Source: Candidatus Cloacimonetes bacterium HGW-Cloacimonetes-2
Lineage (GTDB): Bacteria > Cloacimonadota > Cloacimonadia > Cloacimonadales > Cloacimonadaceae
DNA: 39,673 nucleotides
Assembly: GCA_002842035.1 (NCBI GenBank)
Contig: PHBP01000001.1
Location: 1-39,673 of the forward strand
Direction: 5' to 3'
The notes beneath the pieces were generated by a model. The model had not been told where the DNA came from. It was given only the letters and a program-made list of their open reading frames with translations, and did not search any database. Position 1 is the stretch's first letter; the number at the start of each line of letters is the position of its first letter. A program made the position numbers and the translations under genes. Positions 1 to 39,673 of this stretch are shown here, one piece after another.

Positions 1-187
1 ACAGATGCTCTCATTCGGTATTAGCCCAAGTTTCCCTGGGTTGTCCCCAATTTGAGGGTAGATAACCTACGCGTTACTCACCCGTTCGCCACTCTCAAGT
101 CCCCGAAGGAACTCTACCGTTCGACTTGCATGCCTAATCCACGCCGCCAGCGTTCGTCCTGAGCCAGGATCAAACTCTCCATCATGA
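1..187 (-). rRNA. rrs: 16S ribosomal RNA, 5' part only
   Basis: The minus strand carries the universal 16S start, with AGAGTTTGATCCTGGCTCAG ending at about position 160. It is followed by the usual GAYGAACGCTGGCGGC-type block and, further in, by GGCGAACGGGTGAGTAACGCG of the first domain. Only about the first 185 nt of the gene lie in the window and the rest continues past the left edge. The exact mature 5' end (here set near 187) is estimated from the usual distance to the AGAGTTTGATC block. The gene is transcribed leftward from the promoter near 307-334. Confidence 0.97.
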
Positions 188-252
188 AATTATGATTTCG
201 AATCGAATTGATTTGGACTCGCATTCACTTGCATTTCCACATCTATATACTC

Positions 253-263
253 TTTTAAAGATC
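253..263 (-). promoter_or_regulatory. boxA-like antitermination site in rRNA leader
   Basis: Read on the minus strand this is GATCTTTAAAA, close to the core of bacterial rrn boxA sequences (GCTCTTTAA). It lies about 70 nt upstream of the 16S 5' end and downstream of the rrn promoter, which is where NusB/S10-binding boxA sites normally lie. The match is short, so the call rests on position as much as on sequence. Confidence 0.4.
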
Positions 264-306
264 TCTGCCTGCCTGAAATCTTGTAATCACAAGCAAGCGT
301 TTAGTC

Positions 307-350
307 ATCTTCTACAAGGCCGTTTTTTTGTCAACAGCTTTTTTTAGGAT
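307..350 (-). promoter_or_regulatory. rRNA operon promoter with upstream A-tract
   Basis: On the minus strand a perfect TTGACA (-35) sits at 334-329. After 16 nt comes GAAGAT (312-307), which keeps the two most important -10 bases, A at position 2 and T at position 6. Directly upstream of the -35 is an A-tract (CCTAAAAAAAGCTG) resembling an UP element, as expected of a strong rRNA promoter. It leaves a leader of about 110-115 nt before 16S. The -10 is weak by E. coli standards, so its exact position is uncertain. Confidence 0.5.
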
Positions 351-704
351 TTCTTCATAACGGAGACAGAAGTATTTAATAAAAGACTGCCTAATATGTC
401 ATTAGAAAATCGTAAAAAAACTTTGTATAAGGTTTCGATATACTTGATTACTGCCTTCCAACCAGTCCATGAGGAGCCTCCGGAGCAGAGCCTGATATCC
501 TTAAATCGCGAAAACACTATGTGTATGATTGCGTAAATATGGCCTAAGCACGTCCTAAAACAGCTCCCAATAAGCTCCCCTTAATCTGAAAGTCGTCAAA
601 CGCATACCGGAAGGGTGTTTCCTGGATCTCCATGCAGGATTCAAGCAGGCTACAAGCAGGAAGCAGGCAGGATAGCAAGCGTAGCCCATTTCAGGCATCA
701 GGAC
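351..704. other. gene-free stretch between rrn promoter and trxA terminator
   Basis: No convincing coding region is seen on either strand here. The part next to the rRNA promoter is A+T-rich and may include distal UP-type sequence. The only other structure noticed is the short imperfect CAAGCAGG repeat near 642-667. Reading frames entering from the right on the plus strand are antisense to trxA and are not considered real. Confidence 0.5.
642..667 (+). repeat. short imperfect CAAGCAGG direct repeat
   Basis: CAAGCAGG occurs at 642-649 and 653-660, followed at once by AAGCAGG (661-667) and further degenerate CAGG units. The period is about 11 nt. It lies just past the groES-trxA terminator. 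No function is evident and it may be simple-sequence drift. Confidence 0.4.
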
Positions 705-730
705 AAAAAAAGCCCCGGATTATCCGGGGC
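705..730 (-). terminator. intrinsic terminator of groES-trxA
   Basis: GCCCCGGAT (712-720) pairs with ATCCGGGGC (722-730). On the minus strand the stem is followed by seven T residues (plus-strand A's at 705-711). It sits 23 nt past the trxA stop and faces the right way to end that operon. Confidence 0.92.
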
Positions 731-752
731 AAGATGGATATATTGTGTTCTA

Positions 753-1061
753 TTATACCAGTTTAGCCATGATCTTGTCCTTTTGGACGAGACCTACCAG
801 TTGGTCTGCGACAACACCATCCTTGAAGACAAGGAGAGTCGGGATGGACATAATAGAGTACTTACTGGCGATATCAGGAGACTCGTCGATATTGACCTTA
901 ACGATCTTGACTTTACCTTCTACTTCAGCTTCAACCTTCTCAATGATAGGATTGAGAGCCTTGCAGGGACCGCACCAGGGAGCCCAGAAATCAACCAAGA
1001 CAGGGATCTCGGACTTGAGAACTTCGGCTTCGAAGCTCTGGCTATTTACCATTAAAGCCAT
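753..1061 (-). CDS. trxA: thioredoxin
   Basis: This 102-residue protein is a classic single-domain thioredoxin, a cytoplasmic disulfide reductant that serves ribonucleotide reductase, repair enzymes and peroxidases. The active site WCGPC is at about residues 29-33 in the context DFWAPWCGPC, and the cis-proline loop appears as SIPTLLVF near residue 73. The length is normal for the family. The start is ATG at 1061, three nt after the groES stop; a second ATG three codons in has no better ribosome site. It forms a two-gene operon with groES and ends at the hairpin at 705-730, so it is probably co-induced by heat or protein stress through the shared promoter and CIRCE-like operator. Identity is very secure. 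Confidence 0.97.
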   Translation of the reverse strand: MALMVNSQSFEAEVLKSEIPVLVDFWAPWCGPCKALNPIIEKVEAEVEGKVKIVKVNIDESPDIASKYSIMSIPTLLVFKDGVVADQLVGLVQKDKIMAKLV

Positions 1062-1064
1062 AAT

Positions 1065-1337
1065 CTACTCGACAATAGCGAGGATATCGCTCTTTGAGAG
1101 AATGAGCAGCTTTTCGCCATCAAGCTCTATCTCTGTGCCGGCATACTTGCCATAAAGGACTTGATCGCCCACTTTCACTATCTTCTGCAGATCCTCATCG
1201 GTGCCAACAGCTATTACTTCTGCCATCTGAGGTTTTTCTTTGGCTGTATCGGGGATAATAATGCCGCCCACCATCTTTTCTTCATTGGCGCGGTTAAGTT
1301 TCACCACAACGTGGTCTTCAATCGGTCTGAGTTTCAT
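1065..1337 (-). CDS. groES: co-chaperonin GroES
   Basis: This 90-residue protein is the GroES/Cpn10 lid of the GroEL chaperonin. It begins with the family N-terminus KLRPIEDHVVVK, has a mobile-loop segment EEKMVGGIIIPDTAKEKP at about residues 19-36, and ends with the dome/strand signature VLYGKYAGTEIELDGEKLLIL and DILAIVE. A strong GGAGG ribosome site lies 8 nt before the ATG. Unusually the next gene is trxA and no groEL is present in the window, so GroEL must be encoded elsewhere. The promoter (TTGCTA/TATACT) overlaps a CIRCE-like inverted repeat, which implies HrcA-type repression. Confidence 0.97.
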   Translation of the reverse strand: MKLRPIEDHVVVKLNRANEEKMVGGIIIPDTAKEKPQMAEVIAVGTDEDLQKIVKVGDQVLYGKYAGTEIELDGEKLLILSKSDILAIVE

Positions 1338-1377
1338 TGTAAAACCTCCATAATTAGTAGTATCGATTTCATATATT

Positions 1378-1406
1378 AGTATAAGCGATTAGCGCTTTAT
1401 TAGCAA
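1378..1406 (-). promoter_or_regulatory. groES-trxA promoter
   Basis: On the minus strand TTGCTA (1406-1401) and TATACT (1383-1378) are separated by exactly 17 nt. This is a good sigma-70-type promoter and predicts a transcript starting near 1371, with a leader of about 34 nt carrying GGAGG before groES. Its -35 lies inside the CIRCE-like operator. Confidence 0.7.
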
Positions 1407-1426
1407 ACACTATTTCTGAGTGCCAG
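1400..1426. promoter_or_regulatory. CIRCE-like HrcA operator upstream of groES
   Basis: The plus strand reads TTAGCAAAC, a 9-nt spacer, then GAGTGCCAG. The CIRCE consensus is TTAGCACTC-N9-GAGTGCTAA, so each half-site matches at 7 of 9 positions with the exact spacer length. It overlaps the -35 box of the groES promoter, a position that would let HrcA block RNA polymerase. No hrcA gene is in the window. Confidence 0.72.
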
Positions 1427-1592
1427 TTTTTGGTCAAGTTCTAATTTGGTTGATATTGCAGAATACCATACAAAGCCTATAATATCGCGATATTCTGACC
1501 CATCCTCATAAGGCAAATATGAGGGTTGTGACATACTGATAAGACAAGGTGAATGAAGGTCCGGTTTGCTGATAGAGGGAGTTTGGGAGTAC

Positions 1593-1615
1593 AAAAAAAG
1601 CCCCGCAAGCGGGGC
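1593..1615 (-). terminator. intrinsic terminator of the 822-residue secreted protein gene
   Basis: GCCCCGC (1600-1606) and GCGGGGC (1609-1615) form a tight GC-rich hairpin. On the minus strand it is followed by seven T residues (plus-strand A's 1593-1599). It lies 24 nt past the stop codon of the gene at 1640-4108. The rest of the 1427-1592 interval holds nothing I can recognise. Confidence 0.92.
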
Positions 1616-1639
1616 TTTGATTGAATCTATATTAGTAGT

Positions 1640-4108
1640 TTACTTTACCAGGACTACCTTCTGAGTGAAGGTCTTGTTTCCTGCGGTCATACGCACGAGG
1701 TAGAGTCCAGTGGAGCAGGCGTTTCCGCTATTGTCCATACCATTCCATTCGATGCGGTGGTTACCGGCAGTGGCAGGTGCGTTATCAAGTACGCGTACCA
1801 ATTGACCACGGTTGTTGTAGATCTTGATAGCAACAGAATTGTTATCGGCAAGGCTGTAGCTGATGAAGGCAATCGGATTGAAGGGATTGGGATAGACGTT
1901 CTTCAGTTCCGTAACAACGGGAATATTGGGAGTGCCGTTGTTTTGTCCGGCAACGTAATCCAGCCTGATCGGACCGTGGAAATCTGTGGTGCCATCGATA
2001 TCCACATTCTGTAGCCAGTAATAATAGGTACCGGTCTCATAGATCTCGCTATCCACATAGACATAGGACTGGGTTGTGGAAGTATTCGTAGCTGTGATCA
2101 GAGGGCTTACAATCTGGGCATTCATTGCATTAGTATCGATGCCACGATAGATGTAGTATCCACTGACGCCTGTCTCAGATTGTGTGACCCACATCAGGCT
2201 GACCAGATTCTGGGCAGAGAGAGTGGCGGTGAAAGAAGAGAGCTCGACAGGAAGGGTGGGGTCTTGATCTCCAAGTACTACCGGCAAATCAAGATCCTTG
2301 TTTGCAGAGATATTCATCACGATCTGCGATCCATTTCCAGCCACTGAATTCCAACTACCATTTTGATAATAAGCACCATAGGGAGCGGTAGAATCAAATG
2401 TGAGGGTCCAAGGACCTGAGCCAATAAGATTGAATACATTCTGATAACTTGGTGTGAAGCTTGCGTTGTTAATCTCTGGTATAGTTTGGTTGGCACTGTC
2501 GTTGGCATTACCACCGGTAACTGTCACCGTTCCGACGGTTGTTCCATTAGGATAATCAAATGCACTTGCAAAATCAGCCAGAAAACGGGGAGAGATCTGG
2601 ATAGCACTATTAAACTGACCAACCAGGCAAATGATATTCTGTGGCGTAGTAGGGATGGTGGTTCCGCTGTAATCAGTATTGGCAAAAGTTCTCAGGGTAA
2701 GGGTTGTAACATCCTGAGTTGCATTGATGTTTTGAGCAGAGGTGGAAAACGTTCCGGTGGAACCAAGTGTAACATTCTCAACCAAAATTAGTTTAGATTG
2801 ATCTGCACTGGTAAGGCTTGCCAGGGTTCTCACAGTGGGAATAACTGGATTATCTGTAGAGGTAGGCATCCCAGGATCAAGAACAGGTATAAACTCAAGC
2901 AGTTGATTGTAAAGAGCAAGTGTTCCGACTATGTTCTCGATTCCATCACCAATATTGTAATTCGTAGTAATCTTTCCCGAAGGATCGTAGATCATTATAG
3001 CGGCCGTGGAATCTTCTATCCACTTCTGATTTCCTGTAGTGTGTTTGAATGTGATGATTGATTCCCCAGTTAAGCGATATACCGTTCCATCTGTAGCTCC
3101 AGCCCTTAAGCTTGCTATATCGGATACATCTGTGATTGTGGGGAAAGTGTAGATTGCAGTGGAAACACTACTATCCGTCATACCAGATTTTGAGGCATAT
3201 GCCCAAATTGTTGTATTACTTGAAACATTCAAAGCAGAACTATATAGGGTCCAAGGACCAGTCTCGCTTGTAAGGCTATAATGAACCGAAGCCCCATCTG
3301 TAGCTGAACTAATCTGAACTGACTGCGCCGTGATATATTCACCAGTTCCAGGGGAAAAAGTAGGAGCGGCTACTGTAGGCGACCCACCCGCATCGGAAGC
3401 AACATCAGCCCACTCGGTTCCGACAATTATGCCATCAAAAGTAGCAAGAGTCCCAGCGTGCCATTGGCGAATACCAACCATTGAAATTGATGTTGCATCA
3501 GCTGCAGTATCATTAGTTATCGCGACATTGGGCGTAGGCTCAGGCTCACCGAGTGGTGGATTAACGAACAAATAGACAGCATCATCTGTAGAAGAGCCAG
3601 TATTAAACGTGTATTTGATCACTATATGGTATGTGGTACCAGTTGAATAATTTGTTGGATCCCAAGTAGCTGCAGCTGTTGTCTTTGCCAATCCAAAATT
3701 TACATTTCCAGAAACCAGCCTAATCCATAATCTGCCGTGAAAGGTAGTTGAGTTCTGCATGAAATGCATGCTGTATCCAGTTGAAGTTGTTGTTATTGAA
3801 GTATTTATCAAGAATGAGTAATAGATACTTCCAGAATTCACTGAAGAGAAACTCTTGTTGACATCCTCTCCATTACCTGATGGAGTTGTAGCATTCCCTA
3901 TACCCGAGCCAGAGTAACCAATATAGGATAAACTGGGGCTAGCAATCTTCATCGGGGTTTGACCGGCACCACTATGAGCCGACCATCCATTGGCAGTATC
4001 TGTGAGATTAGATCCCACAACTCCGGTGAAGTCATCAGTTAATAGTACTGCAGAATAAGCAGTTCCAATCAAGATGACAATCAATATCGACAGAAATAGC
4101 TGTTTCAT
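1640..4108 (-). CDS. secreted multidomain protein with FlgD-like/T9SS-type C-terminal sorting module
   Basis: An 822-residue exported protein. Residues 1-19 are a typical signal peptide (short basic start, hydrophobic core, AYS-A cleavage site). Residues about 25-235 look like a beta-sandwich (lectin/LamG-like) module. Residues about 245-322 resemble the chitobiase/beta-hexosaminidase C-terminal Ig-like domain (APTFSPGTGEY start, VHYSL core). About 327-515 resembles the OB-fold DUF5689-type module (GTVYRLTGE, IEDSTAAIMIYD). A fibronectin-like segment starting VELSSFTA follows near 640. The last 75 residues carry YPNPFNP and end in a typical sorting tail (GLYLVRM, QKVVLVK). It is probably displayed or released at the cell surface. 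Its ligand cannot be read from the sequence. A GGGAGG ribosome site precedes the ATG. Confidence 0.85.
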   Translation of the reverse strand: MKQLFLSILIVILIGTAYSAVLLTDDFTGVVGSNLTDTANGWSAHSGAGQTPMKIASPSLSYIGYSGSGIGNATTPSGNGEDVNKSFSSVNSGSIYYSFLINTSITTTSTGYSMHFMQNSTTFHGRLWIRLVSGNVNFGLAKTTAAATWDPTNYSTGTTYHIVIKYTFNTGSSTDDAVYLFVNPPLGEPEPTPNVAITNDTAADATSISMVGIRQWHAGTLATFDGIIVGTEWADVASDAGGSPTVAAPTFSPGTGEYITAQSVQISSATDGASVHYSLTSETGPWTLYSSALNVSSNTTIWAYASKSGMTDSSVSTAIYTFPTITDVSDIASLRAGATDGTVYRLTGESIITFKHTTGNQKWIEDSTAAIMIYDPSGKITTNYNIGDGIENIVGTLALYNQLLEFIPVLDPGMPTSTDNPVIPTVRTLASLTSADQSKLILVENVTLGSTGTFSTSAQNINATQDVTTLTLRTFANTDYSGTTIPTTPQNIICLVGQFNSAIQISPRFLADFASAFDYPNGTTVGTVTVTGGNANDSANQTIPEINNASFTPSYQNVFNLIGSGPWTLTFDSTAPYGAYYQNGSWNSVAGNGSQIVMNISANKDLDLPVVLGDQDPTLPVELSSFTATLSAQNLVSLMWVTQSETGVSGYYIYRGIDTNAMNAQIVSPLITATNTSTTQSYVYVDSEIYETGTYYYWLQNVDIDGTTDFHGPIRLDYVAGQNNGTPNIPVVTELKNVYPNPFNPIAFISYSLADNNSVAIKIYNNRGQLVRVLDNAPATAGNHRIEWNGMDNSGNACSTGLYLVRMTAGNKTFTQKVVLVK

Positions 4109-4129
4109 AATTCCTCCCTGAATTACGTA

Positions 4130-4159
4130 AGTATATCTTGTATTAACAATTTAATCCAA
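4130..4159 (-). promoter_or_regulatory. candidate promoter for the secreted protein gene
   Basis: On the minus strand TTGGAT (4159-4154) and TATACT (4135-4130) are 18 nt apart, 22 nt before the ATG at 4108. The -10 is identical to that of groES; the -35 is weak. No terminator is seen between the end of the polysaccharide operon (4196) and this gene, so read-through from the operon is also possible. Confidence 0.45.
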
Positions 4160-4195
4160 TGACTCCGATATATGCGGCTGTCGTTTCTTGGCAAG

Positions 4196-5335
4196 TTATT
4201 TATTCTTAACAGATTCATTCAATAGCAAACGCACCATCTTCTCGGCAACTTTGTGGCCATAAAGATCAGGATGCGCTTCAGGTGGTGCAAAGCCGGGAAT
4301 GGCGCTGGGAAAGGCGCTTGAGCCGGGATCAAGCAGTAAGTTCCATCTAGCTTGGACGGTTTCCACCCATTCGGTTTCTGTACGAAGGGTTATGCAGGGT
4401 TTCCTTAGGAGATATGCCTCTTTCTGCACTCCACCTGAATCGGTAATCATAGCTTTAGCATTGGAATGTAAGAGTATGAAATTCAGGTAAGCCTGAGGCT
4501 CTATCAGGATCAGATTCTTGTAAGTATCTGCTCCAAAACCTCGGATGATCTTACTTGTTCTGGGGTGAACGGGAAATACTACAGGTGTATTAAGGCTATC
4601 CAAACCACTTAGTATGTGCATCAGGTTATGAGGATCATCCACATTGTATGGACGATGAAGGGTAAGGAGGTAGTATTCTCCGGGATTCACCAGATGCTTG
4701 GCGAGCAAATCCAGGGCATTGGAGCTTTGCAGTGCTTTTTTTAAGCCGAACTCAACCGTATCGGTCATAATATCGCCAACCAGGTAGCTCTTTGAAAGGA
4801 GTCCCTCTGCCTTGGCATTGTCCATTGCCGTTTGAGTGGGACAGAGCAGCAGATCGCTAGTGTGATCGGCTACTATGCGATTGATCTCTTCCGGCATGGA
4901 GCGGTTGAAACTGCGCAGGCAGGCTTCCACGTGAGCAGTTCGGATGCCCAGCTTAGCGCCAACCAAAGCACCAGCCAGAGTCGAATTGGTATCTCCGTAG
5001 ATGACCAATAGATCAGGCTTCTCTTTGATGCAGAGTTCCTCTATCCCCTCCAGCATCCGAGCCGTCTGAGCTCCCTGTAAACCACTTCCTGCCTCCAGGT
5101 TGTAGTCCGGCTTGGGAATATCCAGATCACCAAAGAAGGTTTCACTCATGGCGCTGTCATAATGCTGCCCGGTGTGGACAATCTTCTGCTCGCACTCACC
5201 CGATAAAGCCCGGACCAAAGCGGCTAGCTTCACAAACTGGGGTCTAGCCCCGACGATATGTATAACACGTGGTGTCGTGATGACGTGGTGTCGTGGGAAC
5301 GAATTCTGAGTTTCCACATCTCTGCTAGTTAACAC
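4196..5335 (-). CDS. wecB: non-hydrolysing UDP-N-acetylglucosamine 2-epimerase
   Basis: This 379-residue protein interconverts UDP-GlcNAc and UDP-ManNAc in the cytoplasm, supplying a ManNAc-type precursor for the surface glycan. Family marks are IVGARPQFVK near residue 28, HTGQHYD, VIYGDTNSTLAGAL, the HVEACLRSFNRSMPEE segment (usually EAGLRS, here Cys replaces Gly), LTLHRPYNVDD and the nucleotide-binding TDSGGVQKEAY. The start is a GTG inside the stop region of the upstream four-helix-bundle gene, with GGAGA about 7 nt before it. The first about 22 residues are not family sequence: they are encoded partly by two copies of a 12-bp repeat that brackets the upstream gene. It is the last gene of the operon, and no terminator is seen after it. 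Confidence 0.93.
   Translation of the reverse strand: MLTSRDVETQNSFPRHHVITTPRVIHIVGARPQFVKLAALVRALSGECEQKIVHTGQHYDSAMSETFFGDLDIPKPDYNLEAGSGLQGAQTARMLEGIEELCIKEKPDLLVIYGDTNSTLAGALVGAKLGIRTAHVEACLRSFNRSMPEEINRIVADHTSDLLLCPTQTAMDNAKAEGLLSKSYLVGDIMTDTVEFGLKKALQSSNALDLLAKHLVNPGEYYLLTLHRPYNVDDPHNLMHILSGLDSLNTPVVFPVHPRTSKIIRGFGADTYKNLILIEPQAYLNFILLHSNAKAMITDSGGVQKEAYLLRKPCITLRTETEWVETVQARWNLLLDPGSSAFPSAIPGFAPPEAHPDLYGHKVAEKMVRLLLNESVKNK
5268..5295 (+). repeat. two tandem CGTGGTGTCGTG units (left copy of a bracketing inverted repeat)
   Basis: CGTGGTGTCGTG occurs at 5268-5279 and again at 5284-5295, a 16-bp period. The same unit appears in the opposite orientation at 5730-5741. The two sites bracket the four-helix-bundle gene. 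This copy lies inside the 5' coding end of the epimerase gene. Confidence 0.85.
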
Positions 5336-5682
5336 TGATTGTTCTCCAGTTTATTGATCAGTCCATTTAACATACTTCTTAGTCGTTTTATCGTCTCCAA
5401 GTTTACACCAATCTCTTCTATGTAGTTAAGAATCTTAGCTATTTCGAGTTGTGTTTCTATCTCAAGTAACGAACCCTTTGCAATGTATAAGAATTGAACA
5501 AATTCCTTTGTGCTTTTTCGTCCGGAACCTTCTGCAATATTAGAGGGAATCGAGACTGCAGCCCTTTGAAGTTGAGATGACAAACCATACACTTCGTGCT
5601 TGGGGAAATTTGCTGTAAGTTTGTAAACATCAGAAACGAAGTGCAAGCTTAGCTTCCATACGTCCAAATCTCTATAAGTCAT
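5329..5682 (-). CDS. four-helix-bundle protein (S23/23S rRNA intervening-sequence protein family)
   Basis: A 117-residue protein of the S23/bAvd-like four-helix-bundle family. The signature is clear: YRDLDVWKLSLHFVSDVYKLT at the start, FPKHEVYGLSSQLQRAAVSIP, NIAEGSGR near residue 50, then FVQFLYIAKGSLLEIETQLEIA. The family occurs in 23S rRNA intervening sequences and as solitary genes scattered through many genomes; related Avd proteins bind nucleic acid in diversity-generating retroelements. No reverse transcriptase or variable repeat is seen here. It sits between the sugar transferase and epimerase genes, is bracketed by inverted GTGGTGTCGTG-type repeats, and its stop overlaps the epimerase GTG start. 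No clear ribosome site precedes it. It has no evident role in glycan synthesis and looks like an inserted cassette. Confidence 0.9.
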   Translation of the reverse strand: MTYRDLDVWKLSLHFVSDVYKLTANFPKHEVYGLSSQLQRAAVSIPSNIAEGSGRKSTKEFVQFLYIAKGSLLEIETQLEIAKILNYIEEIGVNLETIKRLRSMLNGLINKLENNQC

Positions 5683-5707
5683 ATTCTATCTGCTTCACCC
5701 AGCCAGT

Positions 5708-5741
5708 CGTCACCACGCCATCACGTTGCCACGACACCACG
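5708..5741 (-). repeat. inverted copy of the bracketing repeat
   Basis: The plus strand carries CACGACACCACG at 5730-5741, the exact reverse complement of the unit at 5268-5295. A degenerate second copy, CGTCACCACG, lies at 5708-5717. Both lie in the 63-nt gap between the four-helix-bundle gene and the sugar transferase gene, so the two repeat clusters face each other across the gene. Confidence 0.8.
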
Positions 5742-5745
5742 ATTG

Positions 5746-7344
5746 TTAAAAGCTTCTCGCTTTTTTCACCAGGATGTTCCATGCCGCCTTGAAGAAATAT
5801 CGGCAGTCTGTAGCGAAGGGTCTTTCCAGTTTGGCCAAGATATAGCGTCGTTCGGATTCGACTATATCCTCAAAGGTCTTGGGCATATCTGCATAGAACG
5901 GCGGTAACAGCCCTGGTTTTACCTTCAGTCGCAGCTCCTGCATATCAGGGGGATAGAGACTGAAATAGTGTTCCGAGAGTGCTCTAACGCCAACAATGGA
6001 GAGCTCCCCCCGGAAGAAATTGAGGAATTGGGGTAGCTCGTCAATCCAAAGCTTTCTCAAGATCTTGCCCCAGGAAGTTACGCGGAAGTCGTCCCGGAAT
6101 TTGCCGCCTTCCTGAAGTGCATTCGTCTGATATACGTAATCCTGGAGGTATTCACTGTAGGGGTGCATAGTGCGGAATTTCTTTACATAGATGATTTTCC
6201 CACCCTGTCCCTTACGCTTAAGCCTGATGAATGGTCCATAAGTAGGATTGGCATCGGTACGTGGCTCTTTAGTCTTCTTTAAGATGAAAACTGTTTGTCC
6301 ATTGATTTCTCGTTTGTGAATCAGCTCAAAGCCACAAAAGTAGAAACGACCAAGCATCTCAGTTTCAGAGAGAGCTCTATTGCGTCCTTTGGTGAGAGCA
6401 AAATACCAGCCTTGGAGTACGGGAAGCTTGGGCATTACCCGTCGGATTAAGAAGTCAAAGAAATATAGGAAAGCACCACCGATTTTTGTGTAATGGTGGT
6501 AAAACATATGCTTGCGCTGAGTAATCGTCTGTCCGCAGCAGATGAAAACTCCACCTTGGAGTAGCATTTCGTTTACCCGGATTAGGTAGTAGTTTATGCG
6601 GCGAAGGTCGTTGACGCGGTGCAAGTTTATAAAGAGCTGATGGCTATCTTCTGGTTCATTTTGGATATTGAAGTAGGTTTCGGAATTGAGTATCAGAGTC
6701 TGGTTTTTACTAAAGCGGGTTAGCTCAAGATAGTCATTGATAAACTCAAACCAGAGGGGAACTTCCGCAAGATATCTCTGCCATAGAGGCATTAGAATAG
6801 AGTCTTGATCCAAAGCCTGAGAAAAGGGAGGGATATAAGCAGCATTTGATATCGCAGGTATTTCGTAAGCCTCTTGAAGAAAGAACTTTGGGCTTTGGGA
6901 ATCCTCTAGAGCCTCAGATCTGGTTACCAGCTTTGTGCTGGCATAGTCCTTGTTTTCTTTGTGAAATCTGAAGGCATAAAAAAAGCCCAGGAACAGAAAG
7001 AGTTCCAGGGCAAAACTGGTAAGTATGGTTCCAAATACGATAAAACGCGAGTAATAGAACTTTCCAAAGATGTACATCAGCCCAAGTATGGCGGCAATCG
7101 CAACAGAATTACATGCAAAAATGCGTTTGATATAGCCAATACCTGATGAGACGGTTTTTATGGAGTACTTTGATCCCCAGACCGATGTAAACAGCCAGAT
7201 CAGTGTAAATGGGACAAAACTGCGCCAATAGGTCTGGATAATGCGCAAAGTCCCGGGCTTGATCTTGGCAGCCAGCAGAAATGCGAATGTGATGATTGCC
7301 AGATCAAGGATGAAGAGGGAGTATTTGGAGAGTTTGTATTTCAC
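5746..7344 (-). CDS. polyprenyl-phosphate sugar-1-phosphate transferase (initiating), divergent long form
   Basis: This 532-residue membrane protein probably starts the repeat unit by moving a sugar-1-phosphate onto undecaprenyl phosphate. About four N-terminal membrane segments lie within residues 8-125. Residues about 180-360 resemble a degenerate methyltransferase-like region (a nonpolar stretch near 290-300, then a segment ending FYFCGFEL). The Bac_transf catalytic part occupies 370-530: KKFRTM (388-393), WIDELPQFLNFFRGELSIVGVR (two parts, 433-454) and KPGLLPP (477-482). The usual membrane hairpin just before the catalytic domain is replaced by the middle region, and the acidic pair normally expected after KFRTM is reduced to one Glu (398). 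The start is GTG at 7344 with TAGGG before it. Substrate cannot be told. Confidence 0.85.
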   Translation of the reverse strand: MKYKLSKYSLFILDLAIITFAFLLAAKIKPGTLRIIQTYWRSFVPFTLIWLFTSVWGSKYSIKTVSSGIGYIKRIFACNSVAIAAILGLMYIFGKFYYSRFIVFGTILTSFALELFLFLGFFYAFRFHKENKDYASTKLVTRSEALEDSQSPKFFLQEAYEIPAISNAAYIPPFSQALDQDSILMPLWQRYLAEVPLWFEFINDYLELTRFSKNQTLILNSETYFNIQNEPEDSHQLFINLHRVNDLRRINYYLIRVNEMLLQGGVFICCGQTITQRKHMFYHHYTKIGGAFLYFFDFLIRRVMPKLPVLQGWYFALTKGRNRALSETEMLGRFYFCGFELIHKREINGQTVFILKKTKEPRTDANPTYGPFIRLKRKGQGGKIIYVKKFRTMHPYSEYLQDYVYQTNALQEGGKFRDDFRVTSWGKILRKLWIDELPQFLNFFRGELSIVGVRALSEHYFSLYPPDMQELRLKVKPGLLPPFYADMPKTFEDIVESERRYILAKLERPFATDCRYFFKAAWNILVKKARSF

Positions 7345-7437
7345 TTAAACCCTACCGGGATGATATCGATTGCCATTCCAACACACGACTGTGATTATAA
7401 TATTGTCGATTGGACCTTGATAGGTAAATGAGGATCT

Positions 7438-8205
7438 TCATGGGTTTTGTCTTTGTACCAATAATCTCTTGAATAGGTTCTTTATGCTCTGCCCTATGAG
7501 TTCAATGACCCAGGGTACTAAATCATCGTTCCACCGCTGAGGATGGGTTGTGATCATCATTTGATCTGGTGTCTTGCTGTTCATAATCATATCTATTAGG
7601 CTATCAGTGTTACTCAGTTCTACCTGAAAAGGACCTTTAACTTTATCCCTAATACTAGCCCCACTGTAGTTCCATTTCCGCCCCGTATCAGTTACATAAA
7701 AGACTTTCTCATTGTTCAAATCAAAATATGGCTCACCAATTATGTGATAACTCCTGTAATCGTAATGTTTCCAGAGGTCTTTATTATCGTACTTGGAAAG
7801 TGGACTACCATGCATACAGATTGTGTTTATCGGGGCTAGCTTTCTTAACATACAAAGATTCTGTTCAAAACTCACAATAGCACTGTCTGGATTACCTTTT
7901 GCGCGATCCATATCCTCGTAATGATATCCAATTTCGTGCCCCATATTCTTAATTTCCTGTAGTTTATCATTATGTAAAGAACTTGGCACTATACGGAAAT
8001 AATACGTAGCTCTTATACCTCTTTGATGCTCCAATAAAGCAAAAATCTGTGAATTCCCGGGATTTCTATCTACATCATGTCGAAGTATAACTACTTTATC
8101 GAGTGGGCTCTGCAAATAGGCTTCGAATGTTTGAAACGCATAACCTGCAGAAATTAATGCATCCATTAGTCTCTGGTACTTGACAACAGTGAAATCTCTA
8201 TTCAT
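7438..8205 (-). CDS. NodB-fold polysaccharide deacetylase-like protein (HDVD type, copy 1)
   Basis: A 255-residue protein of the carbohydrate esterase 4-like fold. Motif 1 is RHDVD (42-46), with Asp44/Asp46 in the catalytic-base and metal positions. Motif 2 is GHEIGYHYED (89-98): His95 is present but the second His of the canonical HxxxH is missing. It has a family-specific MHGSPLS (131-137) and a motif-5 THPQRWND starting at 220. It shares all of these with the protein at 13351-14130, so the two are paralogs. A glycan-modifying role (deacetylation or a related hydrolysis) is inferred from fold and operon; the altered metal site means activity is not certain. No signal peptide, so it is probably cytoplasmic and acts on a nucleotide- or lipid-linked sugar. 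Confidence 0.78.
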   Translation of the reverse strand: MNRDFTVVKYQRLMDALISAGYAFQTFEAYLQSPLDKVVILRHDVDRNPGNSQIFALLEHQRGIRATYYFRIVPSSLHNDKLQEIKNMGHEIGYHYEDMDRAKGNPDSAIVSFEQNLCMLRKLAPINTICMHGSPLSKYDNKDLWKHYDYRSYHIIGEPYFDLNNEKVFYVTDTGRKWNYSGASIRDKVKGPFQVELSNTDSLIDMIMNSKTPDQMMITTHPQRWNDDLVPWVIELIGQSIKNLFKRLLVQRQNP

Positions 8206-8244
8206 AAACTTCGTCCATTATTGCTTGAAGGTCAGAGTACCGTA

Positions 8245-9711
8245 TCAGATTTGTATTCCTGCATTGGCAACTCTTGAAGTTCTATAAGGTATGTAGTTCA
8301 CAACAGAAGTAACACCAGCTCCTCCAACTAATCCCAAATCATGGTAATCAATAATAATGTTATCAATCTGGAGAGATTCCGTAGTACCCCACCAGTTATT
8401 TTTGAAATCTAAAGGATATGGTCCCTCGTTATAGTAATACAAAGCTCTAGATTCCACTGCATACTGAGTGCAATCAATATTGTTATAATTGACCTTAGTC
8501 CAGCCTTCAGTAATTGTATTGTACCAGTTATTTGTGTGATATGTCTTAATACCAACTCGACATTCAATATCATTATATGAGATGGTTAGGTTGGAATAAC
8601 CAGAATTCTCAATACCAACATCGTTGTTTCGGATTGTATTGTACTCAAATAATGAGCTAGATTCCCAAAGATTTACAAATCCTCTATCGTTATCAAGGAA
8701 CGCAGAATTGCTAATGTGTGCATTAGTTACCAACTCACACTTCATCGCTATGTAGTTATCAAGAAACAAATTGCTATTAGCGTTATATCCTTGAACACTA
8801 TTCACGAAGCAAGACGCTGCATTTATGTTCTTGTTACCATAGAAAAAATTGTTCGACACATTCAAACTCGTTAATGACCTGGCAACAAAACCATATAGAC
8901 ACCTAATGAAAGATGAATTTTCGATCGAGAAACCATCAACCGTAACCTGTAGTGCGTTTCTCAAGTGAGAAAATGACATATGGTTTAGTTCGGTAGCCCC
9001 AGAATATATATAAAAACCATCGCCCAGATTAGCCTCGGAAATGCTTCCTGTGTAACAACCGGAGTATGAGGTTATGTAGGCACGCATGTTGTTTCCCGGG
9101 GAAGATATCTGCCCATATGAACTTATTCTTACGTTTTTATCTATAAGGAGCCTACTATCAGAGCTGAATTCTAGTCTTGAGTTTTCACCTAAAACCATGT
9201 CCTCCTTAACAACATAATTTCTCCCTTGTTCTAAGATCAGTTCACTATCCAGATAAGCCTCTAGCTCAATCTCTGGATAAAGTAATAAGCTATTACTTGC
9301 AACCTCAAGTTCAGGCATATTCAGTTCGATATCATAGATATAATTAAAACCCCAGCCAACCATATAATATGCTACAATATATCTATCGTAAGGCAACTTA
9401 GAAAAGCTGAATCTACCATTTTGATCGGTAAAAACAGTTTGTAGAGGACTATAATTCCTATGATCAAACAAGACTTTGTCATCAATGGGAAAGGCCAGAT
9501 CAGGATATTGCTGACGAATCTCTAATACTTGCTGAGAAGCTAAATCAGCTCGAAAAATTGATACGGTAATCCCAGCATGTACTTCTTGCCCATCAAGTCT
9601 TACAATTCCTGACACAGTGCCTGAACTAGACTGTGATGAATTATTGCATCCGGTTGATAGCACTATAACGGATAACAACAGCATACTGAGATAGAAGTAC
9701 TTACTAATCAT
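8245..9711 (-). CDS. lipoprotein with carboxypeptidase-like Ig domain and right-handed beta-helix
   Basis: A 488-residue predicted lipoprotein. The N-terminal hydrophobic segment ends at Cys22 in VLSTGC (a slightly non-canonical lipobox). Residues about 32-150 form a carboxypeptidase regulatory-like Ig module (GTVSGIVRLDGQ start, DQNGRFSFSKLPYDRYIVAYY). From about 165 to 460 the sequence is a run of short Asn-rich turns (NNFFYGN, SNLFLDN, SNSAFLDND-type, YNTIRNN) typical of parallel beta-helix proteins such as polysaccharide lyases or glycan-binding surface proteins. No specific catalytic site is evident. Its place between glycan-modifying genes suggests it acts on, or is anchored with, the finished polysaccharide. 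A lipoprotein in the middle of a biosynthesis operon is unusual. Confidence 0.8.
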   Translation of the reverse strand: MISKYFYLSMLLLSVIVLSTGCNNSSQSSSGTVSGIVRLDGQEVHAGITVSIFRADLASQQVLEIRQQYPDLAFPIDDKVLFDHRNYSPLQTVFTDQNGRFSFSKLPYDRYIVAYYMVGWGFNYIYDIELNMPELEVASNSLLLYPEIELEAYLDSELILEQGRNYVVKEDMVLGENSRLEFSSDSRLLIDKNVRISSYGQISSPGNNMRAYITSYSGCYTGSISEANLGDGFYIYSGATELNHMSFSHLRNALQVTVDGFSIENSSFIRCLYGFVARSLTSLNVSNNFFYGNKNINAASCFVNSVQGYNANSNLFLDNYIAMKCELVTNAHISNSAFLDNDRGFVNLWESSSLFEYNTIRNNDVGIENSGYSNLTISYNDIECRVGIKTYHTNNWYNTITEGWTKVNYNNIDCTQYAVESRALYYYNEGPYPLDFKNNWWGTTESLQIDNIIIDYHDLGLVGGAGVTSVVNYIPYRTSRVANAGIQI

Positions 9712-9725
9712 AAAAAACTCCTAGA

Positions 9726-10451
9726 TTAAATTGTACCCGAATCAACAAAGTGGTTAGCTCCAGTAATAGTTTCACTAGTATCATTTAGTAAGAACTCTAC
9801 CATCCTAGCTACTGCATCTATTGATGTTGGTTTCTTTAATGATGTTCTCTTGTAAATCCTTTCCTTCTGTTCAAAGGATAAGGTACTGCTCATGGCGGTA
9901 TCCATAAACCCAGCAACTATAGTATTTGAACGAATCCCACGTTCTCCCCACTCCCTTGCAGTATTCTTTGAGAAAGCTTCTATAGCGCCTTTAGTTGAGG
10001 CATACATAGCGAGCCCTTTATATCCAGTATGGACACTAATCGAAGAAATATGGACTATCGATCCCTGTGTATTATGAAGTAACATGTTACGAATTACATT
10101 CTTTGTTATCATCATAGGTGCGAATACATTGACCTGATACATATTTACTAACAGGTCATAATGCATATTGCTTATAATATCATCATAAGCCATTGCCGCA
10201 TTATTCACAAAACCATGTAAAGGCACATCGTATCCTACTAGATCATGAAAGATTGTTGTCATAGAATTGGGAACATCCATCAAGTCTGCAATAATCAACT
10301 GAAATCTATCTTTGTACTTTGTTTCAAGATCAGATATGGCTTCCACATTTCTCCTTGCAACGCCGAATACTCGATAACCATTATCAAGTAAATGAGCAGT
10401 TGTTCTAAGGCCTAAACCTTGAGTAACTCCGGTTACGAGTATGTTTCTCAT
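9726..10451 (-). CDS. SDR-family oxidoreductase (FabG-like), copy 1
   Basis: A 241-residue short-chain dehydrogenase/reductase. The NAD(P) loop TGVTQGLG is at 7-14, NNAA at 83-86, the catalytic region has SSIS near 136-139 and Tyr150-xxx-Lys154 (YASTK), and the C-terminus GANHFVDSGTI follows the FabG pattern. FabG-like enzymes reduce 3-oxoacyl-ACP to 3-hydroxyacyl-ACP. Its stop-to-start spacing to the adenylating enzyme upstream is 1 nt, and that gene overlaps an ACP gene, so an acyl-ACP substrate is more likely here than a sugar. A sugar dehydrogenase role remains possible. Confidence 0.85.
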   Translation of the reverse strand: MRNILVTGVTQGLGLRTTAHLLDNGYRVFGVARRNVEAISDLETKYKDRFQLIIADLMDVPNSMTTIFHDLVGYDVPLHGFVNNAAMAYDDIISNMHYDLLVNMYQVNVFAPMMITKNVIRNMLLHNTQGSIVHISSISVHTGYKGLAMYASTKGAIEAFSKNTAREWGERGIRSNTIVAGFMDTAMSSTLSFEQKERIYKRTSLKKPTSIDAVARMVEFLLNDTSETITGANHFVDSGTI

Positions 10452-10452
10452 C

Positions 10453-11664
10453 CTAAATCCTCTTTACTTTACCGCTACGAGTCAAATCAATATTGTCGAC
10501 AAAACTAATGACCCTTGGAATCTTATAGTCTTGCAGATTCTCTTTCAAGAACGCTCTGAGTTCAGCCTCTGAACACGAATTCATGGTCACGACTTCTGCC
10601 ACTAGAATAGTTCCAACAACCGGGTTTGTTTTACCCCATACCCTAGCCTTCGAGATGGAAGGATGTAAGCATAAAACTTGTTCAATCTCAAGTGGGTTAG
10701 CCTTGAGCCCACCCACGTTGACAAGCTCATTATCTCTACCAATAAACACAAATTCTTGAACCTCAGGATCTACTACTTCTACCAAGTCCCCTGTATCATA
10801 CCATCCCTCTGTTGCATCATCGACACCCAATAACGACATATGAATGAATAATCGGTTATCAACTATTTTACATTGATCGGGACAGGTAATCACAAACTTG
10901 TCATTGTTGGATTCAAGTACAGATCCTGCCTCAGTAGAGGCATAAATGTTCCTAAGCTTTGCGTTTGGAAAGGCTTTTTCTAAGTGTCCCGATAGATGTG
11001 GGTCAAAGCTCTCCCCACCAGAAGTGATTCTTCGTACAGAAGGATACTCCGAGCACAAAGGTAATAGCATTCTATAAAAGGTAGGAGTAGCAGATATGTT
11101 GGTGATATTATAACCATTAATCCGCTTCATAACGTCATCCGATGAAAGCTTGAAAACGTCTATCATTCCATTACCATTGAGGATTGATTGGAAAAAGACC
11201 TGAATACCCGCTATATGAGTCGGATTATATGCATAAGCCCATACGTCGTTTGCATGTTTCTCAGATATCCTTGCCAAACGAGTAAGATTATCTAGCCTGT
11301 GAGTTATTTTTTTAGGTATTCCAGTAGTACCAGAAGTATACAAACTGACCCGCCAATCTCTTGCTTGCTTGATTAATGATATCAATTCTGCCTTATTCTC
11401 AATCTGTTTCTTGCTTACATTCTTATACTTGTTAACCTTATCCAAGTCTATCGCGAGTTTTTTTAACTCTAATTCGCTAAAATCTGAATCTAACAAGACT
11501 ATGTCTATTCCGTGAACAATGCTACTCAATATGGTTTTGAAAATGTCGTAGGTCTTCAATAATTTACAATAATGTGGGACTTGAGTGCAAGAATTTAGAT
11601 CATGGATAAGTCGAGAATAAGTAAATTCTTCCCCGTCTTTAGCAACAAAAAAAAGACTATCCAT
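10453..11664 (-). CDS. AMP-binding acyl-activating enzyme (acyl-CoA/acyl-ACP ligase-like)
   Basis: A 403-residue member of the ANL adenylating superfamily. The ATP loop YTSGTTGIPK is at 109-118, STEAG at 243-247, YDTGD at 289-293, the hinge after GRDNE, NVGGLKANPLEIE at 316-328, and the catalytic Lys399 in SGKVKRI. It is shorter than usual (about 500 or more) because the N-terminal subdomain before the ATP loop is reduced, as in some OSB-CoA-ligase-like enzymes. It overlaps the ACP gene by 8 nt, which suggests it loads an acyl group onto that ACP, or activates an acyl acid for the glycan. The acyl substrate cannot be predicted. Confidence 0.88.
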   Translation of the reverse strand: MDSLFFVAKDGEEFTYSRLIHDLNSCTQVPHYCKLLKTYDIFKTILSSIVHGIDIVLLDSDFSELELKKLAIDLDKVNKYKNVSKKQIENKAELISLIKQARDWRVSLYTSGTTGIPKKITHRLDNLTRLARISEKHANDVWAYAYNPTHIAGIQVFFQSILNGNGMIDVFKLSSDDVMKRINGYNITNISATPTFYRMLLPLCSEYPSVRRITSGGESFDPHLSGHLEKAFPNAKLRNIYASTEAGSVLESNNDKFVITCPDQCKIVDNRLFIHMSLLGVDDATEGWYDTGDLVEVVDPEVQEFVFIGRDNELVNVGGLKANPLEIEQVLCLHPSISKARVWGKTNPVVGTILVAEVVTMNSCSEAELRAFLKENLQDYKIPRVISFVDNIDLTRSGKVKRI

Positions 11665-11893
11665 TTGGCCTTTTGCCCAGTTTAATCAGAATCTCGCCAA
11701 TGCTGTTCACGAAGCCATCTTCGAAAATATCGATTCCTGATTCGTTCTCAATTCTTACAGTAAGCTCTGCTAAATCCAGTGAATCTAACTCAAGATCTCT
11801 TCGAAGATCATCACTAGGTTGGATACTTTCAAGCCTGGTTAGCCCTTTGTTCTGCCTCACAGTATTAATCATTACTAAAAGCCTATCGATCAT
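11657..11893 (-). CDS. acyl carrier protein (operon copy)
   Basis: A 78-residue ACP with the phosphopantetheine site LELDSLDLAEL, Ser38 being the attachment residue, and the acidic helix II around it. Its ATG overlaps the stop of the upstream deacetylase gene by one nt (TAATG), and its 3' end overlaps the adenylating enzyme by 8 nt, so the three are translationally coupled. It is not next to the usual housekeeping fatty-acid genes, which points to a dedicated carrier for an acyl group used in this polysaccharide. Confidence 0.93.
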   Translation of the reverse strand: MIDRLLVMINTVRQNKGLTRLESIQPSDDLRRDLELDSLDLAELTVRIENESGIDIFEDGFVNSIGEILIKLGKRPNG

Positions 11894-12825
11894 TAGTTCT
11901 CCTTAGTTTTTTTCCAATACTCAAAGTAGTCCTTGCATGTTATGAATTCGAAGCCATTCGATTGGAAATATAGTAGATGTTGTTCATACAACCTGATTGC
12001 TGATTCACCCAAGTTTTTTGTTTTCATATACCCTCTGAGTTGTTCTGCTATTATATATACAAAAGGATTGTTTGAGCGTCTCGCTCTACTATCGTTGTCC
12101 TTTTCCACCATACATTCATTAGGATGGATCAAAAAGTTGATAGGATTACCAGTAAGCTTAGACTCCCAAGCTAATAATGAGCGTAACAATTGGAGACTAT
12201 AAGGAATAATCCTCATTGCAGTGCCGATATAAGGTATTATTAGAGAAGAAATTGGGATCTCAAAGACCGGATAATCTCCTCTTTTAGATAAATCGTTCTT
12301 CTGAACATATCCAGGATAACGAGCAGCCCAGAGTCTGTTCAATTTCTTTATAGCACCGAAACTGAAAAACATGTCTGCTCTTTGGGGTGATATTGAGCTA
12401 TCAATAATATACCCAGAATCATGTAAAGCTATAGGAGTAAATCTATTAACCCTTAGGGCAGGTGCACGAAACGATACAACTGGATTTCCTGATATATCCT
12501 CCAACAGCTTCCTTGATTTGCTCAACTGGTTTGTTTGCTCTTGTAGATTCAGCTGGTCTAGAGCAAATCTATCATCATGACAATAACTATGTGAACCCAA
12601 TTCATGCCCTCTGTCAACTATCATCCTGATAATCACAGGAAAAGCTAATGCAATGTCACCTGTTACAAAAAACGTGCTTCTGACCCCAATGCGATCATAT
12701 AGGTCCAATAGTCTTGGCAATCCTTCATTTACAATATACTCACCAGTAAGTCTACGCTGTTTATTGAACCTAATAGAAGTAAGTTCTACATCATTCGTAG
12801 CAAGAAAAAACGTCTTCATCTGCAT
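11893..12825 (-). CDS. NodB-type polysaccharide deacetylase
   Basis: A 310-residue carbohydrate esterase 4-like protein with an intact metal-site pattern: TNDVE near residues 10-14 (Asp12), GHELGSHSYCHDD around 93-105 with HxxxH, FRAP as motif 3 and LIHPNE as motif 5. Such enzymes remove N-acetyl groups from amino sugars or O-acetyl groups from glycans. No signal peptide is seen, so a cytoplasmic lipid-linked or nucleotide-linked substrate is likely. It overlaps the acyltransferase gene upstream by 35 nt. A deacetylase next to an acyltransferase and an ACP suggests exchange of an acetyl for another acyl group on an amino sugar. Confidence 0.85.
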   Translation of the reverse strand: MQMKTFFLATNDVELTSIRFNKQRRLTGEYIVNEGLPRLLDLYDRIGVRSTFFVTGDIALAFPVIIRMIVDRGHELGSHSYCHDDRFALDQLNLQEQTNQLSKSRKLLEDISGNPVVSFRAPALRVNRFTPIALHDSGYIIDSSISPQRADMFFSFGAIKKLNRLWAARYPGYVQKNDLSKRGDYPVFEIPISSLIIPYIGTAMRIIPYSLQLLRSLLAWESKLTGNPINFLIHPNECMVEKDNDSRARRSNNPFVYIIAEQLRGYMKTKNLGESAIRLYEQHLLYFQSNGFEFITCKDYFEYWKKTKEN

Positions 12826-13354
12826 TGAACTGCTTGGTCACAGAGGCTGGATTACCAGCGACAATCGAATGAGCAGGGATAACACCTTGAGCTGTTGATC
12901 CCGCACTCACAACAGCGCATTCTCCCACGTCTGTTCCAGGAAGAATCGTAGAGGAAACTCCAATCCAAGCTCCCCGGCGGATTACTACCGGCGCTAAATA
13001 GGATAGCATACGACCCTTGAAATGCATATATGGATTTGAATGTGCGATTACATAGTTATTTCCAGCCAAAGCTGCATAATCCTCTATTTGGATGTATTCT
13101 GGATGTGCGTTGTCTAACACACAATGCATTCCCAGCATCACATTTCTGCCGATCCGGACTCCCCGCATTCTGTGTAACTGAACTCGCCAACTATTTATTG
13201 GGCAATTGTAGGCCAAGCTCTGAAATAAGTAATTGCGAAATCGTTGTATCAAGAAACAAAACCGCCCAGTTTCTCGTCTTTTACTAGATTTTTGGAGTTG
13301 TTCTGCGAAGCTCTTGTTGGGCACATAATACGGGATAATTCTTGCCTTAATCAT
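12791..13354 (-). CDS. hexapeptide-repeat (left-handed beta-helix) acyltransferase, copy 1
   Basis: A 187-residue acyltransferase of the WbbJ/maltose-acetyltransferase type. Hexapeptide turns run from about residue 67 (VRIGRNVMLGMHCVLD) to 178, the active-site His lies in VIAHSNP, and the conserved end is SIVAGNPASV. It transfers an acetyl or larger acyl group to a hydroxyl or amine of a sugar. The first 65 residues are basic and may associate with the membrane. Its ATG overlaps the stop of the upstream gene by 4 nt (ATGA). It is a paralog of the protein at 19813-20334; both have LD-x-A-x-P followed by IEDY. Confidence 0.88.
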   Translation of the reverse strand: MIKARIIPYYVPNKSFAEQLQKSSKRRETGRFCFLIQRFRNYLFQSLAYNCPINSWRVQLHRMRGVRIGRNVMLGMHCVLDNAHPEYIQIEDYAALAGNNYVIAHSNPYMHFKGRMLSYLAPVVIRRGAWIGVSSTILPGTDVGECAVVSAGSTAQGVIPAHSIVAGNPASVTKQFNADEDVFSCYE

Positions 13355-14130
13355 ATACTGTCCCTTTTGCGCCGATACTGCTTCAAGGCCTTTTTTGCCA
13401 AGTACTTAGGGACGGTTAACACATAATAGCGTATCATCCACTTAAGCCAAATATCATTCCATCTAGCTGGATGGATATTCAACATAAATTGCTCTGGAAG
13501 CTTCCCATCGGAAATGAGGTCAATCAAATCATCTGAGTAGTGAACGTTAAACTTGTAGGGTGACACCACATGGTCTCTAACGCTATATTTTTCGCCATCC
13601 CAGCAATTGCCAGTATCTGTTAAGTATGCCATAACATTAAAATCAAGATCAAGATACGGCTCGGCAATAATATCGTGTTCGCGGTAATCGTACCGATTCC
13701 ATAGCGCTTTGCTATCCCAAGGCGATAATGGCCTGCCATGCATAGCAATAGTTTGTACTGGATAATAACCCCTAAAGAATTCCAGATTACGTTTAAACCT
13801 CTTAATAGCTGCTTCATAATCGCCGTCGGTTGCTGCAAGATCTTCATAGTGATACCCAATTTCATGGCCCAAAGACACTATGCCCTTTATCACTGAGTCA
13901 TTAACGCTGAGTGGTGATCTGCGGAAATAATAGCTTGTATGAATACCCAAGTCCGACTCAATCAATGCCATCTTCAGGGCATTACTAGGCCAAGAGTCTA
14001 CATCATGACGAATCAGGCAGACACGGGAAGCAGGATTTTCAAAGAACTCGGCTACAGTTTGCGTTTCATAGCCGTTTCTAAGCAAGCTTAGACACAATTC
14101 TCTGTACATCCGCATAGTAAAATCACGCAT
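13351..14130 (-). CDS. NodB-fold polysaccharide deacetylase-like protein (HDVD type, copy 2)
   Basis: A 259-residue paralog of the protein at 7438-8205. The shared marks are RHDVDSWPSNAL near 41, SYYFRRSPLS, GHEIGYHYEDLA, AMHGRPLSPWD, YDYREHDIIAEPYLDL, LTDTG and NIHPARWND. As in copy 1 the HxxxH of motif 2 keeps only the first His, while an extra conserved His lies in AMHGRP. It sits between galE and the hexapeptide acyltransferase, overlapping the latter by 4 nt. Probable role is deacylation or hydrolysis of a sugar intermediate in the cytoplasm; the reaction is not established for this subgroup. Confidence 0.78.
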   Translation of the reverse strand: MRDFTMRMYRELCLSLLRNGYETQTVAEFFENPASRVCLIRHDVDSWPSNALKMALIESDLGIHTSYYFRRSPLSVNDSVIKGIVSLGHEIGYHYEDLAATDGDYEAAIKRFKRNLEFFRGYYPVQTIAMHGRPLSPWDSKALWNRYDYREHDIIAEPYLDLDFNVMAYLTDTGNCWDGEKYSVRDHVVSPYKFNVHYSDDLIDLISDGKLPEQFMLNIHPARWNDIWLKWMIRYYVLTVPKYLAKKALKQYRRKRDSI

Positions 14131-14133
14131 AGA

Positions 14134-15150
14134 TTAAGCTTTATGATTAGTAATCTGCTTCTGAAATCGCCATCCATCCCTGCACATATCTTCCAGCCCA
14201 AGGTTAGCATTCCAGCGCAAGATCCGATTCGCTTTATCTGGATTTGAGTAACACTCTGCCACATCACCAGCACGACGGGAACTAATAACATGAGGAACAG
14301 TCAGATCGTTTACTCTTTCAAATGCTTTGATAACATCCATGACAGAATACCCTTTTCCTGTTCCCAGGTTGAAGATATGCACACCGGGATTCTCTTCCAC
14401 AAAGGGAAGGGTTTTGATATGCCCCAAAGCCAGATCCACTACATGTATATAGTCCCTCACTCCGGTACCATCTTGCGTAGGATAGTCATTGCCATATACA
14501 AAGAGTTTGTCCCTTTTTCCTATGGCTACTTGTGTTATGATCGGGAATAGGTTATTTGGAATACCCAAGGGGTCTTCACCGATTAATCCTGAAACATGAG
14601 CACCAACCGGATTAAAGTATCTCAGCAGTGCTATATGCCAATTCTGATCGGAACTACATAAATCCCTGCATATATTTTCAACAGCCAGCTTCGTCATTCC
14701 ATAAGGGTTAACAGGACCGGTAGGGCTAGCTTCTGTTAGGGGCATAATGTTGTTTCCGCCATAGACTGTTGCAGAACTGCTGAAAATGAGATTATGCACA
14801 TGAAACTGCTCCATCACTTGCATTAGAATGATAGACCCTACGACATTGTTATGGTAATACTTCAATGGTTCTGCGACAGATTCCGCCACAGCTTTCAATC
14901 CGGCAAAATGTATCACTGTGTGAATCTCGTGGGAAGCAAAAACGTTTGTCAATGCTTTTCTATCGGTTACATCGCAATGATAAAAAATTGGCTTTCTTCC
15001 TGTGATCATCTCTATCTTCTCAAGGACAGAGGGGTTGGAATTGGATAGGTTATCTACTATGATAACGTTATCTCCAATCTCCAACAACTCAACCACTGTA
15101 TGGCTGCCAATGAAGCCGGTACCGCCGGTTACCAAAATGTTTCTATCCAT
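14134..15150 (-). CDS. galE: UDP-glucose 4-epimerase
   Basis: This 338-residue enzyme interconverts UDP-glucose and UDP-galactose (or the GlcNAc/GalNAc pair) using tightly bound NAD. It has GGTGFIG at 9-15, VDNLSNS, HFAGLKAVAESV, SSSATVYG with the catalytic Ser near 124-126, Tyr150-xxx-Lys154 (YGMTK), the GalE-specific LRYFNPVGAHVSG-type segment, and YPTQDGTGVRDYIHVVDLA. Length and order match the family throughout. It supplies a galacto-configured precursor for the glycan. It is 3 nt upstream of the HDVD-type gene and 23 nt after the SDR gene. Confidence 0.96.
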   Translation of the reverse strand: MDRNILVTGGTGFIGSHTVVELLEIGDNVIIVDNLSNSNPSVLEKIEMITGRKPIFYHCDVTDRKALTNVFASHEIHTVIHFAGLKAVAESVAEPLKYYHNNVVGSIILMQVMEQFHVHNLIFSSSATVYGGNNIMPLTEASPTGPVNPYGMTKLAVENICRDLCSSDQNWHIALLRYFNPVGAHVSGLIGEDPLGIPNNLFPIITQVAIGKRDKLFVYGNDYPTQDGTGVRDYIHVVDLALGHIKTLPFVEENPGVHIFNLGTGKGYSVMDVIKAFERVNDLTVPHVISSRRAGDVAECYSNPDKANRILRWNANLGLEDMCRDGWRFQKQITNHKA

Positions 15151-15173
15151 AAACTACCTCATTAATCACAACA

Positions 15174-15884
15174 TCAAACTAATCCGCCATTAATATTGAT
15201 CTCCGCACCTGTTATATATGTAGCTGAGACCAAGTATTGAACAGCCTTTAAAATATCCATGGGATCTCCCAGGCTACCCTGTGGAATCTTCTTCACAATG
15301 TCAGACAGATAATCTTTCGGTACTTCAGCTATCATACCGATATCAAAATATCCAAGATTTATAGTATTTATGGTTATCCCGTATTTTGCATTCTCTACAG
15401 CAACGGCCTTAGCTAAACCCCATAATCCAGCCTTTGATGCAGCATATGCAGAAGTACCGTAAACACCAATTCGTGGCACAACGGACGACAAATTGATGAT
15501 CCTGCCAAAACCAATATTCCTCATATAGGGAATCACTGCGCGAATAACGTTGTATACTCCAAAAAGATTCACATCCAGGACGTCGTGCCATAATATAGGA
15601 TCAGAATTCTGGATAGCAGCATTATAGTTTACGCCGGCGCAGTTAATCACCACGATGTTATCCGCAGAGTCTCTAGTGATGGATTCAACCCATTGGGTTG
15701 CTTGCTCGGGATTACGAATATCAACTCGAGACAGAAATAATTGAGACTTTACTTCATGATTAAGTGAATTCTGCTCAGGTGCAGTGGAAAAGTATGTTCC
15801 AAACACAGTGTTACCACTTGAGACCAGATTATCGGCCAATAACTTGCCTATGCCACGAGTTGCTCCGGTAATCAAATACAGCAT
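15174..15884 (-). CDS. SDR-family oxidoreductase (FabG-like), copy 2
   Basis: A 236-residue short-chain dehydrogenase with TGATRGIG at 6-13, NCAG at 81-84, the LSSVV segment near 132, Tyr147-xxx-Lys151 (YAASK) and the C-terminal TGAEININGGLV typical of FabG. The ATG at 15884 is preferred over a GTG nine codons upstream because the nucleotide-binding strand starts right after it; the gene then lies 4 nt downstream of the KAS III gene. Pairing with KAS III strongly suggests a 3-oxoacyl-ACP reductase for the condensation product. Confidence 0.88.
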   Translation of the reverse strand: MLYLITGATRGIGKLLADNLVSSGNTVFGTYFSTAPEQNSLNHEVKSQLFLSRVDIRNPEQATQWVESITRDSADNIVVINCAGVNYNAAIQNSDPILWHDVLDVNLFGVYNVIRAVIPYMRNIGFGRIINLSSVVPRIGVYGTSAYAASKAGLWGLAKAVAVENAKYGITINTINLGYFDIGMIAEVPKDYLSDIVKKIPQGSLGDPMDILKAVQYLVSATYITGAEININGGLV

Positions 15885-15888
15885 TTTC

Positions 15889-16878
15889 TTACCACTTAAT
15901 GATTGATGCACCCCAAGTCCAGCCTGAGCCTACAGCAGCGAATAATACAACATCCCCGCGTTTTAGCTGTCCCGAACGATTTACTTCATCCAACAAAATC
16001 GGTATCGTACCACCAGAAGTATTCGCGTATTTATCCATGTTAGTCTTCACCTTATCGAAAGGCAAACCGATTATACTGGCGGTATCTTTTAGTATCTGAA
16101 TACTGGGTTGATGAGGGATCATATAATCCACATCTTCTATTCTGAGTCCGGTATCAGCTAAAACTTGGTTTATAGCCATTGGCAATACTTTTATTGCTGT
16201 TTCGTAAACTGCTCGCCCAACCATCTGGAAATATCTCTTCCCAGAAGCTACATTTTCTTGGCTCATGGGGAATTCCGAGCCTCCTCCGGGAATAGTAAAG
16301 TTCCACTTGCCACGGCCATCGGAATACAATCTAAATGCCAAAAAGCCTTCGCCATCATCAGCATGAGTCAAGACTGCTGCGCCTGCACCATCTCCAAAAA
16401 ACACGCAGTCGCGCCTGCTCCAGTCGATGATCTTTGAGAACGTGTCAGATCCTATCACTAAAGCTGTGTTGTAGATTCCGGTAGCGATAAACTGGGCAGC
16501 AGTGGACACTGAAAACAGAAATCCAGAACAAACAGCGGCCAAATCAAAAGCTACTGAATTGTATGCGCCAATCTTGTCCTGAACTATACAAGCAGTTGAA
16601 GGAGCTAATCTATCAGGAGTAGCTGTAGCAACTATGATCAAGTCTATGTCTTCAGGTTTCAATCCAGCGTTTTCAAGCGCTCTAAGAGCGGCCTGAGTGG
16701 CTAGATCGCTTGTTGGTTGATCTGGTCCAGCCACGCGTCTTTCTCGTATACCTAGATTTTGATAGACCCATTCATCTGTTGTAGAGCACAACGTTTCCAG
16801 GTGCTTGTTAGTATATACGGTATCTGGTGTGTATGAGCCCGTTCCTATGATTCTTACATTTCTGACTAGCTGTTTCAT
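15889..16878 (-). CDS. 3-oxoacyl-ACP synthase III (FabH-like)
   Basis: A 329-residue KAS III enzyme that condenses an acyl-CoA (or acyl starter) with malonyl-ACP. The catalytic triad is visible: Cys117 in AAVCSGFLF, His256 in IPHQPS, and Asn286 in YANTSGGT. Length and N-terminus (IIGTGSYTPDTVYTN) are normal. AGGAG lies 5 nt before the ATG. It is embedded in a polysaccharide operon with an SDR reductase immediately downstream and an ACP 4 kb further on, and no fabD, fabF, dehydratase or enoyl reductase is in the window. This points to a short acyl product left at the 3-hydroxy stage rather than membrane fatty acid synthesis. Confidence 0.93.
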   Translation of the reverse strand: MKQLVRNVRIIGTGSYTPDTVYTNKHLETLCSTTDEWVYQNLGIRERRVAGPDQPTSDLATQAALRALENAGLKPEDIDLIIVATATPDRLAPSTACIVQDKIGAYNSVAFDLAAVCSGFLFSVSTAAQFIATGIYNTALVIGSDTFSKIIDWSRRDCVFFGDGAGAAVLTHADDGEGFLAFRLYSDGRGKWNFTIPGGGSEFPMSQENVASGKRYFQMVGRAVYETAIKVLPMAINQVLADTGLRIEDVDYMIPHQPSIQILKDTASIIGLPFDKVKTNMDKYANTSGGTIPILLDEVNRSGQLKRGDVVLFAAVGSGWTWGASIIKW

Positions 16879-16907
16879 TTACACTCCTAATAATTGCTCA
16901 TTGGAAT

Positions 16908-16935
16908 AATATATCTCATTGGGCACGACAAACAA
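16908..16935 (-). promoter_or_regulatory. possible internal promoter before the KAS III gene
   Basis: On the minus strand TTGTTT (16935-16930) and TATATT (16913-16908) are 16 nt apart, in one of the few larger gaps of the operon (86 nt). It could give extra expression of the acyl-assembly half of the operon. The match is moderate and the region is A+T-rich, so chance is a real alternative. Confidence 0.3.
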
Positions 16936-16964
16936 GCCTAGTAATTATTAACAACTTGGCCCAA

Positions 16965-18020
16965 TTATACTGCATCTTGATCAATAGCTTGGAATAACTC
17001 ATGTGACAATATAGAATTCAGAGCAGAAACAACTGATACGTTCGAATCTAATGTCGTTTCTTTTATGGTCTGCAAAGCTTCGCCAAAAAACTCGGGGCTT
17101 GAGTAAAACACGCCTCCATTATCGTCATTTAAGAACAGCTTAACGCTACCATATTCTGTTGTCAATACTGGAATTCCACATGCACGGGCCTCTAGAATTG
17201 AAAGAGGTAATCCGATGGAACTACAATCATCTAACACGGGAAATATGTATAGATTACTGACAAAATAGATCTCTGATATGTCATTGATGAGCCCCTCGTG
17301 AATCCTTACACCGGCATGCAACAATTTGCTCTTCAGAGAGTCCGGAGCTTTAGATTCCTCAGGAGTTGATGTACTGCAAACTATAAAAACATAGTATCCG
17401 GCCTGTTGCAACGGAATTAGGGATTCTAAATTTCGTCCCTGGGTCAAATGCCCTACGTGAGAAATCACAAATGCATCTTGTGGAATACCGAATTTGTTTC
17501 GAAGCTGTTCCCGTATTAGAGGGTCATAGGCTGGTTTAAATCTCTTTAAATCAGTAAAAAGGGGGACTAATCGAGATGGCTTGCCCAGCTTCTTCCAAGT
17601 TTCATGTAATTTAATAGAGGGTGTAAATCCTACACCCCTTTGAAACCTACCGAGAATACTTACTAGAAAAGCTCCGGCGGGTTTAGGCTGCAAGCCTATA
17701 TACAAATAACGGGCTCGAAGCCCCATTAGACCCAGAATAACATTTCTCAAATATCCACCTAAAGTAAAAGATGCAAACGGAAGATACAACACGGCCTTAG
17801 GTTTGAGTGATCTAATTGTCTTGAACACGCTCAAACTTAGGAAAACCCTATTGCATTCGATCTTCTTGATTGATTCTCCATCATCGTGATCTCGGCATAA
17901 GACTTTTACATTATACCTCTCGGAAACGAGTCGAAATATATTGTAAGCGGTTTTCTTTATACCCTCATCATACGGGGGGGCAAAATAATCGGTGATGAAT
18001 AAAACAGTATTAATCGCCAT
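16965..18020 (-). CDS. glycosyltransferase family 4-like
   Basis: A 351-residue GT-B glycosyltransferase. The N-terminal half starts with a short nonpolar strand and YFAPPYDEGIKKTAYN, typical of the acceptor domain. The donor domain has SHVGHLTQGRNLESLIPL and the retaining GT4 signature SIGLPLSILEARACGIPVLTTEYGSV near residue 265, with the conserved Glu in LEARACG. It adds one sugar to the lipid-linked repeat unit at the inner membrane face. It overlaps the gene upstream by 11 nt. Sugar specificity is unknown. Confidence 0.85.
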   Translation of the reverse strand: MAINTVLFITDYFAPPYDEGIKKTAYNIFRLVSERYNVKVLCRDHDDGESIKKIECNRVFLSLSVFKTIRSLKPKAVLYLPFASFTLGGYLRNVILGLMGLRARYLYIGLQPKPAGAFLVSILGRFQRGVGFTPSIKLHETWKKLGKPSRLVPLFTDLKRFKPAYDPLIREQLRNKFGIPQDAFVISHVGHLTQGRNLESLIPLQQAGYYVFIVCSTSTPEESKAPDSLKSKLLHAGVRIHEGLINDISEIYFVSNLYIFPVLDDCSSIGLPLSILEARACGIPVLTTEYGSVKLFLNDDNGGVFYSSPEFFGEALQTIKETTLDSNVSVVSALNSILSHELFQAIDQDAV

Positions 18021-18681
18021 AGGAATTCAATCTTTTAGCCTCATCCAACAACATTGATTGTGGATAATGTCCTGTTATAATCGTAATGTCACCGGCCAAG
18101 ATAACAGGTTTATTCTCATCCTTATAGCGATTCACTGAGTTGCTAATTCTGTCGCTGATATATAGCTCCATTGGTATTCCACGCTTATCGGATACTCCCT
18201 TTTGCCAGATGGAAAAGGAAATTGCCTTAAAAGCGTTTTTTATGCCAGGTTTTCTAACAATCGATACATCGATATCAGAGCTTGGTTTCAAGTCCCCACG
18301 ACTTATACTACCCAACACAACCGCGTATAACACCCAATCCTTACCGACAAGTTGCGCTTGTAAATAATCAAGATACTTGAATATCTCATGCTTACTGATT
18401 GTTTTCAACATGAGTAGATGGACAAGTAGCACATTAATGTTGTTGTTGATAACCCAATTCAAGGTGTGGCCAACGAAAAAACCAAGTACGATTGCCCATT
18501 CCAATCTCAACCATATGCACAACAAGCAAGATAGCAAAATGGAGGAAATACACGAGAAAGCTATCTTGAACCACTTTTCCGTAACATCAGCCCTTAGCAT
18601 CCCTTGAAAAATCCAAGTACTGATCAATAGACTCCAGCGCAGAATCTTATGATCCCTGATCTTGCGTTTCAGTCCCTTCAT
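18010..18681 (-). CDS. membrane-anchored nucleotidyltransferase-fold (MNT-like) protein
   Basis: A 223-residue protein with two parts. Residues about 14-92 hold two to three hydrophobic segments (SCISSILLSCLLCIWL near 43-58, AIVLGFFVG, VLLVHLLML). The second part carries a minimal nucleotidyltransferase motif, GSISRGDLKPSSDID (124-138), with Asp136 and Asp138 as metal ligands and a possible third acidic residue Glu172 in PMELYI. Pol-beta-type nucleotidyltransferases of this size usually modify small molecules or proteins with NMP. No HEPN partner is next to it. Its position between two glycosyltransferase genes suggests an NMP or phospho-group transfer to a membrane-linked glycan, but this is only inference; its substrate is unknown. 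Confidence 0.7.
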   Translation of the reverse strand: MKGLKRKIRDHKILRWSLLISTWIFQGMLRADVTEKWFKIAFSCISSILLSCLLCIWLRLEWAIVLGFFVGHTLNWVINNNINVLLVHLLMLKTISKHEIFKYLDYLQAQLVGKDWVLYAVVLGSISRGDLKPSSDIDVSIVRKPGIKNAFKAISFSIWQKGVSDKRGIPMELYISDRISNSVNRYKDENKPVILAGDITIITGHYPQSMLLDEAKRLNSYGD

Positions 18682-18697
18682 ATGTTGTATTGGATCA

Positions 18698-19789
18698 TTA
18701 TTGTTTCAGAAAACGGTCTTGGATTGATGGATTTACGCGCAATTGGCTCTCGCTGGCAGGATATTCCTCCACAAACCAGATCATGAATGCATTGATATCC
18801 AGCTTGTCCTGAAGCATCCGATCACGTTTCTGTTGCCAATCTCTCTTGATATCATTTGTTCTTAATAGGGATTCACCCTTAACGATAGAGTCCGTCTGAT
18901 CTTTACAGGAGGTTTTGTAATTGAACAAGAGGCCATAAAGCTCTTCCATTTCGTCAGTATAACCTCTTCCCTGTTCGTCCAGATATATTGCAGGAGTACC
19001 CAAACAAGAGCTTTCTGCAGCCATAGTAGCACTTTCTCCATAGTATAGAGTAGCATAATACATCAGATCATGCATCTTATCTGGCATTATTGTTACCTGA
19101 TACTTTTTCAGTTCTTCCGGAGGCTCAGTTTCCGAAGATAACAAAACCCGGCCATAACTGGCAAACGTTTCCACGGCTTTTATCTTGTTTTCCTTGCTTA
19201 GTCCTGATATTCCCATATCGTGGTAGGCATCCCAAGATACAAAACGTACAATGGTGTATCTATCTTGTGGACTCAAACTAAAATATTTCAATGCATCAGG
19301 ATTTGGTTTAAAATAACGGGGGTGAAGATAAAACAATTCATAATTGCACTTAAGCTTTATCTCCTTACTTCCTAAACTTCTTTGAAAAAACGAAGTTGTG
19401 AAAACAACATCTGAAAAAGGTATAACGAAACGATGCAACTGCTTGGCAGCCTCGGTATCTTCCAATATTAGAAATGGTTTACGAAGCAAACGGCTTACAT
19501 AGGCAAAATGCATAAATGCCTGACCAATAAAAATATCCGGCTTGAAGCTCAAAGAGATAAGCAGCGTCTTAATTAGCAAGCCTGGGACTTGCATCAGTTT
19601 TCCTGTAAAGCGAGCAATATTCTTTCCTATATAAATGCTATTGAAGCCGTATTTATCGAGAAAGAATGACACCAGCTCTTTATCATTTACTAAACAAAGA
19701 GTTTTGTGTCCTCTTGCTTCCATCTGCCAGATGAAATTTTTAAACATATGGATGTGTTTGGGATGGGTAATCCCGATAATGATGTTCAT
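18698..19789 (-). CDS. DUF354-family glycosyltransferase-like protein
   Basis: A 363-residue GT-B-like protein of the DUF354 type: the start is ITHPKHIHMFKNFIWQMEARGH, followed by KPDIFIGQAFMHFAYVSRLL, LILEDTEAAKQLH, a WDAYHDMG segment, and in the C-terminal half YYGESATMAAESSCLGTPAI, which resembles the donor-binding loop of UDP-GlcNAc 2-epimerase/GT-B proteins. Members are common in archaeal and bacterial polysaccharide clusters and are thought to be glycosyltransferases, though function is unproven. It is 16 nt downstream of the nucleotidyltransferase-like gene's partner set and 23 nt from the next acyltransferase. Confidence 0.8.
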   Translation of the reverse strand: MNIIIGITHPKHIHMFKNFIWQMEARGHKTLCLVNDKELVSFFLDKYGFNSIYIGKNIARFTGKLMQVPGLLIKTLLISLSFKPDIFIGQAFMHFAYVSRLLRKPFLILEDTEAAKQLHRFVIPFSDVVFTTSFFQRSLGSKEIKLKCNYELFYLHPRYFKPNPDALKYFSLSPQDRYTIVRFVSWDAYHDMGISGLSKENKIKAVETFASYGRVLLSSETEPPEELKKYQVTIMPDKMHDLMYYATLYYGESATMAAESSCLGTPAIYLDEQGRGYTDEMEELYGLLFNYKTSCKDQTDSIVKGESLLRTNDIKRDWQQKRDRMLQDKLDINAFMIWFVEEYPASESQLRVNPSIQDRFLKQ

Positions 19790-19812
19790 AAGGTCCTTCT
19801 ATCTACCAAGTT

Positions 19813-20334
19813 TTATCTGATCTTCTTGATAAACTTGGCTGGTACTCCACCCACTATTGTCTCAGGTAGCACATCTTTAGTCACCACTGCACCTGCAGCA
19901 ACAATGGCATTCTCTCCGATAGTCACTCCTGGCAAGATCACACAGTTTACAGATACCCATGCTCCACGTTTTATGTGAACAGGGGCAATCTTCGTGCCTT
20001 CATCTCCCAAAATATCCCTCAGAGGCTCTGTGGGATTTGAGTGGGTAAGAATCATCACGTTACCTGCCAAGGATACATAGTCCTCAATCGTTATCAGTTG
20101 TGGCTTGGCCCTATCGAGTACGCAACCGCCTCCTAAAAACACATGTTTACCCACTTTCACACCCCTGATCCGTTCAAGGGTAGCCCGAAACCTTGAGCCA
20201 ACAGGATACCGAGTGCTAGCAATTGGTTGGAGCATCTTGGAGAATAGATTTCTTATCAGTTCTTTCAGGCTGTTGGCCTCCAAATGCCCAGTGCCCATAT
20301 GATTTTGGGCAATTTTTAAAAACATGTTAGCCAT
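19813..20334 (-). CDS. hexapeptide-repeat acyltransferase, copy 2
   Basis: A left-handed beta-helix acyltransferase of 173 residues from the chosen start. Hexapeptide turns begin at VKVGKHVFLGGGCVLDRA and run to the end; the active-site His is in ILTHSNP, and the C-terminus GGVPAKFIKKI is typical. The ATG at 20334 is preferred because GAGGAAGAG lies just before it; an ATG 17 codons upstream would overlap the kinase-like gene by 20 nt and lacks a ribosome site. It probably O- or N-acetylates a sugar of the repeat unit. It is a paralog of the enzyme at 12791-13354. Confidence 0.87.
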   Translation of the reverse strand: MANMFLKIAQNHMGTGHLEANSLKELIRNLFSKMLQPIASTRYPVGSRFRATLERIRGVKVGKHVFLGGGCVLDRAKPQLITIEDYVSLAGNVMILTHSNPTEPLRDILGDEGTKIAPVHIKRGAWVSVNCVILPGVTIGENAIVAAGAVVTKDVLPETIVGGVPAKFIKKIR

Positions 20335-20365
20335 TTTCTCTTCCTCAAGTAGTAGTTTTATACTA

Positions 20366-21010
20366 TCAATTTTCCAGATATACATTCATGCGCCCAACCA
20401 CTTCATCTCTAGTCTCGTTGAAGCCATGGTCGTTAATAATAGCTTTAATCCCTAATAAAGCACAAACTTGTCGGTAGAGCTTTAATTTGAGTTCCAGATT
20501 AGTATCATACATCGTGTCTGGCTTGCGTTTCCTGATATTCCCTGCCATGGCATCGAAACATAGAATCAAGGAATCTTGAGGCAGCATTTTCAATATGCTC
20601 TTGCCAACCCATGTATTATCAAGATCAAAACGTTTAGTACTCACCATCAGATCAATCATAGTATCCAACGCGAATCTATCAAGTAGCAGGATTTCTGCAT
20701 CACGTACTTTGCTAATCATTAAAGCCCACCTGATTTTAAAATCGATTAACTGAAGCACCGGGAACATAGCCCGTACCAGCGGTGATTTTTCGAAAGCATG
20801 ATTGCCGAACTTAATACCATCTATTACATGATATTTTGTCAAACCCACCAAATGGCAATACAACATAAGGGGCTTACTAAGAATTTTTGGTGACCTGATC
20901 CATAGATATTGTGTTTTGTACCCTCTGAGATGTAACTCATGCTCAATCTCACGTAAGAATGTGCTTTTCCCACTTCCATCCGCTCCACAAAAATATATCA
21001 TTTTTGCCAT
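20366..21010 (-). CDS. thymidylate-kinase-like P-loop protein
   Basis: A 214-residue P-loop NTPase with the Walker A motif GADGSGKST (9-17) and a DRF segment (LLLDRFALD) like that of thymidylate or deoxynucleoside kinases. A segment resembling a lid, RKPDTMYD, lies near residue 160. It is larger and more divergent than housekeeping Tmk and lacks the usual EGxDGxGKST glutamate (Cys-Gly-Ala here). Such proteins recur in glycan clusters, where they may phosphorylate a sugar or other non-nucleotide substrate. Its ATG lies inside the end of the glycosyltransferase gene (13-nt overlap), so it belongs to the operon. Substrate unknown. Confidence 0.75.
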   Translation of the reverse strand: MAKMIYFCGADGSGKSTFLREIEHELHLRGYKTQYLWIRSPKILSKPLMLYCHLVGLTKYHVIDGIKFGNHAFEKSPLVRAMFPVLQLIDFKIRWALMISKVRDAEILLLDRFALDTMIDLMVSTKRFDLDNTWVGKSILKMLPQDSLILCFDAMAGNIRKRKPDTMYDTNLELKLKLYRQVCALLGIKAIINDHGFNETRDEVVGRMNVYLEN

Positions 21011-22167
21011 TGGCGAAATGTATCCCCCAGAATCCTCACGTTATCCTTGGAAAACTTCTCAGCCAGTTTGCTCTGATTCGCTTTCCCCATCTCCGCCCAT
21101 TTATCGCGGTTATCCAGCATATAATTCAAGGCTTCCTGTAACTGCTCCACACTTCGCTCTTCCACAAGAATCTGGTCAACTAGTTCTGGTATTCCGGCAT
21201 GTCGGGTAGTTATCACAGGTTTCCCCCAAGCCATAGCCTCCATTAGAGCCACAGGAATACCTTCGCGCTCAGCCGGCTTTCCATCGCTGTATAGTTCGGT
21301 GTAGGACGGCAGACAAAATATGTCGCAGCTTGAAAAAACTATATCTAACGTAACACCGCCGATCCTGCCCAGTATAGCAAAGCGCTCCTCTATCTGATTG
21401 TCCTTTACTATCTGCTCGACGTCTATTGAGTTATCAGAAAAATACGTGCCGCCAACAACCCATACCACAAAATCATTTCTTTTCATCCCTTTCACTGCGT
21501 CAATTAAGACACGGAATCCCTTTTTTTCCGCCCAATTTGCCACTATCAAGATTTTGGCTTTATCTATCACCTTATGTAGATAATCAATCTCAGCAAACAA
21601 GCGCATTACTTTTATTCGAGACGGAGCCACACCTAAGTTTTCGGATATTAACTTGGCGTTGAAGTCTGAGATGGTAATCACCTCATCGCAAGCAGAGAAA
21701 AGCTGGCGAATCTCTTGAGGCTTATCATAAACACTTCTCTGATACAACTCATGAGCGTGAATAGTAGCAGTTAAAGGAACGCCCAGAAGCCTTTTTAGGT
21801 AAAAGCCAATATATAACTTCTTATCGCCCATCTGGCAATGTAAGGAGGATATCTTCTTAGCCTTTAACGCCGGATACATGCTAAGAGCCATCATCAGGTA
21901 CTTTACAACGTTGTTTTCCTTGGCATGATGATATAGTTCTAGTGCCAATTGTCGTCTGTGGATAAACAGAAGGGAGGATTCCTTGATGGCCTGAACCTTG
22001 GAAGCTGTGAGTACTTTCCAGCGATCTTCGGGCATCCAGGGACCATTCTTTAGCTGAGTAAGGCACAGGATGAAAGGTATTCCCAGTTTTTCCAGCTCCA
22101 GAAGCTCGTTGTAGGTAAAGCGATGCAAGCCAATTTTCCCAGATGTGATATATGCAACTTCATTCAT
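20998..22167 (-). CDS. glycosyltransferase family 4
   Basis: A 389-residue GT-B enzyme. The donor-site signature EGIPVALMEAMAWGKPVITT lies near residue 290-315 and is followed by RHAGIPELV; NWAEKKGFRVLIDAV is the usual start of the C-terminal domain. The acceptor half contains HCQMGDKKLYIGFYLK and TIHAHELYQRSVYDK, typical of GTs acting on lipid-linked oligosaccharide. It probably adds one sugar residue to the repeat unit. Overlaps the P-loop gene by 13 nt. Confidence 0.92.
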   Translation of the reverse strand: MNEVAYITSGKIGLHRFTYNELLELEKLGIPFILCLTQLKNGPWMPEDRWKVLTASKVQAIKESSLLFIHRRQLALELYHHAKENNVVKYLMMALSMYPALKAKKISSLHCQMGDKKLYIGFYLKRLLGVPLTATIHAHELYQRSVYDKPQEIRQLFSACDEVITISDFNAKLISENLGVAPSRIKVMRLFAEIDYLHKVIDKAKILIVANWAEKKGFRVLIDAVKGMKRNDFVVWVVGGTYFSDNSIDVEQIVKDNQIEERFAILGRIGGVTLDIVFSSCDIFCLPSYTELYSDGKPAEREGIPVALMEAMAWGKPVITTRHAGIPELVDQILVEERSVEQLQEALNYMLDNRDKWAEMGKANQSKLAEKFSKDNVRILGDTFRQWQK

Positions 22168-22184
22168 AATGTCCTACCTTAACA

Positions 22185-23186
22185 TCAGTTTCTAACATGA
22201 CGGATCAGCTCAATATTGTAATCAAAAGAGCTTGGTCTTTTGGGGAAAAAAGCAATAAATCCAACAAGAGTCAGTGAATCTCTAACCGGAACGAAAGCGA
22301 GATTATTTACAATATCTTTTATGCTTTGGTGTTTCTTTTTTAACACTCTTGACAATACTATGGCTATATATGGCACCCCCCAGTACACCGACCTTGTTGC
22401 GCACATAAACAGGAGACACGCAATGAGTAATAACATGCTATAGTCAGTTTGAAGCATCTTCTTGTACATCGCGCTATTGTTCCAGTGTACGCGATAAAGC
22501 AAGGATTTGGAATAGAAAATATCTCCGGAAACAATAGTCCTCCAAATCCTGTCGACATGCGTATAGCTAATAGTATGATGACATGCGATAAGCTCCTTTT
22601 TACGGTACAACAACTTACCCCGTGCGGATAATCTGAGCGAAAAATCGAGGTCCTGGCCACGTTTGAAACGTGTATCCATCGCCCCTGTGGTATCCCATAT
22701 CGAGTGCTCTATCAGAAAGATCCCACCACAAGTTGACATCTTGCGATCACTTGTGATCAAGGCACTGTATTGCCAAGACTCGCCAATTCTTTCCCATTCA
22801 CGGTTATAGTTCAGATTTTTTAGTTGCCCTGAGACGTATTCATAGATCAGCAAGCCCTCAGAATCAATAACAGATCCCAAAAAATCCGGCTCGATCTCCA
22901 TGTCTCCATCAACAAAGAATAGTGAACTAAGATTCGTAGCTTCTGCTCCGGTATTCCTGGCAATCGCAGCATTATACACTCCGCTAAGCTTGTAAACGGA
23001 TACTTCAGGGAAACTCAGTGCGGTTTCCAAACTATCATCTTGAGAATCTGAATCTACATAGATAACATCATATTGTTTTATGGAATTAATTCTGATTGCT
23101 TTAAAAATGCTTGCCAAACATAATCCCAATTTCCACCCTTCATTTTGGCCAATAACAATAAAGGCTAGCCCTGGAAGATAGGTCAT
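22185..23186 (-). CDS. glycosyltransferase family 2 with C-terminal membrane segments
   Basis: A 333-residue GT-A enzyme. VIGQNEGWKLGLCLASI opens the fold, VDSDSQDDS follows, and the metal-binding DGD motif is at 93-95 (FVDGDMEIEP). Two nonpolar stretches near residues 250-285 (LLLIACLLFMCA, YIAIVLSRVL) anchor it to the membrane. I chose the ATG at 23186, 2 nt after the upstream stop; the reading frame continues 35 codons further, but that part overlaps the deacetylase gene and does not belong to the GT2 fold. Donor and acceptor are unknown. Confidence 0.87.
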   Translation of the reverse strand: MTYLPGLAFIVIGQNEGWKLGLCLASIFKAIRINSIKQYDVIYVDSDSQDDSLETALSFPEVSVYKLSGVYNAAIARNTGAEATNLSSLFFVDGDMEIEPDFLGSVIDSEGLLIYEYVSGQLKNLNYNREWERIGESWQYSALITSDRKMSTCGGIFLIEHSIWDTTGAMDTRFKRGQDLDFSLRLSARGKLLYRKKELIACHHTISYTHVDRIWRTIVSGDIFYSKSLLYRVHWNNSAMYKKMLQTDYSMLLLIACLLFMCATRSVYWGVPYIAIVLSRVLKKKHQSIKDIVNNLAFVPVRDSLTLVGFIAFFPKRPSSFDYNIELIRHVRN

Positions 23187-23188
23187 TT

Positions 23189-24013
23189 TTACAGGTTCCC
23201 GGTTAGTATCTCTGCATACTGACCGCAGGTTTTTATTGTAATGTCTTTTCTGGTTGACAGCAACTTGATAAAGCCAACAAAGCCTTCCCATATATTACGA
23301 TCGGATACCAGTAGCCACGGATGAAAACCTATCCCGGCGATTGTTCCCGCTTGAAAGACATCTAAGGCTTTACTAAAATATCTGGTCACATCTTCAGGTT
23401 CCAACTCTGTATGAAAAAGATCCCAATCATCTATGACGGAACTGAAACGAACCATGGAATCCAACCTATTCTTTGGGGGGAATCGGAAGGTGATTGGGCT
23501 ATCCATAAGACCGGTTTTTAGGAGATCATACTTATAGCCATAATTGGCATAACAAGAAAGCGCCCTTACATCCCATTGATCTCTTGGAGAGTGAAACCCC
23601 TTAATATTCAGGTCTTTAAACTTGGGAGAATCGAAAGCTGAAAAATCTTTCTTTATTTGGGTCAGAGTGGCTTCACGAAGTATTAGATGGGAATAAGTAT
23701 GTGAACCTATCTCATTACCATAGGACTGGATATTGCGGACTGAATCAGGATACTTCTCCATAACCTGACCCACAATAAACCAAGTGGATACAAATTGGTA
23801 CCTGGCTAATAGCTTTACAATTTCCTCCACATCCGTATCAGTAATATCTGTTTTATGTCCACTGTACTCACGCTCATAATCAAAATATAAAAATAAATAC
23901 TTGCTATTCCCATCAAAGGCACTACCTAAGTCGATGGCCCGGAACAATCTTTTTTCCAATAGCTTGTAGCGGGACCGCACAAGTTTATTCCTAACTCGTC
24001 TTAGCAAAGCCAT
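23189..24013 (-). CDS. NodB-type polysaccharide deacetylase-like protein
   Basis: A 274-residue NodB-fold protein. Motif 1 is YFDYERE, motif 2 is NEIGSHTYSHL with an intact HxxxH, motif 3 appears as GFHSPRDQWD and motif 5 as GIGFHPW. These preserve a plausible Asp-His-His metal site. It is the fourth NodB-fold protein in this operon and is not a close copy of the HDVD pair. There is no signal peptide, only a basic N-terminus. Its first 23 nt overlap the FemAB-like gene, so the two are translationally coupled. Confidence 0.82.
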   Translation of the reverse strand: MALLRRVRNKLVRSRYKLLEKRLFRAIDLGSAFDGNSKYLFLYFDYEREYSGHKTDITDTDVEEIVKLLARYQFVSTWFIVGQVMEKYPDSVRNIQSYGNEIGSHTYSHLILREATLTQIKKDFSAFDSPKFKDLNIKGFHSPRDQWDVRALSCYANYGYKYDLLKTGLMDSPITFRFPPKNRLDSMVRFSSVIDDWDLFHTELEPEDVTRYFSKALDVFQAGTIAGIGFHPWLLVSDRNIWEGFVGFIKLLSTRKDITIKTCGQYAEILTGNL

Positions 24014-25091
24014 AACGATACCACTTGAAAATTCTGCCGCTTAAGCCTCGGAGAATCTTTCCATACACCGGCATAAACTGCACATGAGCGCCCCCAAAAC
24101 CGTGCTTGAAGCGCCAAATATTATAGCGGGGATCATTCTTTATTGGAATCGGTCCTGGGCAAAATCCCATGTCGTAAACCTTCAAGTCTCTTTGTTTCAT
24201 CGCACTGATCATTGTCCATTGTGCTGCGGCGCCAATCGGCGGACATCCAGGCGTTTCTCGGGCAGCAGGATTAATTGCTCCATAGAGATAGGTACCCTGT
24301 CCAATCATGCTTGCAATGGTTGCATTCATCAGGATTCCATGGAAGTAGATTAAAAAGATCGTAGCAAAGCCTGATTCTAACAGTGGACGCATCTCGTTTA
24401 GCATCTGCTCTTTGTTGAGCATCTCAAACTGCTTTTCCATAGCCAAGCTTGAGTACATGCCCCAGAATTGTTCAAAAGTACTTTCCTGGAAGTCCTTATG
24501 TTCTATGATCTCTAGATCCGACTTGATAGCTGAGCGCACATCATATCTTGTTTGTTTCTTCATGCATCCCAAGATATCATCCTCAGATTTCGTAATATCG
24601 ATCCAATATGTGTGTCTTCCTTGCTGCATGCAATTAAAACCGTTCTTTTCTAAACGGTTCGCTACAGCAACAGACCCTGTACAAACATCGGACCCAATAA
24701 TAACAGGCAGCCAGGGATAGTAGCGTGCTATAGCCGCACCTTGACTGACAGCCCACAGAGAAAAGTGACCAATAACTTGGTCAAGTACATCAAGATCAGG
24801 TTCCGACCTAAAGACGATACCATTTAAAATATCTGCCACTTTTATGGGAATCTTCGGACTCGTCCGAAGCGAGTAATGAACTCCGGCTACATCCGTGTTG
24901 TTTATAGAAAACACAAAGCTGGCAATCCTCCGACCCTTTTCCTGTCCGGAGTATTCATACTCAAAGGATTGACGGTAAGATGCATTTGGGGACGTAAACA
25001 ATAGCTCGTCCCACCTGCTCTTTTGGTTTAGGTCTATCTCATGAACTTCTAGTTTGATTATCTTCTCCCAAAGAGATTCTTTGACCGACAA
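23991..25091 (-). CDS. FemAB-like (GNAT-fold) acyl/aminoacyl transferase
   Basis: A 366-residue protein of the FemAB/GNAT type. Marks are SYRQSFEYEYSGQEKGRRI, YYPWLPVI, GRHTYWIDITKSEDDILGCM followed by KKQTRYDVRSAIKSDLEI (the classic FemAB segment), TYLYGAINPAARETPG and YDMGFCPGP. FemAB proteins add amino acids to peptidoglycan; relatives in glycan clusters are thought to acylate amino sugars. The start is TTG at 25091, supported by an AAGG 5 nt upstream and by the lack of any nearby in-frame ATG. It overlaps both neighbours. The acyl donor is unknown. Confidence 0.83.
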   Translation of the reverse strand: MSVKESLWEKIIKLEVHEIDLNQKSRWDELLFTSPNASYRQSFEYEYSGQEKGRRIASFVFSINNTDVAGVHYSLRTSPKIPIKVADILNGIVFRSEPDLDVLDQVIGHFSLWAVSQGAAIARYYPWLPVIIGSDVCTGSVAVANRLEKNGFNCMQQGRHTYWIDITKSEDDILGCMKKQTRYDVRSAIKSDLEIIEHKDFQESTFEQFWGMYSSLAMEKQFEMLNKEQMLNEMRPLLESGFATIFLIYFHGILMNATIASMIGQGTYLYGAINPAARETPGCPPIGAAAQWTMISAMKQRDLKVYDMGFCPGPIPIKNDPRYNIWRFKHGFGGAHVQFMPVYGKILRGLSGRIFKWYRYGFAKTS

Positions 25092-25690
25092 AAAGCCTTG
25101 ATCTCACGATAAACACCCAAACCGGTTATCACCAAGTACTTGTTAGTCTGATAATACTCGTATCCATTCTCTGTAACAGACTTAATCCCTTTAGGGTTAT
25201 CAGCCGCTATCTGGATAAAAATCTCTTTGGCTCCATCACGAACGCAGCGATTAATCCTCTCATGCTCCATTCTTGTGTGTAGCCCCCTGTGTCTGTACTC
25301 TGGAACACAATATCCATCTTTTACGAATCGCTGGTTATCACCAAGTACGAGATTAATGTCTTCCAGATAGGATACAGTCTTCTGAATGATCCACGCCACA
25401 TAGGCAATTCTATCCGTATTTACATCAAAGACTGCTAATCCCAACCAGCGTGGATCTGAAAGGCGCGGTAAGCCATTACGCTTATAGTACCCTTTTGAAC
25501 GTCCGGAATATGCCTGCTCCAGATACGTAGCGTCATTTATATCCAATCCGCGGATATAGAAGCAATCATCAATTCTGGTCAGCAAATCAATCTCATGGTC
25601 AATTCTCAATCTGTAGGTGTTCAAGATAACAATTTGGGGTCTAAGGGCATATATTTGCCTCAATAGTCTACTTATTGGCCGGAATTTCAT
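25058..25690 (-). CDS. GNAT-family N-acetyltransferase
   Basis: A 210-residue protein whose middle shows the acetyl-CoA loop CVPEYRHRGLHTRME (motif A, R-x-x-G-x pattern), followed by IFIQIAADNPKGIKSVTENGYE, the usual beta-bulge and alpha-4 region of GNAT enzymes. The ATG at 25690 is chosen because GGAGG lies 6 nt upstream; the frame also has a TTG two codons earlier. The gene overlaps the polymerase and FemAB-like genes. It probably acylates an amino sugar. No closer function can be given. Confidence 0.75.
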   Translation of the reverse strand: MKFRPISRLLRQIYALRPQIVILNTYRLRIDHEIDLLTRIDDCFYIRGLDINDATYLEQAYSGRSKGYYKRNGLPRLSDPRWLGLAVFDVNTDRIAYVAWIIQKTVSYLEDINLVLGDNQRFVKDGYCVPEYRHRGLHTRMEHERINRCVRDGAKEIFIQIAADNPKGIKSVTENGYEYYQTNKYLVITGLGVYREIKAFCRSKNLFGRR

Positions 25691-26918
25691 TCTCAACCTC
25701 CGAGAATTGATATAGAAACCTTGGTTCAGCGTGATGTTTTTTCATATAATAATAATGAAATACCATCATCAGAATTAGGCCGGGTTCAATGAAATTGGTT
25801 TTATCCGTTGTGAAATTTGAAAAGATAAAGCAAGACATAGCCACTACAGATCCCCAATAATGAGTTTTCCTCGCTCCAATCAACAATTGTCGGGTCATCA
25901 GAATGATAAAAAAGTAATATGTCAGTGCAGCGAACATTCCATAGAAGTACCATATTCCAAGAAAACCGTTGTGGATACGGGTCAGCCTACCGTAGAAACG
26001 GTACAAACCTTCAGTAATTATTCCCCCAGTCCCAAAGTAAAGATTCTGAGGTATCTGGTCTGCTGCCGCATAAAATGCGTCGATTCTAGTCATATAGGTC
26101 TCTGATTCGACTCTGTTGGTAACAAAGTACTCAAAATCAAAGTCCAGAGCGTCAATTACGACATTAAACGCAATAATCATAACAAAAATCATTACTACGG
26201 CGCTCAGACGATTTTTAGAGGGGAGTGTCGTCACGATCCAAAACAGAGTAACCATAATGTAGTTAACCATCGCAAACCGAGCTTGAGAGAGAAATATTGT
26301 AACTCCTGTCGCCAATGCGACGTAGAGAGTGTATTTTCTCTTTGAGTCCTTTTCGAATAACAATATGGCATACATAGCCGGTAACCCAATCCCCAGATAT
26401 TGGGAAAAGATGCCATCGCCCCATGTGAACATAGACGTAATCCTGCGCTCATATCCTTCTGTCTGCAGATCAATCCCGACGTACTTTCCTGTATTTACCA
26501 TAAAATCCGGAACGAAGTATTGGATTATGCTGACGATTGCGGCCAGGAAAATTGTATACCTCATAGCTATTATCATACGCCGGATAAACTTCTGATCAAA
26601 ATCATATGAGCTAATCAGAAAGAGAAGCAAGAAGGATGCCACATAGGTCAAGGTGACGGTTAGATACTTATTGGCAGCAAAAGGAGTTTTATTATAGACA
26701 AACACAGAGAAGAATACGAAAAAACTACTCAAGAATAAAAACACCAGATAACCTGGCAGCTTTGTTATTCTTCTGCTGCTCATGGTAAGAATAAATGAAA
26801 AAACCGTAACCAACAGCAATAAATAGAAAGGAGGCTCTTCTATCAGAGTTATAGTAAAATATCCTACCAACTGGTAAAAGATCAATATCCATATCGGTAG
26901 TTTTTGCAGAGTATTCAT
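25668..26918 (-). CDS. wzy: O-antigen polymerase/ligase-like membrane protein
   Basis: A 416-residue integral membrane protein with about ten to twelve predicted membrane helices from residue 8 to 385. The long periplasmic loop lies near residues 265-310 and holds YFGTGGIITEGLYRFYGRLTRIHNGFLGIWYFYG; the RIHNGFLGIWY stretch is the common His-containing motif of Wzy/WaaL proteins. As the only such protein in an operon with Wzx and an initiating transferase, it is most likely the repeat-unit polymerase, but a ligase role cannot be excluded. Its start overlaps the flippase stop by 4 nt. Confidence 0.83.
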   Translation of the reverse strand: MNTLQKLPIWILIFYQLVGYFTITLIEEPPFYLLLLVTVFSFILTMSSRRITKLPGYLVFLFLSSFFVFFSVFVYNKTPFAANKYLTVTLTYVASFLLLFLISSYDFDQKFIRRMIIAMRYTIFLAAIVSIIQYFVPDFMVNTGKYVGIDLQTEGYERRITSMFTWGDGIFSQYLGIGLPAMYAILLFEKDSKRKYTLYVALATGVTIFLSQARFAMVNYIMVTLFWIVTTLPSKNRLSAVVMIFVMIIAFNVVIDALDFDFEYFVTNRVESETYMTRIDAFYAAADQIPQNLYFGTGGIITEGLYRFYGRLTRIHNGFLGIWYFYGMFAALTYYFFIILMTRQLLIGARKTHYWGSVVAMSCFIFSNFTTDKTNFIEPGLILMMVFHYYYMKKHHAEPRFLYQFSEVENEIPANK

Positions 26919-28378
26919 TTGAACATACCCTTAGCACTCAAAGCTATTCGTTGCAGGAAATGTATCGATATATCGACGGCTTGCATCTTCAACATTTTGC
27001 CCCAGCCTGCCATCATGATCAAACCCAAACTAGTCTTTACGATCAGTTGTATATAGATATTGGCTGGGAGGATCAAGCCTGAAACATAAACAACAAGACT
27101 AATGCACACCGCACCAAAAACAAAGGGCATCGCATCAGTTACTTGGGTGAGTATATGGTATCGGATCAATCTTCCTGAAAAATATGAGTTTAAGCTGAAT
27201 TCGATTATCGAGGCCAGTATCAATCCGTAGATCAGACCCGTTATTCCAAAGCGCATTGATACAATTACTATGGGGACGGCCAATAGCTTTTTAACTATCT
27301 CCAGCTTGAGCAAGATATCCGTCCTTCCCTTCACCTTCAAGAGGTTTATATTCAGATATGACAAGGGTACTACCATTCCGGCAATACAGAGCAATCTCAG
27401 GTATTGTACTGAAGGTAACCATTTGGAACCAATCAAGACCTCTATCAGTGGCTTTGACACAATGGCTAGGATGGCCATCAATGGAATTACGATATATGCA
27501 ATATTTCTATAGAATAATCTAAATTTCAGCTTCAGGTTATCGCCATCATCCGTCACTTTACACAGTACCGGATAAGTAACTCTCTGTAAAGTAAGAGTGA
27601 GAATATTCGAAGGTAACTGCTCAAACTGCTCTGCCCTGCTATAAAAACCCAGATCAGAGGCGGAGAAGAATCTGCCGATAATGAAGTAGTAAAGATTTCG
27701 GTAGAGTTTATTGATCACGTCACTTACCAATATTCTGCCGCCAAATGCAAACATCTGCCTAAACGACTTCCAGCAAAATTCCCAAGTTGGTCTCCATCTG
27801 TTCAGAACCCAAAGCAGTGTTGTATCAACACAACTCTTTGCGATAAGCTTACAAACAAGACTCCAAACCCCATATCCTTTTAAAGCCAACAGGATTGCCA
27901 GCCCTCCCGAAAATAGGTTCGATGCAACCTGTATCCATAATTGAGTTTTGAAATCGATATTTTTTATAAGTATTGCTCTTTGTATCACCCCAAAGGAGTT
28001 GACTACCAAAGCGATTGATATTACTCTCAATACAGGACCGACCAATTCATTCTTCATAAACGTGGCAATAAAATCGGCACTCAAGTAAATCAGGGAATAC
28101 ATGATCAATGCTATTGCTATGTTAAAATAAAACGCAGTACTAAAATCCCGCTGCTTGGCATCTCGATTTTGGATCAGGGCTTGTCCGAAACCGCTGTCAA
28201 TAAATGACTGAGAGACAACCATAAACACTGTGACCATGCCGATGATTCCAAAATCTGCAGGCAAGAGCAATCGCGCAAGAATAATGCCAATTATAAATCT
28301 ACTCGCCTGCTCCACTGTTTTATCCGCTATACTCCAGAACAAGCCTGATACGGTCTGTTGTTTCAAACTCTTAGACAC
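26915..28378 (-). CDS. wzx: lipopolysaccharide/O-antigen flippase (MOP superfamily)
   Basis: A 487-residue membrane protein of the Wzx/TuaB type with about twelve to fourteen helices. It starts with LKQQTVSGLFWSIADKTVEQ, followed by ILARLLLPADFGIIGMVTVF and FIDSGFGQALIQNRDAKQRD, which are hallmark sequences of this flippase group. It moves the lipid-linked repeat unit to the periplasmic face. It starts with GTG at 28378, overlapping the GT39 gene by 8 nt, and its own stop overlaps the polymerase start. Confidence 0.93.
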   Translation of the reverse strand: MSKSLKQQTVSGLFWSIADKTVEQASRFIIGIILARLLLPADFGIIGMVTVFMVVSQSFIDSGFGQALIQNRDAKQRDFSTAFYFNIAIALIMYSLIYLSADFIATFMKNELVGPVLRVISIALVVNSFGVIQRAILIKNIDFKTQLWIQVASNLFSGGLAILLALKGYGVWSLVCKLIAKSCVDTTLLWVLNRWRPTWEFCWKSFRQMFAFGGRILVSDVINKLYRNLYYFIIGRFFSASDLGFYSRAEQFEQLPSNILTLTLQRVTYPVLCKVTDDGDNLKLKFRLFYRNIAYIVIPLMAILAIVSKPLIEVLIGSKWLPSVQYLRLLCIAGMVVPLSYLNINLLKVKGRTDILLKLEIVKKLLAVPIVIVSMRFGITGLIYGLILASIIEFSLNSYFSGRLIRYHILTQVTDAMPFVFGAVCISLVVYVSGLILPANIYIQLIVKTSLGLIMMAGWGKMLKMQAVDISIHFLQRIALSAKGMFK

Positions 28379-29735
28379 GAGATAGCCTCGCTAGCTTACT
28401 CATCATAGCGTCTAGCGCAATACCCACACCAACCAGAAGAAGTGAATCTATCGGTAGACGGTACCGCCAAACTGTGTATGGCACCATGAGCACGTGCAAG
28501 CCAAGATAGACAATAATGATCATTAAAAACAACCAAAATGAAGCACTATCCTTGTGTAAAATCAGGAGTCCGATAACACCAAAGAGCAAAGCAAAACCAT
28601 AAAAGAACAAAGAAACCAAGTTATTCATTAATGAGCGCTCATAATAATAAAACCCATTCACCGTGTATTCGCCGTTCTTTTGCCAAAGTTGTAGCATTAT
28701 TTTGAATCTCGAATAAAGTGCTTCTCTTGAGGAATAGGCATGAGGAACAATACCATTACGCATTGCCTTCAGCTGCGGTTTTGAAATCTCAAAACCACCA
28801 TCTGTTAACATTTTGGACCCATTTACAAAGGAATCGACTTGAGCAGGTGAAATCACTAAACTCTGGTAAAAATCCATTACCCTGTCCAATTCATAATGCT
28901 CTTGTTTATAACCAAATACTCTGTCTGTGATGTGCTCTGTGCGCTTGGTCAGTATTACAACCTTACCGTAGCGTTGAAAGTTTCGTATTTGCCAAGGGGT
29001 CATCAGAGCCAACATTATGGCTCCTGTAACCAAAAATGGTTTAATTCTGAACTTAGCAGTCATTAGCCCTCCGCTAAACAAGATGAAGAGCAGGAAAAGC
29101 GGACTGAGTGCTGCGAAACGTTCGTCCAAATGCAGAGATAGTATATGGATAAGAGCAAACCAGCCTAAAGCTTGATAATCGATTCGAGTAGTATGCTCTA
29201 TCGTTTTCTGATCACTTGGGATAAATGCCCTCAGAAGAAAGTATGTTGTGGCTACAAGTGCCAAGATCATCCAAATGTCTTTGCCCACGCCGGCACTGAA
29301 CATAATGAAGTAAAAATACCCTGCAGATACAATTCCGGCAATCTGTGCGGCTCGCCTGGATGACACCAGCAAAGTCAACCTGTAGATGTAAAAAGTGATC
29401 AAAGCTGAAGCAATTGATGTAATTATAAAGAAGCCTAACCAATCCCCACCGAATACCCAAGCTGTTATCGCATTAATCCATGGCAAAACTGGTCCCAGCC
29501 AGTCATATCGTACATCTACCGCAGCTAGGTCGTATAATATCCGCCCCTGCTTCACTATGTCCAGTGCCATCTTGCGATAGAAAACATCATCGGTAAAATG
29601 CCTGCTCAGATCGGTCATATAGACATATGTCACGTAAGATAAGCGGATCAATAGCGCAAGGATAAAGAGCCAAACTGCTTCCAGACTAGAGTTCTTATCT
29701 GGCAGATTTGTTTGTAACACACTAATCTTCTTCAA
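28371..29735 (-). CDS. GT39/ArnT-like polyprenyl-phosphate sugar transferase
   Basis: A 454-residue membrane protein with about ten or more helices. After the first helix it carries a DLSRHFTDDVFYRKMA loop, where the acidic pair (residues 49-50) is typical of GT39/PMT-like enzymes that use polyprenyl-phosphate sugars on the periplasmic side. I chose the TTG at 29735: it has AAGGA 7 nt upstream and lies 2 nt after the previous stop. The open frame runs 70 codons further but those overlap the upstream gene and do not look like protein. It probably adds a side-chain sugar to the glycan after flipping. Confidence 0.83.
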   Translation of the reverse strand: MKKISVLQTNLPDKNSSLEAVWLFILALLIRLSYVTYVYMTDLSRHFTDDVFYRKMALDIVKQGRILYDLAAVDVRYDWLGPVLPWINAITAWVFGGDWLGFFIITSIASALITFYIYRLTLLVSSRRAAQIAGIVSAGYFYFIMFSAGVGKDIWMILALVATTYFLLRAFIPSDQKTIEHTTRIDYQALGWFALIHILSLHLDERFAALSPLFLLFILFSGGLMTAKFRIKPFLVTGAIMLALMTPWQIRNFQRYGKVVILTKRTEHITDRVFGYKQEHYELDRVMDFYQSLVISPAQVDSFVNGSKMLTDGGFEISKPQLKAMRNGIVPHAYSSREALYSRFKIMLQLWQKNGEYTVNGFYYYERSLMNNLVSLFFYGFALLFGVIGLLILHKDSASFWLFLMIIIVYLGLHVLMVPYTVWRYRLPIDSLLLVGVGIALDAMMSKLARLSRV

Positions 29736-29737
29736 AA

Positions 29738-30100
29738 CTAGGTCCTTGATATCAGTACTAATCCGACGATTATCACAACCACACCAAGCCATCGTACTAT
29801 CGACACCTGCTCGTGAAACACCACTTTGGCGGCTATCAAACCAAAGATATAGCTCATGCTGATCATGGGGTACAATAAGCTGAAATCCAACCTTTTTAAC
29901 ATTGTGACCCAGATTCCGCCGGCAACGACAAAAGCCAGTCCGCAAAAGATCAGTTCCGGCTTAAAAAAAACTGACACTCTAAAATTGGATAACGGAGTGA
30001 TCTGCTCAGCGTATTTTCCCATCCACAGTTTGAGTAACACCTGATTAGCGGTTAAAAGCATCGTGGTAAACACTACCAATATCAGATCAGTCAGCTTCAT
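29738..30100 (-). CDS. small EamA/SMR-type membrane protein (ArnE/ArnF-like)
   Basis: A 120-residue protein with four predicted helices, including a helix pair followed by LDFSLLYPMISMSYIFGLIAA and EQVSIVRWLGVVVIIVGLVLI, typical of half-size EamA/SMR transporters. The ATG at 30100 has GGGAGAAG just before it; an ATG 9 codons upstream lacks one. Its place between a GT2, a DUF2304 protein and a GT39 mirrors arnE/arnF in the Arn pathway, so a role in flipping a polyprenyl-phosphate sugar is likely. Overlaps the DUF2304 gene by 14 nt. Confidence 0.82.
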   Translation of the reverse strand: MKLTDLILVVFTTMLLTANQVLLKLWMGKYAEQITPLSNFRVSVFFKPELIFCGLAFVVAGGIWVTMLKRLDFSLLYPMISMSYIFGLIAAKVVFHEQVSIVRWLGVVVIIVGLVLISRT

Positions 30101-30449
30101 GCTTCTCCCTATAGACCCGGATATCATGCTCGAGCATTGAACTAAACGAGATCAGTTCTTGGATCTTGTCACTCATTTCCGACAACTTGATTGAGATGTA
30201 AAATACGTAAACAAGCAGAAATGATATCAAACCCACAATAACCATGAAGGATGCATCCGTGATTCCAAGCAACGTAGCAATGCTTTTGTAGAACTTTTCA
30301 AACACCACGATACTAAGCATTCCCAATGCTACCATCAGCCATAGAAATGAATAAATCGGTTTCACGGACTTGTTCCGAACCAATAAAACAAATCCTACAA
30401 AAAAACTGACACTGAAAATAGCTAACAACACTCTGATAAATATCGGCAT
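30087..30449 (-). CDS. DUF2304-family small membrane protein
   Basis: A 120-residue protein with three membrane helices (IRVLLAIFSVSFFVGFVLLV, the SFLWLMVALGMLSIVVF segment, SFMVIVGLISFLLVYVFYIS) and a charged coiled-coil tail near residues 90-120. These features fit DUF2304, which typically sits next to dolichol-phosphate-mannose-synthase-like GT2 genes. The exact function is unknown; a partner role for the GT2 enzyme or the flippase step is the usual suggestion. Confidence 0.82.
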   Translation of the reverse strand: MPIFIRVLLAIFSVSFFVGFVLLVRNKSVKPIYSFLWLMVALGMLSIVVFEKFYKSIATLLGITDASFMVIVGLISFLLVYVFYISIKLSEMSDKIQELISFSSMLEHDIRVYREKHEAD

Positions 30450-30455
30450 ATATCT

Positions 30456-31166
30456 CTACCTCAACTTACGCATCTGGATAAGTGTACCCAATAGACTGAT
30501 GATATTGAACACCGGGAATTTTATGGCATTGATCATGTTGATCTCTGATTTCCCGCTAGTGCGCGGGCGCATTGTGACAGCAACTTCAACGCCAGTCAAT
30601 CCGCCGTAGTGCATCGCCAGTTCGAGCTGGGTCACGGTCTCTATCTCCTGCTTGAACCGCTTCGCAAAAAATTCTATTGCTCTTCGGTTGTAGGCACGGA
30701 AACCTGAGGTGATATCTGTATATCTTCTACCAGTAAACAAGGATAACAGCCAAGAAAAGATGTAGATCCCCAATCTCCTTGAACGAGATGATTGAAACCC
30801 TTCCCTGGCTATGAAGCGTGAGCCCGTTACGACATCTGCAGTTCCAAGCACCAAGGGGTTCACGATTTTCTGAAGTTCAGCGGCCATATGCTGATTATCT
30901 CCATCCATATGGCAGTATATGTCATAATTATGATAGTATGCATATGTGAATGCGGTTTTGATTACACCGGCACTCCCCCCCGTATTCACCGGATGTCTGA
31001 TATAGTCTGCCCCGGCATCCCTGATTAATTTCACACTTTCATCTGTGGAGCAATTGTCCACTACCAGAACATCACAAGACACAGAAGCATTGCTGCGTAT
31101 ATCATTTAGTGTGTTGATGATGGCCTTTTCCTCGTTATAATTAGATACAATAAGTATGATTCTCAT
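30456..31166 (-). CDS. GT2 polyprenyl-phosphate sugar synthase-like enzyme
   Basis: A 236-residue GT-A enzyme. IVSNYNEEKAIINTL, VVDNCSTDESV and the metal-binding DGDNQH (88-93) match dolichol-/polyprenyl-phosphate mannose or glucose synthases, with no C-terminal membrane domain. The ATG at 31166 is preferred; an upstream ATG 18 codons earlier overlaps the previous gene and adds non-family sequence. With the three genes downstream it forms an Arn/Gtr-like set making and using a polyprenyl-phosphate sugar. Confidence 0.88.
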   Translation of the reverse strand: MRIILIVSNYNEEKAIINTLNDIRSNASVSCDVLVVDNCSTDESVKLIRDAGADYIRHPVNTGGSAGVIKTAFTYAYYHNYDIYCHMDGDNQHMAAELQKIVNPLVLGTADVVTGSRFIAREGFQSSRSRRLGIYIFSWLLSLFTGRRYTDITSGFRAYNRRAIEFFAKRFKQEIETVTQLELAMHYGGLTGVEVAVTMRPRTSGKSEINMINAIKFPVFNIISLLGTLIQMRKLR

Positions 31167-31182
31167 GCTAGGTTCCGATTGA

Positions 31183-32181
31183 TTAATTTCCCGGCAAATA
31201 GAGCGCCATTTGTAAAGCACCTCTTACCATCCTCATTCTACTTTTTATATAGACAGAGTGCACGGGATGGTTGTTTATATAGGTACCGTATTCTGAAAAA
31301 TCTGAGACCTGATTCAGCCATTCTATGAGTGCCTTATTCATTGCCTGAAACACTCCAAGCCCCCTGTGCTCGGGAGATACGGAGCTGATGACACCCGTCC
31401 CGGCGGTGATCCCAAGCTCTTCCACCCGGCGGTACTTTCCGCTGAAATATCCAATAGGCTCTTCATGATATGTCGCTACCAATATTCCATCCACAAAGCC
31501 ATCGAAGAACGAATTACGCAACGATTCAGAGTAGATTCTGTCACAATGGTGTTTTGGAAGGTTGTTATCCAAATGATATCGATCTATCTTATAAGCTTTG
31601 GCAGCAAGTCTATAGAGAGGCTCAAAATCATCGGGAGTTGAGAACCTGACACTTATCTCAGGATCTATCTTATAATCCAGGTTCAGGTCGCTAAAGGTCT
31701 GCTTTGTAAACCCGAAAGTGACCAATGTGTTGATATAATAAAACCCACTATTTGCTGCAGCATTCACAAATTGCGGACATGATGAGTCGTTAGTATTTAA
31801 AGACAAATTAAGATATCTGTAAAAGTTCTTTTTTGCGAATCCTACTATTGATGTAAAAAGAATGTTATGACCGCCAGAAAATCCTTCCGCCACCATCGCT
31901 GTTTCTACTGTCCCTACCTTAAATCCAAAAATTGAACTGTCATATACAGACTCCGAAATCAGCGCCCAAGCTTCTCGATTATCTCCATCCTGTACCCTTA
32001 CATACTGATAGTTTCCATCAACTTTTAATAGCATTTCGCCTATAAACAATTCAAATAGCTTATCTTGGTCAAATAATCGGAACTCACTGTAGCGATAAAT
32101 TGGAGTCAATACTCCACTTTCGACCAATGCGATCAATTCCTGCCCAATTTCAGAAGTAAAGTCTCCCGAATACAGTTTCAT
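31183..32181 (-). CDS. GNAT-family acyltransferase for an amino sugar (WecD-like context)
   Basis: A 332-residue protein with two GNAT-like halves. The C-terminal half has the acetyl-CoA loop HRGLGVFQAM (272-281). Near residue 175 a second start (EISVRFSTPDDFEPLYRLAAKAY) opens the catalytic domain, while the N-terminal half seems to be a degenerate copy. Its ATG overlaps the aminotransferase stop (ATGA), and that enzyme would make its amino-sugar substrate. This is the WecE-WecD type arrangement, so N-acylation of a 4-amino-4,6-dideoxy sugar nucleotide is the best inference. Confidence 0.78.
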   Translation of the reverse strand: MKLYSGDFTSEIGQELIALVESGVLTPIYRYSEFRLFDQDKLFELFIGEMLLKVDGNYQYVRVQDGDNREAWALISESVYDSSIFGFKVGTVETAMVAEGFSGGHNILFTSIVGFAKKNFYRYLNLSLNTNDSSCPQFVNAAANSGFYYINTLVTFGFTKQTFSDLNLDYKIDPEISVRFSTPDDFEPLYRLAAKAYKIDRYHLDNNLPKHHCDRIYSESLRNSFFDGFVDGILVATYHEEPIGYFSGKYRRVEELGITAGTGVISSVSPEHRGLGVFQAMNKALIEWLNQVSDFSEYGTYINNHPVHSVYIKSRMRMVRGALQMALYLPGN

Positions 32182-33308
32182 CTCAATGTCTCTGCTAAGG
32201 AATCACATACAAATCTAACTTCGTCATTGCTTAAGTTCGCGTAGAACGGCAGCGTCAAAATGCTATCAGTAATAGCTTCTGTCATAGGTAATTTTATCTT
32301 TTCATTGCGATAAATGGAAAAGCGGTGTACGGCTGGATAATGCACACTGGTTTGCACACCTCTTGCATGCATTGCTTCCCGGATAGTGTCCCTACGCTCT
32401 TTTCCTACCCCATTGATAACAATCGGCATAATGTAGTTAGAGGAAAACTCCTTATGCTCACCAAAAGGCACTGTTACTTCGCTGAAAGCTGCCAGGTATT
32501 CCAAGTAAGTCTGCCTTACCTTGGCTCTTTTTTCTAAGTCAGCCTTGATCTTGTCTAGCTGCGCCAAACCAATGGCGGCATGGATATCATCCATACGGTA
32601 GTTGTAACCCAGGCGTAATACATCATACTCCGTAGCATGTCCTGAAGCTCGTTGATATGACATAGTTGTCATGCCATGCGAACGTAGGAGTTTCGCTGTT
32701 TGGGCATAATCCGTATTATTTGTAACCAACATTCCGCCTTCTCCGGTACTAATATTTTTGTTCGAAAAGAAGCTAAAACAACCGATATCACCTATCGTTC
32801 CAAGCTTTTGGCCTCTGTATTCTGATAATGGGCCATGGCAGGCGTCCTCCACTACGAATAAATTCCAATCCCGGGCGTATTCCATAATCTCATCCATTTG
32901 GCACGGAAATCCAGCGTAGTGCATGACGATTATTGCTTTAGTACGTTCATTGGTGAGCAGCTTTATTTGTTTAGGATCAATAGTCGGATTTTCAGCAGAG
33001 ATCACATCTGCAAAAACCGGTGTAGCTCCTGTATAGCGAACCGCGTTAACAGTAGCCACAAAGGTTAGAGATGGTACTATAACTTCGTCCCCTGGCCCAA
33101 TACCTCCGATCTCCAATGCCAAGTGCAGCGCCACAGTACAGTTTGCCAGAGATACTGCATGCTCAACATTCAACATCGATGAGAAGCGATTCTCAAATTC
33201 CAGACATTTTGGTCCAGTGGATATCCATCCGCTTTTTATCACTTCATAAGCGGCCAAGGCTTCTGCCTCGTCAAAGTTTAAATCGAATAAAGGTATTTTG
33301 TATCCCAA
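32178..33308 (-). CDS. DegT/DnrJ/EryC1/StrS-family sugar aminotransferase
   Basis: A 376-residue PLP enzyme that aminates a keto-sugar nucleotide. LFDLNFDEAEALAAYEVIKS starts the fold, followed by SGWISTGPKC, Asp155 in VVEDACHG (pyridine ring contact), and the Schiff-base Lys184 in FSNKNISTGEGG; LGYNYRMDDIHAAIG is also typical. The start is TTG at 33308, with GGAGA about 5 nt upstream. It is followed at once by the GNAT gene and preceded by the dehydratase and nucleotidyltransferase, forming an amino-dideoxy-sugar pathway. Whether the amine is at C-3 or C-4 is not certain; C-4 is more usual for this set. Confidence 0.93.
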   Translation of the reverse strand: MGYKIPLFDLNFDEAEALAAYEVIKSGWISTGPKCLEFENRFSSMLNVEHAVSLANCTVALHLALEIGGIGPGDEVIVPSLTFVATVNAVRYTGATPVFADVISAENPTIDPKQIKLLTNERTKAIIVMHYAGFPCQMDEIMEYARDWNLFVVEDACHGPLSEYRGQKLGTIGDIGCFSFFSNKNISTGEGGMLVTNNTDYAQTAKLLRSHGMTTMSYQRASGHATEYDVLRLGYNYRMDDIHAAIGLAQLDKIKADLEKRAKVRQTYLEYLAAFSEVTVPFGEHKEFSSNYIMPIVINGVGKERRDTIREAMHARGVQTSVHYPAVHRFSIYRNEKIKLPMTEAITDSILTLPFYANLSNDEVRFVCDSLAETLR

Positions 33309-33449
33309 TTTTTCTCCAGATGAATCTAACTATGATTTATAACACACGAAGTGCACAATCACAATATCCCGCTTTTGGATTAATGTCAGCTCTTATAACA
33401 GCTCTTTTACAAGAAGTAAGAGCAAAAACAATCTATCAAAGTACCATGC

Positions 33450-34427
33450 TCATAGATTATACAATCCAGGCTTGTACTTTGCCAGGTTTTCAGATTTCAC
33501 AAACCAATCGACCGTCTTTATCAAACCATCACGAATGCTATATCGAGGTTCAAACCCGGTTAATGCCCGTATTTTGCTATTATCACACCAGAGCCTGAAG
33601 ACTTCAGATCTTTTAGGACGGATGCGCTGATCATCGGTAACAAATCTCACTTCTGAGTCCATGATCTCACGAATAAGATTCAGAGTGTCACCCACAGAAA
33701 TCTCATAGTTTGAGCCAATGTTCACGACCTCCCCGATCGCTGCATCACACGATGCCAATTCCACAAATCCCCTGCAGGTATCTTCCACATAGTTGAAATC
33801 CCTGGTTGGGGTTGTATCACCAAGCCTGATTGTCTTCATCCCGCTGGCTATCTGCGTTATTATGGATGGTATCACTGCCCTGGCGGATTGTCTGGGGCCA
33901 TAGGTATTAAAAGGACGCACAATGGTCAAGGGTAAAGAAAATGCATTATAGAAGCTCATAGCGATGGCATCAGCTCCGATCTTGCTGGCACTATAGGGAG
34001 ATTGTGGTTGAAGAGGGTGTTTTTCGTCTATTGGAACATATTGTGCCGTACCATATACTTCACTTGTCGAAGTGCAAAGAATGCGCTTTACATTATTCGT
34101 CAATGCGGCTTGGCAAATGTTCAAAGTTCCACGTACATTCGTATCTAAATAGCTGTCAGGGGCGACATAGGAGTATGGTATGGCGATCAACGCCGCCAGA
34201 TGATACACAATCTCCACATCCTTGGTAATCTGCATACAATAGTTTGGGTCACGTATGTCTCCGCAAACTGTCTCCAGGGCATCTGAGTATGGGATATCCT
34301 CCAGCCAGCCCCAGTAATTGAATGAATTATATTGCGATAAGGCACGCACTTGATATCCCAGAGCTAAGAGCATCTGGGTCAAATGTGATCCGATAAATCC
34401 ATCTGCACCGGTTACCAATATTCTCAT
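33450..34427 (-). CDS. NAD-dependent sugar-nucleotide 4,6-dehydratase/epimerase (LegB-like)
   Basis: A 325-residue extended SDR. GADGFIG is at 7-13, STSEVYG at 120-126, Tyr145-xxx-Lys149 (YSASK), then RPFNTYGPRQSARAVIPSII, FNYVEDTCRGF and, near the C-terminus, RPKRSEVFRLWCDNSKI, the last a frequent mark of the LegB/dTDP-glucose-dehydratase-like group. The ATG at 34427 is used because MRILVTGADGFIG begins the fold; upstream in-frame sequence overlaps the nucleotidyltransferase gene. It probably makes the 4-keto-6-deoxy substrate of the aminotransferase. The nucleotide (GDP, UDP or dTDP) is not resolved. A 141-nt gap separates it from the aminotransferase gene. Confidence 0.88.
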   Translation of the reverse strand: MRILVTGADGFIGSHLTQMLLALGYQVRALSQYNSFNYWGWLEDIPYSDALETVCGDIRDPNYCMQITKDVEIVYHLAALIAIPYSYVAPDSYLDTNVRGTLNICQAALTNNVKRILCTSTSEVYGTAQYVPIDEKHPLQPQSPYSASKIGADAIAMSFYNAFSLPLTIVRPFNTYGPRQSARAVIPSIITQIASGMKTIRLGDTTPTRDFNYVEDTCRGFVELASCDAAIGEVVNIGSNYEISVGDTLNLIREIMDSEVRFVTDDQRIRPKRSEVFRLWCDNSKIRALTGFEPRYSIRDGLIKTVDWFVKSENLAKYKPGLYNL

Positions 34428-34449
34428 ACTTTTCTCTCTCAAGATTGTT

Positions 34450-35157
34450 TTATCTGGGGTCTTCCCCCGAGAAATGCTCTTTGTATATGTCCTGCGCCTT
34501 CTCATAATCGCTAAGACGCCCAATATCCAGCCAATACTCGGAAATGTTGTATTTAGGTATTCTGACATTCGAAGCCAACAAGTCCTTGATTAAATTGTCC
34601 ATCCCATAATATGTGTTTGCAGGGATTATATCAAAAATTGCCGGAGTCATAATGTAGATTCCTGCCAGTATATACAGCTCAAAATTGGGTTTCTCCTGGA
34701 TGTCGGTAACATAATCCCCATCAAAAGAGATATTACCAAAGGCAAAAGGCAATATCTCCTTCTTGATGCCGATAGTCAATGGAGCATGCTTTGATAGAGC
34801 AAATTCATAGAAAGCCGCAAAATCCAACAGCGTAAGAATATCCCCATTCATCACCAAAAAAGGCTCTGTTAACTGGTCCTTCAATAGGGTGAGCGGACCA
34901 GCAGTACCCAAGGGAAATTCCTCTCGGCTGATTTTTAAACTCACTCCATATCGAGATCCATCTCCGAAGAAACTTTCAATGTAATCTGACTTATAATTCG
35001 TTGCCAGATAAATAGTATCAAAACCGCTATTACGAAGACGCTCAATCTGCACTTCCAAGATAGCCTTCTCCCCTATTGGCAACAAAGGCTTGGGGATGAC
35101 TTCCGTGAATGGTTTTAATCTTGTTCCAAGTCCTCCGGATAATACTACTGCTTTCAT
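34450..35157 (-). CDS. sugar-phosphate nucleotidyltransferase
   Basis: A 235-residue NTP transferase. GGLGTRLKPFT (8-18) and IPKPLLPIGEKAI form the nucleotide and sugar-phosphate loops, and Asp106 in VMNGDIL is the metal-binding residue. FPLGTAGPL is typical of mannose-1-phosphate guanylyltransferase-like and PtmE/LegF-like enzymes. It lacks a CBS domain or hexapeptide tail. It probably makes the NDP-sugar that the LegB-like dehydratase uses, as in GDP-amino-sugar pathways. Confidence 0.92.
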   Translation of the reverse strand: MKAVVLSGGLGTRLKPFTEVIPKPLLPIGEKAILEVQIERLRNSGFDTIYLATNYKSDYIESFFGDGSRYGVSLKISREEFPLGTAGPLTLLKDQLTEPFLVMNGDILTLLDFAAFYEFALSKHAPLTIGIKKEILPFAFGNISFDGDYVTDIQEKPNFELYILAGIYIMTPAIFDIIPANTYYGMDNLIKDLLASNVRIPKYNISEYWLDIGRLSDYEKAQDIYKEHFSGEDPR

Positions 35158-35190
35158 TTTTACTCACTAATCCTTTGCCTATTACAGCGT

Positions 35191-36168
35191 TTAATCACTA
35201 ACACCCATTACTTCAAAAGCTACATAATCTGCTAACAACTTATTTCCTCTTAGGTTAAAATGCCCCTTGCCGTCTATCAGGTTTTCGGGACGAGTTATAT
35301 CAAGGTTCTCAAGATAATTGATATCGTTTTTATCACAGTAATCAGCTAATTGATCGCTATATGGGTTGTCTCTCATGAGGGATATAAACACGAATCTATC
35401 TCCATACTTGCTCGAAAACACTAAAAGAGTCTCTTGCAATAGTGCAAGTGTCTTTAGAGCCAGGGGATCCTTAGGGTGAATAAGTGATTTCCCCGAATTA
35501 TCTATTGGAGACGCTGCTCCTTCTTGGTTTGTATTAAGTGTACCAATAAGGTTGAAATAGGATGAGTGACCCCTTATGTAGTTATAATATAGTCTCGCTT
35601 TTGAGGGTCGTATTTGAGTACCAAATCCTCTTGGTAAACTAAAATCTAATGGTTCGGTGTGCCTACCCATATGCTTCTCTAGACGACTAAATGTCTCATA
35701 GACTAATACTACTTTTGCTGGCTCGTAGTATCTCTCAAAGAGGTTAGCAGAAAACCATAGAACATATGGATCAAAACCTGAGCTACCGGCATTTATCACC
35801 TGATAGCCCTTACTGGATATTCTCTTCTGTAGTATCCCTGCCGCTATTTTGTCCCCGTCATACTGAAGAGCACGTATGAAAGAATTACCAAGGAATAGAA
35901 CATATTTAGATTTAGAAGCTTGGGTGATGTCTGAACCTGGTAAACCGATATTGTTCATCGATATTGATTTATTGCCACCCTCTACACTCCATATTTTGCC
36001 ATAACGGGGATGCCATACAAAATATCGATAATGCCCCTTGGCTCCCATGAACTCGTATATCCGCTCTTTATACGGGTATCTTGGATAGCATATCAGCATC
36101 CTGCATACTACCTCGGTAACCAATAATGATGCTACCAGAGCTATTAGTAACAAAACGATCTTTCTCAT
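35191..36168 (-). CDS. SGNH-hydrolase-like protein, membrane-anchored
   Basis: A 325-residue protein with one N-terminal membrane helix (residues 3-21), placing the rest in the periplasm. Block I is FLGNSFIRA (GNS at 94-96, a GDSL variant), and the last block is DGKGHFNLRGN with Asp299 and His303. These suit an SGNH/AlgJ-like acyl-transfer or esterase domain. The ATG at 36168 overlaps the MBOAT stop (ATGA); five codons upstream is another start that is less fitting. With the MBOAT protein it probably forms a two-part O-acetylation system for the glycan. Confidence 0.82.
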   Translation of the reverse strand: MRKIVLLLIALVASLLVTEVVCRMLICYPRYPYKERIYEFMGAKGHYRYFVWHPRYGKIWSVEGGNKSISMNNIGLPGSDITQASKSKYVLFLGNSFIRALQYDGDKIAAGILQKRISSKGYQVINAGSSGFDPYVLWFSANLFERYYEPAKVVLVYETFSRLEKHMGRHTEPLDFSLPRGFGTQIRPSKARLYYNYIRGHSSYFNLIGTLNTNQEGAASPIDNSGKSLIHPKDPLALKTLALLQETLLVFSSKYGDRFVFISLMRDNPYSDQLADYCDKNDINYLENLDITRPENLIDGKGHFNLRGNKLLADYVAFEVMGVSD

Positions 36169-37313
36169 CGAAACAACAGCCACCCAATGGATACGTAGGT
36201 AAAGGTAAGAACAGTTCCGGCGTATTGATACAACATTGACTTGGTTACCTTTGCTATTCTCTTGTTTTTTCTTTTAAATTGATTCCATAATTGAAATAAA
36301 CTAAGAGCGATACCGTGCCAAATTCCCCACAAAACATAGTGCCACGCCGGACCGTGCCATAATCCACAAATCGCCATTGATATCACAGGAACAAAGAGAA
36401 ACTGCCATAAACTCTTTGAGCTTACCTTTGACAATGGGAAAAAGAGATAATCCCTAATCCAGTCTGATAGAGATATATGCCATCTTCGCCAAAATTGACT
36501 AATACTAGGAGATAAATATGGGTTATTGAAATTCTCCATAATTTTTATTCCAAATAATCTTGAAGAGCCAATTGCAATATCACTATATCCTGCAAAATCA
36601 AAGTATATCTGTAAGGAGTATCCAATTAATGCCAGCAGTCTGATCCAAGTATTATATTGATTAGGACTTGTCCAGACAGGGCTGATGAAGAAACCAATCC
36701 AATCAGCCAGAACAAGTTTTTTAAACAACCCGAATACAATACGTATGAATCCTTTATCAATATTATTCCACGAAAAACTGATCCTAGATTGCTCAATCTG
36801 AGGTTTGAAACGTTCATACCTCTCAATAGGGCCAGCCACAAATATTGTAAACAGACTACTATAGAGCACAAAATCAACAAATCTACCTGGCTTCACCAAG
36901 CCCCATTTAATATCCGTTAAATAGCTGATATGTTTAAATACTATGTATGATATTCCTAATGGCAAGAGAAGCTTCCTAATCTCGAATCTTGGTAAAAAAT
37001 GGGCAAAATCTGCCAAACTCATAAACACACTATTCAAGAATCCTAAATATTTGAAAGCTACTAAAACACCCAAGATAAAGATCACTCCAATAGTATGGAG
37101 CCAGGTCTTACTTGGTTTCCGCTTAATCAGCATCCCGAATATAAACGATGTCACTGACAATACTATGACAAGCACTAAACTCCACTTATCCATAAGATAG
37201 ATAAAAAGCAGACTTATCAGAGTAAGTAGCAAATTTCTGATGACTTGTTTAGGTATGGCCCAGTATAAGGCTACTGAGATAATCAGCAATCCGAAGAATT
37301 CTAACGTGATCAA
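36165..37313 (-). CDS. MBOAT-family O-acyltransferase (AlgI/DltB-like)
   Basis: A 382-residue membrane protein with about nine or ten helices. The MBOAT signature is clear: FAGPIERYERF near residue 159, YFDFAGYSDIAIGSSRLFGI, the RRWHISLSDWIRDYL motif with His279, and CGLWHGPAWHYVLWGIWHG with catalytic His320. The chain stops at IGWLLFR, where relatives of AlgI usually go on for another 70-100 residues. The start is TTG at 37313; there is no in-frame ATG, and no good ribosome site. It would move an acyl group across the membrane to the periplasmic SGNH protein or directly to the polysaccharide. Confidence 0.9.
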   Translation of the reverse strand: MITLEFFGLLIISVALYWAIPKQVIRNLLLTLISLLFIYLMDKWSLVLVIVLSVTSFIFGMLIKRKPSKTWLHTIGVIFILGVLVAFKYLGFLNSVFMSLADFAHFLPRFEIRKLLLPLGISYIVFKHISYLTDIKWGLVKPGRFVDFVLYSSLFTIFVAGPIERYERFKPQIEQSRISFSWNNIDKGFIRIVFGLFKKLVLADWIGFFISPVWTSPNQYNTWIRLLALIGYSLQIYFDFAGYSDIAIGSSRLFGIKIMENFNNPYLSPSISQFWRRWHISLSDWIRDYLFFPLSKVSSKSLWQFLFVPVISMAICGLWHGPAWHYVLWGIWHGIALSLFQLWNQFKRKNKRIAKVTKSMLYQYAGTVLTFTYVSIGWLLFR

Positions 37314-37383
37314 AAGTATAATACCGAATTAGGATTTCTATGATTGGCTCTAGTATATTCCATATATAATTCTTAGGATGATA

Positions 37384-37551
37384 TTAGAAATCTGCATAAA
37401 AGAAAGGATTCGACTCTGAAACTATAATCCTATTGAGTGCCATGGATGCGAGAGATATTAAGAGTAATGTGAACAATGCTATATACCGCAAAAAGAAAAC
37501 CAGTTCTGATTGACGTTCCAATATGCTTTTAACCTTGTTAATGATTCTCAT
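37384..37551 (-). CDS. small single-pass membrane protein, first gene of the operon
   Basis: A 55-residue reading frame opens with ATG and is preceded by AAGGA 7 nt upstream. The protein is basic at the start (MRIINKVKSILERQ), has one long nonpolar helix (residues about 17-40, VFFLRYIALFTLLLISLASM) and ends in NPFFYADF. It lies 70 nt before the MBOAT gene. Many MBOAT/SGNH acetylation loci have a tiny membrane protein of this kind (DUF5989-like) next to them; I cannot say it belongs to that family. Its good ribosome site and membrane profile argue that it is real and not a chance frame. Confidence 0.62.
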   Translation of the reverse strand: MRIINKVKSILERQSELVFFLRYIALFTLLLISLASMALNRIIVSESNPFFYADF

Positions 37552-37573
37552 ACCTCGATCCTTATTCTTTAAG

Positions 37574-37782
37574 GGCTTCTACTTTGTGCATCTTCGCTTA
37601 CAGTTAATCCATCAATAATCAACCAACAGATAGCATATTATAGTTTCCTAGGTGCTACATCGAATTGTACAGTAAAGATTCATTATACTTAAAGCTCCGC
37701 CCCATGGCTTACTTCTACAATCATGCAAGCCATTGCGGTACATGGCAGTTAAGATGCTTTATGGCTGTAGGCTTATTTCTAC
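37574..37782 (-). repeat. three copies of a GTAGAA(RTAA)GCC direct repeat in the leader
   Basis: On the plus strand GGCTTACTTCTAC (37706-37718) and GGCTTATTTCTAC (37770-37782) differ at one base and lie 64 nt apart in the same orientation. A shorter form lacking four bases, GGCTTCTAC, lies at 37574-37582. Evenly spaced direct repeats in a leader can be regulator-binding sites. The rest of the 209-nt span is not repeated. Confidence 0.5.
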
Positions 37783-37845
37783 ATTGATTGTGTATAATAT
37801 GGGAATTGATAGTCGTTTTGTAAAAGTCTTAGTTACTTGGTCCCG

Positions 37846-37904
37846 ACGCGAGTGAGAGTTACTTACTCGAGCGTAAAGCAATTCTAAGGGCTTGACCTCA
37901 AGCC
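37846..37904. promoter_or_regulatory. paired hairpins in the leader
   Basis: GGCTTGA-CC-TCAAGCC at 37889-37904 is a perfect 7-bp inverted repeat, with AAG/CTT flanks that extend it if one base bulges. Next to it ACGCGAGT (37846-37853) pairs with ACTCGAGCGT (37865-37874) with a 2-nt insertion. Neither hairpin is followed by a T-run on the transcribed strand, so they are not simple terminators. They could form a structured RNA switch or a protein-binding site. Confidence 0.5.
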
Positions 37905-37966
37905 GCTTGTCATACCGTGCTTTTATCATAATCTCTCTCAAATTCCCTTTGTTTGACGTTGAAGGC

Positions 37967-37995
37967 AGATTCCCTTGGCTTTCCTGATCTGTCAA
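37967..37995 (-). promoter_or_regulatory. candidate main promoter of the polysaccharide operon
   Basis: On the minus strand a perfect TTGACA (37995-37990) is preceded by an A8 tract (CCAAAAAAAAGA), like an UP element. After 17 nt comes GAATCT (37972-37967), a weak -10. The arrangement is the same as at the rRNA promoter. Two TATAAT boxes further in (37682-37687 and 37637-37642, minus strand) lack matching -35 boxes and are weaker candidates. Confidence 0.45.
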
Positions 37996-38162
37996 TCTTT
38001 TTTTTGGTGGCTAGTAACGCTACAATACCTTAGAGTCCTGGTCTTATCCATAGCATAATCAGTCACACTAATATTGCAAATACAATAATTAGCCTTGCTC
38101 ATTACAACGTTTGTATCCCGCTGTGGATATATTGTTTAGCTACACTTGATATACATATTATC

Positions 38163-38190
38163 AAAAAACCTGCAGCGAGAGACCGCAGGT
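38163..38190 (-). terminator. intrinsic terminator of the free-standing ACP gene
   Basis: On the minus strand ACCTGC (38190-38185) pairs with GCAGGT (38173-38168) around an 11-nt loop, followed by a T-run (plus-strand A's 38163-38168). It lies 84 nt past the ACP stop. A second, 7-bp hairpin (38209-38226) lies between the gene and this terminator and has no T-run. Confidence 0.82.
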
Positions 38191-38274
38191 TATAAACAGT
38201 TAAGAATCACTTGGAGATATCCAAGTATAGATTCACAATTCCGCAATTCAAATGGAATTAATAGTAATAATCTC

Positions 38275-38505
38275 CTAAAACTGCTCGATGATCTGAATCA
38301 TCTGCCGTACGGTATCAAAGGACTGTGCTGTGATTCTGGGAGCCGGTATCTTCTTGCCAAATTCTTGTTCTATAAAGCGTTGCAACGAGACCAGCGAAAA
38401 GGAATCGATCATCCCGCTGGAGATAAGCTTGGTGTCGATGTCGAGCTCGGTATCAGGATCATCCAGAAATTCATCGCGAATAAAGTCTATCAGTTTGTCT
38501 TGCAT
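38275..38505 (-). CDS. acyl carrier protein (free-standing copy)
   Basis: A 76-residue ACP with the phosphopantetheine site SGMIDSFSLVSL, Ser35 being the attachment residue. This pattern (SG-I-DS-LV) is that of the specialised ACPs such as D-alanyl or polyketide/amino-acyl carriers, not of fatty-acid AcpP (DSLD). The ATG at 38505 has GGGAG 6 nt upstream; a TTG seven codons earlier does not. It has its own promoter and terminator, is divergent from the gene to its right, and lies just upstream of the polysaccharide operon. It may carry an acyl group for the MBOAT or other acyltransferases, but partner genes are not adjacent. Confidence 0.88.
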   Translation of the reverse strand: MQDKLIDFIRDEFLDDPDTELDIDTKLISSGMIDSFSLVSLQRFIEQEFGKKIPAPRITAQSFDTVRQMIQIIEQF

Positions 38506-38551
38506 TATGTCTCCCATTTCTATCAAAGTCCCCTAAAAAGAGGCTAAGCGC

Positions 38552-38580
38552 AGTCTCAGCGAGTCTGCAATATTTGTCAA
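38552..38580 (-). promoter_or_regulatory. candidate promoter of the free-standing ACP gene
   Basis: On the minus strand TTGACA (38580-38575) is followed after 17 nt by GAGACT (38557-38552). The -35 is perfect; the -10 keeps A at position 2 and T at position 6 only, as at the rRNA and operon promoters. It lies 46 nt before the ACP start. Confidence 0.45.
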
Positions 38581-38639
38581 GTATCCAATGAAACCCTCCT
38601 TAAGTAGTGGATAAATTCCACACACCTACCAGCTTTTGC

Positions 38640-38669
38640 TTGACGGAAAGCTAGAGAATTGCCTTTATG
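38640..38669 (+). promoter_or_regulatory. possible promoter of the rightmost gene
   Basis: TTGACG (38640-38645) and TTTATG (38664-38669) are 18 nt apart on the plus strand. The match is modest. If used, it supports translation from the ATG at 38721 rather than from 38667, which would then fall inside the -10. Confidence 0.3.
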
Positions 38670-38720
38670 AAATACATTAGAATCCATAGAACTAAATCAA
38701 AACAAAAACCAGAGGATGAA

Positions 38721-39673
38721 ATGGAAGAGATCAAGTCCAAAGCACTGGATGTAAACCTTGCAGAAACCCGTGCCCTACCGATCGAGATACCCGAAAAGGA
38801 TCAGCAGTTTATCGATCTGAGCGGTAGCTATTTCGGCATCAACAACCGCTCAAGCGACTTTATCAATGAGCTGAACCATCCCTATTCCAATAGCGGCAGC
38901 ACGATAGCAATGCTTCGCGAGCTGGTTCTCTCCGATTTCTGGTTTTTCAGCCGTGAAGACAATCGTCCATTGGCTTTCCCGCTTTTACTAGATATCTTTA
39001 TCAGACTCTCTAGCCGTGATCTTAGCCCAGAACAGGGCGAATTACTCCTTACTACAATCCTGGAATACACAGGAAAAGTGATGCAAATGGATGAGCCTGC
39101 CGAGGACTACACGGAGCAACTGATCAAGTTTCTCCACGACTGGAACAAGAGCTCCCGCCCGGTTTTTATTCGCGCCGGTGGCATTTATCGTGATCTGATC
39201 TGGCGTCGGGACAATTCCACCAGTGTAGAAGATCCGAAAGACCTGGCAGAAATCCGCCAATTGCTCTTTGATACACTGTCTTATTGGCAAGAGACTGCTG
39301 ATCTGGACAAATGGCTGGCAGAGACTGGTATCCCAAAGCCCCTATCGGAACTGATCCCTGATAGAGCTTTCTACACAGAGCTAAATAGAAAGCTGGATCA
39401 AGCTGCCGGATTTGAGCAAATCTCCAAGATTCCAGCCTACCACGAACTTGCCGATCAATACAGAAGAGCTGTGATTGCCTTCCCATCCGATACTCAGCGT
39501 ATCCAATACGTCTTCTTCCTACTCACCCTGCCCGGGATGGCAAGCCTCTACAAGCACCTGCTCTTCGACCTGAACCGCCTGCTAAGGGAGATCAGCAGCG
39601 AGCTCGCCCCGGCAGAGCTGATCGGCTTCCTGGGCACCTTCTTCCGCCAGATCGAGCCCTATAAGGTAAGCCA
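38721..39673 (+). CDS. protein of unknown function, 5' part only (runs off the window)
   Basis: An open plus-strand frame that reaches the right edge with no stop; at least 317 residues. The start at 38721 has AGAGG 5 nt upstream; an earlier in-frame ATG at 38667 lacks a clear ribosome site and is the alternative. Early segments include IDLSGSYFGINNRSSDFINELNHPYSN (given here only as a landmark region, residues about 33-59), LSDFWFFSRED and RAGGIYRDLIWRR; the remainder is mostly helical and acidic. I do not recognise the family with confidence; a resemblance to the N-terminal part of large PEP/pyruvate-binding (PEP synthase-like) proteins of related bacteria is possible but unproven. It is the only plus-strand gene in the window, diverging from the ACP gene. 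Its frequent CTG, ATC and GAC codons differ from those of the polysaccharide genes. Confidence 0.8.
   Translation, partial: MEEIKSKALDVNLAETRALPIEIPEKDQQFIDLSGSYFGINNRSSDFINELNHPYSNSGSTIAMLRELVLSDFWFFSREDNRPLAFPLLLDIFIRLSSRDLSPEQGELLLTTILEYTGKVMQMDEPAEDYTEQLIKFLHDWNKSSRPVFIRAGGIYRDLIWRRDNSTSVEDPKDLAEIRQLLFDTLSYWQETADLDKWLAETGIPKPLSELIPDRAFYTELNRKLDQAAGFEQISKIPAYHELADQYRRAVIAFPSDTQRIQYVFFLLTLPGMASLYKHLLFDLNRLLREISSELAPAELIGFLGTFFRQIEPYKVS

Follow-up and report, generated by a model that had tools for sequence, protein, structure and literature searches.

The closest described relatives of the locus analysed here are glycan loci that carry their own acyl-assembly genes. The viosamine island of Pseudomonas syringae contains vioA, vioS, vioR, acp and vioB, and its product, N-(3-hydroxybutyryl)viosamine, is lost in vioA, vioB and vioR mutants (PMC3927599). 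In Flavobacterium psychrophilum, the O-polysaccharide R-group genes wfpC-wfpG go together with a 3,5-dihydroxyhexanoyl amide identified by NMR, and these genes illustrate that non-acetyl N-acyl groups can decide antigenicity (PMC6519341). Flagellin glycosylation islands that combine an ACP, a 3-oxoacyl-ACP reductase and an AMP-dependent synthetase with LuxE/LuxC have been reported in Aeromonas (PMC7874193) and in Enterobacteriaceae (PMC4875605). The gene source of the acid on surface sugars is often not identified; for the glyceroyl-bearing sugar Pse5Am7Gra of Tannerella forsythia, for example, no modifying enzyme has been identified (PMC6388019). With a three-gene marker from which such an acyl group can be predicted at the sequence level, these groups could be located and put to the test.

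Gene content of the polysaccharide operon

The window, meaning the whole stretch of DNA analysed, comprises 39,673 nucleotides of Candidatus Cloacimonetes bacterium HGW-Cloacimonetes-2; the principal genes named here lie on its minus strand and coordinates are positions in the whole window. A first-pass annotation had proposed an acyl-assembly module within a surface-polysaccharide operon, and all of its genes were recovered where it had placed them, with intact catalytic motifs in every enzyme checked. The private ACP carries Ser38 in an LDSLD motif (11657..11893; PF00550), and its ORF shares an 8-base overlap with that of a short ANL adenylating enzyme (10453..11664; PF00501 and PF13193), in which motifs A3-A10 are intact (A3/A5/A7/A8/A10 are kept, the A10 Lys included) and whose AlphaFold model (pLDDT 92) has ANL ligases as structural matches. 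The ANL is followed by SDR1, a FabG-like putative ketoreductase with an intact Ser-Tyr-Lys set (9726..10451; PF13561/PF00106). Further upstream lie KAS III-2, a FabH-like condensing enzyme (15889..16878; PF08541/PF08545, with TIGR00747 and NF006829 above cut-off) that retains its Cys-His-Asn triad in VCSG, PHQ and NTSG, and FabG2, a predicted 3-oxoacyl reductase (15174..15911) whose best models, PRK12824 and acetoacetyl-CoA reductase, are both below cut-off. As the annotation had stated, KAS I/II, dehydratase, enoyl reductase and malonyl transacylase are missing from the main ORFs scanned with Pfam, the sole exception being SDRs that match the generic PF13561.

Between these genes lie NodB1, a CE4 polysaccharide deacetylase by profile (11893..12825; PF01522, TIGR03006 below cut-off), a hexapeptide acyltransferase as candidate transferase (12791..13354; PF00132), the CE4-like NodB2 (13351..14130) and the UDP-sugar 4-epimerase GalE (14134..15150; TIGR01179 above cut-off). 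NodB2 has no Pfam match, and its assignment rests on a predicted fold (pLDDT 89) for which CE4 deacetylases, at moderate TM-scores, were the only sensible PDB matches in Foldseek, and on HDxD and HEIGYH motifs whose Asp and His positions are invariant across 9 relatives; matches to PLP enzymes were dismissed at TM-scores near 0.2. The hexapeptide transferase resembles O-acetyltransferase families by profile match and therefore may not be an N-acyltransferase.

The Wzx/Wzy-type setting holds, as Wzx (26915-28378; PF13440), a Wzy-like protein (25668-26918; PF04932) and glycosyltransferases were all found, and an initiating phosphoglycosyltransferase (5746..7344; PF02397), 54-71% identical to its counterparts in relatives, marks the downstream end of the shared chassis. 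Upstream, a 4-amino-sugar route is represented by a LegB-type 4,6-dehydratase (33450-34568; TIGR04180 above cut-off), a DegT aminotransferase (32178-33308; PF01041) and a GNAT (31183-32181; PF00583). Three genes had been overlooked in the first pass, namely NodB3 (7438..8205), a paralog of NodB2, an additional NodB-like gene (23189-24013), and a second ACP-like gene at the operon head (38275..38526; PF00550), whose best NCBIfam match, an ornithine-lipid ACP, is far below cut-off.

Two putative acyl-supply units in one slot

The ACP, ANL and SDR1 form a cassette that was traced through 80 loci that a search with the ANL recovered and that nominally span 11 phyla. An SDR1 ortholog, defined by at least 45% identity, lies directly downstream of the ANL in 79/80 loci and the same ACP family, with the signature LR.D.GfdSlDLAELTVRIE, directly upstream in 77/80; in two of the three loci that lack it the ANL lies no more than 250 bases from the end of its contig. 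The identities of the three proteins correlate (r 0.73-0.88; at most 0.17 after shuffling), and the window holds the orthologous genes adjacent and in the same order. The cassette occurs in polysaccharide loci of Bacteroides fragilis and Prevotella, and its neighbours elsewhere include acyltransferases of hexapeptide, GNAT and AAC(3) type and the amino-sugar genes DegT, FdtA and NeuB. In Halorubrum, AcpS and a GNAT are adjacent to it with a deacetylase next on; the only PP-binding and AcpS matches of this archaeon sit on the cassette contig, no FabD match was found and a KAS III match appears only below cut-off. That the haloarchaeal copy sits next to an AcpS of its own points to the ligase, and not to fatty acid synthesis, as the source of the acid. 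All matches to the ANL in a plasmid search were below 60% identity, the best among the matches listed reaching at most 36%, with no annotated close relative, and a limited search of the open literature returned nothing specific on an ACP-ANL-SDR set in capsule loci. The cassette seems to be an undescribed three-gene set that moves intact between distant microbes.

A KAS III lies within ten genes of the cassette in only 8/80 loci, at 24-32% identity to the window protein and in no case orthologous; the other 72 loci, some of them on short contigs, have none within that distance. In each of three cassette-bearing bacterial genomes only one KAS III match appeared, best read as the housekeeping copy. 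Conversely, KAS III-2 adjoins FabG2 in five of six relatives, the sixth ending at a contig end, and five relatives (G003, G029, G041, G043, G071) carry KAS III-2 without the cassette and with no ACP detected near it. The cassette is found without KAS III-2 in G046-G048, and the two occur together in the window and in one relative, G001. The window ACP belongs with ANL and SDR1, which leaves the KAS III unit without a private ACP. In the KAS III tree that the annotation had asked for, KAS III-2 leaves housekeeping FabH, falling into a 7-member clade at 100/100 that does not include the fab-cluster FabH of the same genome.

The grouping of deacetylase, acyltransferase and acyl source recurs in the loci of relatives, where the two units alternate in one slot that adjoins genes for deacetylases and a hexapeptide acyltransferase. 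NodB2, NodB1 and the hexapeptide transferase are followed by KAS III and FabG2 in G043 and G001, and by ACP-ANL-SDR1 in G046 and G047; G029 shows the former order from NodB1 on, and the contig of G071 ends after KAS III. The window proteins have counterparts on both sides, with the hexapeptide transferase 64% identical to the gene beside the cassette in G046/G047, NodB1 at 53-55% in the relatives' cassette loci and 45-48% in their KAS III loci, and NodB3 62% identical to the NodB-like gene directly beside KAS III in G003 and to one in the KAS III locus of G041. It should be kept in mind that polysaccharide loci often contain hexapeptide transferases and deacetylases, so that the presence of these genes next door weighs less as evidence than the cassette does.

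Proposed route and competing readings

The region probably holds two acyl-supply units that are independent of each other and feed a single surface-glycan assembly line, and is best read as providing two alternative acyl-ACP sources for a single sugar-acylating chassis. In the first unit, the ANL would adenylate a free carboxylic acid other than an alpha-amino acid and load it onto the phosphopantetheine of the private ACP at Ser38, and SDR1 would reduce a carbonyl on the ACP-bound acyl group; as a counterpoint, the target of SDR1 might be the sugar and not the ACP. In the second unit, KAS III-2 would condense an acyl-CoA with malonyl-ACP in the manner of FabH, using the housekeeping ACP, and FabG2 would reduce the product to a 3-hydroxyacyl-ACP. 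The hexapeptide acyltransferase or another transferase of the operon may then transfer the group to an amine or hydroxyl of a sugar; an acceptor amine would be supplied by a NodB-type deacetylase or by the upstream LegB/DegT route. The published systems (PMC3927599; PMC6519341) make the short 3-hydroxyacyl product proposed in the first pass plausible, but only for the KAS III unit.

The first-pass annotation had treated KAS III, ACP, ANL and both reductases as one module and had suggested that two reductases may mean two extension or reduction steps. Such a single line, in which a starter loaded on the ACP by the ANL is elongated with malonyl by KAS III-2 and turned by the two reductases into a dihydroxyacyl chain such as 3,5-dihydroxyhexanoyl, is the strongest competitor, if an unlikely one. 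It would fit the shared operon in the window and the single gene cluster in G001, and a group of this kind is made by F. psychrophilum, which uses two predicted ketosynthases together with an ACP and a reductase (PMC6519341). Moreover, in six Bacteroidota loci the cassette has an SDR and a KAS III immediately upstream of it, which suggests that the two functions can be joined, although the KAS III of these loci form one clade. However, the co-occurrence search that the annotation had called for shows the units segregating across genomes, with the cassette normally lacking KAS III and KAS III/FabG2 also occurring without the cassette; hence each reductase belongs to its own unit and the pair need not imply two reduction steps.

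A Dlt-like O-acylation or D-alanylation route of ligase, carrier protein, MBOAT and SGNH-type protein is considerably more doubtful. The second ACP-like gene, an MBOAT (36165-37313) downstream of it and a possible SGNH-type protein without Pfam match (35191-36183) do share the operon with the cassette, but the MBOAT ORF looks truncated and the families most often seen next to cassettes elsewhere do not include MBOAT. The A4-region Asp of amino-acid-loading ANL ligases binds the alpha-amino group. In the window ANL, N147-H150 of this region are conserved, yet the NPTH segment contains no Asp, and loading of an amino acid was rejected on this ground. A role in membrane lipid or general fatty acid synthesis, for which the matches of KAS III and FabG2 to the FabH and FabG families might speak, is highly improbable and was rejected, since a whole-genome search places housekeeping FabH, ACP, FabF and FabD on another contig (C5), so that the window genes are private copies and not the only KAS III and ACP in the genome, since KAS III-2 sits in its own clade, and since the cassette occurs in a haloarchaeon without a FabD match.

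Returning to the reading of two alternative sources, there is about an even chance that ACP-ANL-SDR1 is an undescribed, mobile and self-contained acyl-ACP source with which amino sugars of surface glycans are decorated. On this view it has spread across polysaccharide loci of gut Bacteroides, nonulosonic-acid operons of Bacillota and a haloarchaeon, and is interchangeable with KAS III/FabG on a common deacetylase-acyltransferase chassis.

Comparison with described systems

The Vibrio cholerae O1 tetronate genes may follow a similar logic, on which a search turned up no decisive evidence. The sfmABCDE operon of Shewanella includes a 3-oxoacyl-ACP reductase, but no ligase or ACP gene has been reported in it (PMC3765264). 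The Aeromonas and Enterobacteriaceae islands place the same three enzyme classes in a glycan locus and are likened to the cassette by enzyme class only; LuxE and LuxC accompany those sets, whereas no Pfam family of an acyl-protein synthetase (LuxE) or acyl-CoA reductase (LuxC) was found in the window ORFs scanned.

The KAS III type of unit has published precedent in both P. syringae and F. psychrophilum. Like the window, the latter combines a private ACP, ketosynthase, ketoreductase and acyltransferase (PglD-like there) with 4-amino-sugar genes in a Wzx/Wzy locus; it differs in having two ketosynthases, its gene functions are predicted, and the available part of the source mentions no ANL (PMC6519341). 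The viosamine island and the glycosylation island of Pseudomonas aeruginosa PAK share with the window a KAS III, a 3-oxoacyl-ACP reductase, an ACP, an aminotransferase and an acyltransferase in a glycan locus. The window has the viosamine-type KAS III and reductase (15174-16878), a pair conserved in relatives, as well as the corresponding aminotransferase (DegT) and acyltransferases (hexapeptide and GNAT). In contrast to the window, the viosamine island has neither ANL nor deacetylases among its seven genes, while the window ACP belongs to the ANL unit and the KAS III-2 loci of relatives have no ACP nearby. Finally, the viosamine island decorates a flagellin glycan, whereas the window encodes a Wzx/Wzy polysaccharide.

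Two acyl units in a polysaccharide operon

The genes that the first-pass annotation had assigned to a single acyl-assembly module were all found at the positions it gave, on the minus strand of contig C2, which comprises 531,556 bases of the 2.5 Mb genome of this member of the Cloacimonadota and whose first 39,673 bases make up the window. Neighbouring genes overlap or are separated by short gaps, a motif check found the catalytic motifs of the enzymes intact, and the operon also encodes Wzx, a Wzy-like protein, glycosyltransferases and an initiating phosphoglycosyltransferase. One unit is a cassette of an ACP (11657–11893), an ANL adenylating enzyme (10453–11664) and the reductase SDR1 (9726–10451), the other consists of KAS III-2 (15889–16878) and FabG2 (15174–15911).

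A second ACP-like gene (38275–38526, minus strand) lies at the operon head, its partner ligase not being obvious within the window, upstream of an MBOAT gene (36165–37313, minus strand). By eye, the C-terminal end of the MBOAT reading frame seems short, and a small frame upstream of it (37384–37551, minus strand) is similar to an MBOAT C-terminus, making decay or rearrangement possible. Inside the operon, a 23S rRNA-intervening-sequence-type protein (PF05635; 5329–5682, minus strand) is encoded, and similar genes occur within relatives' loci. The gene just downstream of the operon (1640–4108, minus strand) encodes a large protein that combines a FlgD Ig-like domain with a C-terminal domain of the Por secretion-system type.

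Separation from housekeeping fatty acid synthesis

KAS III was found twice in genome-wide searches and PP-binding proteins three times. Of two ketoacyl-synthase matches, one is a full FabF-type match adjoining FabH and an ACP on contig C5; malonyl transacylase is also on C5, and phosphopantetheinyl transferase on C4. The KAS III and ACP of the window are therefore not the genome's sole copies; for them to be the sole copies was what the first-pass annotation had named as telling against its module. On its question whether KAS III-2 departs from housekeeping FabH, a tree of 40 KAS III sequences places the protein in a seven-member clade (support 100/100, stem 0.96) that stands apart from that of the C5 FabH and keeps the catalytic triad throughout. 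Across 125 genomes of the phylum, orthologs occur in six relatives at 67–80% identity, compared with about 40% for housekeeping FabH. FabG2 immediately follows the ortholog in five of them, the sixth contig ending at that point, and no ACP was detected near the unit in the five cassette-less genomes.

Distribution and coherence of the ACP-ANL-SDR1 cassette

Within the phylum, close ANL orthologs (50–57%) occur in only four other genomes. Species genomes searched with an alignment of the five Cloacimonadota ANLs yielded 80 loci in nominally 11 phyla (Bacteroidota 48, Bacillota 14, Verrucomicrobiota 5, and others), of which rare phylum labels are unsafe because many loci are lone contigs from metagenome bins; a "Chloroflexi" contig whose SDR1 is 66% identical to that of the window may be mis-binned. 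SDR1 directly follows ANL in 79 of the 80 loci, an ACP of one recognisable family directly precedes it in 77, and the three sequences diverge in step, SDR1 being best conserved (median pairwise identity 60% versus 44% for ANL). A KAS III lies within 10 genes of the cassette in eight loci, none orthologous to KAS III-2; six of these lie immediately upstream and group as one clade. The cassette of a Chitinophaga MAG (L089) has two consecutive ANL-like frames, its ANL being either split or duplicated. A distinct module occurs at L047 (genome G043, 7880–12240) and L048 (genome G059, 219–2568); its ANL is longer (445–447 aa), and it also has SDR genes and small ORFs. At L047 one small ORF is ACP-like, with a KAS III of divergent sequence and another SDR also present.

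Acyltransferases (hexapeptide, GNAT, AAC(3)-type, Acyl_transf_3) and amino-sugar enzymes (DegT, FdtA, NeuB, cytidylyltransferase) recur beside the cassettes, both as raw recurrences not scaled to background frequency in such loci. The Bacteroides fragilis locus opens with a NusG-type gene, probably UpxY; genes for a sugar dehydratase and an aminotransferase come next, and then the cassette, with a hexapeptide transferase after it. In Lysinibacillus the cassette is flanked by a GNAT on one side and, on the other, by the genes for cytidylyltransferase and NeuB that belong to a nonulosonic-acid operon. The archaeon Halorubrum halodurans carries what appears to be a bacterial acyl-ACP unit (L128, 9626–14401), with AcpS and GNAT adjacent to the cassette, then a deacetylase. 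The only PP-binding and AcpS matches of that genome are on this contig, its single KAS III match falls short of the family cut-off, and no malonyl transacylase was found in the genome search. No other observation speaks as strongly as this gene content for charging of the ACP by ANL rather than by fatty acid synthesis.

Proposed interchangeable acyl sources and known systems

In the relatives G043 and G001, NodB2, NodB1 (deacetylase-like; 13351–14130 and 11893–12825 in the window) and a hexapeptide transferase (Hexa, 12791–13354) are followed by KAS III and FabG2, as in G029 from NodB1 onward, where its contig starts; the G071 contig stops after KAS III. In G046 and G047, which like G048 are same-family relatives, it is the cassette that comes after these three genes. 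G003 and G041 have KAS III and FabG2 without the hexapeptide transferase and NodB1, and both units occur together in the window and G001. The window's Hexa (64%) and NodB1 (53–55%) are nearest to their counterparts in the cassette-type loci of G046 and G047, and NodB3 (7438–8205) to NodB-like genes in G003 and G041, at their KAS III loci (62%). This alternation and these relationships, in a small number of loci, fit two interchangeable acyl sources serving one common deacetylase-acyltransferase chassis.

Gene content, motifs, unit boundaries and distribution are the observed basis of this scheme; going by family knowledge, ANL would load a non-amino acid onto the ACP and SDR1 would act as a reductase, KAS III-2 and FabG2 would yield a 3-hydroxyacyl-ACP, and a hexapeptide or other transferase would acylate a sugar; either a NodB enzyme or the LegB/DegT route could supply the acceptor amine. 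The second-best model for FabG2, acetoacetyl-CoA reductase, scores below cut-off and weakly hints at a C4 chain.

In a limited, partial literature search, ACP-ANL-SDR1 was not found as a described unit. In Aeromonas and Enterobacteriaceae, islands for flagellin glycosylation hold ACP, ligase and reductase genes together with LuxE/LuxC, with no function given (PMC7874193, PMC4875605). The KAS III/ketoreductase/ACP set within a glycan locus is an already known type, established in P. syringae by mutants and MS (PMC3927599) and present in F. psychrophilum, where NMR identified 3,5-dihydroxyhexanoyl (PMC6519341).
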